The notes under the pieces: model-generated | Seen by the model: the letters and a program-made list of their open reading frames with translations, nothing else | What the model was told of the DNA's origin: nothing | Databases searched by the model: none | In this document: positions 1 to 64,000 of the stretch, piece by piece | How positions within the stretch are numbered: the stretch's first letter is position 1 | Layout of the letters: each line of letters opens with the position of its first letter | DNA from: Oligoflexia bacterium | GTDB lineage: Bacteria > Bdellovibrionota_G > JANQFH01 | Direction: 5' to 3' | NCBI GenBank assembly: GCA_028277945.1 | Contig: JANQFH010000056.1 | Coordinates: 1-64,000, forward strand | DNA: 64,000 bases | Made by a program: the position numbers and the translations under genes

Positions 1-78
1 TACCACAGACCCCATGGAGGACTTCATGGACAAACACCCTACGAACGATTAAAAGAAAAAACTCAGACCGCTATGTAA
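1..78 (+). CDS. IS transposase (IS3/IS481 integrase type), C-terminal end only
   Basis: The window opens inside a reading frame whose last 25 residues run YHRPHGGLHGQTPYERL and then KEKTQTAM before a TAA stop. The pattern N/YHRPH..L.G.TPYERL is the usual tail of rve-type (DDE) transposases of the IS481/IS3 group. Only the tail is present, so integrity of the element cannot be judged. It marks the left edge of an accessory region. Confidence 0.75.
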   Translation, partial: YHRPHGGLHGQTPYERLKEKTQTAM

Positions 79-102
79 TCCATCTGTTTAAAGAGTACAA
101 GG

Positions 103-134
103 GGGACTTAGCTGATTTGCTAAGTCCCTGTTTT
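103..134 (+). terminator. Rho-independent terminator after the transposase tail
   Basis: A perfect 10-bp stem (GGGACTTAGC at 103-112, GCTAAGTCCC at 119-128) with a 6-nt loop is followed by TGTTTT. It lies 25 bases after the transposase stop. The T tract is short but the stem is strong. Confidence 0.75.
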
Positions 135-301
135 CTTCAAATCCAACATTTATCCAACATTAAATTTGGTGTGTTGCGTTATTTATAGAGGGCCTTTTGA
201 ACAACCTCTCCGATTCTGGCACTCTGCTATTGTCCGATAGAGTAAAGTCCCTCCTGCCGTAGTTTGACACCTCATATCTATTCAACGTATTGACTACTAA
301 C

Positions 302-733
302 ATGACCATAAAATTTCTAATTCCAGTGCTGTTTAGCGTAACAATTTTGTCTGCAGTAGCTGTCGCCTCCCCGTCTAGTGAAGAGTGGTTTTCGGGTTAT
401 GGTGAAGCGAAGCTAGAAGCCTTTGAACAGGAAAAATATCTGCTGATCATTTTTACAGGACCATGGTGCGGGCCCTGCAAACACCGAAAAGCAATATTTG
501 AGCTGCCTGAATTTGATGAGCCCATTAGTGACAAGTTTGTCATTTTAGAGCTTGATTACAATGACGCAGTTTCGCTTGCGCGCGCAGTTGAGTTAGACAC
601 ACTGTGGGCGACATTTCATGTGTGGGCGGTGCCGCATCTTGTATTGGCAGAAACTCATCGGCTGAATGATACGATCGAGATACGCCCCTACTACGCCACA
701 AGCGGTATGGATATAACAAAACCTGTGGATTAA
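302..733 (+). CDS. Secreted thioredoxin-fold protein, N-terminal part before an in-frame stop
   Basis: The frame encodes an N-terminal signal peptide (hydrophobic stretch FLIPVLFSVTILSAVAVA) and then a thioredoxin fold with active site FTGPWCGPCKHRKAIF. This predicts a periplasmic disulfide reductase/isomerase-like protein. The ATG at 302 is preferred to the TTG at 290 because the signal peptide then starts at once. Translation ends at a TAA (731-733), but the same frame stays open to 1618, so this looks like the first half of a longer protein broken by a nonsense change. The expected cis-Pro of the fold is plausibly in WAVPHLVL. It is not clear whether the short form is functional. Confidence 0.7.
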   Translation: MTIKFLIPVLFSVTILSAVAVASPSSEEWFSGYGEAKLEAFEQEKYLLIIFTGPWCGPCKHRKAIFELPEFDEPISDKFVILELDYNDAVSLARAVELDTLWATFHVWAVPHLVLAETHRLNDTIEIRPYYATSGMDITKPVD

Positions 734-763
734 GATAGTGCTGCGTTTTTCAAGGATTTTTAT

Positions 764-1618
764 TTGGAAAAGAAACGCGAATGGGAACGCGACTTACGGC
801 CGCAACTTGAAAGAGCACAGGCTAATCCAGAAGATGAGGCCCGAGCGAGAGAACTGAGTGAATGGGCGGATGAGATGACAGGTCGCCTTTCTCAAGCGCA
901 TCCATTTATGTTTCCTGCTTATCGTGCAGCTGCTAAAGGATTACAGACAGCTGACGAAGGCCTGCAGGCAAGGCTTCAAATAGCAAACATTTTAGTACGT
1001 TTCGTGGAGTCATTCTATGGGACTTATGAAATCGGCTATAGTCTCGATGATACTGACTTTGGTGAATTCGAATCACTAGATGAAATAAAAAAAAGTGCCA
1101 GAAAAGTGGCGCCTTTACGGGCAGAAAAATTGGTTAGCGGGATCAAAGACATTCTCTACAGGTTCGAGAATACTGAAGATGTATTGTCTCCTCACTTTCA
1201 TCAGTATGCTTTGGATCGAACGCACTACGGACTCGAACGAGTTGCTGGAACCGAAAATGAACGGGCACAAATCAGTCGCACGATTGTCGAAATTGATCCA
1301 GACTCCAATTATGCAAGAAAGCATCGATGGACTGTCTTTCAAGCTTTAGGACCCGAGTTACAGACAGCGGTAGCAGAAGGTGATAAGACGAAGATCAAGG
1401 AGATTGCAGAAAAAATGATTTCACTATCGGAGGATATTCCTAGAACACCGATACCCCAGCTAATTGAAATGTTCCAGGCACCTTACTATGCCTTGTTTAG
1501 GCTTGCTATAGCTTCCAATAACGTCGAAGAAGCAAAACGGTTGGCGGAACTTGGAGTTAATGAGGGCCCCGATACTGCTGAAGGAAAGGAAATGCAGGCC
1601 TACTTGGACGACAATTAG
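764..1618 (+). pseudogene. C-terminal continuation of the thioredoxin-fold protein, separated by an in-frame TAA
   Basis: This stretch is in the same frame as the thioredoxin-fold gene and open from 734 directly after its TAA. The residues after the stop (DSAAFFKDFYLEKKREWERD) read like an uninterrupted linker. The only start at 764 is a TTG without a visible ribosome binding site. The sequence is charged and alpha-helical, rich in Glu, Arg and Ala, and has no signal peptide or motif I recognise. Its alanine/leucine helix pairs resemble the helical repeats that often follow a thioredoxin domain in secreted proteins. The parsimonious reading is one ~440-residue protein with a nonsense mutation or a base error. 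Confidence 0.6.
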
Positions 1619-1680
1619 AACGGCTTCCATTTATAGTCATTCGTTGGCTCGACCTAAAACTTGACAACTGACTTTCAATA

Positions 1681-2793
1681 TTATTTGAGCCTAGTTAAAA
1701 AAGTCGGTGCAGGAGCTACATTGACATTTTCACCCGAAACATAGTCCTTCTTGCCACGACAACTTATTTGCCACGCTTCACATTTTGGGAAGCGTTCTTT
1801 GAGATACTTGAGCCCCTTACCTATCTGGTCATCATTCCATTTGCATTCGATGAACTGAATCGGTTCCTTATCCTCAAGAATGACGAAGTCGACCTCACGA
1901 AGATCTACGTCTCTAAAGTAACGTAGTTCAAGATCGCGCCCCTTTGAATCTTGCTCGAAATGAACCCATTTGAGCAAATGACATGCAACGAGATTCTCAA
2001 AACGCTTAGGTTGGTCCTTCACTAGAGTCCAATCAAAATGGTAGTGCTTTTGCTCTTTCTTGACGGCTCGGATTTTTGGTGAACCAAATGGGGAAAGGCG
2101 AAACATCGCATAAAGACGCTCAAAGATATCCAGCCACTTCGACAGGGTTTTGTGCGTAACTTGCAAATCTTCACGTAGCGCATTGATCGAAAGCGGAGCA
2201 CCAACCAGCTCTGGTAGACGCAACATGAGAAGCTCCAGTTGTCCCAGATCGCGAACCTGCTCCACACCAACCAGATCCTCGCGAATCAGCCTGGTACGAT
2301 ACTCTCTCGTCCACCTCTTGGCCTCGACCTCCGAAGCACTCAGGAAGGGTTCGGGAAAGCCACCCAGTTTAAGGAGATCCATCAGGTCTTTGCTAGTCTG
2401 CATCTTGAGTTCAGCAAAGGAAAGTGGATGCAGTCTTAGATAGTGGTAGCGACCCTGCAACGAATCACCGCCAAAACGATAATAGTCGAGCCTAGCGCTT
2501 CCAGTTACCAATATATGACGTGCCGTCTTATGCTTGTCATACAGTCCTTTTAAAACATTGCGCCACTGGCGGTATTTGTGGATTTCATCAAAGACCCAGA
2601 GCATGACATTCGGGAGTTCCCTTTTGAGGATTTTTTCCCGGTGTTCTGGGATGTCCCAGTTGAGATAGCCCCTCTCTGACTTCCCCAAGACCTGTTTCGC
2701 AAGGGTCGTCTTACCCACCTGCCTGGGGCCGCCTACAAAGACCATTTTGCGGTCTAGGTCTTTTCGAATCTGTTTATGGAGGTACCGTCGCAT
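1681..2793 (-). CDS. AAA ATPase with DUF4143 domain, intact copy
   Basis: This 370-residue protein starts with a P-loop (VGGPRQVGKTTLAKQ, about residues 20-34) and has a Walker B-like VMLWVFDEIHKYRQW near residue 70 and a sensor-like ILVTGSARLDYY. The C-terminal DUF4143 half ends with a nuclease-fold-like segment (DFVILEDKEPIQFIECKW). Proteins of this widespread family are ATPases of poorly defined role, often found in accessory DNA. A second copy at 10596-11630, on the same strand, has about 85-90% residue identity by eye but many silent differences, so the duplication is not recent. The pair brackets the metallophore operon. Confidence 0.85.
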   Translation of the reverse strand: MRRYLHKQIRKDLDRKMVFVGGPRQVGKTTLAKQVLGKSERGYLNWDIPEHREKILKRELPNVMLWVFDEIHKYRQWRNVLKGLYDKHKTARHILVTGSARLDYYRFGGDSLQGRYHYLRLHPLSFAELKMQTSKDLMDLLKLGGFPEPFLSASEVEAKRWTREYRTRLIREDLVGVEQVRDLGQLELLMLRLPELVGAPLSINALREDLQVTHKTLSKWLDIFERLYAMFRLSPFGSPKIRAVKKEQKHYHFDWTLVKDQPKRFENLVACHLLKWVHFEQDSKGRDLELRYFRDVDLREVDFVILEDKEPIQFIECKWNDDQIGKGLKYLKERFPKCEAWQISCRGKKDYVSGENVNVAPAPTFLTRLK

Positions 2794-2830
2794 GAACAGA
2801 GATTATTACTAATTTATATATAAGTCAAAT

Positions 2831-2844
2831 ATACTCGCGAGTAT
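2831..2844. repeat. Perfect 14-bp palindrome ATACTCGCGAGTAT upstream of the ATPase
   Basis: The palindrome lies 38 bases upstream of the ATPase start within an AT-rich stretch, a plausible operator position. The remainder of the 229-base gap (2794-3022) is AT-rich with a TATAAT at 2957-2962 but no matching -35 element that I can see. Confidence 0.4.
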
Positions 2845-3022
2845 TTTATACTTGCAGTTACTTCTATAGTAAGTTATTTCTCAATTAAATTAATTAGTTA
2901 GGTTATTTCGCGCCTCATAACAAGAAGGTTGTAGACCTAACCCCTACCCCCGCTACTATAATGGAAACCGCCTGCGAGGCATTGACTATTTTCTTGCGAT
3001 CTGAGAAACATCTCCTACTTTA

Positions 3023-3322
3023 ATGACTATGCGACACCATAAAGCGACTTGTCTGATAGCGGCCTTGCTGTTTCTTTTTGGCCAGGCTTATCTTTTTGCG
3101 CACAGTCTTGAACATGCAGGAGAGCCCGAGCATGAAGATACAGACTGTGAAATCTGTCTTATTATTGGTGTAGCTGGATCGGTTGAACCGCCAACAAAGG
3201 TTGAGGCACCTACTCCATACCAATATATAGTCGCTTTTTCCGCCCTTCCAGGTAAACCCAATTTCACGAAAGATTCATCGACTGAGCCTGCAAGAGGCCC
3301 TCCTACTTTTCTTCTGTCCTAG
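3023..3322 (+). CDS. Small secreted His/Cys protein (DUF2946-like)
   Basis: A 99-residue protein with an N-terminal hydrophobic segment (CLIAALLFLFGQAYLFA) is followed by a short metal-ligand-like stretch HSLEHAGEPEHEDTDCEICL. A short signal segment followed by H..H...C..C is characteristic of DUF2946-type small proteins, many of which sit next to metal-uptake genes; the assignment is tentative. Translation may begin at the ATG at 3023 or 3029. It lies 76 bases before the metallophore operon on the same strand and could be its first gene, although a stem-loop lies in between. Confidence 0.55.
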   Translation: MTMRHHKATCLIAALLFLFGQAYLFAHSLEHAGEPEHEDTDCEICLIIGVAGSVEPPTKVEAPTPYQYIVAFSALPGKPNFTKDSSTEPARGPPTFLLS

Positions 3323-3351
3323 CAACTTAGAAACCACTCACTAGTTGTATT

Positions 3352-3375
3352 GAGACCCTGTTTATCTGTGGTCTC
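3352..3375 (+). other. Stem-loop between the small His/Cys gene and the metallophore operon
   Basis: GAGACC (3352-3357) and GGTCTC (3370-3375) form a 6-bp stem with a 12-nt loop, followed by TGTTTC. It could be a weak terminator or an attenuator ahead of the gene starting at 3399. Confidence 0.35.
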
Positions 3376-3398
3376 TGTTTCACTGTTCGGAGAAAAGT

Positions 3399-4091
3399 AT
3401 GAAAACCATTATTTACCTGCGCGGTATTACAGCGTTGCTCTTTATCATCTCGGCCATCAATATTTTCGTTGCCGGTACTAACCATGTCGCCGCCCAATCG
3501 ATCGAAGATGAATCTGGCCCACCTATCAATCCTGGTATGCGATTTATATATACGGACTTTGACCCACACAGGTCGAAACCCGTCGAGAGACATATGTATC
3601 GCGGTCTCGTAGTTGGCGAACGTACTGTAAGACAGGCTGAACAGGCTGAGGAGGGATCGGGTGACAAAGTGAATAGTTTTCACTGCATCTGCTACGCACC
3701 TGGGCCTACCAGCCAACATTTGTTTGGCTACGGTGTAAATTTACCTGGTTTGGTCGATGAACAGGGCCGTCCCAGAGGGCCTCGCACGTATGATGAAGCC
3801 ATCGAGCACTGCCCTGTTCACTTTTTTGGCAACTCCATTGCCGAAGCACGAAAAAAGAAAGCTGAATCGGACACTGACGTCGTTGGTAGCGACGAGTATG
3901 TACCGGAAAGACAATACCTTCTTTTTAATCGTGGGCTTGTCAAAGGCGCAGAGCCCGTAACCGACCGCGAAAGCCCTGAATATGGAAAGCAGCATTTCAG
4001 CGCAACAGATCAAGGGCCATATTTCGCGCCCATATTCTTTTGCGGGGTCATTGCCGATCATCATCCTCCTAAACCAGAAACTGGGAAGTAG
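3399..4091 (+). CDS. Secreted Cys/His-containing protein of unknown function, first gene of the metallophore operon
   Basis: The 230-residue product has a hydrophobic N-terminal segment (ALLFIISAINIFVAG) and so is probably exported. I do not recognise the family. Several Cys/His pairs stand out: FHCICYAP, IEHCPVHFFG and, near the C-terminus, FFCGVIADHHPP. These would suit metal or haem binding, or disulfides. It is preceded by a good ribosome binding site (GGAGAAAAG) and ends 8 bases before the ABC ATPase. Its position suggests a periplasmic partner of the transporter; that is inference from context only. Confidence 0.6.
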   Translation: MKTIIYLRGITALLFIISAINIFVAGTNHVAAQSIEDESGPPINPGMRFIYTDFDPHRSKPVERHMYRGLVVGERTVRQAEQAEEGSGDKVNSFHCICYAPGPTSQHLFGYGVNLPGLVDEQGRPRGPRTYDEAIEHCPVHFFGNSIAEARKKKAESDTDVVGSDEYVPERQYLLFNRGLVKGAEPVTDRESPEYGKQHFSATDQGPYFAPIFFCGVIADHHPPKPETGK

Positions 4092-4099
4092 GTACTACT

Positions 4100-4819
4100 G
4101 TGGAAACAACACTTGCCATAAAGCTTGACGGTCTTAGCAAATCTTTTGGAAATCAGAAGGCAGTTGTCGATCTGAATCTTAGCCTTAGTCAGGGTGAAGT
4201 GTTTTGCCTACTTGGCCCAAACGGTGCGGGTAAAACCACGACAATCAACCTAATACTGGGAATCCTCCCGCCCAGTAGCGGTCGGGTCACGGTTTTGGGC
4301 CACGAGATGGAGCAGAACGCCACCACAGCTTTGAGACAGGTCTCTTTTATTCCTGAAACGGTTTCGCTCTACCCTCAATTGTCAGGCTTGGAGAACCTCA
4401 CCTACTTTGCCGAACTGGCCGACAACAAAAAGATTGATTTAGCTCGTGCTGCAGAAGTTCTGAATCAGGTTGGTTTGTCTGAAAAGGAATATAAGCAGCC
4501 GGCGGGTAGCTATTCAAAGGGAATGAGACAGAAAGTTTGCCTGGCTCTAGCATTTTATCGCAATGCTCAAATCCTTGTTCTGGATGAGCCCACCTCTGGA
4601 CTCGATCCGGGTTCGGCAAATGAGTTTCTCCGTCTTATTAGCGAGGCTCGTGATCGAAATCAGACGGTATTCATGGTCACCCATGACATTTTTCGTGCCA
4701 AGGCCATTGCAGATCGCATTGGAATCTTGCGATCGGGGCGTCTGGTTCAAGAGATTGATGCGCAAAGTATATCCGTCACCCGCATCGAAGAGATTTATCT
4801 GGAGTACTTCAATGCTTAA
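4100..4819 (+). CDS. ABC transporter ATP-binding protein (ABC-2/CcmA-like)
   Basis: All nucleotide-binding motifs are present: Walker A GPNGAGKTTT, signature YSKGMRQK, Walker B ILVLDEPTSGLDP and the switch His in MVTHD. Length (239 residues) is typical of ABC-2 exporters and of NosF/GldA-like subunits. A GTG start at 4100 is used with GGAAGTAGG upstream. The stop overlaps the next start by 8 bases, so it surely pairs with the two permeases that follow. The chain of overlaps continues into the metallophore biosynthesis genes. Confidence 0.9.
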   Translation: METTLAIKLDGLSKSFGNQKAVVDLNLSLSQGEVFCLLGPNGAGKTTTINLILGILPPSSGRVTVLGHEMEQNATTALRQVSFIPETVSLYPQLSGLENLTYFAELADNKKIDLARAAEVLNQVGLSEKEYKQPAGSYSKGMRQKVCLALAFYRNAQILVLDEPTSGLDPGSANEFLRLISEARDRNQTVFMVTHDIFRAKAIADRIGILRSGRLVQEIDAQSISVTRIEEIYLEYFNA

Positions 4820-6251
4820 ACGCATCCAAGCATGGCTACGGCCACCGGTGACGATTGCCCGCAAGGACTGGACTTGGGCAAAATGCAACAACCTAGTTTT
4901 GTCGACAGTCATCGTGGTGTCTTTATTAAGCGGCTTTTCATTAATCGCCCACTTTGACTTCCAAAAGGAGAACAATCGTCAGGCCAAAGAACTGCAACAT
5001 CTGGTTGAACAACAGTGGGACCAGCAACCCGCAAGGCACCCCCACCGTGTGGCTCATTTTGGCCATTTTGCGATCAGACAGCTATCCCCCCTTAGCTTTA
5101 TCGACAATGGCGTCAATCCGTTCGTAGGAAACGCCACCTTTTTGGAAGCACATCAGCTGAATTCGACCAACTTCAGTGCCGCGGTCGATTCGCCCAATAC
5201 ACTTCGATTTGGTGAGCTCACTATTGGCTCCATCATTCAGCTGTTTTTGCCCCTGTTCATTTTCTCCCTTCTGTTTGGACAGTATCGACAAGAGCGTGAC
5301 GGTCAGCTTCTACGTATGCACCACGTTAGCGGAGTCAGCTCGTTTCAGTTTCAGGTGGGAAAACTCGTTGGCAATCTGTTGATTGTGTTAACGATTATCT
5401 TTCCTACTTGGCTAGTTTGTTTGGCTCTAATGCTCCGTATTGAGGTTATCCCTACCATATGGCCAAGATTTTGGCTGTTGACACTGCTGTACCTTGTCTA
5501 CCTTTTCGTTTGGAGTGGCTTTGCCGTGCTTGTTTTCACAAGGCTCAAGAACCCGCGCAAAGCCTTCGCCACGCTTTTGGCCTTGTGGACACTGTTCTTT
5601 ATTATAGTCCCACGGCTTCTTCCAGTGGCGGCCGAAACTGTATATCCGGCGCCGACAGCTGCAGAGTTCAACCGAAAGCTCCATCGGGCTGTATCGGCGA
5701 GTATCAATGCTCACAACATTTCAGATCAGCGGTTCATCGCTGAAAAAGAGCGCCTTCTCAAACGACACGGAGTTGAGCGTGTTGAGGACCTTCCGTTCAA
5801 CTTTCGGGGATTTGGCATGTCGATTGGTGAAGAGAGCTCTACAGAGATCTTCCGTAGGCAGATCGCCCAACTCGAAGCACGACACATTCAACAAAATCGT
5901 TTCATCGAGACCTTTGGAATCGTCAATCCACTCATAGCCGTACGTTTCCTTTCTCAACTCTTGGCGGGAGCAGGTTACCATCACGCGTTCGACTTCGATA
6001 AGCAAGCAGAGCAGCACCGCTATCAATTTGTGCAAAAGCTAAACGAGCTTCACATGCACGAAATAGCGTACGAGAATGATCGCGATCAAAAGCTGACCAG
6101 CCAGTTTTGGCAAGAGTTTAAAGATTTTCAGTACGACCTCCCATCTCTTCCGTGGGTTAGTAAGCGTGCGCTCTATTCCAGCTTAGCCTTATTCGTTTGG
6201 GTGATCCTGACCTTCGTGGGACTTGCAACTTTCAAAGTGAGGGTGCAATGA
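4812..6251 (+). CDS. ABC-2 permease with large extracytoplasmic domain (DUF3526-like), first of two
   Basis: The start at 4812 (MLKRIQAW) is chosen because it overlaps the ATPase stop. The 479-residue protein has a first membrane segment near residue 30-50, a ~100-residue soluble loop, then a cluster of four to five helices (for example IIQLFLPLFIFSLLFG), a second long soluble domain and a final helix (LALFVWVILTFVGLATF). This layout is typical of DUF3526 ABC-2 permeases. The second soluble region has many charged residues and several His. It pairs with the next gene, which has the same plan. Confidence 0.8.
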   Translation: MLKRIQAWLRPPVTIARKDWTWAKCNNLVLSTVIVVSLLSGFSLIAHFDFQKENNRQAKELQHLVEQQWDQQPARHPHRVAHFGHFAIRQLSPLSFIDNGVNPFVGNATFLEAHQLNSTNFSAAVDSPNTLRFGELTIGSIIQLFLPLFIFSLLFGQYRQERDGQLLRMHHVSGVSSFQFQVGKLVGNLLIVLTIIFPTWLVCLALMLRIEVIPTIWPRFWLLTLLYLVYLFVWSGFAVLVFTRLKNPRKAFATLLALWTLFFIIVPRLLPVAAETVYPAPTAAEFNRKLHRAVSASINAHNISDQRFIAEKERLLKRHGVERVEDLPFNFRGFGMSIGEESSTEIFRRQIAQLEARHIQQNRFIETFGIVNPLIAVRFLSQLLAGAGYHHAFDFDKQAEQHRYQFVQKLNELHMHEIAYENDRDQKLTSQFWQEFKDFQYDLPSLPWVSKRALYSSLALFVWVILTFVGLATFKVRVQ

Positions 6252-7684
6252 CTCGTATAGCAGCCCTTTTCCGCTACCAATTTAGAATATTCACCCGCGA
6301 GTCAATGACGTGGGTTCTGGTGGGATCGTTTGTAGCCCTATATGCAGTTGCCACCTTCAATGGCAAACAAAAGGTCCAGGAGTTCAGCAGTTCGCAATCT
6401 CAACATCAGAAGCTCATCATGGAAAGGAATCAGGCCTATCTTGAACATCGATTCAGTGACAATGAGAAGTTGGGACGCTTTTTTTATTATGTTCAGGCAC
6501 CAATCCAATACCACCCACACCCACGAGCTGCCCTTAATCTTGGTCGCCTTGATCTATATGAAGACATTCCCGGAATTACCCTGCATGGAATCTACTCACA
6601 GGTTTTCAATGCTGGGAGAAAGAATCCTTTCAGCGCTCTTAGTGGCCATTTTGATCTAGCGTTTGTCCTCATTCATCTCGTCCCCCTGCTGGTTTTGCTC
6701 TTTGTTTTCGACCTTCGACAACGTGAGGTGGAACTGGGCCTCCGATCCTTGCTCAACGGACTGGGAATTCGAGATTTAAGCTGGATGCTAAGTAAATGGT
6801 TCATTCGCCTGGTATCGGTCGGAGGACTCGTTTCCGGTTTGAACTTGGCTGTGTTCTACTATTTTGGCTTACCTTTGGACAGCTTCTTTCTATTTTGGAG
6901 TCTGGCTTCCGTACTCTACATCCTTTTCTGGATGCTCGTCGGCTTGGCTATCACCTCCTTTAGGCTACAGTCCACGACAAACCTGGTTGTTTCTCTGATC
7001 GCCTGGATTCTTCTTTGCATTTTGACGCCCGCCTCCATTCACCTCATGAGCGGTAGCCACAGCTCCGCACCTTCCGGTATTCAAATCGCCACTGAGCATC
7101 GCTACAAGTTACACGCAGCTTGGGACCACCCCAAACAGGATACGTTCGCGGCATTTGAATTTACAGGTGATGACCAAGCAGCCTTCACAAAGGAAAACGA
7201 CACGTTTACGTGGGGCTGGTATTTCGCAATGCATAGCGTCGCTGACCACGCCGTCACCAGCCACGTTCATGACTACTTCAAATCTGCATTGGAGCGCGAC
7301 AATTGGATAGAGCGTGCTAGCCGCTATTTGCCTCCACTGCGTTTGCAAACGGCGCTAGATAAGCTCTGCGGAGTCACCCTCGAAAATCAAGTCGACTTCA
7401 AAAGAGATATCGTACGTTTCCACCAAGAGCTAAAGCAACACTACTATCCAGCCATTTTTGACGATCGGGTTTGGAACAAGGCTCAGCTAACCTCAGAACT
7501 CACGCAACTCTCTACAAAGAAAATAACACCGAACGTAACAAACGGCGGTCTATTGCGAATGGCACCGATCGTGGTGTGGTGTTTGGGACTTACACTCTTC
7601 ACGTTTTTGATTTTTTCGAACCTAACTACCTCAAGGAGAAATGGCCATGCCATTGCATCAAAAAGACTTAAACGGGCCGCATAA
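6248..7684 (+). CDS. ABC-2 permease with large extracytoplasmic domain (DUF3526-like), second of two
   Basis: Start (ATG) and previous stop overlap as ATGA. The 478-residue protein repeats the architecture of its neighbour: N-terminal helix (WVLVGSFVALYAVATF), soluble loop, a block of helices (LAFVLIHLVPLLVLLFVF and following), a large hydrophilic domain and a last helix. The two presumably form a heterodimer with the ATPase at 4100. The 3' end overlaps the next gene by 44 bases, which ties the transporter translationally to the metallophore enzymes. Substrate and direction of transport are unknown. Confidence 0.8.
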   Translation: MTRIAALFRYQFRIFTRESMTWVLVGSFVALYAVATFNGKQKVQEFSSSQSQHQKLIMERNQAYLEHRFSDNEKLGRFFYYVQAPIQYHPHPRAALNLGRLDLYEDIPGITLHGIYSQVFNAGRKNPFSALSGHFDLAFVLIHLVPLLVLLFVFDLRQREVELGLRSLLNGLGIRDLSWMLSKWFIRLVSVGGLVSGLNLAVFYYFGLPLDSFFLFWSLASVLYILFWMLVGLAITSFRLQSTTNLVVSLIAWILLCILTPASIHLMSGSHSSAPSGIQIATEHRYKLHAAWDHPKQDTFAAFEFTGDDQAAFTKENDTFTWGWYFAMHSVADHAVTSHVHDYFKSALERDNWIERASRYLPPLRLQTALDKLCGVTLENQVDFKRDIVRFHQELKQHYYPAIFDDRVWNKAQLTSELTQLSTKKITPNVTNGGLLRMAPIVVWCLGLTLFTFLIFSNLTTSRRNGHAIASKRLKRAA

Positions 7685-8423
7685 CGACCCTTGTACAGAG
7701 ATTATCCGGATATTTGGGCATGAAATTAAGGACCTCTTTCATTCCAAAAACCCAGATTTAAATCGAGTCGAAGACACCCTCTCTCGATTTGCCGAAGCAC
7801 TGACGCGATCAGATCTTTGTTATCACGACAACTTGGAACTAGATCCGCATGTGAACCAGATTGCACAGTGGGCAGCCCACTTGTGTGGTTTTTTGGAAAC
7901 TCAGGTCGCCCAGGGCAAACTCAAGCTAGAAGAGAGTTCTTATTTTCGGGAAATAGTGAGAATCGGCCATCAAGAAGGTCAAATTGGCGGGATCCAACCA
8001 CAATCAAAGGTTTGCTTTATTGGTTGTGGGAGCACACCGGTTACCGCACTATGTTTGGCTGAAGCATTTGGCTGTCAGATTACCTGTGTTGACATTGATA
8101 CTAAAAGTTTAGCTGCGGCCGAAAGCTTCTTGCGAAGCAGCTCGAAAACAAGTTTTCGTTTTAGCCTACCTGATTCACAGGTTGACCTCTCGAATTTTAC
8201 ACATATTTTTTTAACCGGCCTGGTCCCAGACAAGGACCGATATCTTGCACAAATTGCTCCATCCCTGAAACCTGGCGGTAAAGTTATCATGCGCTACGGA
8301 ACCGGTTTGAAGAGTTTGTTTACCTTTCCGCTGCCTGTCATCGATACAGAGGTCTGGCAAGTCGTACGCTTGCTTGAACCTCCCGGCAATTTCTTCAATA
8401 CGGCTTTCCTAGAAAAGGTTTGA
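7641..8423 (+). CDS. cntL: Nicotianamine synthase-like enzyme (CntL type, opine metallophore)
   Basis: The C-terminal half is a SAM-binding fold of the nicotianamine synthase family: VCFIGCGSTPVTALCLA, then CVDIDTKSLAAAESFL, FLTGLVPDKDRYL and the family hallmark PGGKVIMRYGTGLKSLF, ending in the PPGNFFNTAFL segment that matches the NAS C-terminus. Bacterial CntL enzymes transfer the aminobutyrate part of SAM to histidine in staphylopine and pseudopaline synthesis. A reductive partner follows directly. No histidine racemase (CntK) gene is nearby, so L-His would be the expected substrate, as in pseudopaline. Start is 7641 or 7647, with AAGGAGA upstream. Confidence 0.85.
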   Translation: MAMPLHQKDLNGPHNDPCTEIIRIFGHEIKDLFHSKNPDLNRVEDTLSRFAEALTRSDLCYHDNLELDPHVNQIAQWAAHLCGFLETQVAQGKLKLEESSYFREIVRIGHQEGQIGGIQPQSKVCFIGCGSTPVTALCLAEAFGCQITCVDIDTKSLAAAESFLRSSSKTSFRFSLPDSQVDLSNFTHIFLTGLVPDKDRYLAQIAPSLKPGGKVIMRYGTGLKSLFTFPLPVIDTEVWQVVRLLEPPGNFFNTAFLEKV

Positions 8424-8431
8424 GATTCAAT

Positions 8432-9718
8432 ATGAACGGTTTGGGAAATACTCTTGTTATGGGTGGAGGTGCCGCAGGCTTAAGCTTTGCTGCGTTTCTA
8501 AAATCACTTGGAGACTCGAAGGTAGGGCTATGGTTGCGTGATTCACAGAGAGGCAAGAACAAGATCCGAGAAATTAGGGAGAACCACTCAACGGTCCGCT
8601 TACGAACAAAACAAGCTAACTTGAAAGAGTATGAAGGTGGCTGTCGATTCGATCAGATCAGCTCCAATATGTCTGAGTTTAAGAACTATGAAACCGTAGT
8701 GATTTGTCTGCCTGCCTGCGCCTATGTTGACGTAATTCCACTTCTGAGTGGATGGGATGAATTGTCTAAAGTGAAACAGATGATACTAGTGGCGGCTCCT
8801 TTAGGAGCAAATGCACTGGTTAAGAAATCACTTGGTCCGGTCGCTAACGAGATCGATATTCTCTCACTTTCTTCCTTCATCGCTGCCGTAAAATTTGGTG
8901 CCTCGGCTACCGAATTAATCATTAAAGGAAAGAAGCGGCGCATCTACATCTCACGTCCTAAAAACCCTGCTTTGACCTCCTCATTGACTCGTCTATTAGC
9001 TAGCTGGGAAATAGATATCGTCTGGCTAGAACGCGCTATTGAGGTGGAGGCTAGAAATATCAATATCTACGTTCACCCGCCCTTTGTTATCAATCGACGG
9101 GTCCTAGACCGAATTTACCTGCATCAGGAACATCCCGTTTATCTGTATCGCTTCGAACCTGAGGGCCCTCTTTCCCTAACTGCTTTTCGCACTATGCTCA
9201 ATCTCTACAATGAATCAACAGACATTCTTGATCGCTTTGGTGCCAAAACATTCAACCTGCTCGCCTTTCTTAACGATGACAACTACTCCCTTCCAGAATC
9301 TTACCTTAGCCGCCACGATATAGACTCTTTTCCCAAACAGAGTTTCGAAGGACGTCTTGCGTTACTGATGGCTCGCTATGGCGGCCTTTTGGTCGACCCC
9401 TACTCAGAACCGGATGCTAAATCAGGTGAGTATTTCCCCTTTTCCAAAGTCTCCATTCCTGTCGCATACGCCCTAGATGACGGCGAATATCAACTACCGA
9501 GAAGTCCTGTTGAGGAGTATCTGCTTTTGCAGACGTTGATGTTACTGAGCCGTGCATGTTCCACTGACGCCAAGACATTGCATGAACTAGCCGAGCGCGT
9601 AGAACAGTATACAGTCGAATTTGAACAAGCACGAAAGGTAAGACTCACACCTTCCCTCAGCCAAATTAAATCTTTCGCCAGAAATTTAGCCGATGCAACG
9701 ATCGACGCACATCTATAA
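8432..9718 (+). CDS. cntM: Opine metallophore dehydrogenase (CntM type, DUF2338)
   Basis: The 428-residue protein starts with a Rossmann GGGAAGLSFAAFL motif. It carries the conserved blocks of CntM/pseudopaline dehydrogenase that I recall: YETVVICLPACAY, VEARNINIYVHPPF, YRFEPEGPLSLT and LLVDPYSEPD. These NAD(P)H-dependent enzymes condense the CntL product with pyruvate or 2-oxoglutarate. ATG at 8432 is preferred over the TTG at 8420, and the gap to cntL is 8 bases. The synthase-dehydrogenase pair identifies the operon as an opine-type (staphylopine/pseudopaline-like) zinc or nickel metallophore pathway. Which keto acid it uses cannot be read from sequence alone. Confidence 0.88.
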   Translation: MNGLGNTLVMGGGAAGLSFAAFLKSLGDSKVGLWLRDSQRGKNKIREIRENHSTVRLRTKQANLKEYEGGCRFDQISSNMSEFKNYETVVICLPACAYVDVIPLLSGWDELSKVKQMILVAAPLGANALVKKSLGPVANEIDILSLSSFIAAVKFGASATELIIKGKKRRIYISRPKNPALTSSLTRLLASWEIDIVWLERAIEVEARNINIYVHPPFVINRRVLDRIYLHQEHPVYLYRFEPEGPLSLTAFRTMLNLYNESTDILDRFGAKTFNLLAFLNDDNYSLPESYLSRHDIDSFPKQSFEGRLALLMARYGGLLVDPYSEPDAKSGEYFPFSKVSIPVAYALDDGEYQLPRSPVEEYLLLQTLMLLSRACSTDAKTLHELAERVEQYTVEFEQARKVRLTPSLSQIKSFARNLADATIDAHL

Positions 9719-10559
9719 AAACGGAATTTTCTTAGCCGTATTGGCCTCGCTGTTATTCAGCTTGATGAATCTATCCGTGAAGATGGTGGCTGATGACATT
9801 CCGGTATCCGAAATCGTATTCTTTCGCTCACTTTTTGGCCTGGTTGCTGTTCTGTTGATTATAAAGCGGCGCAGGACCTCACTGCGTGGAAAGAGACCCT
9901 GGTTACTTGTACTGCGTGGGCTCCTGGGAGCAACGGCCATTTGGGGAGGCTTTTTAACAATATCCAAGATCAAACTGGGAGATGCCGCAATCCTTGCCAA
10001 CACCAGCCCCCTATTTGTTGTTTTATTTGCAGCCTACTTTCTTGGTGAACGACTATCGCGGAAAAACCTTTTGCTCTTAGCAGCAGCTCTGGTGGGTGCA
10101 CTACTCGTGATCAAGCCCGCTGCAATGACAACCTATACGTTATATACCTGGGTAGGGCTGGGTACCGCCGTCGTGTCAGCAGGGGCGTCCGTTTCCATAC
10201 GCGCGTTAACCAAAGACACGTCGACTCACCTCATTATCTTTTATTTTATGGGTATTACCTGCTTGGCCACCCTTCCACCAACGGTTGCACAGTTTGTTTG
10301 GCCGACTCCAGTCGATTGGCTTTGGTTGCTACTTGTCGGACTAAGCTCGTTGATCGCCCAGTTCGTATTAACGCAAGCCTATCGATACGCTCCGGCCGGA
10401 AATGTGTCGACAGCGCGGCTAAGTAGCGTGGTGTGGAATATTTTTTGGGGCGTTTTGATCTGGCATGAATTTTTGGATCTTTTCTCGTTGTTGGGTGGAG
10501 GTTTGATCATCGCTAGTTGCCACTTGCTCTACCGCCAAAACAACGGCAAACAATTATAG
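9693..10559 (+). CDS. EamA/DMT-family exporter (CntI-like)
   Basis: A 288-residue protein with ten predicted membrane helices and the two EamA repeats (for example SEIVFFRSLFGLVAVLL and the second half from YTWVGLGTAVV). It overlaps cntM by 26 bases. In Pseudomonas the analogous position is filled by CntI, an EamA permease that exports pseudopaline, so export of the finished metallophore across the inner membrane is the most likely role. It is the last gene of the operon. Confidence 0.85.
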   Translation: MQRSTHIYKNGIFLAVLASLLFSLMNLSVKMVADDIPVSEIVFFRSLFGLVAVLLIIKRRRTSLRGKRPWLLVLRGLLGATAIWGGFLTISKIKLGDAAILANTSPLFVVLFAAYFLGERLSRKNLLLLAAALVGALLVIKPAAMTTYTLYTWVGLGTAVVSAGASVSIRALTKDTSTHLIIFYFMGITCLATLPPTVAQFVWPTPVDWLWLLLVGLSSLIAQFVLTQAYRYAPAGNVSTARLSSVVWNIFWGVLIWHEFLDLFSLLGGGLIIASCHLLYRQNNGKQL

Positions 10560-10595
10560 TGACGAGAGACTAATCATTCCGATTTATACCAATGT

Positions 10596-11630
10596 CTAAA
10601 CCAGTGATGAGAGTAGTTCGGTAGCTGGACAAACACGAATGTCCTCATCTGACACGTAATCCTTCTTACCTTTACAGCTGATCTGCCAGGCGTCACACTT
10701 TGGAAATCTCGCCTTCAAATAACGCAAACCTTTGCCTAGCGGATCATCGGACCATTTACACTCAACAAACTGAATTGGTTTCTTGTCCTCAAGGATAACA
10801 AAGTCAACCTCACGCAAGTCAACATCTCTAAAATAGCGCAATTCTAAATCTCGACCTTTGGTATCCTGCTCATAGTGCACCCACTTTAGTAGATGGCAAG
10901 CAACAAGATTCTCAAAGCGCTTTGGCATATCTTTGACCAACGTCCAATCAAAGTGGTAGTGTTTCTGTTCTTTTTTCACGGCCCGAATCTTCGGTGAGCC
11001 AAAGGGCGAAATGCGAAAGACGGCGTACAAACGTTCAAAGATATCCAGCCACTTTGCAACGGTTTTATGGCTCACCTCTAGATCCTCTCGCAAAGCATTA
11101 ATAGAAAGCGGTGCGCCAACCAGTTCCGGTAGACGCAACATCAATAGTTCTAGCTGGCCAAGGTCACGCACTTGCTCGACACCAGCCAAATCCTCGCGGA
11201 TGAGCCGGGTACGATACTCTCTTGTCCACCGTTTGCTTTCGACTTCCGAGGCATTTAAGAAGGGTTCCGGGAACCCGCCTAGTTTCAACAAATCCATGAG
11301 ATCTTTATTTGACTTCAGCTTGAGTTCAGCCACTGATAGCGGATGCAAACGAAGATAGTGGTATCGCCCCTGTAAGGAATCCCCGCCAAAGCGGTAGTAA
11401 TCCAGTCTGGCACTTCCGGTGACCAGAATCTTTCGCTGCTTATGGTGTTGATCGTAGAGCCCCTTGAGCAGGTTGCGCCAACGCCGGTTTTTATGGATTT
11501 CATCGAAAACCCACAGATCGACGCTCGGGAGCTCTCGTTTAAGAATGCGTTCCCGATGCTCGGGGATATCCCAGTTCAGGTAGCCCTTGTCCAGCTTCCC
11601 AAGAATCGGTTTGGCCAGCGGGGTTAGATC
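10596..11630 (-). pseudogene. AAA ATPase/DUF4143, truncated second copy without P-loop
   Basis: The frame is open from 11630 to the stop at 10596 and matches the intact copy at 1681-2793 from the residues just after its Walker A motif (LAKPILGK..GYLNWDIPEHRE) to the end. An in-frame TAA (complement of 11631-11633) lies upstream and the roughly 30 N-terminal residues including GKTT are gone, so ATP binding should be lost. An internal ATG at 11348 would give 250 residues. The breakpoint coincides with an imperfect hairpin (GGGGTTAGATC at 11620, GATCTGGCCCC ending at 11645), suggesting an insertion or deletion end. Confidence 0.82.
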
Positions 11631-11762
11631 TTAGGATCTGGCCCCTTGTTTTACTACCCCGAAGGTTGTCTCTTTTTCATTTATTAAGTAAATAATATTA
11701 TATAGTTATGTTGGAAATTGGCGTCTGATGGGTGGCGTATGTTAGAAATCTAATCGCTTGAA

Positions 11763-11817
11763 ATCGATAATAACTTGTATTCTTATTATCGATTCATTAT
11801 TATTTCGATAATAATGA
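11763..11817. promoter_or_regulatory. Two tandem inverted repeats upstream of the Fic gene
   Basis: ATCGATAATAA (11763-11773) and TTATTATCGAT (11783-11793) form a perfect 11-bp inverted repeat. One base later TCATTATTAT (11794-11803) and ATAATAATGA (11808-11817) form a 10-bp hairpin with a TTCG loop. The unit CGATAATAA occurs three times (two direct, one inverted). The block ends 33 bases before the Fic start and looks like an operator. The rest of the gap 11646-11850 is AT-rich and otherwise featureless. Confidence 0.55.
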
Positions 11818-11850
11818 TCTGGCTTATTTCCCCCTTTTACAAGGCTTAAA

Positions 11851-12987
11851 GTGATACACGGAAAAAACATAAAGTGTGCTGAAGGCTATACTGCTTTCGT
11901 TCCAAGTTCTCTGCCCCCGCCACTTGAATGGAACAAAACGACGCTCAAAGGCTTATCCGACGCTGACCGCAATATTGGCAGACTTGCTCAAGTCGGGAGC
12001 CAATTACCCAATCCTCATCTGCTCATTCGAACGTTTGTCCGCCAGGAAGCCGTGCTTTCAAGCCGTATTGAAGGAACGCAGACTTCCTTTTCTGAACTGA
12101 TGTCTAACGAGGCAGGAGCATCAACGGAACAGGATAAACAAGACCTGAAAGAAGTTGAAAACTACATTGTTGCCCTTGAATACGGCATGGAGCGCGTTCA
12201 GTCGCTTCCCATTTCAAGCCGATTAATACGAGAGTTGCATGAAAAACTTATGCAGGGTGTGAGAGGAGATTTCGCAACACCGGGTGAATTTAGAAAGTCG
12301 CAAAACTGGATTGGCGTCGCAGGTTGTACGTTACAAAATGCGACCTACGTTCCACCACCACCAAATCTTGTAATAGAATGCATGGGAGCTTTAGAAACTT
12401 TCTTTCACGAATCTGACCTACCGCCTCTTCTCACTGTCGGTTTAGCACACCAACAGTTTGAAGCCATTCACCCATTCTTAGACGGTAATGGCCGTGTGGG
12501 GCGACTGCTCATTATTCTTTATTTGATTGAGAAGGAAATACTTCCATCACCTATTCTCTATTTAAGTGCTTTTTTTGAAGCAACCAGACAAGAATACTAC
12601 GACCGGCTTCTTGCGGTAACTAAGTCGGGTAAATGGAACGAGTGGTTGCAATACTTTCTAAATGGTGTTGCAAGACTTTCTGATGACGCCATGAAACGGA
12701 TTCACCGCCTATTGAATTTGAACCAACAGTGGAAGGACCAATTTCCAAACCAATCGGATGCCAACGCTATTCAACTTATTGACCAATTGCTTGCAAATCC
12801 TTTTGTGACGGCTAAATCATTCTCCAAGAAAACAGGGGTTGCGTTCACCACCGCGCAAAGGGCCATTGACAAACTTGTTGATGAAAAGATTCTTACACAG
12901 ACGACCGACGCTAAACGTAATAAGCTTTACTGCGCCAAAGAGATATTAGCGATTGTTGACGAGAAATTTCTTCTAACAAAATTCTAA
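11851..12987 (+). CDS. Fic/DOC family protein (AMPylase-type) with C-terminal winged helix
   Basis: The catalytic Fic motif HPFLDGNGRVGR is intact. The N-terminal part has the inhibitory-helix motif SSRIEGTQTS, which in class II/III Fic proteins holds the enzyme in an autoinhibited state. A C-terminal winged-helix region (FSKKTGVAFTTAQRAIDKL) suggests that it also binds DNA, perhaps the tandem inverted repeats just upstream. Translation starts at a GTG (11851). Such solitary Fic proteins transfer AMP to proteins; the target is unknown. It stands alone between two mobile remnants, so horizontal acquisition is likely. Confidence 0.9.
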   Translation: MIHGKNIKCAEGYTAFVPSSLPPPLEWNKTTLKGLSDADRNIGRLAQVGSQLPNPHLLIRTFVRQEAVLSSRIEGTQTSFSELMSNEAGASTEQDKQDLKEVENYIVALEYGMERVQSLPISSRLIRELHEKLMQGVRGDFATPGEFRKSQNWIGVAGCTLQNATYVPPPPNLVIECMGALETFFHESDLPPLLTVGLAHQQFEAIHPFLDGNGRVGRLLIILYLIEKEILPSPILYLSAFFEATRQEYYDRLLAVTKSGKWNEWLQYFLNGVARLSDDAMKRIHRLLNLNQQWKDQFPNQSDANAIQLIDQLLANPFVTAKSFSKKTGVAFTTAQRAIDKLVDEKILTQTTDAKRNKLYCAKEILAIVDEKFLLTKF

Positions 12988-13001
12988 CATCGGGTTTCCC
13001 A

Positions 13002-13023
13002 GTACCCGCTTCCTTTTGATACT
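13002..13023 (+). repeat. Left 22-bp inverted repeat of the RAYT element
   Basis: Perfect inverse match to 13702-13723. Confidence 0.75.
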
Positions 13024-13052
13024 TTGGCATAGACGTTGCTTTTTAGTCCAAT

Positions 13053-13703
13053 ATGCCACGACGAGCTCTAATCCGTACTGCTGAATTTCCGTATCATATT
13101 ACAGCTCGATCTAACAACCGAGAGTGGTTCTACTTGCCCACCGACAAATGCTGGCAAGTCTTTGACCAAAAATTAGCCATCGTTTCAGATCGTTATGAGG
13201 CAAGAGTCATCACCTTTCTCCTGATGTCCAATCACTTTCACCTTCTAATGAAAACTCCTAGGGCCAACATTGACGCAATTATGAATTATCTAATGAGGGA
13301 GGTAAGCCGAACCATTGGGACGAAAACCGGTCGCATCAACCACATCTTTGGGGGTCGTTACAAGTGGTGTGTCATTCGTTCTGAGCCCTATCTTGCCCAT
13401 GCCTACAAATATGTCTGCCGCAATCCGGTCGAAGCCGGGATCGTCAAACGGGTTGAGCAATACCGTTACTCAACCTTAAACGTCCAAATGGGAAGATCTA
13501 TGGCTTCATTCCCAATTCATGATGTCGGAGAGTTCTCTTGCTACATTCCTATTACCCTGAGTGAAAAGCTCAACTGGCTAAACAGTCCCTATAGCTCTGG
13601 ACAGCGGGACCGAATCAGACGTGGCCTTCGTCGCACTACCTTTACGCTCAGCACACGCCGAAACGATCAAAAACATTCCTTGCCACCACCCACGCCCTCC
13701 TAG
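13053..13703 (+). CDS. REP-associated tyrosine transposase (Y1_Tnp, IS200-like)
   Basis: A 216-residue HUH nuclease: the metal-binding HxH is in LLMSNHFHLLMKTP and the likely nucleophile Tyr lies in the helix AYKYVCRNPVEAG. The N-terminus (PRRALIRTAEFPYHITARSNNRE) is typical of the RAYT group. It is enclosed by 22-bp inverted repeats and should act on them. Frame and motifs are intact, so it may be active. Confidence 0.88.
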   Translation: MPRRALIRTAEFPYHITARSNNREWFYLPTDKCWQVFDQKLAIVSDRYEARVITFLLMSNHFHLLMKTPRANIDAIMNYLMREVSRTIGTKTGRINHIFGGRYKWCVIRSEPYLAHAYKYVCRNPVEAGIVKRVEQYRYSTLNVQMGRSMASFPIHDVGEFSCYIPITLSEKLNWLNSPYSSGQRDRIRRGLRRTTFTLSTRRNDQKHSLPPPTPS

Positions 13704-13723
13704 TATCAAAAGGAAGCGGGTAC
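13702..13723 (-). repeat. Right 22-bp inverted repeat of the RAYT element
   Basis: Perfect inverse match to 13002-13023. It supplies the last codons (KVPASF and stop) of the truncated fasciclin gene. Confidence 0.75.
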
Positions 13724-13942
13724 CTTATTCACTGTAAATGGACCTTTACCTTTCAAGGTGCTCACCAGGTCCGCTGCCTTAATTGCCGTGACCAGGGTAT
13801 TGAAAGACCCAGCGCTTACAGCCGTATCTACAATATCCTTCTTAGCCATTCTTTTTGATGACTTGTAGGAGCCAGCGTACGCTGCTACGGATACTACCAT
13901 TGCCATGATGGTTAGGGTTGTGGTTAGTGTTTTGGGGTTCAT
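13706..13942 (-). pseudogene. Fasciclin-domain protein truncated by the RAYT element
   Basis: A signal peptide ([18 protein letters not shown]) is followed by the first third of a fasciclin domain ([20 protein letters not shown], then LKGKGPFTV). The next expected residues (FAPTDEAF) are replaced by NKVPASF and a stop, encoded by the element's inverted repeat from 13723 on. No rest of the gene is found left of the element. A good ribosome binding site (AGGAGAGACGAAA) and its place 31 bases after the SDR gene show that it was the last gene of that operon. Intact homologues are secreted adhesion-type proteins. Confidence 0.8.
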
Positions 13943-13973
13943 TTTCGTCTCTCCTATTGATAGGGGGTTATTG

Positions 13974-15467
13974 TTAAGCAGGGCAAGCTCCTATCGTTTC
14001 TTGTCCTGCTTTTTTCATGATTCCTTGGAGCATGCCGCAGAATATTATGCGGTGGATTGGGTAAAGCCCGTACCAGTAGAGCAACCCTAAAATACCGCGT
14101 GGATCAAAAATTGCCGTCTGGGTAAGGATGGTTGCCTCACCCTTACGCTCGACAGCGAATTCGAGCCAAGCACGTCCAGGAAGCTTCATTTCAGCGGCCA
14201 GTAGCAAGTGCTTATTGTTTTCAAACGCCTCTACCCGCCACCAATCGAGGGTATCACCGACGTGCAGGTCATGAGCATCACGCCTACCTCGGCGCAATCC
14301 CACACCGCCAAAAATTAGATCGATAAGACCACGCAACCTCCATATCCAATTGGCATAATACCAACCGCGTTTCCCACCGATTAACCTGATGGGTCCAAAG
14401 ACATCGTTGATGGGAAGGCCCGATTGTATTTGCCGACAGTCTATTATTCTCCGGCCAAATCGAAGGCTATCCACCTTGGAGCTGTTGCCAGAGGATGAAA
14501 CCGCGTCGGACCATTTTGTTTCGACGATCTCTTTGTCTTCGGCATGAATCGCCTCAGCAATGGCTTCTTTGAGCGTCATCGGCTGAATGTTAAACAGATG
14601 TCGTGCCGCCTCATCTTTGACTATGGTCGGATGACGGATACTCTCGATGAGATGTCGTCCGATTCGCGCATAGATTGGAGTTACAAGTCCTAGCCAAAGA
14701 CTTGAGAGATACGGCGTAATTACCGGAACGGGAAGCATGATTCTGCGAAGGCCTCTTTGGCGAGCATACTCTTTCATGATATCTAGGTACGAGACTTGGT
14801 CAGAGCCGCCTATTTCATAAGTTGCGCTCTTGTCCACATCGTGGTCAAGCGCTTGAACCAAATAGCTGAGAACATTTCTAATGGAAATTGGCTGAGCCTT
14901 GGTTGATACCCATTTTGGAGTGATCATAATAGGCAGCTTTTCAACAAGAGAACGCACCAACTCAAAAGAGATACTTCCGCTGCCGATGATGATCGATGCA
15001 CGGAACTCTAAAACAACGGCCCCACTCCTCTCACGAAGGATATCGCCCACTTCTTTTCGGGTTGATAAATGGTCTGAGAGCGAGATTTGGTCATCGAGGA
15101 TACCGCCGAGATAAACGATACGCTCTACTCCAGCCTCTCTAGCCGCCTCGGCAAACCTCTGCGCACATGTTCTTTCGTTTTCTACAAAGTTCCGGCTTCC
15201 ACTCATGCTGTGCACGAGATAGTAAGCACATTTAATGTCATGAAAGGCCGTAGCCACTGAATCTGAACAAATCAGATCACCTTGAACCAAATCGACTCGA
15301 TTGCCATACCGCGAACGAATACTCTCTGGCCTACGAACCAAACAGCGAACGCGGTGACCCTTGGAAACTAGACACTTGAGCAGACGGCCCCCAACGTAGC
15401 CAGTAGCACCTGTTAGTAGTATGGATGGTGCTTCCGTCTTAGGAAATTGTTTCGTTGATTGGCTCAT
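13974..15467 (-). CDS. NAD(P)-dependent SDR epimerase fused to DUF2867 domain
   Basis: The 497-residue protein has an N-terminal extended SDR domain with the nucleotide motif [14 protein letters not shown] and a complex-I-NDUFA9-like layout. It is followed by a DUF2867 domain from about residue 340 ([20 protein letters not shown] and [10 protein letters not shown]). The substrate is unknown. Homologues of this fusion occur in light-inducible LitR/CarH regulons with photolyase genes, and the same grouping is seen here. Its ATG overlaps the stop of the 47-residue ORF upstream (ATGA), so it is translationally coupled. Confidence 0.85.
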
Positions 15468-15607
15468 GCGCTTTTGGCCTTGTCATTTTGTTTATGCTCT
15501 TCGTATTTCTTGTTCATACGATGGAACTCAAACACGGTAATTCCCAAGCCGCCGAAAAGGAGAGTGCTGACAAACAAACCAACCATGAAGATCTGTGAAT
15601 CGTTCAC
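15464..15607 (-). CDS. 47-residue single-pass membrane protein
   Basis: This short frame starts at a GTG that overlaps the previous stop (GTGA) and ends overlapping the next start (ATGA). It encodes VNDSQIFMVGLFVSTLLFGG followed by LGITVFEFHR and a charged tail [17 protein letters not shown], i.e. one membrane helix with a basic cytoplasmic end. The two 4-base overlaps argue that it is a real gene. No family is recognised. Confidence 0.65.
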   Translation of the reverse strand: MNDSQIFMVGLFVSTLLFGGLGITVFEFHRMNKKYEEHKQNDKAKSA

Positions 15608-15792
15608 GACTTTTTCCCTTGGCTTGCAATTTTAAAATAGTTTCCGACGCTAAGAATCGAAGGAACCCAAAGCCCGACAAATAGCCCGGCTTCTTTGTTT
15701 GGGTCACCGATAACGCCGAACCAGAGCATGACCGAGAAGCAAAACGAAATAAACGCTGCAGCGAAAATGAGTAGATCCTGAGTTTTGAACAT
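15604..15792 (-). CDS. Small membrane protein (62 residues), two helices
   Basis: The start at 15792 (MFKTQDLLIF) follows a GAGG ribosome binding site. Two hydrophobic helices are visible (IFAAAFISFCFSVMLWFGVI and LFVGLWVPSILSVGNYF). Its stop overlaps the following 47-residue ORF. It belongs to the divergent operon of the light-response cluster. Function unknown. Confidence 0.7.
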   Translation of the reverse strand: MFKTQDLLIFAAAFISFCFSVMLWFGVIGDPNKEAGLFVGLWVPSILSVGNYFKIASQGKKS

Positions 15793-15822
15793 GGCTATCA
15801 ACCTCTTCGTTATTGATGAGAC

Positions 15823-15858
15823 GTAGGGGGTGCACTTGCGTTGTTGCGCACCCCCTAC
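15823..15858 (-). terminator. Strong stem-loop between DUF378 gene and next small gene
   Basis: GTAGGGGGTGC (15823-15833) and GCACCCCCTAC (15848-15858) form a perfect 11-bp GC-rich stem with a 14-nt loop. No T tract follows on either strand. Within an operon, it more likely limits read-through or protects an mRNA 3' end than ends transcription fully. Confidence 0.5.
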
Positions 15859-15869
15859 CCTTTCTGTCT

Positions 15870-16079
15870 TCAGGCTGTCTGCCAGCGCCGTTGAATAGCC
15901 TTCCACTGCATGGCCTGGAACAGTCCTGCTATCCCGACCAACGCATAGACGAGTCGGCTCAAAACAGCGCCGTCGCCAAAGATACCGGCAACCAGATCAA
16001 AGCTGGCAAAGCCAACGAGACCCCAGTTGAGTGCGCCAACAACCACCAGTATTGCTGCTAGAACATCTAAGGTTTTCAT
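15870..16079 (-). CDS. DUF378 membrane protein
   Basis: A 69-residue protein with two membrane helices and the DUF378 hallmark VVVGALNWGLVGF followed by DLVAGIFGDG and a second helix. An AAAGGAG site precedes the ATG. It is the first gene of the operon diverging from the MerR-type regulator and probably under its control. Family function is unknown, and it is small and integral to the inner membrane. Confidence 0.85.
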   Translation of the reverse strand: MKTLDVLAAILVVVGALNWGLVGFASFDLVAGIFGDGAVLSRLVYALVGIAGLFQAMQWKAIQRRWQTA

Positions 16080-16095
16080 GGTTTGACTCCTTTCT

Positions 16096-16272
16096 TAAAT
16101 TCGTTCAAATCGTTTATTCTCAGTATGCATGAAGGCACTGCGGTTGTCAACAACATTTTTGAGTATGGTGGTTGTTTTTCATATATATATTTGTTTTAAT
16201 TATATTAATTCTATCATCGGTCGATGATGATGATAGGCTGGAGATTTCTCCTGTTGTATAAATTCGTTCAAA
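16096..16272. promoter_or_regulatory. Shared intergenic operator region with duplicated 14-mer TAAATTCGTTCAAA
   Basis: The same 14-mer occurs at 16096-16109, 17 bases before the DUF378 start, and at 16259-16272, 16 bases before the MerR start. The positions next to both divergent genes suggest a shared operator or promoter element, most simply for the MerR-type regulator itself. Between the copies is an AT-rich stretch (TATATATATTTG). Confidence 0.55.
16213..16228. repeat. 16-bp palindrome ATCATCGGTCGATGAT in the light-cluster intergenic region
   Basis: Two 7-base arms with a 2-base centre lie midway between the divergent genes. A smaller palindrome, GTTGT-CA-ACAAC, lies upstream near 16145. 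Both may be regulator sites. Confidence 0.4.
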
Positions 16273-16288
16273 ATGTTATGTTGTGATC

Positions 16289-17167
16289 ATGAAGTTGGTA
16301 ACTCCCAAGCAGGCTGGACGAGTCCTCAATGTCAGCGAGGCAACGATTAAGCGCTGGTGTGACCAGGGGCATTTAGCCGCTGAAAAAACGCAAGGCGGAC
16401 ATCGCCGCATAGCCGTGCCGGAGATTATTCACTACGCAAGGACACATGGACGCCACCTCGCTGAAACCGAGGTTCTCAACATCCCGTCAGTTTCAGGGCA
16501 TACGGACGCAACCATTAAGCGATCGCTCGGTGACATTGAAAATGCGTTGCATGAAGGCCAAGCCGAGAAGCTAAGCAGCATTGTTTTCGCACTCTATCTC
16601 AATGGCCACTCCGTTGCCGAGATTGGTGATTTGGCCATCTCACCCGCATTCAGGAAGATCGGAGAAATGTGGCACTGTGGGGATCTCAACATTTACCAAG
16701 AGCGACGGGCCTGCCAGATCTGTCGTGATGTATTGGCGAGGCTTCGGGAAAACCTTCCCGATCCAGGCAGCCGAGCACAAATGGCTATTGGAGGTTCTAT
16801 TTCAGGTGACCACTACGAAATACCCAACGCTTTAATAGAAACAGTCTTTAGAGAAAACCGCATCTGGTCACAATGTACCGGAGTTAACCTTCCACTCGAG
16901 AGTCTTGCTCAGTTGGCAAGGGATAAAAAACCGAATTACCTATGGATGAGTCTCTCGGAATCAGCTCCCTGGACATCATCTTTCATCGAACAGTTCAACG
17001 AGTTATACGAATCACTCGCTTCGATGGGTTGCGCCCTCGTCATTGGCGGACGAGCTTTAAGTGAAAAGTTGAGAAAACAGATTAAGTATTCCGTCTTTTG
17101 TGATGATCTTCGTCGATTAGAAAGTTTCATAAAAGCGTCTACATCCTTATCAAGGGGCGGTGCCTGA
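16289..17167 (+). CDS. MerR-family regulator with degenerate cobalamin-binding domain (CarH/LitR-like)
   Basis: The N-terminal MerR helix-turn-helix is clear (LVTPKQAGRVLNVSEATIKR then QGGHRRI). It is followed by a four-helix bundle and a B12-binding-like domain, as in the light sensors CarH and LitR. Key B12 positions deviate: the W-x9-EH motif reads W128 then ER (the His is Arg), and ExHxxG reads G-D-H175-Y-E-I, keeping only the His. So it may not bind B12 as usual. The start is ATG 16289 rather than the GTG at 16283. Photolyase and uvsE follow directly, and the membrane/SDR operon is divergent, so a role in controlling light and UV response is likely. Confidence 0.8.
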   Translation: MKLVTPKQAGRVLNVSEATIKRWCDQGHLAAEKTQGGHRRIAVPEIIHYARTHGRHLAETEVLNIPSVSGHTDATIKRSLGDIENALHEGQAEKLSSIVFALYLNGHSVAEIGDLAISPAFRKIGEMWHCGDLNIYQERRACQICRDVLARLRENLPDPGSRAQMAIGGSISGDHYEIPNALIETVFRENRIWSQCTGVNLPLESLAQLARDKKPNYLWMSLSESAPWTSSFIEQFNELYESLASMGCALVIGGRALSEKLRKQIKYSVFCDDLRRLESFIKASTSLSRGGA

Positions 17168-17236
17168 CATTGCCTTTAAAACATAGCAGCTTCTTGAGGT
17201 GTTTGGAGACAGCGTTTTCGTTATTGGAGGTTGTTC

Positions 17237-18667
17237 ATGTCTCGTCAGGCGCAGCGTAAACGAGCCTTATGTTGGATAAGACGAGATCTTCGTCTCTCGG
17301 ACCATCGTGCCTTGGCGGAAGCTACAAAAGCCTACAATGACGTAGCTGTTGTCTTTATTTTTGATACCAATATTTTAAAGCGTCTGAAAGATGAGAATGA
17401 TCGGCGCGTCACCTTCATTCATCAGTCTCTTGTTGATATCGATGAACAGCTCAGAAAGAAAGGCTCAACACTTCTTGTTAGCCATGGCGATCCCTGCATA
17501 GAGATACCGCGCATTTCTAAGCAACTCCAATGCGAAGCAGTCTACTATAATCGTGACTATGAACCCTACGCAAAAAAACGAGATGCTGCTATTCAAGCGA
17601 AGTTGAAAAACAACAGCGTAGATTTTCGTAGTTTTAAGGATCAGGTAATCTTTGAAGGAAAGGAGATTGTGACAAAAGCCGGCAAACCGTATCAGGTTTT
17701 CACACCTTACAAAAATGCGTGGCTGCGACAGCTCGAAAGTCAGGACTACAAAGAGCATCGTCCTAACCTGAAACACCTGATGAGTGCCCGCGAGATTAAG
17801 CCGTTATCGCGACCCTGGTCTTTAAAAAAGCTTGGTTTTAAGGAAAACACGCTTTGGCTGCAAGCTGGGGAACGAGCAGCAAGGAAGCGATTGCACAGCT
17901 TTGCAAAGCATATCAGCCGCTATGCGGATGCGAGGAACTTTCCTGCTGTAGAAAGTGGCACCTCTGGTTTGTCTGTGCATAGTCGCTTTGGAACGACCTC
18001 GATCCGAGAACTCGTGAGGTTGGCCAAATCTAGCCGCTCCAACGGTAGTCAGACCTGGCTTTCTGAGCTTATATGGCGAGATTTTTATCAGATGATCCTC
18101 GACCAGTTCCCAGAAGTGACGCAAGAGAGCTTCCAGTCTAAGTACGATCAAATTGAGTGGCCAGGCTCACGTGCTTTATTCAACAAATGGTGCCGAGGAG
18201 AGACGGGCTACCCCATCGTTGATGCAGCCATGAGACACTTTAACGCAACCGGTTGGATGCATAACCGGCTGCGTATGATTGTCGCATCCTTTCTCGTCAA
18301 GGACCTGTTAGTAAACTGGCGCTGGGGCGAAGCCTATTTTGCCCGCTATTTGTTGGATTATGACCTGGCGGCCAACAATGGGGGTTGGCAGTGGTGTGCT
18401 TCAACCGGCTGCGATGCGCAACCCTATTTTCGTATTTTCAATCCTGTGTCCCAATCCAAAAAGTATGACCCGAGGGGAGCTTTTATTCGCCAACATTTGC
18501 CGGAACTGTCCAATTTCCCTGATCGGTATATACACTTTCCTGCTGAAGCACCCATTAAGGTCCAAAACGATGCCGGCTGCGTCGTGGGTAAGCAATATCC
18601 GCAACCTGTGGTTGTGCACTCCGTACAGAGGCAGAGAGCACTTAAGCTATTTAAAGGGGTTAGGTAG
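17237..18667 (+). CDS. phrB: Deoxyribodipyrimidine photolyase, class I
   Basis: The 476-residue protein has the N-terminal photolyase domain (LCWIRRDLRLSDHRALAEA) and the FAD-binding domain with WLSELIWRDFYQMIL, MHNRLRMIVASFLVKDL and the family block NNGGWQWCASTGCDAQPYFR. It repairs cyclobutane pyrimidine dimers with blue light. ATG 17237 is 6 bases after TTGGAGG. The gap to the regulator is about 70 bases and uvsE follows after 4 bases, so DNA-photorepair and excision genes are co-transcribed. Confidence 0.93.
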   Translation: MSRQAQRKRALCWIRRDLRLSDHRALAEATKAYNDVAVVFIFDTNILKRLKDENDRRVTFIHQSLVDIDEQLRKKGSTLLVSHGDPCIEIPRISKQLQCEAVYYNRDYEPYAKKRDAAIQAKLKNNSVDFRSFKDQVIFEGKEIVTKAGKPYQVFTPYKNAWLRQLESQDYKEHRPNLKHLMSAREIKPLSRPWSLKKLGFKENTLWLQAGERAARKRLHSFAKHISRYADARNFPAVESGTSGLSVHSRFGTTSIRELVRLAKSSRSNGSQTWLSELIWRDFYQMILDQFPEVTQESFQSKYDQIEWPGSRALFNKWCRGETGYPIVDAAMRHFNATGWMHNRLRMIVASFLVKDLLVNWRWGEAYFARYLLDYDLAANNGGWQWCASTGCDAQPYFRIFNPVSQSKKYDPRGAFIRQHLPELSNFPDRYIHFPAEAPIKVQNDAGCVVGKQYPQPVVVHSVQRQRALKLFKGVR

Positions 18668-18671
18668 CATC

Positions 18672-19568
18672 ATGCTTCGGTTTGGCCTGTGTTGTCAGTT
18701 CAGGAAAGTCGACATTAAGTTTAAAAATACGACGCTGACTCATATCTTGTCTATGGATCGAAGGCAGGCATTAGAGAAACTCAGCACACTTTGTCGCGTC
18801 AACGCGAACGCGCTCTTTGATGCCATTTCGTATTGTATAACAAACGATATCAAAGCGTTTCGAGTTAATAGTCAGATCCTCCCTATTAAATCCCACCCTA
18901 TGGCAGGTTACGACATTCACGAACTTCCAGATGGCGATGAAATCAAGAGTTGCTTCTTCGAATGCGGATCGTTGGCACGGTCACACAGCCTTCGTCTAAG
19001 TTTCCATCCGGACCAGTTCGTCGTGTTGAACTCTCCAAACAAGAAGGTTGTTGAGCAATCGGTAAGAGAGCTAGAGTACCATGGTGAGGTTGCTGAATGG
19101 ATCGGTGCCGATACTATTAACGTTCATCTAGGGGGTGCCTATGATGACAAGCCAGCAGCTATGAGGCGTTTCACGAGTGGCTTTGACAGACTCTCGGATC
19201 GGGTACAACAACACCTGACATTGGAAAATGACGACAAAATCTATACTCCGAAGGAAATTCTCCCTCTGTGTAAAGAGCTTGATATCCCGCTGGTGTATGA
19301 CGTTCATCATCATCGCTGTAACCCCGATGGCATGTCTATTGAAGAGATAACCGATTTGGCGCTAGCAACCTGGAACAGAGAAGCCCTATTCCATATTTCG
19401 AGCCCATTAGAGGGTTGGGGAGGTGCAAAGCCTCATCGTCATGCTGATTATATAGACGCCCGAGATTTCCCGCACAACTGGTTAGACTTATCCGCAACTA
19501 TTGAGGTAGAAGCAAAAGCCAAAGAGCTGGCTGTCTTCAGGTTAATGCAAGATCTAAATACCCCATAG
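18672..19568 (+). CDS. uvsE: UV-damage endonuclease UvsE/UvdE
   Basis: The protein (298 residues from ATG 18672, MLRFGLCCQF) matches the TIM-barrel UV-damage endonuclease family along its length: RVNSQILPIKSHP, RLSFHPDQFVVLNSP, LTLENDDKIYTP, LVYDVHHHRCNPDG and HADYIDARDFP. These carry the His/Glu/Asp metal ligands. It nicks DNA 5' of UV photoproducts. It starts 4 bases after the photolyase stop. Confidence 0.92.
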   Translation: MLRFGLCCQFRKVDIKFKNTTLTHILSMDRRQALEKLSTLCRVNANALFDAISYCITNDIKAFRVNSQILPIKSHPMAGYDIHELPDGDEIKSCFFECGSLARSHSLRLSFHPDQFVVLNSPNKKVVEQSVRELEYHGEVAEWIGADTINVHLGGAYDDKPAAMRRFTSGFDRLSDRVQQHLTLENDDKIYTPKEILPLCKELDIPLVYDVHHHRCNPDGMSIEEITDLALATWNREALFHISSPLEGWGGAKPHRHADYIDARDFPHNWLDLSATIEVEAKAKELAVFRLMQDLNTP

Positions 19569-19627
19569 AACCTGCGGTACGAAAATGATTGACTTCACGC
19601 AGCACATCTCTATAGTGCAGCCAGAAC

Positions 19628-19652
19628 CTTGATGAAAATGATTTTCATCAAG
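19628..19652 (+). promoter_or_regulatory. Fur-box-like perfect palindrome
   Basis: Two 12-base arms (CTTGATGAAAAT and ATTTTCATCAAG) flank a central G. The core TGAAAAT-G-ATTTTCA fits the 7-1-7 Fur recognition pattern. It lies 41 bases upstream of the PD40/Kelch gene, an operator position. Function as a Fur site is inferred from pattern only. Confidence 0.55.
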
Positions 19653-19656
19653 GCGT

Positions 19657-19673
19657 AATAATTTGAAATTATT
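19657..19673 (+). repeat. 17-bp palindrome between Fur-like box and start codon
   Basis: AATAATTT-G-AAATTATT has 8-base arms around one G. It lies 4 bases after the Fur-like box and next to the CAGGAGAGAG ribosome binding site, so it could hide or expose it or extend the operator. Confidence 0.4.
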
Positions 19674-19693
19674 CATAATTCAGGAGAGAGAAA

Positions 19694-21721
19694 ATGGGCA
19701 TCAGGAATCCACTCACCCTCTTACTGCTTTTTGTTCTTCCTTCCACCTTGTCTGCCTACGAAAACCTCGTTTACTGGTGGCAAGACTATGATGCCAAAAC
19801 GCCTGACCCGCAGATCTTTCTGGCCAACGCCGACGGCAGCGATGCCGCAGTAGTGGCAGAAGGAATTTATCCTGAAGTCAGTGCTGACGGAAGATCTCTA
19901 TTTTTCATCAAGGCCAACCAAGCAAACAGCCAATTTGCGCTTATGAGAAAGAATCTTGATTCAGACGACGTTAAACAGCTCACCAAGTTTATGAGTGGCT
20001 TTATGATCTCGCCGGACACTTCAGGTAATGGTCGCTTCCTAGCATTTAGCGCTCCTGTGGGTCCCACCGTGAACGATGCACGCGGTACCCGCGCTAAAAA
20101 CCAGGTGGTGATTGCCGATCTTTGGCATCCCAATGCTGCCATGGATCAGTGGATAGAACCTGGCGCGCCTGGAGTCGAAGTCATTGCGACCGAGGCGCAA
20201 GCCTACTTCCCTGATCTGTCGTCGACTGGAAGGTTTGTTGTCTTTCATGAAAGCCACACGCCTTTAGCGGGCAAGGGTGCGAGAGTAAAACAGATCATTC
20301 TCTATGATCGACACAGTAAAACACGCACTCCAATAACCGATGAGGATGGATACTGCTTTGAACCCGCCTTTTCCTTTGATGACCGAAATATCGCATTTGT
20401 CTGTCGCGATGGTGAGCTTAAATCGGATGACGAGTCAACACCGCGATATCGGGACAACATTTATACTGTCAGTTTTAACGGCCCCAGACTGAAAAAGAAC
20501 AAAACCGCCGTAACCACAAGAGAGTGTCGTAATTACGCGCCAACCTTTCGTGCTGATGGGTCGATCGTGTTTTCCTCTGACTGTGGACGGCGTGACGAAG
20601 AATTTCAATTGTATGAGGCGATACGTGGTGACGATGGATTTGCTATCCGTCCTCTTGTTCAAGGCGACGGGATTTTCTACGTGGCAACAACAACGGGTGA
20701 TTTGAGAATTGAGCAAGTGTTGCAACCCAACTTTAATTTACCCCGCTCCTCGTTTGGGGCCGCACAAAATCATGCTGGCAATATCTTTCTGATTGCTGGC
20801 CACCATGGTCCCGAACACGAACGGTCTGCGGAAGGGGTAACAGATTTGTGTGAACAACAAACCCAAGACGGTTGGCAAGAAATAGCTCGCCGGCCCCATG
20901 CAGGCCAGGGATATGAAGCGTTTATCTTTAATGATTTTCTCTATGCTATCGGCGGTTCGGCCGTAAACGACGCGACAAGAACGGGACTTGCATCTATGGC
21001 AACGGTGGACGTCTATGATCTAAGATCAGGATCTTGGCAAGCTGACGCTATTGCTATGAAACGTCCACGCTCTTCCTTTGCAGCAGCCCAAGTTGGAGAC
21101 AAGGTATATCTCCTAGGTGGCTGGATGTTAACTGGTGACGAGAAAAATATGGATCACATCGCCAGAGTGGAAATCCTTGATATGGAAACGAAGACGATTG
21201 AAGATTCACCGTTTCAGATGCCACAGCCTCTTCCTCGTGAATTTGATGCCTTTACCGTTGGCGACAAGATCGTCATTGCCGGTGGTATGGGTGACGACTT
21301 CGCTCTATTGCGTCACGCTTGGCTATTCGATCCTAGCGCTAAGAATAATGAGAGCGCTTGGAAGGAGTTGCCTTTATTGCCTTATGGTAACTTTGCCCCG
21401 AGTCTTGGCGCGATAGGTCGTCATCTATTTATTTTTGGTGGTGTCCAAAAAACCCCGATTGGAGACGGTCGACGCCTACCGACGCTCTATACCTCGCATA
21501 TCTACCACTTGGATTTGGATAACCTGGAGGCGGGTTGGCACCATACAGGCCGTTATCTACGCGAACCCAAAGGCTTTACTCGAACTCTGCTGGGGCTCGA
21601 TGGAAGCATCGATATCCTCGGCGGCCAATCCCCTGTAATGGGAACTCATATCAGCGAAAAAGATCTGTCGCCGTTGGCGTTGCCGGTCGCGACCCATGAA
21701 TCTTTTTGGTTTGATTCTTAA
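19694..21721 (+). CDS. Secreted PD40 (TolB-like) plus Kelch beta-propeller protein
   Basis: A signal peptide (LTLLLLFVLPSTLSA) precedes a first half with TolB/WD40-like PD40 repeats (DPQIFLANADGSDAAVV, PEVSADGRSLFFI, DGYCFEPAFSFDDRNIAFVC) and a second half with Kelch repeats (YAIGGSAVNDA, KVYLLGGWM, KIVIAGGMGDD, LFIFGGVQ). The 675-residue protein should be two beta-propellers in the periplasm or outside the cell. No catalytic motif is visible. A good ribosome binding site (CAGGAGAGAG) and a Fur-like box upstream point to iron-linked control. It converges with the P450 gene, sharing a few bases at the 3' ends. Confidence 0.75.
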   Translation: MGIRNPLTLLLLFVLPSTLSAYENLVYWWQDYDAKTPDPQIFLANADGSDAAVVAEGIYPEVSADGRSLFFIKANQANSQFALMRKNLDSDDVKQLTKFMSGFMISPDTSGNGRFLAFSAPVGPTVNDARGTRAKNQVVIADLWHPNAAMDQWIEPGAPGVEVIATEAQAYFPDLSSTGRFVVFHESHTPLAGKGARVKQIILYDRHSKTRTPITDEDGYCFEPAFSFDDRNIAFVCRDGELKSDDESTPRYRDNIYTVSFNGPRLKKNKTAVTTRECRNYAPTFRADGSIVFSSDCGRRDEEFQLYEAIRGDDGFAIRPLVQGDGIFYVATTTGDLRIEQVLQPNFNLPRSSFGAAQNHAGNIFLIAGHHGPEHERSAEGVTDLCEQQTQDGWQEIARRPHAGQGYEAFIFNDFLYAIGGSAVNDATRTGLASMATVDVYDLRSGSWQADAIAMKRPRSSFAAAQVGDKVYLLGGWMLTGDEKNMDHIARVEILDMETKTIEDSPFQMPQPLPREFDAFTVGDKIVIAGGMGDDFALLRHAWLFDPSAKNNESAWKELPLLPYGNFAPSLGAIGRHLFIFGGVQKTPIGDGRRLPTLYTSHIYHLDLDNLEAGWHHTGRYLREPKGFTRTLLGLDGSIDILGGQSPVMGTHISEKDLSPLALPVATHESFWFDS

Positions 21722-22944
21722 GCAATCAGTGGACGCAGTGAAAGTCCAGGTTGAACTCCCACAGCCTTGGATAGGTGAATTTCCCGATTCGACTGAAGAA
21801 TCTCATCAAGAAACAACCTAAGAATGGACATGGCCAGGCCCTGACCTATGCAGGCACGCGGCCCACGGGCAAAAGGCAGGTAGCCTTGGGCCGGTGATTG
21901 TTGAAAACGTTCTGGCTGGAATTTTTCTGGATCAGACCAATAGAGTGGATCTCGGTGAACCGCATAAGGCGAAATAAAAACAATCTGACCCTTTTTGCAG
22001 TGCAACCCATCAAATTCGTAGCCTCTATTCGCCTGCCGCGCCATCATCCATATGGGAGGATATAACCGGAGTGTCTCCTTTATAAAGAGAGTCCTTGCCT
22101 TACCACAGTCCTTATCAACACGCGATTGCCAATCTTTAGGTTGCTGACGCAAATTATCGAGCACCCAGAATAAGGCCACGGCAATGCACTCGCGTCCAGC
22201 AATGAGAAAGCTAACAACATCGTCGATAAAGGTTTCGCGTTGCCTGCGATCTAAGTCTTGAAGTTCTGTAAGATCCATTAAGCAGGAGTCACGCGTGTCA
22301 AAAAGAACCTCTCTGCTCAGGTTCTCCAAATAGTTACGATGTGAATCCCAAGTCTTTTTCTTTTTTCCCCGCCAAGCCATCCAGAACCGACCAAATACTT
22401 TTGAGCTCTCCTCAATCAACTGCCATGACTCTTCCACCGCTCGATGTACTGGATGGTCGTGCAAAAATTCACGACCTAACAGGACCTTTCCAAGCACCCG
22501 CATGGTCATGCACTGGATGTGGGCAAATGACATTGGTGCGTTTGCTGCCAACAGACTATCTGTCTCGTCGAGGCTCAGGCGGACTGTTGTACGAATGCCT
22601 GACTTACTCTCGGAAACCCCTGAGGAGCCAAACGCATGCAAGAGAACCTGCTTTTTGAACTGCCATTCCTCTCCCTCGGAAAAGAAGAGGCTACCACCGA
22701 TTGCCGGCCGTAGTATCTCGTTGCCAAAACCCTTTGCAAACACCTCATGGGCATTCCCGAAAATCTCTGAGATGATTGACCAATCGCGCACCAACCATAC
22801 TCTGTTGGTCCCTAATAAAAACTGTACTACTTTGGCATTGGATTTATGCTGTATACCAGAGATAAAGGCCAGTGGGTTTGAGCGATAAGTCAAGTAATGA
22901 CCAAGGAGAGGAAGACGGCCAGAGGCCTCTGCAAACGTATTCAT
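21718..22944 (-). CDS. Cytochrome P450
   Basis: The haem-binding loop FARGPRACIGQG with its Cys ligand, the ExxR motif in KETLRLYPP and the meander PERFQQSP are all present. The I-helix motif, normally (A/G)Gx(D/E)T, reads AGREC with Cys in place of the oxygen-activating Thr. The likely start is ATG at 22944 (MNTFAEASGRLPLLGHY), giving 408 residues. No ferredoxin or reductase partner is next to it. The substrate is unknown; the LYPP segment and overall style resemble fatty-acid or steroid hydroxylases, and that is only a guess. Confidence 0.9.
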   Translation of the reverse strand: MNTFAEASGRLPLLGHYLTYRSNPLAFISGIQHKSNAKVVQFLLGTNRVWLVRDWSIISEIFGNAHEVFAKGFGNEILRPAIGGSLFFSEGEEWQFKKQVLLHAFGSSGVSESKSGIRTTVRLSLDETDSLLAANAPMSFAHIQCMTMRVLGKVLLGREFLHDHPVHRAVEESWQLIEESSKVFGRFWMAWRGKKKKTWDSHRNYLENLSREVLFDTRDSCLMDLTELQDLDRRQRETFIDDVVSFLIAGRECIAVALFWVLDNLRQQPKDWQSRVDKDCGKARTLFIKETLRLYPPIWMMARQANRGYEFDGLHCKKGQIVFISPYAVHRDPLYWSDPEKFQPERFQQSPAQGYLPFARGPRACIGQGLAMSILRLFLDEILQSNREIHLSKAVGVQPGLSLRPLIA

Positions 22945-22973
22945 CGTGGTAGTTATACCATAGCCATAACCTG

Positions 22974-24302
22974 ATGAAACTCTATACATATATTCATTAC
23001 GGAATGGGCCAGTTTGGCCTTTCGGTCACAGAAACGCTAGTACGTGTCTACCTGTTAATTTTCTATACGGAAAACTATCCGATCAGCGCTAGTATGGCAG
23101 GAACTGCCGCCGCCTTAGGTGTCATCTGGGATGCTGCCACCGATCCACTGATGGGCTGGATATCGGATCACACAAAGTCGAAGTGGGGACCACGACTTCC
23201 CTACTTTATTCCTGGTTCGATCGTAATGGGCGTTGCCATCACCCTGCTCTTTGCACCGCCTGAGTTTAACAGTAGTTGGAGCTGCTTTGCCTATCTTCTT
23301 TGCAATTACGTGCTGCTGAATACTGGAATGACCCTATTTTCAGTGCCCTACGCTGCATTAGGCGCTGATCTAAGTGAAGACTCGGCGATTCGAACCAATT
23401 TAATGGGCGGTAAGTTTATTCTGGCAAATCTAGGCATGGTTATTGGCGCAGCCTTACCGAGTTGGATAGGTTGGTCCCAGAACGGCATTCCAGCGGCAGC
23501 AAGAGCTAGTGGAATCATTTGTGTCGTATGTTGCATCTGGGTTTTGCTTGGGTTGCGACAGCTTGTAACTCCTACTATACCAAAGCATTCACATAGGTTT
23601 AACTTGCTGGGTATCTGGCGCAACCGACCCTTCATCCTATTGGCAACAGCCTACTCTTTGGCAACCATTGGACTCACTACAGATGTTTCGCTCGCCGTCT
23701 ACTATTATAAATACCGCATACAAGTTGGCGAACAGATTGTTCCTAACTTGATTGCATGGTTTATTTTGATCTTTTCTTTATCTATACCGCTATGGATATG
23801 GCTTGCGAAGTCGTTCGAGAAGAAAAACCTGCTTGTAATTGGAGCATTAGGGGTCGGCTGCGTAACCAGCTTGACATACCCTTTTATGCCCAAACTGTTA
23901 GTCTATCCTCAATATATTGTTGCTACTCTTTGTGGGCTGTTTGTCGGCTGTCTTGTTCTCATGGATGCCCTGATGATTGAATATATCGATTTGGACGAGG
24001 TATTCACACGAAGAAACCGAGCTGGTATCTACTTTGGAATATGGAAATTTCTTGAAAAGAGCTCTCGGGCGGCAGCACTGCTCTTCGTAGGCTTCGCCTT
24101 GGACGCAGTGGGTTGGAGCAAGCATATCCAATCTGACGACACTTTTGGCATCGCTTTACTCTATGGTCCGGGCGTAGGTGTTTACTATCTAATCGCAGCA
24201 GTGATTACAGGATGGATACGCTTTGGTCCCGACAAGAGAAGACAGGTCGAGCGTATTCTAAAAAAGTTAAAGTCACCTAAAGCGTCTCGCTTGGTTGTGT
24301 AA
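22974..24302 (+). CDS. MFS transporter, GPH (sugar:cation symporter) family
   Basis: A 442-residue, twelve-helix protein. The block VIWDAATDPLMGWISDHTKSKWGPRLPY... is the GPH hallmark, with the cation-binding Asp/Asn positions in the first helix pair. It should import a glycoside or sugar acid with Na+ or H+. It diverges from the P450 gene by 29 bases, and converges on the dicarboxylate symporter with overlapping 3' ends. Confidence 0.85.
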   Translation: MKLYTYIHYGMGQFGLSVTETLVRVYLLIFYTENYPISASMAGTAAALGVIWDAATDPLMGWISDHTKSKWGPRLPYFIPGSIVMGVAITLLFAPPEFNSSWSCFAYLLCNYVLLNTGMTLFSVPYAALGADLSEDSAIRTNLMGGKFILANLGMVIGAALPSWIGWSQNGIPAAARASGIICVVCCIWVLLGLRQLVTPTIPKHSHRFNLLGIWRNRPFILLATAYSLATIGLTTDVSLAVYYYKYRIQVGEQIVPNLIAWFILIFSLSIPLWIWLAKSFEKKNLLVIGALGVGCVTSLTYPFMPKLLVYPQYIVATLCGLFVGCLVLMDALMIEYIDLDEVFTRRNRAGIYFGIWKFLEKSSRAAALLFVGFALDAVGWSKHIQSDDTFGIALLYGPGVGVYYLIAAVITGWIRFGPDKRRQVERILKKLKSPKASRLVV

Positions 24303-25518
24303 CATCGCCTTCGCTGTTAGCAATGATGTAGGTTCCCACGGAGTCCGACCAGACATTGACAACCGTTCGCAGCATGCCAACAAGCGTATCCACGGCCGCC
24401 ACGATACCAATAGCCTCTAACGGTAGACCGACGGCCTGTACGATCAACGTCATCATGACAATACCCGCATAGGGGATACCTGCAGCTCCTACTGACACCA
24501 TAAGAGCCGTAATAACAATGACAAACTGTTGAGCGATGCTGAGATCGTAACCGAGAATCTGTGAGACAAAAATGACTGCCACGCACTCATATAAAGCCGT
24601 GCCGTCCATATTAATGGTCGCCCCTAAAGGTAAAACAAAACCTGCGGTACGATCGGAAATGCCAGCACGTCGTTGAGCACAGTTGATGGTTACTGGCAGA
24701 GTCGCCGAGCTTGAAGCAGTTGAAAATGCCATCAGCAGTGCCGGTGACATAGCGCGCATGTAGTGGTATGGGCTCTGTTTGGATAACAATTTGAGAAAAA
24801 ATGGCAAAACAGCAAGTGCATGCAAAGCCAGGCCAACTGCAACCACAACGATATAGGACAGCAGTGGTTTAAAGGTAGACGTTCCTCCTTTGGCAACAAC
24901 CGAGGCGATCAGAGCAAAGACACCAATAGGAATAAATTTGATAACGATTTCAACCATTTTCATGGTGATCTCATAGATGGCTTCGAAAAAACCAAGCATC
25001 GACTGCCGATACCGCTCTTGGACCAAGTGCAAGCAAAAGCCAAAAAAGACACTGTAGAAAATAATCGCGATGACGTTAAACTCTACTAAAGCCGCAATAG
25101 GATTGGATGGAATAACTTTTGCTAAGATCGTCAAAAAAGGCTGTGGCTTATGCACGTCGAACGCATCATTTTTCACTAGCTCAAGCTCGATGCCCACGCC
25201 TGGTTGGAAGACATTAACCAATGTAATCCCAATACAGGCGGCAACCAAACTGGAGACAAAATAAAATACTAGGGTCTTGACCCCAAGCCGACCAATGGTG
25301 CTCAGCTCACTGATCTTTGCCAAGCTAACGATTATCGAGCTGATAATCAGGGGAAGCACCAACATACGCAGCAGTCTTAGAAAACTACTACCAATGAAAT
25401 CGACCAGATCTTGTAAGACGCCAACTCCAACTAGACCTTTTTGTGTGTTGAGTATCAAACCAAGCAGACAGCCTAGGACCAAACCAAGAACAATATGTTT
25501 CTGCTTACTCTTTTGCAT
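24277..25518 (-). CDS. Sodium:dicarboxylate (SDF) symporter
   Basis: The 413-residue protein shows SDF-family features: hairpin-1 serine-rich motif AFSTASSSATLPVT, the NMDG signature in ATINMDGTALYE, and the GxPxAG-like GAAGIPYAGIVMM in hairpin 2. These residues bind acidic amino acids or C4 dicarboxylates with Na+. Substrate (glutamate, aspartate or succinate) is not decidable. It is transcribed away from the alpha/beta hydrolase with a 108-base gap. Confidence 0.9.
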   Translation of the reverse strand: MQKSKQKHIVLGLVLGCLLGLILNTQKGLVGVGVLQDLVDFIGSSFLRLLRMLVLPLIISSIIVSLAKISELSTIGRLGVKTLVFYFVSSLVAACIGITLVNVFQPGVGIELELVKNDAFDVHKPQPFLTILAKVIPSNPIAALVEFNVIAIIFYSVFFGFCLHLVQERYRQSMLGFFEAIYEITMKMVEIVIKFIPIGVFALIASVVAKGGTSTFKPLLSYIVVVAVGLALHALAVLPFFLKLLSKQSPYHYMRAMSPALLMAFSTASSSATLPVTINCAQRRAGISDRTAGFVLPLGATINMDGTALYECVAVIFVSQILGYDLSIAQQFVIVITALMVSVGAAGIPYAGIVMMTLIVQAVGLPLEAIGIVAAVDTLVGMLRTVVNVWSDSVGTYIIANSEGDVTQPSETL

Positions 25519-25626
25519 TTCGCTGCTAGATTAAAATAGGCGTAATTCTTGAAATTGACAAGGTGCGCTGTTTAATCTCTGCGTGAAGATGAAATTAACA
25601 AAAATAACAGCAGGTTAAAAAGGTCT

Positions 25627-26490
25627 ATGGCGGTTATCAGACACCACTTGGGAAAAACCTACTATTTGCGTAAGGGCAGAAACCACCCCAAACGTCTACC
25701 GCTAATAGGTTTACATGGTGGCCCCGGTGGCACCCTCCAGGTGAATCTAAACCTTTTGCAACTTGCGGGACAGAGAAAGGTAATTCTTTACGACCAACTC
25801 GGTAGTGGGGGGTCTACAAAGCGCAGCAAACGATCATGGTCGATGAGTCTTTTTGTCGAGGAGCTGGCCTGTCTAATCGACAAGCTTAAGCTTGAGTCGT
25901 TTCATCTCTACGGACTCTCTTGTGGGGCCACTCTGGCTTTGGAATACTACCTTAAGACAGGTGATAGGCGTATCGCTTCTATCATTTTTCACTCGCCCTT
26001 TTTTAGTGCCAGAATATGGATGCGAGACGCGAAACGGCTATTGGCTAAACTGCCTAAGAGAGAGCGAGAGGTGATTCGTCTGTGCGAGAAGGTAGGTGCG
26101 ACCGATGCAGAGGTCTATAGGGCAGCGCAAAGACTTTACTATAGCCGCCATATCCATCGCAAGCAGCAGAAAAGCACTAGATTGAGAAAAGCTATCCGCA
26201 AGGGCAATCGAGAGATCTACCGATATCTTTGGGGGCCAAACGAGTTTCGGCTTACCGGTAGGTTGAAGACCTATGAACGCTATAGCAGCTTGAGCAAGGT
26301 AGATGTGCCCGCTATGGTTATGTGTGGCCAATACGATGAGGCAACGCCTAAGAGTTGCCGAATGTTTGCAAGTGCCATGCAAAATGCCACCCTCAAGGTG
26401 CTACCAAAGTGCTCCCATGTCTCGTTAGAGGAAAACCCGCGACTGACGCTTGACACGATTAAGAGATGGCTGCAGGTGATTGAGGCTTGA
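25627..26490 (+). CDS. Alpha/beta hydrolase, proline-iminopeptidase-like (S33)
   Basis: The oxyanion motif HGGPGG, nucleophile elbow GLSCG, acid GQYDEATP and catalytic His KCSHVSLEENP are all present in order, matching S33 prolyl aminopeptidase-type hydrolases. The 287-residue protein lacks a signal peptide, so it is cytoplasmic. It converges with the aminopeptidase gene downstream, 12 bases apart. Confidence 0.88.
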   Translation: MAVIRHHLGKTYYLRKGRNHPKRLPLIGLHGGPGGTLQVNLNLLQLAGQRKVILYDQLGSGGSTKRSKRSWSMSLFVEELACLIDKLKLESFHLYGLSCGATLALEYYLKTGDRRIASIIFHSPFFSARIWMRDAKRLLAKLPKREREVIRLCEKVGATDAEVYRAAQRLYYSRHIHRKQQKSTRLRKAIRKGNREIYRYLWGPNEFRLTGRLKTYERYSSLSKVDVPAMVMCGQYDEATPKSCRMFASAMQNATLKVLPKCSHVSLEENPRLTLDTIKRWLQVIEA

Positions 26491-26502
26491 GTAGCCGAGA
26501 GA

Positions 26503-29310
26503 TTACTGCTGCTTATAGGCGGCGGCGCGGAAAAGGGTGTCTCCGGCCTGGAGGATGCGTTTGACAAGGACATCAGGAAAATTCTCATCAGGATGCTGTT
26601 GTTTTTGCCTAACAAAGTCACGCACTTTCTGAGCAGCAGCAGCTGAGCTATGGCCTCGAAGCGTGTCGATCGCCCAGTGCCAGGGATAGAAGACGTTCAC
26701 CCCACTGTAGAAGAGCTCATCCATCATATCCAAAGCCTGTGGGATCAGATCTGTCGATGCCTCTGCCCTGAGTGGATGGTGCAGGTAGGGAATGGCTCGT
26801 CTTACCCACCTATTTTCACGTAGTCGTGCGCCTTCATTTGCTGAGAGCCCGGTAAAAAATGCTATACGAGTCTCTTCATCTGCTGCAACCGCCTCGCGAA
26901 CAAATTGAAACTCCTTAAGTTCCTTCGAGCCCGCTAGTATGCTCTCAGTCTGATTAAGTATTTTGGTGTTATCTTTCGGGTCATCGATCCTTACGGCAAG
27001 CTCCAGTGCCAGCCCTAACCTTACCCTGTGTGGCAAAGCTGGTAGTCCTGCAACCTCCGGCTCTTTACCTGCGGCGCTTTGTTGAACGATCTCATCAAAC
27101 ACTGCTTGCATGTGCTCACGACCACTAGCGCTAAAGACCAACTGACGCCACCACTTGAAATAGGCATTCTTAAGAGTAGCGTCAGAGCTCTGTTGCATCT
27201 CTTGCCAAAAGAGCGTTTCGAGTTTTTTAGCGTACTCAGCCTGAGTTTGCTCTGAAAAAAACAGCCAGAATAACTTGTAGATACAACTCGATAAAAAGTG
27301 AATAATATGTCCGTTGGTTTCGTGCCCCTTTTTATGATCGATACTATACATCGCCGCATCGACAAAGCTCTTGGCGTCAAAATGACTATAATCAGGATGG
27401 TTTTTATCTTGGTCAGCAGACTCTAGAAAGTTATCCCACAGTGTTAGCCAGGCAATTGCACGTTGAATATCATCCTGAATTCGATGGACATGGCGTAGTA
27501 AGAAGTCTCGGCTCTGCTGTGAAAGCTCAAAATAGCCATAACCCTGACTGTCACTATTGATTAGAATAAAATCAGGGACGTCTTGCCCAGCCGAATCTTT
27601 GACCTGTGCGCTTGTTGTTTCCAGCATCACCGGCTGCTCTCTTATAACCACACCCTGCTCTTTTTTGTCATAGCCTAAGCCGACAACAAGCGGTTGCGGC
27701 CAAAGACGACCTTCACCCTTGGGGTCCCTCTGATGGATGGTTAGAGTTTCTATCTTTCCCTTACCGTTATTTTTTAATTTAGAATGAACATACGGTCTTC
27801 CCGCCTGATGGATCCATCCCTTACTCCAAGCCGCAAGATCATACTCTTTCTTTGGATCAAGAGAGTCGAGAAACTCATGCCAACCGGCATTCGCATACTT
27901 GTATTGGGTAAGATAGCGGATAATACCTTGATCAAATTCCTCCGCGCCCACCCGCTCTTTTAGCCAGGGGAAGATAAAGGGAATCTTAAAGTAACCGTAT
28001 ACACTGTAACAGAGCCCAACGTCGCGAAGATTCTCCAAGGGGCATGCAATCGACTCCGGGCCGTCTGAGCTATCAGCCGCATAAACACTAGAAAGTTGGC
28101 GCAGCAGAAAATAGATGCGTTGATTTGGATTTTCAGTTTTATTCTTATCTTTGTTTTTGAAAAGCTCTTTAACCACAAAATTGGTTGGCGCCTCCTTGAA
28201 CCAGACCTCTGAAAACCATGGGATCGTCACCAAATCACCAAACCACTGATGAAAAACCTCGTGAGCAATGGATTGAGCTCTACCGTCTTTGCTTTTCTGG
28301 GTTGCCGCGGCATCTAGCAGGAGGTTTTTTGCTAAATAGAATATGGCACCAACATTTTCAAAACCAGCATACTGAAAGCCGGGAATCATCACCGCATCTA
28401 GCTTAGCAAAGGGAAAGGCGATGCGAGTGGAGTCTTCAAACAGCCGTACGCGGGTTTGATGTTCGTCGGAAATTTCTCTTAAGTTTCTGTTTTTAAGTGC
28501 TCTCTGCTCTTCTGTTAATTTTTCTTCTGGGCCTTCATAGTAGTAGAGGGTTATCTCCTCTTCTTTACCAGCTAATGTCATAGGGAAGCTGGCGGTTTTG
28601 AATGCACCTGCTGCAAAGGCAAAGAGGTAGGTACTTATGGGCTTGCGCATGCTAAATACATGTCGCTTTGCAGCTGTGGCTTCGGAACCAGATTCCACGA
28701 CTGGGACGGGGTCGGCCACAGCAGGGCCGTTAGAAACGGCTACCCAGTCTGACGGTAGGTCTAAAGTGATTTTTGCGGTTGCCTTAAGATCAGGCTGATC
28801 AAAACAGGGGAAGACCCTTGAGGCAAAGTCAGGAAGAAAGGTGGTATAGACATAGTCCTCACGAACACCCGCTTCTCTGTTGAGCGCCAGTTTATCAACT
28901 TCATAAGATAGGGTGATATTGTTCTTTCCTGGTTCAAGATACTCTGTGCCAATAACCAGGTGTTGGTTCTGATAGTCGATCTCTTTGATTGGTTGGTCAT
29001 TGACAGAAAAGTTTCTAATCTTTTTTGGATCGGCCTTAAAATCCAAAATGAGCGGATCTTCTGATAGTATACGTTCGAATTCTACCGTAGTTGTCGCATG
29101 GATCGACTCATCTAGGGACTTGGGTATCGCGATATAGATGTCGTAGTGAATAGCTTCCAGCTGTTTGGATCGGGTTTGCGCCAGTTTGTAGGAAACACCT
29201 GGTGCCAATAGTTGTTGCATGTGGTTATGCTGGTTTGCCGTGCTAGCACGAATGCACCCAGTTAGTAGTGTGGCCGCGATGATGGTGATGAGGTATTTAC
29301 TAGGGTGCAT
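26503..29310 (-). CDS. M1 family aminopeptidase lipoprotein
   Basis: A 935-residue protein with a lipoprotein signal (AATLLTGC). The gluzincin motif HEVFH followed 18 residues later by Glu (KEAPTNF) and a GFEN variant of the GAMEN exopeptidase motif are clear. It should be a surface- or periplasm-anchored zinc aminopeptidase for peptide scavenging. The C-terminal half is an ERAP1-like helical domain. It lies 99 bases downstream of the HhH glycosylase gene. Confidence 0.9.
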   Translation of the reverse strand: MHPSKYLITIIAATLLTGCIRASTANQHNHMQQLLAPGVSYKLAQTRSKQLEAIHYDIYIAIPKSLDESIHATTTVEFERILSEDPLILDFKADPKKIRNFSVNDQPIKEIDYQNQHLVIGTEYLEPGKNNITLSYEVDKLALNREAGVREDYVYTTFLPDFASRVFPCFDQPDLKATAKITLDLPSDWVAVSNGPAVADPVPVVESGSEATAAKRHVFSMRKPISTYLFAFAAGAFKTASFPMTLAGKEEEITLYYYEGPEEKLTEEQRALKNRNLREISDEHQTRVRLFEDSTRIAFPFAKLDAVMIPGFQYAGFENVGAIFYLAKNLLLDAAATQKSKDGRAQSIAHEVFHQWFGDLVTIPWFSEVWFKEAPTNFVVKELFKNKDKNKTENPNQRIYFLLRQLSSVYAADSSDGPESIACPLENLRDVGLCYSVYGYFKIPFIFPWLKERVGAEEFDQGIIRYLTQYKYANAGWHEFLDSLDPKKEYDLAAWSKGWIHQAGRPYVHSKLKNNGKGKIETLTIHQRDPKGEGRLWPQPLVVGLGYDKKEQGVVIREQPVMLETTSAQVKDSAGQDVPDFILINSDSQGYGYFELSQQSRDFLLRHVHRIQDDIQRAIAWLTLWDNFLESADQDKNHPDYSHFDAKSFVDAAMYSIDHKKGHETNGHIIHFLSSCIYKLFWLFFSEQTQAEYAKKLETLFWQEMQQSSDATLKNAYFKWWRQLVFSASGREHMQAVFDEIVQQSAAGKEPEVAGLPALPHRVRLGLALELAVRIDDPKDNTKILNQTESILAGSKELKEFQFVREAVAADEETRIAFFTGLSANEGARLRENRWVRRAIPYLHHPLRAEASTDLIPQALDMMDELFYSGVNVFYPWHWAIDTLRGHSSAAAAQKVRDFVRQKQQHPDENFPDVLVKRILQAGDTLFRAAAYKQQ

Positions 29311-29409
29311 AGGTTACTTTAACTCAGGTAAATGACACACTTAGTCAAGGTCACCGGCAGTTGTCAAGAGGTTTTTCTTTAACTATTTAAATTTATTGGT
29401 ATTATTTCT

Positions 29410-30306
29410 CTATAAGCTGCGGCCGAGTTGGAAGCCGAGGAATTTGAAATCGCCCCACCTGGCAAAGTAGCGCTCTACGTCTCTCGCCTCAATATCCAGA
29501 CTCTTTTTGCAATAGCTGGTCACCTCGCTGTCTATGGGCAGCCTACTGTAGTCGTGTAGCAAAACCATGGTATGCGCCGCTGCGTACGGACCAATGCCGC
29601 GCAGATTTAGAATGCCTTCGTAGCTAATAGCAACGGGATCGGCGTCGCCCCGCTCATCAATGATACCCTGTTCAAGCAACAGACGCGTAAGATCAAATAC
29701 AACTTCGGCTCGATACCCCATGCGAACTTGCTCCCTGAGAACATCCGCTCCACCGGTAATAATGTTCAGCGGCCCAGGAAATGTACCGCCGTGACCGAGC
29801 ACACTAATTAAGCGGCTGACCATCTTGATGGTGTATTGCCAGGAGGCATTCAAGGTGCAGAGCGTTTTTATAAAGTCTTCAAAAAAATGACTGCCACGAA
29901 GGAAGCGTCCGCCGCCGGCATCTATATAGGCAGCAATCTTTTTGTCTACCTGCCTGGCCACGCGCACGGCTGGCTGGCAGTCCCAATCAATCGACAACCA
30001 CCGTTTAACTCGCTGCCGCACAATCTGCAGATCTTGCCTGTCGAGTTTGTCTTGACTCTGCACACGCACGCAGAGCTGATGGTCACCTGATTGGTGCACG
30101 GTAACCATAACAACAACACCTGAGGGCAAAACCTCAGGTCGGGACAGCACGGTAGATTCTCTATCCCACACCCATGGCTGTAGATTCACCCAACCATGGC
30201 TTACGATAGTTTTGTGCAGAGAGATTGCTGCCTGGCTCTTTATGACGAATTGACGCTGCTTGGAACCAGACATGGCCACGACACGGCTAATCCTTGATTT
30301 TGGCAA
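29410..30306 (-). CDS. HhH-GPD DNA glycosylase (3-methyladenine/OGG-type)
   Basis: The helix-hairpin-helix with GGIGPYAAA-like segment (NLRGIGPYAAAHTMVL) and the catalytic Asp in LPIDSEV identify the HhH-GPD fold. There is also an N-terminal OGG-like region. 298 residues is typical. Two starts are possible (30306 or 30273); the first overlaps the upstream gene by 20 bases. It would remove damaged bases. It is cotranscribed with a cyclase-family gene with which no link is obvious. Confidence 0.82.
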   Translation of the reverse strand: MPKSRISRVVAMSGSKQRQFVIKSQAAISLHKTIVSHGWVNLQPWVWDRESTVLSRPEVLPSGVVVMVTVHQSGDHQLCVRVQSQDKLDRQDLQIVRQRVKRWLSIDWDCQPAVRVARQVDKKIAAYIDAGGGRFLRGSHFFEDFIKTLCTLNASWQYTIKMVSRLISVLGHGGTFPGPLNIITGGADVLREQVRMGYRAEVVFDLTRLLLEQGIIDERGDADPVAISYEGILNLRGIGPYAAAHTMVLLHDYSRLPIDSEVTSYCKKSLDIEARDVERYFARWGDFKFLGFQLGRSL

Positions 30307-30907
30307 CCACTCTTACGGGTGCGGCCTCTGTACGGAGCCTTGGCGGCAAGGCAATGACTTCAAACTCCTCTACATCCAGGAGACGCTCTAAGTTGGTCAA
30401 ATTCTCTACAATGAGCAGGTTGTTGCCCAACAGGATCTTGTGAACCTTGAAGGGCTGACGATCAGGACTTGGCGTATCCATGCCAACAATCTTCACCCCC
30501 AACTCAACAGCTCTATGGGCGAAATCCTCGGTAATCTCCGGATACTCGAGATAGTAGCTGGGTTGCTTGAAATTCGCACCCCAACCCGTCAACACAACAA
30601 CCACATCGCCCGGCTCTACTTCCACGCCGCTTAGCAGCTCTTGGTCGACAACGCTCTTTCCACGCGCATCGATCAGACGGCCTCGGCCAAAAAAGCTCTT
30701 GATATCGATGTCTGAGATGAATGCACCATCACTGAGCATGTGCAGGGGGGCATCCATGTGGGTGCCAACGTGCATGCCAGTAGTTATGGTAAAGTCGTTG
30801 TAGCCATGCTTATCAAAAAAGGCCACCTGCTTGATCTCTGCAACAGGATCATCTGGATAGACCGGCATATCGCTATCAAAAACACGACTCAGGTCTATGA
30901 GCTTCAT
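30287..30907 (-). CDS. Cyclase-family metal hydrolase (kynurenine formamidase-like)
   Basis: The metal-binding motif HVGTHMDAPLH is intact and the 206-residue length is typical of the cyclase/KynB family, which hydrolyse amide or cyclic substrates. The substrate is unknown; no tryptophan catabolism gene is nearby. Its start overlaps the previous stop by 4 bases (ATGA). Confidence 0.87.
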   Translation of the reverse strand: MKLIDLSRVFDSDMPVYPDDPVAEIKQVAFFDKHGYNDFTITTGMHVGTHMDAPLHMLSDGAFISDIDIKSFFGRGRLIDARGKSVVDQELLSGVEVEPGDVVVVLTGWGANFKQPSYYLEYPEITEDFAHRAVELGVKIVGMDTPSPDRQPFKVHKILLGNNLLIVENLTNLERLLDVEEFEVIALPPRLRTEAAPVRVVAKIKD

Positions 30908-31326
30908 AATGCAAAAATAATGGAAAAGGTGAAAGTTATCGAGGAGAGCCCTTTCTCTTTAAATTGGATGCCCCGAAGATGGGGGATGACACACTTGTGG
31001 TGAAAGCTCTTGTCTAAATCGGACTCGATAATGATTACCTTCTCTACTCTTTGCTCCCTATCAACCTTTAACTCAACGCGAATCTTTCCTTGTAGCTTTG
31101 GATCATACTGCAGGCTCTTTCTATAACAACGCTCTATGGCTAACCTTGCTGATTTCATTTCACGTTCCATATCAACCTCCAGAATGCGCACGGTGGGAAG
31201 TGCCTTGTGGGTTGGTTTCTGCGTCACTTCGGGTGCAATCTGCTCTTCTGCATTCACTGCGAGAATGCTCTGCAAACAGATGGCTAGCAAGAGCGACGAG
31301 ACGACTAATCGATGGAACGAGTGCAT
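30904..31326 (-). CDS. Periplasmic AgmX/PglI C-terminal domain (TonB-C-like) protein
   Basis: A signal peptide (SSLLLAICLQSILAVNA) leads to a short domain with the pattern IERCYRKSLQYDPKLQGKI, then VELKVDREQRVEKVIII, typical of the AgmX/PglI C-terminal or TonB-like fold common in Myxococcota and other deltaproteobacterial groups. 140 residues. The Cys in IERCY and the Cys in HHKCVIPH could form the usual disulfide. Role unknown; it starts a three-gene operon with the cyclase and glycosylase genes. Confidence 0.75.
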   Translation of the reverse strand: MHSFHRLVVSSLLLAICLQSILAVNAEEQIAPEVTQKPTHKALPTVRILEVDMEREMKSARLAIERCYRKSLQYDPKLQGKIRVELKVDREQRVEKVIIIESDLDKSFHHKCVIPHLRGIQFKEKGLSSITFTFSIIFAL

Positions 31327-31502
31327 GGTTACGTTGTCACAGACTTCTAAAAACTAACTTTTGATACTCTTACCACACTCGCTCAATTTGGCAAATGCCA
31401 GGACTGTTGCAAAATTGATCACAACGACCGACTCTGGACAAGCGGGATCTTTCCGAGTATATTTTGTCGCTGTGTAAAAAACTCCCTTTGTTGGAGGCCA
31501 CC

Positions 31503-32123
31503 ATGAGACCACATCTTCTATCCCGCTCTTTAGTGCTTATTAGTACGCTGCTGCTCTTAGGCTGTGGTAGCGATGATGACAGCGGTAGCACTGCAACCTT
31601 AACCGAGGACCAGGCGGCAGCTGTAATCCAAGCGATCAACAATGCCACTAGCCAAGGCGCCGGCGTTGGAATTCCAACAACAAAAACGATCTCATTGGCA
31701 CAGAGTACTACCCAGGTAAACTCAACCGTTCAGTGCTCGGGTGGAGGTGAGGTAACAGTAATCGGAACCTCGACGACAACAACGAGTTCTGGAAGCATAG
31801 AGGCCGACTTAGAGCTAACAGAGACGCTTGTCGACTGTGTTTCAGTAGGTGATGATAGTCAGGCTTATACGTTGAATGGCCCCTTGACTGTATCTGCAGA
31901 CCTCTCACTCATCGAAACGGCTCCGTCTTCACTTGCAGCCACCTTTGCAACCACAACCAGTGGTACGCTATCGATCGTAGGGGGTGAGATCGATGTATCT
32001 AATTGCGCTATTGCCGTGACGATATCTTCGACGATATCCGTAGACGGCAGCTCAGTCGAAGGCTCGGCGCAATGGAATGGAACCGTCTGTAGCAACGCAT
32101 CGACTGGCAGCACTTCGTTCTAG
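31503..32123 (+). CDS. Ser/Thr-rich lipoprotein
   Basis: ATG 31503 gives a lipoprotein signal (LVLISTLLLLGC) and a ~190-residue mature part rich in Ser and Thr, suggesting a beta-stranded surface domain. TTGGAGGCCACC precedes the start. It has no recognised family. Four Cys in the mature part (for example VQCSGGG, LVDCVSVG and ISTVCS-type positions) may pair. It converges on the porin gene, 4 bases apart. Confidence 0.65.
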   Translation: MRPHLLSRSLVLISTLLLLGCGSDDDSGSTATLTEDQAAAVIQAINNATSQGAGVGIPTTKTISLAQSTTQVNSTVQCSGGGEVTVIGTSTTTTSSGSIEADLELTETLVDCVSVGDDSQAYTLNGPLTVSADLSLIETAPSSLAATFATTTSGTLSIVGGEIDVSNCAIAVTISSTISVDGSSVEGSAQWNGTVCSNASTGSTSF

Positions 32124-32127
32124 AGGC

Positions 32128-33432
32128 TCATGGTAAACGAAACATCGCTTGCAAATAGGTGAAGTAGGCAACGTCATCGCCAATGGCACTGTCGATATAG
32201 GCCCCTGGAATAAAAAAACCTCCAAAGAGCTCTAAGTCGATAAGCGGATGTGGTTTGTAAACCACAACAAGATCCACCTCCTCGCCTGCATGTTTGCTGG
32301 TTGAAGTAGGCGGTGTTGCCTGCCCTGCTGTGGGCACCTCGGCTGTAAGGCCATAGAGGAGATCAGCCTGCCGAACACGCCAAAAGCTATGAGCGTGTAA
32401 CTTGGTCGCCCATTGGTCATTCCAATTCATACGAATACGTATGGTGCCAGACTGAATGTTTTGCCGACCAAAGAAATCTAGGAAGCCAAGCCAGCGGTGC
32501 GCTGTTGGAAATAGTTGATGGTAGCGCGTGAAGGTGCCGGTAGTTGGGTCATCTCCTGAGGCGAGGTTATAGCCGACGGCAAAACGTAGGCCGTCTCGAA
32601 CCGCAAATTTCACTCCCTGTTCCACGTCGATCATGTAAGCAAACATGTTGGCTCCAAGTCGATCACCTAGCTGCACATTCCCTTCAAGTCGACTATCCCA
32701 GATGCCAGACTGCACAAGCATGCGGCTACCGATTGTCGCAAAATTAAAATCTTCAGGATCACCGGCACGATCATCCCGCAGCCATAGGAGATAGCCGTCT
32801 ACTGCTTTGAATAGTCCGCCTGGTGAAAACTGAGCGTAGATACCACTAAAGTCGACATCGCCCGAAAGCAACGCACCATTGCCATTGACCTCGGCCAGCT
32901 TAGCGTAAAAAAGATCAACCGAGTGATCGCCAAAGAAAAATCGTACCAATCCCGCATCAAAGGCACGGCCAACATTAGAAAAACCCACGTTACCGATAAC
33001 TACATGTTCTCCATAGACGAGTTCCTGCCGCCCGATCTTAAAATCAATTCGATCGTGTGCATGCCACAACACATAACCCTGATGCAGGTCTAATTCGCGA
33101 TCTCTGAGCGCTCCACTAGTAAATGCGCCCCCCGTCACAACACCGCCAGCTGAAACGTTCGATTCCACCTGACCCCAGACGCCAGCAAACTGTGGCTGCA
33201 CGAATGCCTCGAGATAGTCCGCCGGTGTAAACTTGACATCCAGCCGCAATCGAGTGCCGACGAAATCTAGCACATCGTTAACGCCGGAGTTGAAATCACG
33301 ATTCTCTCGCAGCTCAAAACGAAACCGAGCACTGCCACCCACATGGAAGGTATCGGCAGCGAACGCTGGCCCAGCAAGGAAGCATAGGGCCACCAGCAGG
33401 ATGTGCTGTAGATAGTTCCATCGTCTACACAT
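32128..33432 (-). CDS. Alginate-export family outer-membrane porin
   Basis: The 434-residue protein has a signal peptide (ILLVALCFLAGPAFA) and the alginate-export beta-barrel pattern: FHVGGSARFRFELRENRDFN, LRLDVKFTPADYLEAFVQPQF, LDLHQGYVLWHAHDRIDFKI, GRQELVYGEHVVIGN. It ends with an aromatic-rich strand. Homologues are frequently found near molybdoenzyme and nitrite-oxidoreductase loci, where anion exchange across the outer membrane is needed. It is the last gene of the molybdenum operon. Confidence 0.85.
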   Translation of the reverse strand: MCRRWNYLQHILLVALCFLAGPAFAADTFHVGGSARFRFELRENRDFNSGVNDVLDFVGTRLRLDVKFTPADYLEAFVQPQFAGVWGQVESNVSAGGVVTGGAFTSGALRDRELDLHQGYVLWHAHDRIDFKIGRQELVYGEHVVIGNVGFSNVGRAFDAGLVRFFFGDHSVDLFYAKLAEVNGNGALLSGDVDFSGIYAQFSPGGLFKAVDGYLLWLRDDRAGDPEDFNFATIGSRMLVQSGIWDSRLEGNVQLGDRLGANMFAYMIDVEQGVKFAVRDGLRFAVGYNLASGDDPTTGTFTRYHQLFPTAHRWLGFLDFFGRQNIQSGTIRIRMNWNDQWATKLHAHSFWRVRQADLLYGLTAEVPTAGQATPPTSTSKHAGEEVDLVVVYKPHPLIDLELFGGFFIPGAYIDSAIGDDVAYFTYLQAMFRLP

Positions 33433-33450
33433 GGTATTTTCTCCTGGGAT

Positions 33451-34533
33451 TTATTGGTTTGTTGATAGGGCTGATAGTGACTTGCTGCGCCTAGTGGTGG
33501 CCTCCTGCCACAGGTTTGTAAGCGTACCCCAGAGGCTGGTGCCGACTGTTTGCAGGAATAGCGTGTTGTCGGAGAGCTCACGCACAAGACGCCGTTGTGC
33601 CTTTCCCAGGTTGTGATAGGGCATGCTGGGAAAGAGGTGGTGGGTAGCGTGATAGCGTAGCCCTACAGGTGCCCACAGCGCTGTGATAAAAGGGTTACCT
33701 GGAATGTTCACGGAGTCCAAAAACTGCTCGGGTATATCCATATTGTGGTCTTGTGGATTGCGGTAACGATGCGCAGCCAGTGTCCGCAACGAGTTCAACA
33801 GAAAGACCAAAACCGCCATCAAGTACCAGAGCACCAAAACCGCATAAGAAAGTTTTCCTGAAATCACCAGGGTAATGGCTATAGCCCCGTAGAGAAAGGT
33901 GCAGAACTCCTGCAGCTTCCAATACTTGTTTTCATTCGCCTTGGGCGGCGGTCGCCGGTAGGTCGGATCGATACTGAGCGATGAAGCTCGCTCCCAGAGG
34001 ATACGTCGCAGACCCTTATGCAAGTAAGAGATCGGTGTACAAACAATAAAGCGAACTGCCATGAGTAGTGGCAAGATAACGATCTCGAGAAGGTAGAGCA
34101 AAATTTTTACTGGCGAGTCTATGGCAAAGGGAAGGTACTCGCCGTCCTCTTTGGTGCCATACACATCCCTCTTGTGATGATCGAGATGAACGCCTTGGTA
34201 GGTAAAGGCAGGTATCATCAGAGGAAAGCCACAGATCACGTTCCAGACAATCCGAAAGAGCTTAAAGCTCTCCCTTTTCAGATGCGCCAGCTCATGGATA
34301 AAGATCACGGAGCGGTAGAGCGCTAATGAAGTAACCAAATAAGCGACAACTTGCCAGAGAGACAAGCTTGGTAATGCGAGGGTAACCACAAAGCCAGCCC
34401 ACCCAAGAGCGATGTGAAAGAGAAAATCGAGCCAGTAGATGCGTGGGTTGGGCTGCATCAGATCTCTGACGAGCTCCCGTGCCTCCTGCAGAGGAAATGG
34501 GCTACTGGTGGTTTTAGCGGCTAATGGACTCAT
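33451..34533 (-). CDS. Membrane fatty-acid desaturase/hydroxylase family protein
   Basis: The three histidine boxes of the di-iron family are present: FIHELAHLK, GVHLDHHKRD and HATHHLFPSMP. 360 residues and at least four membrane helices are predicted. It could desaturate or hydroxylate a lipid. It starts overlapping the mobA stop by 20 bases, so it belongs to the Moco operon; the functional link is unknown. Confidence 0.87.
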   Translation of the reverse strand: MSPLAAKTTSSPFPLQEARELVRDLMQPNPRIYWLDFLFHIALGWAGFVVTLALPSLSLWQVVAYLVTSLALYRSVIFIHELAHLKRESFKLFRIVWNVICGFPLMIPAFTYQGVHLDHHKRDVYGTKEDGEYLPFAIDSPVKILLYLLEIVILPLLMAVRFIVCTPISYLHKGLRRILWERASSLSIDPTYRRPPPKANENKYWKLQEFCTFLYGAIAITLVISGKLSYAVLVLWYLMAVLVFLLNSLRTLAAHRYRNPQDHNMDIPEQFLDSVNIPGNPFITALWAPVGLRYHATHHLFPSMPYHNLGKAQRRLVRELSDNTLFLQTVGTSLWGTLTNLWQEATTRRSKSLSALSTNQ

Positions 34534-35113
34534 ACTCTTTTAGATCGTCTTGTGTGTTGATGTTCCATAATGACTCTCGGTTAGGATCAACCCTATCCAG
34601 CTCTCTCGCCTCTAAGTACGTCACCCTTAAACCAACCTCGAGAAGGGCCTTCAAGTCATGTCGGTGTCGCCTAACCAAGTCATGGCAAATGGGCGCGGTT
34701 CTAGACGAGTAGACCCCTGGCAGTGGCGATGGCCGTACGTTTTTTAGGGGCAGGACAATATCACAATCGCGGCTGGCACGCCAGAGTGCCTCGATCATCG
34801 GCAGTGAGATGAAGGGCATGTCACAAGCCAATAGCAGCAGGCGTTCGCAGCACAGCTGCTTCCAAACGCTGCTGACGGCGGGCAACGGGCCGGCCTGAGG
34901 CTGCTGATCTGAAATCACTGGATAGCCAAAAAACGACAGCCTTTGCTGGGGGCCGGAAAGAACGATCTCGAAGTTGGCCTGAGAGAGCTTGTCACAAAGG
35001 TTGGTGATCAAGAACTCTTTTCCTACCCTGATAAAGGCCTTGTCACGACCAAAGCGACGGCTACGACCTCCTGCTAAAACCACGGCAACTGGACGATCAC
35101 CATAATCAAGCAT
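34514..35113 (-). CDS. mobA: Molybdenum cofactor guanylyltransferase
   Basis: The N-terminal nucleotide motif LAGGRSRRFGRDKA and the MobA blocks LLLLACDMPFIS and LLEVGLRVTY are present. Start 35113 overlaps the moaE stop. It adds GMP to molybdopterin to make the MGD cofactor, as used by DMSO-reductase family enzymes such as the one at 40042. At about 200 residues it matches the usual length. Confidence 0.88.
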   Translation of the reverse strand: MLDYGDRPVAVVLAGGRSRRFGRDKAFIRVGKEFLITNLCDKLSQANFEIVLSGPQQRLSFFGYPVISDQQPQAGPLPAVSSVWKQLCCERLLLLACDMPFISLPMIEALWRASRDCDIVLPLKNVRPSPLPGVYSSRTAPICHDLVRRHRHDLKALLEVGLRVTYLEARELDRVDPNRESLWNINTQDDLKEYESISR

Positions 35114-35546
35114 CAACCGGGACCCCAAGCCAGCGACTCTCGCCAACGGCATAGTGCTCCTTTTTCCAGATGGGCACCTCTCTCTTTAGCTCCTCAATAC
35201 AGTAGTGTGCTGCCATAAAAGCCTCTTGTCGATGTGCCGCTGAAACCGCCACACAGACAGAGACCTCGCCAACTTTGAGATAACCTATTCGATGCACGAT
35301 GCGAATTTCATGGACAGCGAATTTTTCGCGCGCCTTTGTGGCAATTGCATCAAGCACCTTCTCGGCCATGGATTGGTATGCCTCATAGGTGATGCCAACG
35401 ACCTCTCTGCCAGCATGATGGTTACGCACCTTACCCACAAACAAAAACACGGCACCAGAGGCGGGGTCCACCATCGCCGTCTCCACCGTGGCGGCAGAGA
35501 TAGGTTGGGCCGTCACGTAGCAACGCTTTTCTAGATCGCTATGCAT
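35106..35546 (-). CDS. moaE: Molybdopterin synthase large subunit
   Basis: The 146-residue protein shows the MoaE pattern: GAVFLFVGKVRNHHAGREV, the segment IVHRIGYLKVGEVSV, HRQEAF and KKEHYAVGESRW. With MoaD it makes the dithiolene. It lies 5 bases after moaD. Confidence 0.92.
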   Translation of the reverse strand: MHSDLEKRCYVTAQPISAATVETAMVDPASGAVFLFVGKVRNHHAGREVVGITYEAYQSMAEKVLDAIATKAREKFAVHEIRIVHRIGYLKVGEVSVCVAVSAAHRQEAFMAAHYCIEELKREVPIWKKEHYAVGESRWLGVPVDA

Positions 35547-35551
35547 TAAGC

Positions 35552-35797
35552 TTAACCTCCAGCTACAGGAGTCATGAACACAACCTGATCACCATCGTGC
35601 AGCGGGTGTTGCAGCGAGCCCATGCTCTCATTAACTGCCACCCGCAAATAGCTGGAAGTCTGTTCAAACTCCTTAGGGTCTGGCAAGAGGTTCCGCAGTA
35701 AATCTAAGCTGGTAGCACCCTCTTGCAGCACCACTTTTTCCTCTTCTTTGCCAAACCTCTCTTTTAACTGCGCGAAGTATCGCACCGTTACCTGCAT
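35552..35797 (-). CDS. moaD: Molybdopterin synthase small subunit
   Basis: An 81-residue ubiquitin-fold protein with the essential C-terminal double Gly (MTPVAGG) and the beta-grasp segment VTVRYFAQLKERFGKEEE. It is thiocarboxylated before sulfur transfer. It overlaps moeA by 10 bases. Confidence 0.92.
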   Translation of the reverse strand: MQVTVRYFAQLKERFGKEEEKVVLQEGATSLDLLRNLLPDPKEFEQTSSYLRVAVNESMGSLQHPLHDGDQVVFMTPVAGG

Positions 35798-37026
35798 AGG
35801 CCACCTCCATACAAATGGATCACCTCTACCGTGTCGCCAGCCTTGGTTTCGCTAGCCGCTGGAACATGGAGCAGGACATCAGCGTGCGCCAGCGAACTAA
35901 GGAGATGCGAAGCCTGCCGCCCGAGCGGCTCGACAATGGTTTCGCCGTTGTTCGACAACACCCTACCTTTAAGAAATTGATCGCGTTCGCGGTTTAGAGG
36001 TAGTGGCTGTGCTAACCGCTCTCTACTACGCTTTAGTGCACAGTCCCGAGCCCCCATCAACCCCATGAACAACGGGTAGAGATAGAGCCAGAAACAGACG
36101 AAAACCGAATAGGGATTACCAGGCAGCCCCATGACCAAAACACTGTCCTTTCTACCCAAATAGAGCGGCTTGCCTGGCTTTTGCGCCACTCGCCAAAACA
36201 GCTGATCGACGCCGAGGCTTTGCAACACTTTTTTGGTATAGTCGTGTTCGCCCACGGAAACCCCACCGCTGATAACAACCACATCTGCCTCTTGCAGAGC
36301 CACGGATACGCTCTCATGAAGCCGTTGCGGAGAGTCGCCAACACGCTCAAGACGATATGGAGGTATGCGCAGCTGTTGTAAACTGTTTGCTAACATCACC
36401 GCATTGCTATCGAAAATCTTTCCGGGAGAGAGCTGCGCCATCGACGAAACCAGTTCATCGCCAGTTACTAAGATCGAGACACGCGGCTTTCTAGCAACCG
36501 TTACTTCAGTAGTACCGACGGAGGCAAGGAAGCCCATCACTGCTGGTGTGAGGGTGGTTCCCTGCTCGGCTGCGAGCTCGCCACGGTTTATGTCCTCACC
36601 GGATTTACGTACATGGCAACCTTGATCCAAGGCATGGGCAAGAACAATCTGCTTATCTGTTTCAATCACATCTTCCTTTTTTACCACCGTATCAAAGCCA
36701 ACAGGCAGCGGCGCGCCCGTCATGATACGGATCGCTACCTGCGCAGCATCACACTCGATGGGTGGTTGACCGGCACGAACCTCACCCTTGATATGCAAGC
36801 GAACCGGCGAGCTCTGAGATGCAAATTTAATCTCCTGCCAACGCAGGGCAAAGCCATCCATGGCCGCATTGTCAAAACTAGGCAGTGACAGGGAGGCCTG
36901 TACAGGCCGCGATAGTATCCTGCCAAGACCGTCGACAAGGGCGACCGTCTCAGCACGGTCCGTAAGCTCAAACAGCTCCGCGGCCTGTTGAGCCACAAGG
37001 TTTATGGCGTTTTCCACAGATATCAT
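35788..37026 (-). CDS. moeA: Molybdopterin molybdenumtransferase
   Basis: Start ATG 37026 (MISVENAINL) overlaps the TSUP stop by 4 bases. The MoeA blocks are clear: SFDNAAMDGFAL, RAGQPPIECDAAQVAIRIMTG, VSILVTGDELV, VVVISGGVSVGEHDY and LGLPGNPYSVFV. It inserts molybdate into adenylylated molybdopterin. About 412 residues. Confidence 0.92.
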   Translation of the reverse strand: MISVENAINLVAQQAAELFELTDRAETVALVDGLGRILSRPVQASLSLPSFDNAAMDGFALRWQEIKFASQSSPVRLHIKGEVRAGQPPIECDAAQVAIRIMTGAPLPVGFDTVVKKEDVIETDKQIVLAHALDQGCHVRKSGEDINRGELAAEQGTTLTPAVMGFLASVGTTEVTVARKPRVSILVTGDELVSSMAQLSPGKIFDSNAVMLANSLQQLRIPPYRLERVGDSPQRLHESVSVALQEADVVVISGGVSVGEHDYTKKVLQSLGVDQLFWRVAQKPGKPLYLGRKDSVLVMGLPGNPYSVFVCFWLYLYPLFMGLMGARDCALKRSRERLAQPLPLNRERDQFLKGRVLSNNGETIVEPLGRQASHLLSSLAHADVLLHVPAASETKAGDTVEVIHLYGGGLCR

Positions 37027-37775
37027 AGAAAAGTCCAAAAAATTCTCGCCGAGACAAACAGAATGAGCACCGCTGTGATTCTCTGTAACTGCATGGCACG
37101 AAGATGACCTGCGCTCAGTCGACTGCCGATCTGTCCGCCCACAAACACTGCTAACACCAATGGCAAGATCCAACTCAAATCAAGTGGCAACCCACTCTTA
37201 CTGAATTGACCCACGAGCCCGCTGAGAGAGTTGACAAAAATGAACATGCTTGACATGGCAGCAATCTCTCTAGCACTGCCCCAACGAAGAAAGTAGAGCA
37301 GTGGCGACAGAAAGATACCCCCGCCAATGCCAACCAGACCGGAGACAAAACCCAAAAGCGCGCCAACAGAGAGACCCAGCCCCCAAATCGTCCGGTCACT
37401 CCTGGGGTTGCGCGACTGAACGGAATATCCCGTGAGAAGCAGCCGCAAGCCGGCAATTGCCAATGAGATGGCCAGCAGGGTTAGGAACAAGCGTTTATCA
37501 AGGGGAATACTGCCACCCAGGTAAGCAAGCGGCACGGAGGTGAGTATGAAGGGCAGCACCCGTCGGTAAGGCAGCAGCGACTGGCGCAAATAGTGATAGA
37601 GCCCGCCGGTAACGACAATGAGGTTACAGATGAGGGCGAGCTTTGGGATTGCACCGTAGGGAATGCCAGAGAGTACCAGCAGGGCAAGATAGGTGGAACC
37701 ACCACCAAAGCCAACCGAGGCATAAACCACCGCTGTAACAAAAAAGAGCGGGATCAGATAGGCGACACTTTCCAT
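37023..37775 (-). CDS. TSUP (TauE/SafE) anion permease inside the Moco operon
   Basis: Start 37775 (MESVAYLIPLF) is chosen because a longer reading would overlap the moaCB end. The ~250-residue protein has eight hydrophobic segments and the two TSUP repeats (VGFGGGSTYLALLVLSGIPY and VGALLGFVSGLVGIGGGIFL). The family moves sulfite, sulfonates and other oxyanions. No modABC is in the window, so a role for molybdate or sulfite handling is possible but inferred. Confidence 0.85.
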   Translation of the reverse strand: MESVAYLIPLFFVTAVVYASVGFGGGSTYLALLVLSGIPYGAIPKLALICNLIVVTGGLYHYLRQSLLPYRRVLPFILTSVPLAYLGGSIPLDKRLFLTLLAISLAIAGLRLLLTGYSVQSRNPRSDRTIWGLGLSVGALLGFVSGLVGIGGGIFLSPLLYFLRWGSAREIAAMSSMFIFVNSLSGLVGQFSKSGLPLDLSWILPLVLAVFVGGQIGSRLSAGHLRAMQLQRITAVLILFVSARIFWTFL

Positions 37776-37779
37776 GGCT

Positions 37780-38685
37780 TCAGTGTTTGCCTCCACGCAG
37801 CATGGGATAGCTATGCAGCAACGCGGGAAAGATGGCATCAAGGGACTCTGCTGTACCACGCGACGAACCAGGACAGTTAAGTATAAGCGTGTTGCCTCTA
37901 AGACCGGCAATACCTCTAGAGAGCATGGCGTAAGGAGTCCGGTCCTGACCATAGCTTCGCATGGCTTCGACAATCCCGGGTATCTGGCGCTCAACCACCG
38001 CGGCTGTCGCCTCGACCGTTACGTCGCGCGGTCCTAGTCCCGTACCGCCGGTAGTGACAATGAGGTCCACACCTGTCTCGCACAGCTGTAACAACTTGTT
38101 TCTAATGAGCTCCAGATCATCCGGTAAAATGTCATAGCGGATGTCTTTAACGCCCAAAGATTCAAGCCGCTGGCAGATGAGCTGGCCTGATTTATCTTGA
38201 CGCTTACCTGCATGAGTACCATCGGAGGTCACGACCACAGCCGCCCTGAATCCGGGTGGAACGCTATCCTTAAAAGCTGATTTGCCGCCGCTCTTCTCGA
38301 CAACGCGAAGATCACCAATCTCCAACTGCTTGTCTATAGGTTTGAGCATATCGTAGAGGGTTAAGGCAGCAACACTTGCAGCGGTAAGTGCTTCCATCTC
38401 AACGCCTGTCTTCCAAACCGTCGTTACCATGGTCTTCACCTTGATAGCGCCGTCTTCCATAACAAAATCCACGGACACACCATCCAACGGCATGGGGTGG
38501 CAGTAGGGAATGAGCTCGCTGGTTCTCTTGGCTGCCATGACCCCAGCAGCACGGGCCAGCTCGATCACATTGCCTTTGGGTGTGTTATTCTCTTGCACGC
38601 GCGCCAAGGTCTCTGCTGCTAACGAAAGCTTGGCCTCGGCAACGGCGGTTCTCAAAGTCATGGTTTTGCGCTCAATGAAAAACAT
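37780..38685 (-). CDS. Fused MoaC-MoaB (cyclic pyranopterin synthase and adenylyltransferase-type domain)
   Basis: The N-terminal ~150 residues are MoaC (TLRTAVAEAKLSL, LIPYCHPMPLDGV, GVEMEALTAASVAALT); the C-terminal half is MoaB/MogA (VVVTSDGTHAGKRQDKSG, VTTGGTGLGPRDVT, LNCPGSSRGTAE). Such MoaCB fusions combine cyclic pyranopterin formation and MPT adenylation or binding. A GGAGG ribosome binding site precedes ATG 38685, which directly follows moaA. Confidence 0.92.
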   Translation of the reverse strand: MFFIERKTMTLRTAVAEAKLSLAAETLARVQENNTPKGNVIELARAAGVMAAKRTSELIPYCHPMPLDGVSVDFVMEDGAIKVKTMVTTVWKTGVEMEALTAASVAALTLYDMLKPIDKQLEIGDLRVVEKSGGKSAFKDSVPPGFRAAVVVTSDGTHAGKRQDKSGQLICQRLESLGVKDIRYDILPDDLELIRNKLLQLCETGVDLIVTTGGTGLGPRDVTVEATAAVVERQIPGIVEAMRSYGQDRTPYAMLSRGIAGLRGNTLILNCPGSSRGTAESLDAIFPALLHSYPMLRGGKH

Positions 38686-39681
38686 TCAACCTCCTAACTG
38701 CCTAATCTTAGGAAGAGTGGCATGGTTGGTCGTATTCTTAAGGACTTCGTAACCTAGAGGCTTGTGCCATATGGCTGCCTTGATGATGTTGCCGATCTCT
38801 CTATCGCTGGCTCCCTGCCGCAAAGGTCGACACAAGTCAACGGACGCATGGGCGTAGAGACATAGCCTAAGCGTACCGTCCGCTGTTAATCGCAACCGGT
38901 TACAGGTGTGGCAAAATGGCTGCGACAGCGGCTGGATAAAGCCAATGCGGCCAACGCCGCCCTGCAGTGAAAAACTCTCAGCAGGTTGATAGTGTCGCGC
39001 AAGCGGCACAAGCTTGAATTTTTCTTCAATCCAAGTCCGCACCGTAGACAGCGACAGGCCTAGGTTTGGCTGCCAAGCACTCCCACAGAGTGGCATCACC
39101 TCAAGAAAACGCACCTCAATGGGAAGTTGATAAGCCAAGTCACAAAGATCGTGTACCTCAACACGACTCAAACCCTTAAGCGCGACTGTATTGATCTTGA
39201 CCTTTAATGACTGTTTCACGGCCTGTTGCAACCCGCAAACAACCTCGCGCAAACGGTCTCTACCGGTGATCGCAGAAAAGCGCTGGCGTTGGAGACTATC
39301 GATACTTATATTGACACCTTTAAGACCGGCCTGCTTAAGCAGCCCCACCATCCCTGCTAAGCGTGAGCCATTGGTTGTCAACAACAGCTCTTCTATTCCT
39401 GTAATTGTTGACAGACCACGTACCAGCGAAACAATGTCCTTTCTCAGCAACGGCTCGCCACCGGTGAGACGAACGCGGCATACCCCGAGCGCAGCAAAGA
39501 CACGGGCTAGCCGAAGAACCTCATCGGTCGCTAAAACCGCTTTTTGCTTGATGGGGTCCACACCCTCCGGAGGCAGGCAGTAAACACAACGAAAATCGCA
39601 ACGATCGGTCAGTGAGATGCGCAGATAGTCTAGGGTGCGGCCGTAAGCATCGGTTAGACGGGTATTGATACGTGAAGCCAT
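38686..39681 (-). CDS. moaA: GTP 3',8-cyclase
   Basis: The radical-SAM triad is in CDFRCVYC and the second Fe-S site in CHTCNRLRLTADGTLRLC; the GTGG-like LTGGEPLLRKD is also present. The ATG at 39681 follows GAGGTTAAC; an upstream ATG at 39774 would add about 31 residues without family similarity. It is the first gene of the nine-gene Moco operon diverging from the oxidoreductase. Confidence 0.93.
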   Translation of the reverse strand: MASRINTRLTDAYGRTLDYLRISLTDRCDFRCVYCLPPEGVDPIKQKAVLATDEVLRLARVFAALGVCRVRLTGGEPLLRKDIVSLVRGLSTITGIEELLLTTNGSRLAGMVGLLKQAGLKGVNISIDSLQRQRFSAITGRDRLREVVCGLQQAVKQSLKVKINTVALKGLSRVEVHDLCDLAYQLPIEVRFLEVMPLCGSAWQPNLGLSLSTVRTWIEEKFKLVPLARHYQPAESFSLQGGVGRIGFIQPLSQPFCHTCNRLRLTADGTLRLCLYAHASVDLCRPLRQGASDREIGNIIKAAIWHKPLGYEVLKNTTNHATLPKIRQLGG

Positions 39682-39699
39682 GTTAACCTCTTGCCAATT

Positions 39700-39775
39700 C
39701 CACCTGCTCTGTTTCTGCAGAGCGGCTTCGGGAGGCAGGGACGTTTCCAACCCTACCTGTAGGCCAGTCTTCATG
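39700..39775 (-). promoter_or_regulatory. Structured moaA leader, weak Moco-riboswitch candidate
   Basis: On the minus strand the region upstream of moaA has two hairpins. One pairs AGGTAGGG with CCCTGCCT around a loop TTGGAAACGT. The other pairs GCTCTG (39718-39723 reversed) with CAGAGC. Between them is GCCTCCCGAAGCC. GGAAACG followed by GCCTCC recalls the Moco RNA motif before E. coli moaA, but I cannot fold it to the consensus. It could instead be an ordinary leader. Confidence 0.3.
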
Positions 39776-39875
39776 GGACGCTACCCATAATGGCTAACAT
39801 CCTTATAGAAACACTGGCTCGAAGGTTTTATTCCATCTACTTAGCATGGAATAGCTGCTATGGGCGCTACTGTAT

Positions 39876-39889
39876 ATGATCTAAATCAA
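39876..39889 (+). promoter_or_regulatory. FNR-type site ATGAT-N4-ATCAA
   Basis: ATGATCTAAATCAA differs from the FNR/CRP-family consensus TTGAT-N4-ATCAA by one base. It lies 153 bases before the alpha-subunit start and about 195 bases from moaA, so it may serve either operon. The rest of the 360-base gap is AT-rich and holds no gene. Confidence 0.5.
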
Positions 39890-39959
39890 CCTTTTTTAAC
39901 CTTGGCTTAATAAGACCGTCTTGATCCAATATCATCTATGTTATGAATCTGCTGAATTT

Positions 39960-39973
39960 ATGATCTAGATCAT
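39960..39973 (+). promoter_or_regulatory. Palindromic FNR-like site ATGATCTAGATCAT
   Basis: A perfect 14-bp palindrome with the same ATGAT-N4-ATCAT spacing as the site 84 bases upstream. It lies 68 bases before the alpha start. Two similar sites support control by an FNR/Dnr-like regulator. Confidence 0.5.
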
Positions 39974-40041
39974 GTTCTTCAGTGGCCTGTCGTTTAGGAT
40001 TTTCAGTGGCAGGAGTGTCAGGCTGCAGAAGGAGTTGAAAG

Positions 40042-43000
40042 ATGCGTAGCACCGTTAGTCGTCGCCGGTTTCTGAAGATAGCCCTCTCATCGGGCACCCT
40101 TGCCGCTCTTAGCAGCTGCACAAAGCCCCTACAGCTGTTTACCTTCTTAGAACCCTTTGACCATGACAATCCGCTTGGAGGTTACCCGAATCGCGATTGG
40201 GAAAAACTCTACCGTAGCCTCTATCATTTTGACTCCACCTTCAACTTCCTCTGTGCACCCAATGATACCCACAACTGTTTGCTAACCACCTATGTAAAGA
40301 ACGGGGTTGCCTTTCGCATCGGGCCATCCTTTGGCTATGGCAAGGCAACCGACATCTACGGCAACAAAGCTTCGCATCGTTGGGATCCTCGCTGCTGTCA
40401 AAAGGGACTCGCTCTCATCCGCCGTTTTTATGGTGACCGACGCTGCAAAGAACCCATGGTACGTAGCGGTTTTCTCGCGTGGATTCAATCAGGCTTTGAA
40501 CGTGACTTTAGAACCGGTGCGATTCCAAAAAAGTATCTCAACCGCGGTCAAGACTCTTGGAAAAAGATCTCTTGGGAAGAGGCCTTTGACCTCTCCGCCA
40601 AGGCCCTGAGAAACATTACTACAACCTATAGCGGTAAAAAGGGCGAGAGGTTCCTTAAAGCGCAGGGCTACGACCCCGAGATGATTCAAGCCATGCGTGG
40701 TGCTGGTGTGCAGACGTTGAAGTTTAGGGGTGGCATGGCTGCTCTTGGGGCTACCCGCATTTTTGCCCAGTATCGACTTGCCAACATGATGGCGCTGCTG
40801 GACCAACAGGTTCGTGGCGTCAAACCAGAACAAGCGCTTGGTGGACGCGGCTGGGATAACTACAGCTGGCATACGGATCTACCACCAGGACACCCCATGG
40901 TAACAGGCCAACAGACCGTGGATTGGGATCTGGTAAATGTCGAGCATACCTCCCTGATTGTGCCGTGGGGAATGAACTGGATCACGACAAAGATGCCCGA
41001 TGCACACTGGATGACAGAGGCACGGCTTAAAGGCGCCAAGGTCTTTGTCATCGCCGCCGAGTACAGCGCCACCACGTCAAAGGCAGATCAGGCGCTCGTG
41101 GTACGACCAGGCACCACCCCGGCACTGGCTCTTGGAGTCTGCAACTTGCTACTTCAGAAGAAGGCTTACAGCCCAGAGTATTTACGGCGCTACACGGACT
41201 TACCGCTGTTAGTGCGCATGGACAATCTAGCCCTTATCAAGACCCGAGACATTTGGCAGGACCAGAGCGAAAAACCCCTCAATAACCACATCAAGGTGCT
41301 AAAAAAGGGAGAAAAACTGCCACCGCCACCGCTACAGGCTGGGCCGGCAGTTTCCGCGGCCATGCGGCAGGAGTGGGGTGACTACGTCGTTTGGGATGAG
41401 AAGAGCTCCAAAGCAACACCGCTCTACCGCGATGACTATGGTAAGCAGTATGACAAAAAGCAGGTAAAAGCTGCTCTAACCGGTAGCTATCGCGTCAAAC
41501 TCGCCAATGGTGACACCGTAGAAGTACAGCCTGCCTTTGCCCTACTCCAGAAGTACATCCAGGACAACTTTGACCTCTCTACGGTTGCATCCATCACATG
41601 GGCCCCCGAGAAGGGTATCGTCGCGTTTGCCAACTCCCTTATGGAAAATCGCGGTAAGACTCTGTTTGCCATGGGAATGGGGCCAAATCAGTTCTTTAAC
41701 AGCGACCTCAAAGACCGTAGCTGCTTTCTGCTGGCAGCACTAACCGAGAACATCGGCAAGGTGGGAGCCAACATTGGCAGCTACGCAGGGAACTACCGCG
41801 CAGCTTTTTTTAGCGGCCTTGGACAGTTTACTATTGAAGACCCATTCAACATTACGCTTGATGAAAAATCTCCGGCCAAGATCAAAGGCTACTTTAAAGG
41901 TGAGTCCGTGCACTACTTCAACCATGGAGACCAGCCCTTACGCATGGGCAACACCATGATAACCGGCAAATCCCACATGCCTACGCCAACAAAGTCGATT
42001 TTGGTGTCCAACAGCAACTCTCTCATTGGTAACGCTAAAGGCCACTATGACACGGTGGTCAACGTTCTGCCACGTGTTGAGTTTATTGGCATCAATGAGT
42101 GGTGGTGGACTGCCTCGTGTGAGTATGCTGATATTGTCTTTCCAGTAGACAGCTGGGCTGAACTCAAACAACCAGATATGACGATCTCGGTTACCAACCC
42201 CTTCCTCTATATTTATCCACGTACGCCACTACCACGAATCTTCAACACGCGGGGCGACATTGAGGTTGCTGCTGGTATTGGCAAGGCGCTCTCCAAGCTT
42301 ACTGGTGATCGTCGCTATCGAGACTACTGGCACTTTGTGCACAAAGACAAGGTGCCGGTTTACCTACAACGGATTATCGATCTCACCAACGCCACCAAGG
42401 GCTATCATATCGACGATCTTGAAGAGAAAGCAAAAGCGGGGATTCCGTCGCTGCTGATGTCACGCACCTATCCCAAAGTTGGCGCTTGGGAACAGGCCAA
42501 TGAGGAAAAACCCTATTATACCAAGACGGGCAGACTCGAGTTCTATCGTGATGAACAGGAGTTTATCGACAGTGGTGAAAACCTTCCGGTCTATCGCGAG
42601 CCGATCGACTCAACATTCTACGAACCCAATGTCATCGTCGCCCGTCCACACCCAGCCTTAAGGCCCATGCGTCCGGAAAAATATGGGGTCAGCCCAGACA
42701 ACCAAGAAGCAGATGTGCGGCAAGCACGACATATTGTCAAAAGTTGGACTCAAGTGAAACAGACCGAGCACCCGTTAAAGAAGAAAGGCTTCCGCTTTAT
42801 TTTCCACACCCCAAAGTACCGTCATGGCGCACATACCACCGCAGCAGACATTGATATCGTAAGTGTCTGGTTTGGGCCGTTTGGCGATATGCATCGAGAA
42901 GACAAACGTATGCCCTATGTCAATGAGGCCTACCTAGATATCAACCCCTACGATGCTAAATCGTTGGGCATCGAAGACGGTGACTACATCTACGTGGATG

Positions 43001-43512
43001 CCGATCCACACGACCGACCCTATCGTGGCTGGAAAAAGAACGATTCGGCCTACGAGATGTCACGACTGCTCTGCCGGGCCAGATACTATCCTGGCACTCC
43101 CAGAGGTGTGACGAGAATGTGGCACAACATGTTTGGCGCTAGCTACGGATCTGTTGCCGGCAGTAAGGTTCGCAAAGACGGACTGGCAAAGAGTCCTACT
43201 ACCGGTTATCAGGCAATTTTTCGCAGTGGCTCGCATCAGAGTGCCACCCGTGGTTGGCTGAAGCCAACGTGGATGACCGATAGCCTGGTACGAAAGAACC
43301 TCATTGGCCAAAAGATTGGCAAAGGCTTTGCTCCAGATGTGCACTGCCCAACAGGTGCGCCACGTGAAGCCTTTGTAAAAATTACCAAGGCTGAAAATGG
43401 CGGCATGAACGGCCAGCGTTTGTGGAAGCCTGCAGCTGAAAAGCTACGACCAACTTACGAAAGCAAAGAACTGCAGCGATATCTCAAAGGCGTCTTTACG
43501 ACTAAGGAGTAG
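40042..43512 (+). CDS. Type II DMSO-reductase family molybdopterin oxidoreductase alpha subunit (NXR-like)
   Basis: The 1156-residue precursor starts with a Tat signal ([10 protein letters not shown]) that ends in a Cys-bearing LSSC (Cys26). The [4Fe-4S] site reads C71-APN-D75-THN-C79 with C119 further on; the position of NarG's first Cys is Asp here. The Mo region contains [18 protein letters not shown], with Asp279 as probable Mo ligand. The C71..C79 block and the wording [23 protein letters not shown] are close to Nitrospira and anammox NxrA. So it is a periplasmic oxidoreductase that may oxidise nitrite, reduce nitrate or act on another oxyanion. An AAGGAG site precedes the ATG. Confidence 0.85.
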
Positions 43513-43514
43513 TT

Positions 43515-44642
43515 ATGGGTGATGTGCAAAACTGGCAGCTGAATCGGAAAATGAAATATCCCTATGAGGAAAAGCGACCGCGTCGGCAGGTTGCCTACGT
43601 CTTTGACACCAACAAGTGTATTGCCTGCCAAACCTGCACCGTAGCCTGTAAAACCACCTGGACCTCAGGCAGGGGCCAGGAAAATATGTTCTGGAACAAC
43701 GTTGAAACCAAACCCTACGGGTTTTACCCGAAGGCTTGGGATGTTAAGTTGCTAAACAAGTTGGGTAGCCAAAAGTGGGGCGGCACCACCTATAAGGGCA
43801 AGACCGTTTTTGAATCGGCACCCTTTGGCGAAAGAGCCCAAGGATACCTACCGGAGCAGTCGGAATACGCTCACCCCAATATCGGTGAAGACGAGGTCAG
43901 CGGCGTCGTCGATAAGGGCGCATTCTTTCAGGGCATCCATAACGTCTGGATGTTCTACTTAGCGCGCATCTGTAACCACTGTACCTACCCTGCCTGCCTT
44001 GCCGCCTGTCCGCGCAAGGCGATCTACAAACGAGAGGAAGATGGCGTCGTCTTGGTCGATCAGAGCCGGTGTCGCGGTTACAAGGAGTGTGTTAAGGCGT
44101 GCCCTTACAAAAAGAGTTTCTACAACATGGTCACGCGTACCTCGGAAAAGTGCATTGCCTGTTATCCATTGTTGGAGAAAGGTGAGCAGCCACGTTGTGT
44201 GCAAACCTGTATTGGCAAGATCCGTTTGCAAGGATGGCTATCAAAACCGCAGGCAGTCAATCCTGACAATCCAATCGACTATATTGTCCATGTGAAGCAG
44301 GTTGCCCTGCCGCTTTACCCTCAGTTCGGCCTCGAACCCAACGTCTACTACGTTCCTCCGATAAATGTGCCGCGCGAGTTCCTACTACAGATGTTTGGGC
44401 CCCGTGTTGACAAAGCCATTGAGCTCTACCGCCAAGTAAAAGCCGATAAGAAGCTTTTGGCGGCTTTTCTCTTGTTTGGCAACACGCCAAAGATCATCAC
44501 CCGTTTTGAGGCAGCTGCAAAAGAGGCGATTGGTTACAACGACAAAGGCGATGAAGTGGTGCGGGTGCCTTATACCGAGCCCTTCTTTCAGCGGCCGTTG
44601 TTTGATTCAAAGCACCAAGTCTATCGTCATAATACCGCATGA
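43515..44642 (+). CDS. Iron-sulfur beta subunit (NxrB/NarH-like, four clusters)
   Basis: Four ferredoxin-type Cys groups are seen: [11 protein letters not shown] (C35, C38, C41, C45), [24 protein letters not shown] and [20 protein letters not shown]. The start [13 protein letters not shown] and the block [15 protein letters not shown] match NxrB-type subunits of type II DMSO-reductase enzymes. The first motif keeps all four Cys (CTVAC), whereas Nitrospira NxrB, as I recall it, has Asp there (CSMAD). It follows the alpha gene after 2 bases and passes electrons from the Mo subunit to the haem subunit. No signal peptide, as expected for co-export with alpha. Confidence 0.92.
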
Positions 44643-44650
44643 GGTTCGGC

Positions 44651-45460
44651 ATGAAAAAAATCTTAATCTTGATAAGCCTTTTTTGCTGCCTACCGGCAGG
44701 TGCGCAGGAGATCGTTGCACACTATAGTGCTTTGTCTAACCAAGATCTTTCAGCTCCTGATCCGCAAGCTAACTTATGGGATGACGTTGCAAAGACGACT
44801 GTAATCTTACTACCACAGGTGGTGACACCGCCCTCCCGAGTGCAAACAACGGTCCAAAAGCTCAACGTGCAAGCCATACACAACAACGTCTGGCTAGCCC
44901 TGCGTCTAACCTGGGACGATCCCACTCAAGACTTTCAGATGCAGAGCCACCACGCTAGTGACGCCTGTGCCATCCAATTCCCCGTTAGAGAGTTCGACAA
45001 GACCTCGCCCTTTATGGGCACCAAAGACTACGGAGTTGCCATCTACTATTGGAAAGCCGCGTGGCAGAAGGATGTTGAGGCCGGTTTCCAGGGTATCAAG
45101 GAGCTATACCCACACACCTGGGTGGACAGTTACGAGTTTGGTGAGGAAATCGCCCTAAATGCCCACAACCCCGTATCCCTACAAAAGCGCCGCAGGCCCG
45201 TTGAAGACCTCATTGCCGCAGGCTTTGGCACGTTGACAACCCAGCAACAGCAAAATGCCGAGGGCTCTGGCGTGTGGCAAGAGGGGAGTTGGTCTGTGGT
45301 TATAGCGCGGCAATTGGCAACAGGCGATGAGCAGGATCCTCAGTTAAGCGTTGGCACGAAAACAGGCCTGTCGTTCGCTATATGGGAGGGTTCGCAGGGT
45401 GATGTTGGTGGCCGCAAAAATTACTCGATGTGGGTACCCCTGACAGTGAAGGCGAATTAA
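44651..45460 (+). CDS. Periplasmic haem-b gamma subunit (EbdC/NxrC-like)
   Basis: A Sec signal peptide (KKILILISLFCCLPAGA) precedes a ~250-residue ethylbenzene-dehydrogenase-type haem domain with LRLTWDDPTQDF and the block ACAIQFPVREF. A Met ligand may lie in SPFMGTKDYG, and a Lys ligand further on. ATG 44651 is favoured over 44639, which overlaps the beta stop by 4 bases. It should carry haem b and connect the enzyme to a soluble electron carrier. No c-type haem motif is present. Confidence 0.8.
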   Translation: MKKILILISLFCCLPAGAQEIVAHYSALSNQDLSAPDPQANLWDDVAKTTVILLPQVVTPPSRVQTTVQKLNVQAIHNNVWLALRLTWDDPTQDFQMQSHHASDACAIQFPVREFDKTSPFMGTKDYGVAIYYWKAAWQKDVEAGFQGIKELYPHTWVDSYEFGEEIALNAHNPVSLQKRRRPVEDLIAAGFGTLTTQQQQNAEGSGVWQEGSWSVVIARQLATGDEQDPQLSVGTKTGLSFAIWEGSQGDVGGRKNYSMWVPLTVKAN

Positions 45461-45463
45461 GTG

Positions 45464-46165
45464 ATGGAACAGCAGCAAAACATCCTGAGAAACATTTGGC
45501 GGGCAGACATCTACGCTACTCTCGCTCTAGGTTTTGACTTTCCCAACAGATCAAACCTTGAGACCATGCGTGCTGTGGCCAGGGATACTCTGGGTACCGT
45601 TTTTACTTCGGCAGAGTTAGGGATACTGTTAGAAAAGCTAACCAGAGAGTTTTGCAGCTACGAAGAGTTAGAGCCCGTCTACCATCGGTTATTTTCAACA
45701 CAGATGCTCTGTCTACCCTTTGAAGCGAGTTACCACCTTGTCGAACGTGGCGCTGTGCTCGCCGATATCACCGGCTTTTACCAGGCCTTTGCCCAGAAGC
45801 CAGTTGCTGGCCAAGGACCACCGGATGCCATAAAGATGGAACTTGGCTTTATGAGCGTTCTCTGTCTTAAGGAGGCGCAAGCCGAGCAAGAGAGTTTACA
45901 TCAAGAGAGACTCATTACCAGCGATGCCGAACGAAAGTTCCTCGAAGATCATCTTGGCAGATGGACACAGGCATTTAGCGATCGTCTCCTCTTGGTTGCC
46001 ACGCATGACTTTTACCAACTCATAGCTAATCTACTCAAAGAGTGGCTCAAGCTGGAATGTGAGCGGTTTAAAATCACGCCGGACCTCTTACGCTATCCAC
46101 AGCCCCATGAAACAGAGAGGAGCGTCGCGTGTTGTGGGCAAACTGCCATGGGCCGACCGGTTTAA
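45464..46165 (+). CDS. TorD/NarJ-type molybdoenzyme assembly chaperone
   Basis: The 233-residue helical protein fits the TorD family: IYATLALGFDFPN at the start, PVYHRLFSTQ, and PPDAIKMELGFMSVLCLKEAQAE plus THDFYQLIANLLKEW. Such chaperones bind the Tat signal of the alpha subunit during cofactor insertion. It directly follows the gamma gene; a GTG at 45461 is an alternative start. It converges on the TPR gene, 20 bases apart. Confidence 0.85.
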   Translation: MEQQQNILRNIWRADIYATLALGFDFPNRSNLETMRAVARDTLGTVFTSAELGILLEKLTREFCSYEELEPVYHRLFSTQMLCLPFEASYHLVERGAVLADITGFYQAFAQKPVAGQGPPDAIKMELGFMSVLCLKEAQAEQESLHQERLITSDAERKFLEDHLGRWTQAFSDRLLLVATHDFYQLIANLLKEWLKLECERFKITPDLLRYPQPHETERSVACCGQTAMGRPV

Positions 46166-46185
46166 AAGATCCGCAGACGACAACG

Positions 46186-47529
46186 CTAGATTAAGCGCAG
46201 ACGGCGCCGGCACTCCGCAACATCTCTGTGACCAAGCTCCACAGAGCCAGACAAGGCGGCTTCTAGGTGTGGCTTGGCGGCAGCGCGCTCACCAAGCTCA
46301 AAGAGAACATAACCTAAGTGATAGGCGACCGTGGGCTCCGCTTCACCCCAGGCGGCTGCTTTTAACAGCGCCGCTTTTGCTCCGGACAGATCTCCCTGCT
46401 GATAGAGCACCCAGCCTAAGGTATGGTAGGCGGTGCTATTCTGGCGCAGCTGCAGATCCTTGTTTGCATAGGCCAAGGCTTTGTCGCGCGTCTCTGGACT
46501 CTGTGCTAAGAGCAGGGCCAAGGGGCGATAGAAGAGCTGCTCATGCTGAGGATACTTGGCAACCGCTTGCAGAAATCGCTGGCGATACTCATCAGCTTCG
46601 TGGCTGCGGCCAAGCTCGTCTTCGATATCCATGAGCGGCAGATAGAGATCGGCTTCACCACCATTTGCTATGGCGTGCAGATAGAGTGAGCGTGCTACCG
46701 GCAGATTTCTATCAACGCCATAAGCAATCTCTGCGAGAGCTGCCAACGCTGCAGGATAACCAGGTAACCGTTGTAGCGCCTCAGCCAAGAGCGCCACAGC
46801 CTTACGCGGCTCGCCACTGTGGAACTCAAAGTGGGCCCACTCCAACAGCGTCCAGGCAACCACGATAGCTGGTTCTGCATAGGCTTTGGCACGGTGATAG
46901 GCAGACACCATACGTTGTTTTGCCAACTCCATATTGCCAAGCCTATCCTGCAGTCGGGCGTCGCGACCGAGAAAGTCAAATGTCTTTCTACTGATTACCG
47001 GTGTATCAATCACTTTCACCGCCGCATCGTAGTAGCCACGCGCCCAGAGAACATCGAACTGCCGCAGTAGTACCTTTTGCTCAACCTGCGTGCCCCGCAA
47101 CTGCAGTGCTTCGTCTATAACAGCAGCTGCGCGGTCGAATCGATGCAGGGTTAGCTCCACTCCAGCCAAATCCGCATATAATACGGCCCTCTCTGGATAA
47201 ACTCGTATGAGATCCATTAGATGTTTGTGCGCTACCTCAACATCGGCAAGCTCACCATAGGCTTTGAACCGCAACAGATACGCCTGGACCAAACGTTCCC
47301 TAGCGCTGTGATCATCTGGCTGTTGCGTGAGGCGCTGGGAAAAAAACTCAATGCTATCAGACATGGTGGGACGCTGCGGCCGCTTGCTGGCAAGCGCTGC
47401 GCGTAGCAGCTCGTCATCAACGACAACCGTAGGCGTAATCTGGAACTTTACAATGAGAACAACTGCAAGCAGTAAAAACAAGAGCAGTGGCCATTGCCAG
47501 CCACTGCTCTTGAGACGTCTATCCTTCAT
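46186..47529 (-). CDS. Membrane-anchored TPR protein
   Basis: One N-terminal membrane helix (WPLLLFLLLAVVLIVKFQI) is followed by about 400 residues of tetratricopeptide repeats (for example GWVLYQQGDLSGAKAALLKAA and LAYANKDLQLRQNS). It should form a protein-binding scaffold in the periplasm. It is the third gene of the operon with the two DUF4331 genes, starting 6 bases after the second. The placement suggests it acts with them and possibly with the adjacent oxidoreductase. Confidence 0.8.
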   Translation of the reverse strand: MKDRRLKSSGWQWPLLLFLLLAVVLIVKFQITPTVVVDDELLRAALASKRPQRPTMSDSIEFFSQRLTQQPDDHSARERLVQAYLLRFKAYGELADVEVAHKHLMDLIRVYPERAVLYADLAGVELTLHRFDRAAAVIDEALQLRGTQVEQKVLLRQFDVLWARGYYDAAVKVIDTPVISRKTFDFLGRDARLQDRLGNMELAKQRMVSAYHRAKAYAEPAIVVAWTLLEWAHFEFHSGEPRKAVALLAEALQRLPGYPAALAALAEIAYGVDRNLPVARSLYLHAIANGGEADLYLPLMDIEDELGRSHEADEYRQRFLQAVAKYPQHEQLFYRPLALLLAQSPETRDKALAYANKDLQLRQNSTAYHTLGWVLYQQGDLSGAKAALLKAAAWGEAEPTVAYHLGYVLFELGERAAAKPHLEAALSGSVELGHRDVAECRRRLRLI

Positions 47530-47535
47530 TATAGA

Positions 47536-48021
47536 CTAATGAGGTGCAGCCAGATAGGGGAAGGTGGATAGGAACGCCTTGTCGTTCGCATCCACATTAT
47601 CGCTCTGTAGGGCTGCCGCGCCGACCGCAACGGTAAGCGCTACGTCGGTTGCATCATCCTCTAACTTGCGTCCATCCAAAGTTGCAAAGTTTGAGGTGGT
47701 AGAGCCTAGGTTTATCGGCATGACATCTGGGAGAAAGACCGCAGCCGCAGTACCTGCTGGATCGGCATTGCCCGTGGCAGTCAAAACCGTGGTAAACAAC
47801 GACAAGTAAGTGGCAACGTCGTCTGCCGGCAGTGCTAAGTTATACGCTGTCTTGTCAAAAAGATCCGTGGTGGAAACCGACTGTGGGTGGTGAAACACCG
47901 TATTGACTGCTGGTACGCCTTGACGGTCAACTTGCGAAAAGGTGGTGGCGGCATCATCCTCACAACCTTGCAGCAGGAACACAGCAGCCAACAGAATAGT
48001 AAATTTAGAAAAGCGTCGCAT
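47536..48021 (-). CDS. DUF4331 C-terminal-half lipoprotein
   Basis: A lipobox (LAAVFLLQGC) is followed by the pattern GVPAVNTVFHHPQS, FLPDVMPINL, LDGRKLEDDATDVAL and a final FPYLAAPH, which is the C-terminal half of DUF4331 proteins. ATG 48021 has an AAGGAG site; the ATG at 48039 overlaps the previous stop (TAATG) and is also possible. With the upstream gene it appears to be one DUF4331 protein divided into two. Confidence 0.75.
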   Translation of the reverse strand: MRRFSKFTILLAAVFLLQGCEDDAATTFSQVDRQGVPAVNTVFHHPQSVSTTDLFDKTAYNLALPADDVATYLSLFTTVLTATGNADPAGTAAAVFLPDVMPINLGSTTSNFATLDGRKLEDDATDVALTVAVGAAALQSDNVDANDKAFLSTFPYLAAPH

Positions 48022-48038
48022 GTTTTTCTCCTTACGCA

Positions 48039-48791
48039 TTACGAGGTCTCCTCATCGGTCGTAGCCCAGGCATAGATGGTGGCGTCACTCGCTACACCCA
48101 ATGCCTCAGCAATATCTGCTTTAGGCACTTCGACGACGATCGCTAACGCATTGAGTCCCGCTAAGCTATCGGTACCTGGATTAGAAAAAGCGAGTGTCTG
48201 CTCGGTAGGGCTTCCTATAGTCGTACCAAGGGCGGCGCCGAAGACAGCGTTGAGAACGCTGGTAAGGCTCATATCGCCCGTGAGGTCAAGGAAGAAGGGA
48301 TCGTCGCGAGGACCGGCAAAGGCAGTAACGCCACCACCGGTGAAGGTCGTATTAAATGCACCCGAGGCGATTACCGTACCCTCAAAGACTTGGCCGGTGG
48401 CAGTCGTAACCGATGGCGCTGATAACGCCCGCACGTTCACGGTTTGTGAGGTGCCACTACCGGTAAAGTGTACCTGCATCACCGCATCTGGGACGCCATC
48501 GCGCGCATCGCTAAACTTGAACTGGTAGAGAGCATTGGGGTTGAAAGCGGCATTGTTTGTCTGTTCTCCAGAGGCGAGGAACCCGCTTACCGTTATCACC
48601 AAGGCCAGGTTGTCGCCACCCGAAGTAGAAAAGGCGTAGAAGTCCAATATGTCCAAATTAGCTTCACTTGAACCAGGGTTATCAGTGTGGTCGGCACTGT
48701 TGAGCCACTGCACGCCGCCAACCAATATAGCGAGACCCAAAAAAGCCGAGGCCAATAGAGACCACCGCCGTAGGCGCTTACCATCCTTCAT
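48039..48791 (-). CDS. DUF4331 N-terminal-half exported protein
   Basis: A signal anchor (WSLLASAFLGLAILVGGVQW) is followed by the DUF4331 start block ADHTDNPG and ANLDILDFYAFSTSG with the HTD/DxxDxYAF pattern, then an Ig-like all-beta domain. ATG 48791 is preferred because AAGGAGAA lies 8 bases upstream. The domain ends at about 250 residues, where a full-length DUF4331 protein would continue. Function of the family is unknown. Confidence 0.8.
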   Translation of the reverse strand: MKDGKRLRRWSLLASAFLGLAILVGGVQWLNSADHTDNPGSSEANLDILDFYAFSTSGGDNLALVITVSGFLASGEQTNNAAFNPNALYQFKFSDARDGVPDAVMQVHFTGSGTSQTVNVRALSAPSVTTATGQVFEGTVIASGAFNTTFTGGGVTAFAGPRDDPFFLDLTGDMSLTSVLNAVFGAALGTTIGSPTEQTLAFSNPGTDSLAGLNALAIVVEVPKADIAEALGVASDATIYAWATTDEETS

Positions 48792-48994
48792 GCTCATTCT
48801 CCTTCTGGTAGCTGAGTTAAAAATCATATGGAGTATCCGACCATATCCCTTCTAGCAAAGCAACCCTTTTTTCTACTGTTTTTTTGTCCGTTTAGTAACG
48901 CAATGCAAAAATAACGGTCGCCAATAGAAGACATCATGAACATTTATTATTTAATGTAAGCGATGGAGAAGCGATGGGATTTGAGAGCGGCGTT

Positions 48995-50812
48995 CTAGAC
49001 TCTGAAGGAGTCGATCTCTGCTTTTAGCGCTTCGGATTCATGCGATAGGCTTGCGGCCACACCACGCATCTCCTCAAAGGTGCGCGCATTTTCTTGGGAG
49101 ACCCGGACTATCGATTCAACTGCCTTGACCACAACTTCCATACCCTTTTTCTGCTCCACTGTGGCAGAAAGCATCTGTTGCGTTACCTGATTGATGTGTT
49201 CCGCCGCCTTGGTATTTTCGTTAGCACCTTTAGCATTCTCATGAACCGAGTGGGCAATCTCTTTGGTCAAATTGGACATGTTATCTGAGGTTCGCAGCAT
49301 TTCATTGGCAGCATTGGCCTGCTCTTCCATCGAACCGACGATCTGCGCCAGGACATTCTGTGTTAGCGAAACCGCCTCGCCGGTTTCCTGTTGTACGGTA
49401 TCGATAAGCTGGCGAATCTCTTCGGTAGCCGTCATGGCGTGCTCTGCTAAACGCTTGACTTCATCAGCAACCACGCCAAAACTCCTGCCAGCTTCACCGG
49501 CCCGTGCCGCCTCAATAGCGGCATTCAAAGCCAGGAGGTTGGTTTGATCAGCGATCTCTTGGATAACACTAACAATGTTGCCAATCTCCTCAGAGCGCTG
49601 ACCAATCTGGTTGATGCTCGCTTTGAGGCTATCACCACCGGCCTTGGCACTACCCACCGACTCCCTGGATATCGCGCTAACCCGATCAATATGATCAACC
49701 GTGGTACTGGTTGCCTGTAACAAAGACTCACCATTCTTTGCCGTTTTCTCCAAGGTTACATTCATCTGCGCAGTTGAAGCAGACATCTGATCAACACTAG
49801 CAGCAAGGGCTTCTGTATCTCGCGCCAGCTGTTGGATCTGGGATGCCATCTCAACAATGGTAGAGGATGTCTCCTCCGATGAGCTGGTGAGAGACTCGGC
49901 CCCGTCTGCTAGCTGACCAGCAGCATGGTTAATGCCACTGGCTGACTTGGATACGGTGTTGGAGACGTTACGAATCTGACTGATGGTGTGATGAATCGTC
50001 CCGGTCATCTTTTTAAAGGCACTACCAAAACGATCTTTCTTTGAATGCGTTGCCACCTTCGCGGTAATATCACCTGCAGCAATGGCGTCCGCGACACTAG
50101 CCATTTCCCGCAGATACAGCACCATGGCGTTCATCTCTTGAGCTAGGTGCCCCACTTCATCCATATAAAAGATAGGCAATGTCTTTTCCAAATCGCCCTG
50201 CCTAATTGCCTTTGCCGCACTAAACATACGCCGTAACGGATAGGCAACAGAGTGCCAAGTAAGATGGGCGACAATGCTACCGATCACCAACAACAGCACA
50301 CAGACTATGAGCAACTGCCGGCGCAAAGAACCCTTTGCCGCTTTAATCTGTTGCAGCGGGAACACTCCCCGTAGCAACACCATCTGATCTGTATTGGCCA
50401 TCGGTACGGGCAGCACGGCAAAGAGTTGTCCACCTTGGTTGATTGTGGCAAACTCCTCTCGGTTAGTGGGGAAGTTCGCTTGCAAGCTTAATACACCGGC
50501 TCGGGTACCGGTTTGATTGTTTGGCAAGACGACATCGAGGTAGGCAGCGTCCTTATTATAAACCATCTGCTCCAATACAGTGCCAATGGTCTGATAGTCG
50601 CTGTTCTCATCAAGGTCGGTAAACACACTGCCTAGGGTTGAGAGAACGCCTTTTGCGTGCAGCTGCTCCACCTTAAGCATCTCTTCGGAAAGTTTAAGCG
50701 GCAGATAGCTAAAAAGGAGAGCACTAGTGATCACCACAAGCAAAAAGATCGAACCAACGATCTTTACTCGCATTGGCAACATGAAAAACCAATCCTTCAT
50801 CTTCAAAAACAT
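48995..50812 (-). CDS. Methyl-accepting chemotaxis protein
   Basis: Two membrane helices ([19 protein letters not shown] and [20 protein letters not shown]) bracket a ~150-residue periplasmic sensor region. A HAMP domain and the signalling domain follow, with its hairpin [21 protein letters not shown] intact. The ligand is unknown. It lies downstream of the CheY-like gene on the same strand. Upstream is a 10-bp palindrome GGAATATTCC (50816-50825). Confidence 0.92.
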
Positions 50813-50922
50813 TCTGGAATATTCCTAGACGATTGTCTGAAATTAGATCAAGTTGGAACCAAAATCAAGACCAAGCCCAAACTGCATAACAACGGGCCCC
50901 TTCTCTCCACCGATGACACCTC

Positions 50923-51336
50923 CTACCTCTTGAGCGCCTTAAGATGGCTGCGGCGCATTTTCAGATGGTTTTCAACACGAACCATAACCTCTTCTGGATT
51001 AAACGGTTTGGTCAGATAGTCTACAGCACCAAGCTTAAGGGCTTTCATCTTCTGATCTACTTCTGCAAGTGTCGAGAGAAAGACAATGGGCACAGCAGCG
51101 AAAGCCTCGTCTTGTTTTAGTTCCTTACAGACATCAAAACCGTCTTTGCCTGGCATCATGATATCGAGGAGAATAATATCGGGCTTGATTTCTCGCGCCA
51201 TGGAGACGGCCTCGACGCCGTTGTGAGCCTCTGAGAGCACATAGTTCTGCTTGCCCAGAATACCCATGAGCAGTTGGCGATTGATCGGATCGTCATCAAC
51301 TATCAAAACTTTGTCTGCTTGCTCATTCTGAGACAA
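50923..51336 (-). CDS. Single-domain response regulator (CheY-like)
   Basis: A 137-residue receiver with the acidic pocket VLIVDDDPIN, phospho-Asp in IILLDIMMPGKDGF, Thr/Ser in FLSTLAE and Lys in YLTKPFNPEE. It is followed by the MCP gene and may report to it or to a hybrid kinase nearby. No output domain. Confidence 0.9.
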   Translation of the reverse strand: MSQNEQADKVLIVDDDPINRQLLMGILGKQNYVLSEAHNGVEAVSMAREIKPDIILLDIMMPGKDGFDVCKELKQDEAFAAVPIVFLSTLAEVDQKMKALKLGAVDYLTKPFNPEEVMVRVENHLKMRRSHLKALKR

Positions 51337-51526
51337 TCGTGGCGCCTTCCCCTCTTAATAAATATGACATAAACCTACCATCTTCGTGTATCTGTAAAAT
51401 TATACTCAGTTGTATTTTACTCTAGTATGATTTCTCATTTAATTATTGTATTCTACTCTAAAAGGAGTAAGGCAAAACGAATTCTTTTTGCTTCAACGTA
51501 TGTTTTTGTTTAAGGAGAAACTAACA

Positions 51527-51973
51527 ATGAATAAACAAATTATAAAACGAACAAGCAAGAGAGGATTTTCTCTCGTCGAGCTTGCGGTGGTTATTGTTAT
51601 CATTGGCGTGCTCGCAGCCTTCGCGGTACCCAAGTTTCGCGATTCGGTTGAGCGCTCCAAGGCCTCAGAAGCTTACAACTATCTAAGCTCTGTCCGTGCC
51701 GCACAGGAACGCTATCAGTCTAGACAAGGCACCTATGCCGATGATCTAGCCAATCTAGACATCCAAATGGCTAGCTCAAAGCACTTCACGGTTGGTGCAA
51801 TCGAAGCTGGTGGCACGGGTAGCCTTGAGGACTCGTGGAAACTGACGCTGACACGCAAAGACGCTTCTGCCGGCTACGGGGATTATACTATTGTGTTCAC
51901 CCAAGACGGTTTTAATGAAGATGACAGTAGCATCAGCAATCTGCCAACCATTAATCCGATGTCGACTTCATAG
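51527..51973 (+). CDS. Type IV pilin-like protein
   Basis: ATG 51527 has an AAGGAG site and gives a 148-residue protein with the prepilin peptidase signature KRGFSLVELAVVIVIIGVLA, with conserved Glu at +5. Downstream it has the short beta-domain of small major pilins or pseudopilins. No other pilus assembly gene is in the window. Confidence 0.9.
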   Translation: MNKQIIKRTSKRGFSLVELAVVIVIIGVLAAFAVPKFRDSVERSKASEAYNYLSSVRAAQERYQSRQGTYADDLANLDIQMASSKHFTVGAIEAGGTGSLEDSWKLTLTRKDASAGYGDYTIVFTQDGFNEDDSSISNLPTINPMSTS

Positions 51974-52103
51974 GTATGCAATACATAGAAATCTACACAT
52001 ACAACCATAGATAGAATATAATTTAAGTTAGTAAAAGCAAATCCTTAGCAGCTCGCCTCAAATAGTCTTCGAACATAAAATTCGGTTTTCCTAAAAATAG
52101 CTC

Positions 52104-54419
52104 ATGTCTCGATTTAAAGATATTTCTCTAGGCAGAAAACTCACTCTGCTGATTGCTGTAACCAGCGGAGCAGCACTTATCATAGCCTGCTCTACGCTTG
52201 CCGTGTTCGACGTTTTGCGATTGCGTAAAGTTATCCTACACAATCTGTCGGCGATGACAGGATTGGCCATACATAACACCTCCGCGGCGCTTGCATCTAA
52301 CGACCGCCAGGGAGCAACCGTGACGCTTGCCGAACTCCATGCACTGCCTGATATTCTCGCAGCAGCAGTCTATGACAATAGCGGCAAGATATTTGCTAAG
52401 TACACACGTCAGGGAAGCATTGCCGTGGCAGCCAAACCTATGATGGCTGACGGCCATCGTTTTGTCGATAGGACACTCGAAGTGTTCAAAATGGCTGTAT
52501 ACAATAACAAGAATATCGGAATCGTTTATCTACGCTCTGATCTCAAACAACTGTATAACCTCATCGACCAGTACATTTTAATTGCTATAAGCGTGGCTCT
52601 ATTGAGTTCTTTAATTGTCTTGCTGATTTCCTCAAAGCTACAGCGTTTGGTTTCCAGACCAATACTGCACTTGGCACAGATTACCCGACAAGTATCCAAT
52701 GATAAAAATTATTCTGTGCGTGCTAAGAAGGATGGTAACGATGAGATTGGTCAACTGACCGATAGCTTCAACGAAATGTTAAGCCAGATTCAAACTAGAG
52801 ACCAACAGCTTCAGCTTCATAGCCAAAACCTCGAGAAAGAGGTGGCTAAGCGTACGCAAGAACTACGTCAAGCAAATCCGCATAAATCGAAGAGCGAATT
52901 CGTGGCTAATATGAGCCATGAGATTCGCACGCCGATGAACGGCATCATTGGCATGACCGCACTGCTACTCGACACTCCACTGACGCCGGAACAGAAAGAG
53001 TATCTCCAAGCCATCAGCCAATCGGCCGATTCGCTCCTCACCATTATCAGCGACATCCTCGACTTCTCCAAAATCGTAGCGGGTAAACTAGAGCTAAATG
53101 AGTTGACCTTTGATCTGCGTAACTGTCTCGATGAAGTCATGCAGACAGTTGCACGCCGTACCCATGAGAAAGGGTTGGAGCTCTGCTGTCTGATTCCTCA
53201 GGAGGTTCCAATTGTTCTGATCGGTGACGCCATAAGGTTACGACAGATTATTCTAAATCTTGTCAACAATGCTGTTAAGTTTACGGAAAGAGGTGAGGTT
53301 GTTTCTAGGGTAGAAGTAGAATCGATGAGTGATAACAAGAAGGTGGTATTGCACTTCTCTGTAAGCGATACCGGTATCGGTGTGCCGAAAGAGAAACAAA
53401 AGTTGATCTTTGATTCTTTTTCTCAGGCGGATGGCTCGATGACGAGAAAACACGGTGGAACGGGACTAGGGCTGACAATTTCATCTAAGCTCGTAGAGAT
53501 GATGGGAGGTAAAATCTGGATCCAAAGTGAGGTTGGCAAGGGCTCCACCTTCCATTTTACCGTTGCGCTTAAAACCCAGCCAAACTACGAACTGCAGCAG
53601 CAACAGCCGCAAGCAAAAGAACTCATGGATCGTCGTGTTTTGATTGTTGATGACAATGCGACAAACTGTCAGCTACTTGCCACATTGTTACGTGGCTGGC
53701 AGATGGAAGTCGCGATTGCCAGTAGCTTTGATGCTGCTATAGACACTGTCAAACAGAATCAGGAACCGTTCGACCTGGCCTTGGTTGACGCTGAGCTACC
53801 TGAATCAGACGGATTTACCCTAGCACAGCAATTGACTCAACAGAACAAGCCACCAGACGTAATCGTCATGATGCTTACCTCTACAGGCCTGCAAGAAGGA
53901 ACTATTCGTTGCCGATCTATGGGAGTAAGTTATGTAACCAAACCCATTAGACAAGCCGATCTTTTAACAGGTCTGATTAACGCCTTTAATACGCTGAACA
54001 AGCCAACATCGCCCCAGCAGTATAGAATCCTTCTAGCAGAAGACGATCTCGTCAACCAGAGCGTAGCCATTAAACTGTTGGAAAAACATGGACACCAAGT
54101 TGATATAGCAAGCAACGGCAGACAGGTATTGAAGATGCTAGATAAACATGATTATGACCTCATTCTTATGGATATCCAGATGCCAGAGATGGGTGGTATT
54201 GAAGCGACAACTGCCATCCGCGAAATGGAAAAAGAGCGTGGTGGGCATATTCCTATCATCGCCATGACAGCGCACGCTATGAAGGGAGATGAGAAGCGCT
54301 GCCTTGATGCGGGCATGGATGCCTATATCGCCAAACCTATTCGTCCCAGGGTGTTTTATGATCGGTTGGAAAAGATCCGTGAAAGATTTTTTGCTAAAGG
54401 TCCAGCCATGATTTCGTAA
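52104..54419 (+). CDS. CHASE8-type hybrid sensor histidine kinase with two receivers
   Basis: Domains in order: a membrane helix, a CHASE8-like periplasmic domain (about 35-150), a second helix, HAMP, HisKA with His272 ([14 protein letters not shown]), HATPase with N and G boxes ([21 protein letters not shown]), receiver 1 from about residue 510 ([20 protein letters not shown]) and receiver 2 from about 640 ([20 protein letters not shown]). 771 residues. The signal and output are unknown. The last domain is a typical phosphorelay receiver, so an Hpt protein elsewhere is likely. Confidence 0.9.
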
Positions 54420-54446
54420 CCATATAATTTCATTAAATTTTCTAGC

Positions 54447-54476
54447 TTGACCCAATGAATCAAAAACGCGTATAAT
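54447..54476 (+). promoter_or_regulatory. Sigma-70 promoter before the riboswitch
   Basis: TTGACC (54447-54452) and TATAAT (54471-54476) are separated by 18 bases. Transcription would begin near 54483, giving a ~165-base leader that carries the aptamer. Confidence 0.65.
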
Positions 54477-54537
54477 AAATAGATTGGGGGTAGAGGAAAA
54501 CCCAGTAAACCTGTCCTTACCGACGACTGCAGCATCT

Positions 54538-54630
54538 TCGTCGAAAGGGCCACCCAGGGTGAAAGCCTTGGAGCGCAAAAGCTGTAGCCTGCCCGCTATT
54601 GGATAAGCGAATGGCTGACAGCCTGTCGAA
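54538..54630 (+). ncRNA. GEMM (cyclic di-GMP-I or cGAMP) riboswitch candidate
   Basis: The element matches the GEMM layout: GAAAGGGCCACC, then a 7-bp stem CCAGGGT/GCCTTGG capped by a GAAA tetraloop, then GGAGCGCAAAAGC (compare GGGACGCAAAGC), then a second arm GCTGTAGCC paired with GGCTGACAGC, ending GCCTGTCG. A CGACGA/TCGTCG hairpin lies just upstream. The base that discriminates c-di-GMP from cGAMP cannot be read with confidence. It precedes a surface lipoprotein, a frequent target of this class. Confidence 0.6.
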
Positions 54631-54648
54631 ATGAGGGGGCTTTTTATT

Positions 54649-57600
54649 ATGCACAAAAATCTGCTGTCTCTGTTGCTGACATCAGCAGTCTCACTCACCT
54701 TCTTCGCCTGCAGCGGCTCAAACCAATCCCAAGATGGCGAAGCCAGTAACTATATAAAGGTGGGCAGCTATGCGGCCCATTACGACGCGATCACTGGTGA
54801 AGTTACCTATGAGCTGACCAGCGCTCCTGGAGAGGATAGCTCTGCTTTGAGCCCGCTCTTTGCGCTCTCACCAAATGATAGCGCCGGCGTTAACGACTGT
54901 GCTATCGACGATACTTCCAAGTCTACTGGAGAGATTAACAAATGTATGGGACTCATTGATCCTGATAGCTGTTCCACAGACTACAACGACACCACACATG
55001 TGCTCTCGTTTTACGCCAAAATCGTCAACAAATCGAATCTTGCTGATGATGGCTCTCCCTATACCTATACCGATCCGGCAACCTATCCAACCAATACAAC
55101 CTTCTACTCTCCCTTCTCTTATGTCATTACCGGCCTGCAGGCGACCTCAGGAAGCCCTGGCATTATCACCGCGGTCAATACCAATCTCTCTACAGCTGAC
55201 TGCGGCACCGATGGTCTCAACCTTGCTGATATCAACGACGATGCCGATAGCAACGGTCTCTTTGACTGTGTCTGGCCGGATAAGGCTTATGATTCCGCCT
55301 TTGAGGGTTACCCAGGGTTTGACTTCTCGCCCCATGTCACCGGTGGCAAGATGGATCCCGGCGATGATACCGGCTGCGTTTTGTTCATGCAGTATACGCT
55401 CTCAACCAATGAGTCTTTTACCTTATACTTTGACATGCTTGCTGTGATGGATGATGGCTCCCTGCCTCCCACGCCTAATGTCACCAGCCACTCGGATGGT
55501 GACTATGTCAACACCGGCTCCATCACCTTAAGCGGCGACAACTGTACCCCAACCACAGGCACGGTTTATGTGGAAGGTGGCTCAAGTACAGTCAACACCA
55601 CCTGTGGCGGTGGTGGCACCTTTAGCCTCTCTGTGCCACTCAATGCCAATACCGCAAACAACCTCACCGTCTATCAAATCGTCGGGCCCAAACAGAGCGG
55701 TGCCGATACCCTAACGATCAACCATGACAACATTGCCCCAAGCGTGCTCGGCTCCAACCCTGCGGATGGTGCAACCAGTGTGGATCGCAATACCAACTGC
55801 GTGGTCACCTTCAGCGAACCCATGGATGCCTCTACCATTACTTCAGCCAACCTGCAGATAGTGCGTGTTTCTACAGGTAGCCCTATTGGTATCACGGCAA
55901 CTCCGGCAACTGGAAACACCCAGGCAGTGCTTACTCCAAACAGCAAACCTCTAGCTGCCAGTGCCGACTACGATTGTAAGGCCCTGGTTGGCCTTACCGA
56001 TCGCGCTGGCAACGCTTTGAGCTCGAGCTACAGTGCCGTCTTTACCACGGCTGGAGGTGGCGGATTCTTCCAAGACAAGACCCCACCCAAAGTCTCGGCC
56101 ATGACTCCGGCAGACAACACGCCGGATGCCTCACCAAGTACCATTTTTACCATCTACTTCGATGAACCGATTGATCCTGACACCATCGTGGGCAGTGTGG
56201 TGGATCCCGTCTGTAACCTCAGTGGCGGGAACATTCCTAACGTCTTTGTCTTTGAGCTGAACTCTTGCAACCCCGGCACTTCTGTACCTATTGACGGTAC
56301 CACCGCCCTCAATGCCGAGGGTACGATCGCTACCTTTACGCCCGATAACCCAAGCGATATGGAGACCAACAACTGCTACGGCTTTGTCGTCACCAGCTGT
56401 GTTGCGGACCTCTCAGGAAACACCCTACCGAACCGTGGCACCCGCAACATCGGCGCCTATGGTGGCAACAGCATCACTTATAATAGTTACAACGTCTTCT
56501 TCACTGGCGGCGCAGACGTTACCAATCCTGAGCTCGTCCACGTTGGGCCGATGCTAAACGTAAACAGCGTCCACGAAAGAGTTTTTCCACATATGGTGTT
56601 TAACGAGCCGCTGGATCCAGCTACCATCACCTTAGATAACTTCTACATGACTGAGTTCGGCAACCCAGCTCATATTACCCTGACCTTGGAAGCCGACCCA
56701 ACCCTGCAAAAGGTGATGTTTAAACCCATTTCAGCGATAGACCTCTCCACAAACCACGTGTTAACGGCAACGGGAGCGGTTGCGGATTTCTCGGGCAATC
56801 TCATGGATGCACCACAGACCAGCAATTTTACCAGCCAGGCGGTTGCCGACACGACCGCGCCAACGGTTGTCAGCGTAAGCCCTGATGATGGCGAGTCTAT
56901 TCAGGACAAATGTCCCTACATCGACATCAACTTTTCTGAACCCATGAACGAGCTCACCCTGAACAGCAGTAACATCAAACTGATTCGTGTCAGAAACGGT
57001 AATGTGAAGCCAACCTCCATGGACATTGCTGACAACGGCATGCATGTGCGCCTCATTGCCGAATCCAGCCTCAATCACGGCTCTGGAGACAGAAACGACT
57101 GGGAGATCTTTATCTCCGGTAATGTTGAAGACCGTGCCGGCAACAAGCTCGGCGCTGATGATAGCCGCATCTTTGAGGCCAACCGTGAAACCATCCCCCC
57201 AGCTGTCACCGCAGTAGTACCACCCGCAGGAGGTACGACCAACCAGAATGGTAGCGTGCTGGTATTCTTTAGCGAGGTCATGGATAAATCAACGCTTATT
57301 GCCTCTTACTTCCCTATCACCGGTTGTAACCCCATTGTCTTTGCAGGCCCAGAAGGCAACTGGGCTGTTGCCAACTGTATTAACCAGATGAGTGCTGGCG
57401 GCAAGACCATTGTGATTAATCGCAACGTGCGTGACTATTACCACCGGAACAATAACCAGAGTTGCGAGATCGCTGCAGGTAACCGTATGGTGGCAAATAT
57501 ATTGTCAAACTTTACGGTGCTTGCCGGGGATGACACCACGCCACCAACCGTATCAAACTTAAGCGATGTCAATCCTCAGGATGGGTCGACGAATGTGCCC

Positions 57601-57912
57601 AACGCCGTTACACCGAGTGTCACCTTTAGTGAGGCCATGGACCCGAGAACCATTATGCCGTCAACGGTCTTTTTGATGGACCAACAGGGCAATCCTATTG
57701 ACACGACAACTGCCATCTCTACAGATGCCAAAACAGTGACCCTAACCCCTCTTTCCCCACTGCCCTCACCTGGTATATACTACATCGTAGTCAGTACCGC
57801 GGTACGCGATCTAAGTGGAGGAAACGCCTACGACGGGCTTGGCGGTGAGAATACTGAGGTTCAAGGGATACTGCGTAGCTGCTTCTCTACAGATGCAACG
57901 AGCTGTCCGTAG
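54649..57912 (+). CDS. Large lipoprotein with six bacterial Ig-like (SbsA-type) repeats
   Basis: ATG 54649 has GAGGGGG 9 bases upstream and gives a lipoprotein signal (SLLLTSAVSLTFFAC); the earlier ATG 54631 lies in the riboswitch 3' end. About 1090 residues. At least six SbsA-type Ig repeats are visible, each with a P-x-V...FSEPMD-like core (APSVLGSNP, PPKVSAMTP, APTVVSVSP, PPAVTAVVP, PPTVSNLSD). It should project from the outer membrane. Its start lies under a GEMM-type leader, suggesting cyclic dinucleotide control of adhesion. Confidence 0.85.
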   Translation: MHKNLLSLLLTSAVSLTFFACSGSNQSQDGEASNYIKVGSYAAHYDAITGEVTYELTSAPGEDSSALSPLFALSPNDSAGVNDCAIDDTSKSTGEINKCMGLIDPDSCSTDYNDTTHVLSFYAKIVNKSNLADDGSPYTYTDPATYPTNTTFYSPFSYVITGLQATSGSPGIITAVNTNLSTADCGTDGLNLADINDDADSNGLFDCVWPDKAYDSAFEGYPGFDFSPHVTGGKMDPGDDTGCVLFMQYTLSTNESFTLYFDMLAVMDDGSLPPTPNVTSHSDGDYVNTGSITLSGDNCTPTTGTVYVEGGSSTVNTTCGGGGTFSLSVPLNANTANNLTVYQIVGPKQSGADTLTINHDNIAPSVLGSNPADGATSVDRNTNCVVTFSEPMDASTITSANLQIVRVSTGSPIGITATPATGNTQAVLTPNSKPLAASADYDCKALVGLTDRAGNALSSSYSAVFTTAGGGGFFQDKTPPKVSAMTPADNTPDASPSTIFTIYFDEPIDPDTIVGSVVDPVCNLSGGNIPNVFVFELNSCNPGTSVPIDGTTALNAEGTIATFTPDNPSDMETNNCYGFVVTSCVADLSGNTLPNRGTRNIGAYGGNSITYNSYNVFFTGGADVTNPELVHVGPMLNVNSVHERVFPHMVFNEPLDPATITLDNFYMTEFGNPAHITLTLEADPTLQKVMFKPISAIDLSTNHVLTATGAVADFSGNLMDAPQTSNFTSQAVADTTAPTVVSVSPDDGESIQDKCPYIDINFSEPMNELTLNSSNIKLIRVRNGNVKPTSMDIADNGMHVRLIAESSLNHGSGDRNDWEIFISGNVEDRAGNKLGADDSRIFEANRETIPPAVTAVVPPAGGTTNQNGSVLVFFSEVMDKSTLIASYFPITGCNPIVFAGPEGNWAVANCINQMSAGGKTIVINRNVRDYYHRNNNQSCEIAAGNRMVANILSNFTVLAGDDTTPPTVSNLSDVNPQDGSTNVPNAVTPSVTFSEAMDPRTIMPSTVFLMDQQGNPIDTTTAISTDAKTVTLTPLSPLPSPGIYYIVVSTAVRDLSGGNAYDGLGGENTEVQGILRSCFSTDATSCP

Positions 57913-59506
57913 ACCTTACGCCTGCCTGACTCTACTTGGCTTCCTAGGCGCACTTTTGCTCTCCTGCAACTCTGGTCGTGTTGGGATACTGTTCGATATC
58001 AATGGCAATCCCCTGGCTGGCACGGCTGTTGTTCTGCTATCTATAGACGATGAAGGCGATCAGTTAAGCCAGCTCGACAGTAACATCACCGATAGCAACG
58101 GTAACTTTAAATTCAAGGTTGAGACAGCTGCCAATGGCTCTGTGATTGTCTCAGCACAGCTGCCAAATGGCGCACAACGGGGCTTCTTTGCCGGTCGCAA
58201 TGATTTCGTGCCCCTGCACCCTCTCACAGAGGCTCTAGTAGCACTTATTATCGACATTACCGAAACCAGTGGTGGCCGCAGCGTGCTCGATTTCAGCGCC
58301 GATGAATTACGTGGCATTGCCGAGAAGGTCTTTGCTTTGAACAGCGACTCTATAGACCTTAGTAACCAAGAGGCAGTGAAGAATTTTCTTCGTACCAACG
58401 TTGGCCGTGACATTGCTATAGCTGCTGGCGGCTCCATCACCGCACTGTCTACGGAGGATTTTGAAGGAAGCACAACGAGTTCAACAGCCACCTTTGACGA
58501 GAACACCACAGTCTGCCCCATTGGTATTAAGATCTTTGTGTTATCGAGCACGAACTTTCGTTTTGATATTGAGGAAGATGGCACCATCTGTGGCGGAACC
58601 AGCAGCTCTCTCTCCAACATCTTTGCTGAAGGAGCGTTTCAGCTCGCCTTTCCCAACGATACCTTCCATATCTTTGGCGCCAGCATCTTCCCCGCCAGTG
58701 GTACGGGTACAGCGGTGCTGGAAGATAGTAGAGAGGTAGCCCTTGGCCCACACATGTTGGCGGAGCCGCTTGTCGATCCACCCGAGGCGGATGATATCGC
58801 CATTACTCGCAAGGTGTATGTGCCCACCTCAGGAGACACCATTCGTCACCTGGAGATCTTCACCAACTCGGGTAGCAGTGAGCGAACGATCAGTTCCGTT
58901 GAAGTCCGTTCTTTTTTAGAAACGGGCAACGAGTCTCTTCTACTTACCTTTGACTCTGCAGCCTCAGCAACTACCCCCTCGACAAGCGACCGATTTGTCG
59001 TCGCCTATGATGCCTTTGAGGACCGGCCAACCGTTGGTCTGATATTTCAAGATGGACTGGGCACACTTACCATAGACCAGCTAGATGTGCCGGGAAGTGC
59101 TGGTGGTGACGCAGATGAGATTACCTTTGGCTGGACAAATCTTTCGCTGCCAGCAAACTCAACAACGACAATCCTGCATTACGCCCTGCTCTCCACTTCC
59201 CGAGTTGCCACGGAGCTAGATCAAGCCATGCAAGCCATCCTTACGAATCCCGATATGAGCGGCATGAGCCGCTCTGAGCTTGCTGCATTGGCCAACTTCA
59301 CTCCACGACGTGGTACGGTTAACGGTGAAGCGGGAGCGGTTATTGGTGAAGCCAGTGTCACCGCAGTCAATCAGCGCAGTTCAGAGAGCATCACGTTGAC
59401 GGCAAACAGTGACGGGTCCTTTTTTATACCCTTGGATACAGAAAGTAGCGATACCATTCAAATAACTGCTAGCGACAGCCTCGATTTAGTGGTAACAGTC
59501 CCCTAG
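57893..59506 (+). CDS. Surface lipoprotein, second gene of the riboswitch operon
   Basis: ATG 57893 overlaps the previous stop by 20 bases and gives a lipobox (LLGFLGALLLSC). The ~537-residue protein contains a carboxypeptidase-regulatory-like beta fold at the start (DINGNPLAGTAVVLLSIDD, SNGNFKFKV) and a similar segment at the end. The middle is not recognised. It is cotranscribed with the Ig-repeat lipoprotein, so the two may act as a pair on the surface. Confidence 0.7.
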   Translation: MQRAVRRPYACLTLLGFLGALLLSCNSGRVGILFDINGNPLAGTAVVLLSIDDEGDQLSQLDSNITDSNGNFKFKVETAANGSVIVSAQLPNGAQRGFFAGRNDFVPLHPLTEALVALIIDITETSGGRSVLDFSADELRGIAEKVFALNSDSIDLSNQEAVKNFLRTNVGRDIAIAAGGSITALSTEDFEGSTTSSTATFDENTTVCPIGIKIFVLSSTNFRFDIEEDGTICGGTSSSLSNIFAEGAFQLAFPNDTFHIFGASIFPASGTGTAVLEDSREVALGPHMLAEPLVDPPEADDIAITRKVYVPTSGDTIRHLEIFTNSGSSERTISSVEVRSFLETGNESLLLTFDSAASATTPSTSDRFVVAYDAFEDRPTVGLIFQDGLGTLTIDQLDVPGSAGGDADEITFGWTNLSLPANSTTTILHYALLSTSRVATELDQAMQAILTNPDMSGMSRSELAALANFTPRRGTVNGEAGAVIGEASVTAVNQRSSESITLTANSDGSFFIPLDTESSDTIQITASDSLDLVVTVP

Positions 59507-59535
59507 ATGCATTTCGTGAATGATGATGGCTGAAC

Positions 59536-60951
59536 ATGTCGCAACCATCTATTGAAGCAGACAAAAATTCCAAAGGCGTTGTTGTGGTTGTTGATGACGA
59601 CCGTGAGATCCGTTTTTTTGCCAAGAAAGTATTAGAGAAAGCTGGATTTTCCGTAACTACCTTTGGCGATGGCGAGAGCTGTCTTGCTGGTCTGGCGCAG
59701 ACCGTACCAGAAGCTATTTTGCTCGATTTAGGACTGCCTGGCATGGATGGTCTTGAGGTGCTTGGTCACATAAAATCCCTGCATCGTCTCTTACCTGTCA
59801 TCATACTTACGGCTGACAATACTGCGAAAACCGCGGTCACGGCCATGCACAAGGGCGCTTACGACTATCTGGTTAAGCCACCAGATCAAATCAAGCTGAC
59901 GACAACCATACAAAATGCCGTCGACAAGTACCGCATGTCTGTTCGTCTGACCCAACTCGAGAGAGAGGTGGAAGGTCTGGGTTATCCGGGAATTGTTGGC
60001 AAGAGCCCAAAGATGAAAGAGCTGTTCCGGCAAATGGATCAGATAGCCGCAAGTGACTGCACGGTGTTGGTCCATGGCGAGAGCGGTACGGGCAAGGAAC
60101 TTGTTGTACGAGCCATTCACGATAACAGTGGTCGTAAAGACAAGCCGTTTGTAGCGTTGAACTGCGCTGCCATTCCAGAAACCCTGGGGGAATCTGAGTT
60201 CTTTGGCCATGAGAAGGGAGCCTTCACTGGAGCTAACTACCAACGTCAGGGGGCGGTAAAGGAAGCCGATGGGGGCACGCTTTTCTTAGATGAAATTGGC
60301 GAACTCAGCCTGCCTCTGCAAGGCAAGCTACTACGGGTGATTCAAGAACGCAGCTTTAGAAGGGTTGGTGGTTCGCAAGACATACATACAGACTTCCGCC
60401 TGATCGCAGCTACCCATCGAGACCTTAGCGAAGAGGTGCGCCAAGGCAAGTTCCGTGAGGATCTTTACTTCCGTATTGCTGTCTTTGAAATTGAGATCCC
60501 TCCCCTGCGACAACGTCAACAGGACATTCCACTGCTGGCAAGAAAGTTTGTCGACGAGTTTGCCGCAGCCACCGACAAGACAAACCTTGAGGTCTCTGTA
60601 GATGCTATGGAACTTCTCATGCAAAAATCTTGGCCGGGAAACGTAAGAGAGCTACAAAACGCCATCCAACGTGCCGTGGTCGCAGCAAAGGACAATGTCA
60701 TTCTCCCTGCAGATCTGCCCATGCGCTTGACGACCTCTCAGCCGGATAGCGGCAGCACCCCAAGCGAGACAGCTCCAAACTTCGTCAGTTCGCCCGGTCA
60801 TGAGTCAACAGCGACCATGGAACAGATCGAGCGGCAATCAATTATAACGGCCTTAGAGCGTAACCACGGCAACATCTCTGAAGTCGTCCGCCAACTCGGT
60901 ATTGGCCGCACAACCCTCTACCGCAAGTTGAAAAAGTATGGCTTGAAGTAG
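59536..60951 (+). CDS. NtrC-type sigma-54-dependent response regulator
   Basis: The receiver (VVVVDDDREIRFF, LLDLGLPGMDG with phospho-Asp), AAA+ domain with Walker A GESGTGKEL, sigma-54 contact motif GAFTGA and a Fis-type helix-turn-helix (NISEVVRQLGIGRTTLYRKL) are intact. 471 residues. No adjacent dedicated kinase is seen; the hybrid kinase downstream is convergent. A sigma-54-like promoter lies at 63195. Confidence 0.93.
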   Translation: MSQPSIEADKNSKGVVVVVDDDREIRFFAKKVLEKAGFSVTTFGDGESCLAGLAQTVPEAILLDLGLPGMDGLEVLGHIKSLHRLLPVIILTADNTAKTAVTAMHKGAYDYLVKPPDQIKLTTTIQNAVDKYRMSVRLTQLEREVEGLGYPGIVGKSPKMKELFRQMDQIAASDCTVLVHGESGTGKELVVRAIHDNSGRKDKPFVALNCAAIPETLGESEFFGHEKGAFTGANYQRQGAVKEADGGTLFLDEIGELSLPLQGKLLRVIQERSFRRVGGSQDIHTDFRLIAATHRDLSEEVRQGKFREDLYFRIAVFEIEIPPLRQRQQDIPLLARKFVDEFAAATDKTNLEVSVDAMELLMQKSWPGNVRELQNAIQRAVVAAKDNVILPADLPMRLTTSQPDSGSTPSETAPNFVSSPGHESTATMEQIERQSIITALERNHGNISEVVRQLGIGRTTLYRKLKKYGLK

Positions 60952-61017
60952 CGCCTTGTCCAACCAACCTTTTGTAAAATCTTTCTGTGTTTTTGTGAGT
61001 GTGGAGTAGCAGGCTAG

Positions 61018-62919
61018 TTAGCTGTCGAGGACTTCGCGTACTTTCCTGAGTAGAACGTCTGGCGTAAAGGGTTTTGGCAAGAAATGGACTCCCTCCTCTA
61101 GCTCACAGTCTTCAGACATCATATTATCTGTGTAGCCAGACATAAAGAGCGTGCGAGTGTCGGGCTTTAATGATTCTATGAGACGGCTCAGTTCACGACC
61201 ACTCATGTTTGGCATGACCACATCAGTTAACAACAGATCTATAGGCTTTTCCCCAGTCTTGCAAATGCTTAGAGCTTCTTTGCCATGGCACGCCTCGAGT
61301 ACGGTATAACCATCGCGTTTCAAAGTTCTCAGAGCAGCTTTGCGGACAATATCATCGTCTTCGACCAGTAGAATGATCGCATCACGTGCTTCATGCGAGG
61401 ATTTGCTCGGGCTCAGCTGTCTGCGTGATGTCGGAGTTAAATTGACACGCGGTAGATACACTTTGAACGTCGTGCCCGCGCCCGGAGAGCTGTCAACAGA
61501 GATATAGCCATCACTCTGTTTAACCACGCCGTAAACCGTCGATAGCCCTAAACCCGTGCCCTTACCCTTGGCTTTGGTAGTGAAAAAAGGCTCAAAAACT
61601 CTCGATTTTGTCGCCTCATCCATGCCTTCACCCGAGTCCGTGACGCTAAAGGCGACGTAGCTACCTGGTTTCATGCCCATGTGTTTACTGGCCATTTCAG
61701 CGTCGACGTCAACGTTTTCAGTTTTTAGGCTGAGTTCACCGCCATGTGGCATGGCATCTGTGGCGTTGACAAGTAGGTTCATGATCACCTGTTCTACCTG
61801 ACTACGGTCTGCTTTGATCGATCCTATGTCACTATTGAGTTTGGCGACAAAAAGAATATCTTCAGAGATCAACCGCTCCATCATCTTCTTCAACTCGCCA
61901 ACCAGACGATTCAGATCCAATATCTCTGGTTGCATGATTTGACGGCTACTGAATGCTAAAAGCTGTTTGGTTAGGGCACTGGCTCTCTGTACAGCCTCCT
62001 GGATCTCTTTGATGTCCTCGTAAATAGTACTGTCTTTAGGAATTTCATCCAAAACAAACTGACTGTAGTTAGCAATCACCAATAGTAGATTGTTAAAGTC
62101 GTGGGCAATGCCGCCGGCTAATCTGCCAATCGCCTCCATTCTCTGAGCACCGCGAACCTGTCTTTCAAGTTGCCGGCGTTCGGTATTATCCAACGCAACA
62201 CCCACGGTACCGATGATTTCCTCACTGGGTGCACGCAGCGGTTGTACATGAACTGCATAGTCTCGACCATCCAAATCCAAATCGTATCTGGCTGAGAAGC
62301 CTTCCAGTGCCCGTCGATGTGCCGTGATCGAAGAGTCATCCAACTGGTTTTTCCGTAGATATTCCGCAAGCGTCATGCCAACAAGTTCGTTCTGCGTTAG
62401 ATGCAGACGTTTGAGCTCCTCTCCTAGGAACGACGTAAATCGCAGCTCTTTGTCCGTCGTCCATACCATGGCAGGAAGCTGCTCAAGAAGCGCACGCAGA
62501 CGCGCTTCACTCTGATCGAGAGCCTCTGCCGCTGTCTGGTCCTTATGCCAACCGCGCAGCACTCGCTCAACCGCGGTAGCGACTGCATCGACATCGTCTT
62601 TCTTGAGATAGTCACTGACTCCAGCTCGCATGGCTTCCACGGCCTGATCGACGCTGGCCCTCTCTGCAATAATAATAAAAGGAAGCTTGGCCCCTTTACT
62701 CTTCACCAGAGCCAAGGCGCTCAAACTGTCCAATTGCGCTACACCATCAGAGCAGAACACCAGATCCCAACGCCGCTGTTCCAATGCGGCAACCAATGTC
62801 TCGGCACGGTCAACCTGTTGATATTCAAACTGATAACCTTTGGATTGCAGCGCCTGGCACAACAACTCGGTATCTGCCGTAGCACTGTCGATGAACAGCA
62901 GGTGGAGTGGTTTTTTCAT
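61018..62919 (-). CDS. REC-PAS-histidine kinase-REC hybrid
   Basis: Domains in order: an N-terminal receiver-like domain (about residues 5-125), a PAS domain, HisKA (IAHDFNNLLLVIANYS, His in HDFNN of the short cytosolic type), HATPase (GKGTGLGLSTVYGVV) and a C-terminal receiver (ILLVEDDDIVRKA, LLLTDVVMPNMSG). 633 residues, soluble. The first receiver keeps an Asp in FCSDGV. It converges with the NtrC-type gene, 66 bases apart. Confidence 0.88.
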   Translation of the reverse strand: MKKPLHLLFIDSATADTELLCQALQSKGYQFEYQQVDRAETLVAALEQRRWDLVFCSDGVAQLDSLSALALVKSKGAKLPFIIIAERASVDQAVEAMRAGVSDYLKKDDVDAVATAVERVLRGWHKDQTAAEALDQSEARLRALLEQLPAMVWTTDKELRFTSFLGEELKRLHLTQNELVGMTLAEYLRKNQLDDSSITAHRRALEGFSARYDLDLDGRDYAVHVQPLRAPSEEIIGTVGVALDNTERRQLERQVRGAQRMEAIGRLAGGIAHDFNNLLLVIANYSQFVLDEIPKDSTIYEDIKEIQEAVQRASALTKQLLAFSSRQIMQPEILDLNRLVGELKKMMERLISEDILFVAKLNSDIGSIKADRSQVEQVIMNLLVNATDAMPHGGELSLKTENVDVDAEMASKHMGMKPGSYVAFSVTDSGEGMDEATKSRVFEPFFTTKAKGKGTGLGLSTVYGVVKQSDGYISVDSSPGAGTTFKVYLPRVNLTPTSRRQLSPSKSSHEARDAIILLVEDDDIVRKAALRTLKRDGYTVLEACHGKEALSICKTGEKPIDLLLTDVVMPNMSGRELSRLIESLKPDTRTLFMSGYTDNMMSEDCELEEGVHFLPKPFTPDVLLRKVREVLDS

Positions 62920-63225
62920 CGGCCTAAAGGCTCCAAAAAACCACGAAGGAAGTAGGGGAACGGTCGAAACTATAATATATCAGGTAAGATAACTGCACAA
63001 GCGAAGATCCATAAGAACCGCGAGCCAGGCTGGGTTGTCTGGGTTTAAAAGTACTCCTTTTAGTAAGAAACTACCTCCCTTTCTAATTTCAACTTATTAA
63101 TATAATTGAATTTTTTACGAAACCGCGTTTCTCACGAAGATCCGCAATCCACCACTAAACCACAACCTATTGATTTTATATGCTAAAAATCGCTGGGCAC
63201 GGTTGTTGCGTTATTTGGTGTTGAT
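62920..63225. other. Intergenic region between divergent signalling genes
   Basis: A 306-base gap of AT-rich sequence. Besides the sigma-54-like element at 63195-63210 I see no gene, strong hairpin or repeat. Confidence 0.5.
63195..63210 (+). promoter_or_regulatory. Sigma-54-like promoter
   Basis: GGGCACGGTTGTTGCG matches the -24/-12 pattern TGGCAC-N5-TTGC with exact GG-N10-GC spacing. The predicted start near 63221 is only about 5 bases before the ATG at 63226, which is odd, so it may be fortuitous. Confidence 0.45.
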
Positions 63226-63906
63226 ATGGCAACAGCAAACAAACCATTGGTCATCGTTTTAGACAACAACGCCTCAGATCGTGCCTTTGTCAAATTCTAC
63301 CTCGACCGGAACGGCTACCGTACCTTACTCGCACATGACTGGTCTGAGGCTAGGTTACTTCTCGAATACCTCAATCCAGATCTGTTTATTGTAAACGCAC
63401 TCTTACCTGATCAAAACGCCTTGCAAATCTGTCAGAACATCCGCGACCACCACAGGGACGATGAGTTGCAAATCTTACTACTCATGGAGGTTGATCGAGA
63501 TCCCTCAGCTGCAAAACAGGCGCAACAAGTTGCACGAGCAAACGCCGTGCTACAAAAACCACTCGATCAGTGGGCGCTTATCCATGTTGTTAAAGAGCTA
63601 ATCGGTGGTTCGCTGCAGCCAATCTCCGAAGAAAAGACTACGGAACCCGTGAACTATGAGATGTCCAGGAAGGCCTATGTGCACCTATTAAGCTGTTTTG
63701 ATGTTTCTGCAAAACAGTGTCTTAAACTTCTTGCCTATCATAACACCATGCTGCCATGGCAATGGTCATCGCTGTTTGGCAATTTTCTAGCGCACTCGCG
63801 CAACAGCCTAAAGTCCGTTGATCTTGACCAAGATTACTGTAGCCAAGCAGTATCTAAAATTACCTCAGATATCTTGCGGGCCCACAAGGTTGCTCTTACT
63901 TATTAA
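63226..63906 (+). CDS. Pseudo-receiver domain protein
   Basis: The first ~125 residues have the CheY-like fold (LVIVLDNNASDRAF, KPLDQWALIHVV), but the usual phospho-Asp position reads FIVNALLPDQ, with Asn for Asp, and the acidic pair is DN. So it should not be phosphorylated normally. The C-terminal ~100 residues (DVSAKQCLKLLAYHNTMLPW) are not recognised. A phosphorylation-independent signalling role is possible. Confidence 0.7.
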   Translation: MATANKPLVIVLDNNASDRAFVKFYLDRNGYRTLLAHDWSEARLLLEYLNPDLFIVNALLPDQNALQICQNIRDHHRDDELQILLLMEVDRDPSAAKQAQQVARANAVLQKPLDQWALIHVVKELIGGSLQPISEEKTTEPVNYEMSRKAYVHLLSCFDVSAKQCLKLLAYHNTMLPWQWSSLFGNFLAHSRNSLKSVDLDQDYCSQAVSKITSDILRAHKVALTY

Positions 63907-63937
63907 ATAGTAAAACCAATAAGGAAGGGAGGACAGC

Positions 63938-64000
63938 ATGTTTAAGACAGCGGATCGAATGGAATCAACACCCGTGCAACAGCCTACAAGATTGCCTGTC
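63938..64000 (+). CDS. Start of an unidentified gene, cut by the window edge
   Basis: A strong site GGAAGGGAGG lies 5 bases before the ATG. The 21 visible residues begin MFKTADRMESTPVQQ. Too short to name. It is on the same strand as the pseudo-receiver gene and 31 bases after it. Confidence 0.6.
   Translation, partial: MFKTADRMESTPVQQPTRLPV

What the first reader, a model, noticed from the sequence alone, without database searches (positions are those of the whole stretch)
3399..10559. Opine metallophore operon translationally coupled to an ABC-2/DUF3526 transporter
Seen in sequence: cntL-like, cntM-like and EamA-exporter genes follow an ABC ATPase, two DUF3526-like permeases and a secreted Cys/His protein; all junctions are 8-base gaps or overlaps (44, 26 and 4 bases among them). 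Known: characterised CntLM systems pair with a nickel/peptide-type ABC importer (staphylopine) or with a TonB receptor and EamA exporter (pseudopaline). A DUF3526 ABC-2 pair in the same transcript is not a setup I know. Inference: it could handle recovery, export or inner-membrane passage of a new opine metallophore.
Basis: partly seen in the sequence, partly recalled or inferred. Interest (0 to 1): 0.8.

Follow-up and report, generated by a model that had tools for sequence, protein, structure and literature searches.

The report
Metal-scavenging operon with unusual ABC transporter
A little-known bacterium carries one gene run that joins the enzymes for making a small zinc-scavenging molecule to an ABC transporter type that elsewhere sits beside outer-membrane metal receptors, suggesting a candidate for the still-missing inner-membrane step of zinc recovery by such molecules.

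Summary
Profile searches confirm NAS/CntL, staphylopine-type dehydrogenase (CntM) and EamA genes directly behind an ABC ATPase and two DUF3526 permeases, with 4- to 44-base overlaps or 8-base gaps. The run probably starts earlier, at 3023, with a small secreted His/Cys protein. That protein (CxxC, ...RGPP end), the ATPase and the two permeases form a recognisable cassette: 10 of 12 related loci have a TonB-dependent receptor beside it. Its best-studied likely counterpart is Caulobacter's Zur-repressed ABC-2 system ZnuGHI. The first permease carries a conserved HPHRxxH motif in its first extracytoplasmic loop. CntM is very divergent (at most 34-35% identity), has the alanine associated with alpha-ketoglutarate use, and no racemase is present: a pseudopaline-like product is predicted. 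None of 84 other cntM loci carries DUF3526, and a published survey names only Opp and FecCD importers. In the genome no TonB receptor and no ZnuA were found, but about 30 Opp-type binding proteins were. Most likely: an opine zincophore operon with a ZnuGHI-like recovery step. Substrate and direction are inferred, and the arrangement is seen in one genome only.

The parts
3023..3322 (+). Small secreted His/Cys protein (99 aa; signal-like start, HSLEH, CEIC, C-terminal ARGPP); probable first gene of the operon; counterpart of the small CxxC...RGPP/RAPP proteins that precede relatives' operons
   Evidence: same C-x2-C ... R[GA]PP-end pattern in L121, L126, L127, L131; 0 hits in 1.66 Mb of cntM loci. 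L121's copy is DUF2946; the window's protein matches no family
3399..4091 (+). Orphan secreted Cys/His protein (230 aa; HCIC, HCPVH, HH). Lies where relatives have a TonB receptor
   Evidence: no Pfam/NCBIfam match; no relative in 385 genomes or plasmids; single-sequence model uninformative, pLDDT 44
4100..4819 (+). ABC ATPase, ABCA/NosF-like
   Evidence: PF00005; closest solved chains ABCA7/ABCA3/ABCA4/ABCA1 and NosF
4812..6251 (+). DUF3526 ABC-2 permease a (479 aa), HPHRxxH motif in extracytoplasmic loop 1
   Evidence: PF12040, ABC2_membrane_2; motif and hydropathy; profile hits NosY at E 2.9e-5
6248..7684 (+). DUF3526 ABC-2 permease b (478 aa)
   Evidence: PF12040 56.1 bits; profile-profile match to the permease a family, probability 99.9
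7641..8423 (+). CntL-like nicotianamine synthase (260 aa), AAGGAG before its ATG
   Evidence: PF03059 E 5.8e-12; CntL model NF033601 58 bits, under its equivalog cut-off 350; PDB CntL E 1.8e-10
8432..9718 (+). CntM-like opine dehydrogenase (428 aa), Ala at the residue aligned with SaCntM D150
   Evidence: PF10100 E 2.8e-84; PDB pseudopaline dehydrogenase E 1.6e-59; residue 150 and tree
9693..10559 (+). EamA/DMT-family transporter, predicted metallophore exporter (CntI/ZrmD-type)
   Evidence: PF00892 E 3.6e-31; EamA/DMT gene follows cntM in Gram-negative loci

Best explanation
This is an opine-type zincophore operon in which a DUF3526 ABC-2 transporter of the TonB-receptor-associated (ZnuGHI-like) kind stands in for the usual Opp or FecCD importer. 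CntL joins an aminobutyrate unit of S-adenosylmethionine to L-histidine; CntM reductively condenses the product with alpha-ketoglutarate, giving a pseudopaline-like chelator; EamA moves it to the periplasm, from which it leaves the cell. The loaded complex returns across the outer membrane by a route other than a detectable TonB receptor (a porin is the simplest guess). The two secreted His/Cys proteins take part in periplasmic metal handling, and the ABC-DUF3526 complex, through the histidine motif on its extracytoplasmic face, takes up the metal or the loaded chelator or strips the metal from it. Shown: gene identities, order, junctions, conserved motifs, absence of detectable TonB receptor and ZnuA genes. 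Inferred: one transcript, zinc as the metal, the exact product, the transport direction and the outer-membrane route. I hold the metallophore operon as such at about 0.9; the confidence given is for the recovery role of the ABC-2 part.
For: CntL-CntM-EamA order and families. Alanine at the SaCntM D150 position, which PMC7438024 links to alpha-ketoglutarate; no racemase gene in the run. Permease a of all 12 keeps [HDN]P[HN]xxxH in loop 1, and E112 and H114 (window numbering) are invariant in a 10-row alignment; five distant DUF3526 loci lack the motif. Small CxxC...R[GA]PP proteins precede four of the relatives' operons and the window's. Caulobacter ZnuGHI (ABC-2 ATPase plus two ABC-2 permeases next to TonB receptor znuK) is Zur-repressed (PMC4176598); Caulobacter is the only one of 14 control genomes with DUF3526 and is not among the 11 with ZnuA, and the window's genome also has DUF3526 but no ZnuA. 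EamA already accounts for export. Exact Fur-type palindromes lie upstream of two Bacteroidota relatives' operons.
Against: ABC-2/type V transporters are mostly exporters or mechanical machines, and no binding protein of a known family is encoded here. No other cntM locus has DUF3526 and the cassette's relatives have no cntLM, so the functional link rests on adjacency in one genome. No TonB receptor was found in the genome. Opp-type binding proteins, the kind used by staphylopine systems, are abundant. No Caulobacter-type Zur box near the operon. That ZnuH/ZnuI are DUF3526 proteins could not be checked directly, and ZnuGHI import itself is putative in the paper.
Confidence: 0.5

Rival explanations
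1. The ABC-DUF3526 complex works outward: it exports or recycles the metallophore from the inner leaflet or periplasm (alone or with an outer-membrane channel), with EamA as a parallel or first step, much as P. aeruginosa is proposed to pair an import system with a MacB-type exporter under Zur.
For: ATPase nearest to ABCA and NosF-type proteins, permease profile nearest to NosY: a class known mostly for export. Precedent for a Zur-regulated exporter of a metallophore complex: PA4063-4066 (PMC11481552).
Against: EamA/DMT genes already fill the export slot in Gram-negative cntLM loci seen here and in PMC7438024; relatives of this cassette sit beside uptake receptors, not biosynthesis genes.
Confidence: 0.2
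2. The opine complex is imported by one of the many Opp/Nik-type ABC systems encoded elsewhere, as in staphylopine systems; the DUF3526 complex is a separate, co-regulated metal-handling machine (NosFY-like, loading or moving metal in the periplasm) that does not touch the opine.
For: About 30 SBP_bac_5 matches in the genome; 69 of 84 other cntM loci carry Opp-type genes; the best, though weak, solved relative of the permease is NosY.
Against: None of the Opp genes was shown to be near cntLM or to bind an opine; the 44-base overlap, with its own ribosome site, places the start of cntL inside the end of the permease gene, which argues for a tight unit.
Confidence: 0.2
3. Two unrelated cassettes were brought together by chance in a rearrangement-prone stretch and share only read-through transcription.
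For: The run is bracketed by two same-strand DUF4143 genes, 75% identical over 859 bases, with a Fic gene and a Y1-type transposase beyond; the combination is unique among 84 cntM loci and among the five genomes of the phylum.
Against: Overlapping coding ends, even G+C (0.46-0.49 per gene) and the long divergence of CntM do not look like a recent accident; both halves are metal-linked families.
Confidence: 0.1

Closest known systems
Pseudopaline cluster cntOLMI (zrmABCD) of Pseudomonas aeruginosa
   Same: cntL-cntM-EamA order; closest solved CntM is pseudopaline dehydrogenase; Ala at the residue-150 position; no histidine racemase; diderm host
   Different: No TonB receptor gene in the run or found in the genome; an ABC-DUF3526 pair and two secreted His/Cys proteins precede cntL; CntM only 34% identical
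Other opine zincophore clusters (staphylopine, bacillopaline, yersinopine, Vibrio type)
   Same: NAS plus opine dehydrogenase plus exporter in one run
   Different: Those mostly carry Opp/Nik or FecCD importers (PMC7438024); here neither is in the locus
Caulobacter ZnuGHI with TonB receptor ZnuK (PMC4176598)
   Same: ABC-2 ATPase with two ABC-2 permeases; Caulobacter carries DUF3526
   Different: ZnuGHI has a neighbouring TonB receptor and a Zur box and no cntLM; identity of ZnuH/I as DUF3526 not checked
TonB receptor-ABC-DUF3526-DUF3526 operons (Hymenobacter, Spirosoma, Eleftheria, Aureibacter, Blastomonas, Comamonas, Novosphingobium, Variovorax plasmids)
   Same: Same ABC and permease pair with the loop-1 histidine motif; small CxxC...RGPP protein upstream in Eleftheria and Comamonas
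   Different: TonB receptor present, no cntLM or EamA
NosFY of nitrous oxide reductase maturation
   Same: Nearest solved ABC-2 permease and among the nearest ATPases
   Different: Match is partial and weak (E 2.9e-5, 131 positions); two different permeases here; no nos genes seen nearby

Membership tests
Opine-like zincophore gene cluster | CntM (staphylopine-type opine dehydrogenase) | tested here: met
   PF10100 E 2.8e-84; PDB relatives
Opine-like zincophore gene cluster | Nicotianamine-synthase-like CntL directly upstream of cntM | tested here: met
   PF03059 46 bits; 8-base gap
Opine-like zincophore gene cluster | Export system (MFS, EamA or MatE) within six genes | tested here: met
   EamA overlaps cntM by 26 bases
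Opine-like zincophore gene cluster | Opp- or FecCD-type importer within six genes (usual, but absent in pseudopaline clusters) | tested here: not met
   Only ABC-2/DUF3526 genes adjoin; the one FecCD lies on another contig
Opine-like zincophore gene cluster | Zinc-responsive expression; secreted zinc-binding opine | not testable with these tools
   No culture; no recognised Zur box
Staphylopine system proper (NCBIfam equivalogs) | Scores over the CntL and CntM equivalog cut-offs | tested here: not met
   58 vs 350 and 204 vs 675 bits
TonB-receptor-associated DUF3526 ABC-2 cassette (ZnuGHI-like) | ABC ATPase followed by two DUF3526 permeases | tested here: met
   same set in relatives
TonB-receptor-associated DUF3526 ABC-2 cassette (ZnuGHI-like) | [HDN]P[HN]xxxH loop-1 motif of permease a | tested here: met
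   RHPHRVAHFGHF in the window; 12 relatives have it, 5 distant DUF3526 loci do not
TonB-receptor-associated DUF3526 ABC-2 cassette (ZnuGHI-like) | Adjacent TonB-dependent receptor | tested here: not met
   None in the run; no PF00593 or PF07715 in the genome, 95.6% complete. L127 and L131 also lack one nearby
TonB-receptor-associated DUF3526 ABC-2 cassette (ZnuGHI-like) | Zur operator as in Caulobacter | tested here: not met
   No TGTTATNNNATAACA-like site near the operon with up to 2 mismatches; also absent from the Novosphingobium and Variovorax loci
NosFY | NosY/NosF homology over the whole protein with nos maturation genes | tested here: inconclusive
   Partial NosY match E 2.9e-5, NosF among nearest ATPases; no nos genes seen in the window's ORFs

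The most novel reading that the evidence does not exclude
The ABC-DUF3526 complex with its secreted His/Cys partners is a new class of metallophore recovery machine for diderm bacteria: the inner-membrane partner of an opine zincophore, working without a TonB receptor, and a pointer to the missing inner-membrane step of pseudopaline-type systems.
Probability: 0.3. Interest if true: 0.78.

Novelty: new variant of a known kind. Interest (0 to 1): 0.57.

Why it matters
How an opine zincophore or its metal crosses the inner membrane of Gram-negative bacteria is open: a 2026 paper on pseudopaline states that a dedicated inner-membrane transporter 'remains to be discovered' (PMC12890022). A run that welds cntL-cntM-EamA to an ABC-2 type with TonB-receptor-associated, probably zinc-regulated kin offers a concrete candidate type and a simple deletion test.

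Tried and rejected
Zur box: scanned the window and DUF3526 relatives for the Caulobacter/E. coli motif; nothing near the operon. A different Fur-like palindrome (TGCAACNNNGTTGCA) occurs upstream of Bacteroidota relatives (exact in L120 and L122; two-mismatch hits in L118 and L119, a number expected by chance over the whole locus) but not in the window's promoter region. Relatives of the orphan Cys/His protein: none on plasmids or in 385 genomes; its single-sequence model is too poor to search with. TonB receptor or ZnuA elsewhere in the genome: none. Considered and dropped: staphylopine system proper (scores under the equivalog cut-offs). Tree of CntM: the window's branch is so long (3.28) that its place beside Pseudomonas and Yersinia is unsafe. 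Literature on DUF3526: no paper in the library uses the term; a search for a Bacteroidetes Zur box gave nothing relevant.
Full report
What is there. From 4100 to 10559 on the + strand lie an ABC ATPase, two permeases that both carry DUF3526, a nicotianamine-synthase-like CntL, a staphylopine-type opine dehydrogenase (CntM; PF10100, E 2.8e-84) and an EamA transporter. The closest solved structure of the dehydrogenase is pseudopaline dehydrogenase (E 1.6e-59); of the synthase, S. aureus CntL (E 1.8e-10). Both score well below NCBI's staphylopine equivalog cut-offs, so this is not the staphylopine system itself. Start codons refined by reading the junctions give an 8-base overlap (ATPase/permease a), ATGA (permease a/b), 44 bases (permease b/cntL, with AAGGAG right before the cntL ATG), an 8-base gap, and 26 bases (cntM/EamA). 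I add one gene: 3023-3322, a 99-residue protein with a signal-like start, 76 bases before 3399.

The biosynthetic half. CntM has alanine at the position aligned with S. aureus D150. Morey and Kehl-Fie (PMC7438024) report that alanine goes with alpha-ketoglutarate and aspartate with pyruvate. No racemase gene is in the run. A pseudopaline-like compound from L-histidine, aminobutyrate and alpha-ketoglutarate is therefore predicted; this is inference. CntM is the longest branch in a tree of 88 (3.28 changes per column; best identity 34%), so its place beside Pseudomonas and Yersinia enzymes is unsafe.

The transporter half. DUF3526 proteins were followed independently of cntLM. On plasmids, the nearest relatives lie in loci with a TonB-dependent receptor, an ABC ATPase and two DUF3526 genes. 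Five more distant DUF3526 loci lack it. E112 and H114 of the window's numbering are invariant and D98 nearly so in a ten-sequence alignment. Ten of the 12 loci have a TonB receptor beside them; the two without (L127, L131) have a small CxxC...RAPP protein in front. The same small-protein pattern stands before the Eleftheria and Comamonas operons (the former is DUF2946) and before the window's (3023-3322); it was not found once in 1.66 Mb of cntM neighbourhoods. I read 3023-3322 plus 4100-7684 as one such cassette, in which the receptor's place is taken by the orphan protein 3399-4091.

Link to zinc. In Caulobacter an 'ABC-2 type transport system', znuGHI (ATPase plus two permeases), next to the TonB receptor gene znuK, is directly repressed by Zur and induced by zinc depletion (PMC4176598). 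Caulobacter is the only one of 14 control genomes that has DUF3526, and it is not among the 11 controls with a ZnuA-type binding protein. Novosphingobium, of the same class, has a TonB receptor on the opposite strand followed by ABC-DUF3526-DUF3526 (L123). That ZnuH and ZnuI are themselves DUF3526 proteins was not checked directly, and import by ZnuGHI is called putative in the paper. In two Bacteroidota relatives an exact Fur-type 15-base palindrome, TGCAACNNNGTTGCA, lies upstream of the operon (0 of 200 shuffles each). The window's promoter region has neither this nor a Caulobacter-type Zur box.

Is the combination known? The published survey names only Opp and FecCD importers beside cntLM, and none in pseudopaline clusters (PMC7438024). 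In 84 cntM loci gathered here, 69 have Opp-type genes, 12 FecCD and none DUF3526 (an earlier count of the fetched loci agrees). The scan used one peptide motif and kept the best 80, so rarer forms may be missed. Within the host's phylum (five genomes held) only this genome has CntM or DUF3526, and CntM occurs in 2 of 385 genomes sampled across the domain. The arrangement is thus so far a single case.

The rest of the genome. No TonB-receptor barrel or plug and no ZnuA were found in this 95.6% complete assembly; one FecCD permease sits elsewhere without a neighbouring binding protein. An alginate-export-type outer-membrane porin in the window indicates an outer membrane. There are about 30 SBP_bac_5 (Opp/Nik-type) matches, which keeps an Opp importer in trans as a serious rival. 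Two Fur-family regulators are present, one beside a Dps-like gene.

How it most likely works. Made by CntL and CntM and exported through EamA, the opine binds zinc (or cobalt/nickel) outside. The complex returns through a porin or another receptor not recognised here. In the periplasm the His/Cys proteins and the histidine-bearing face of the ABC-DUF3526 complex receive the complex or its metal, and ATP hydrolysis drives uptake or release. The ATPase is of the ABCA/NosF type and the permease profile finds NosY (E 2.9e-5), so a NosFY-like mechanical role is as possible as translocation, and export cannot be excluded. I put the metallophore operon itself near 0.9 and the recovery role at 0.5.

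Verdict. It is a new variant of a known kind: an opine metallophore operon carrying an ABC-2/DUF3526 transporter whose relatives sit beside metal-type receptors. Its value is that it suggests a type of inner-membrane partner for a step that work on pseudopaline calls undiscovered (PMC12890022); its weakness is that it rests on one genome.

Noticed in passing
window 1681-2793 (-) and 10596-11850 (-): Two DUF4143-type ATPase genes, 75% identical over 859 bases, bracket the operon as direct repeats; the second reads on in frame beyond the listed ORF start. A possible site for gain or loss of the run by recombination.
   Followed up: partly
own genome, contigs C59 (107-117 kb and 303-316 kb), C9, C10: About 30 SBP_bac_5 (Opp-type) binding-protein matches, many in tandem arrays; it seems a lot for a 2.9 Mb genome.
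   Followed up: no
L120:4137-4151, L122:670-684: Perfect Fur-type palindrome TGCAACNNNGTTGCA upstream of TonB receptor-ABC-DUF3526 operons in Spirosoma and Aureibacter: a candidate metal-regulator box.
   Followed up: partly
Names are by eye from the sequences.
   Followed up: no
window 40042-46165 (+): Molybdopterin oxidoreductase (PF00384) with an iron-sulfur subunit, a further secreted subunit and a TorD-like protein (dissimilatory reductase-like set), not far from molybdenum cofactor genes at 34514-39774.
   Followed up: no
window 11851-13703 (+): Fic/DOC protein and a Y1-type (IS200-like/REP) transposase just downstream of the second DUF4143 gene.
   Followed up: partly
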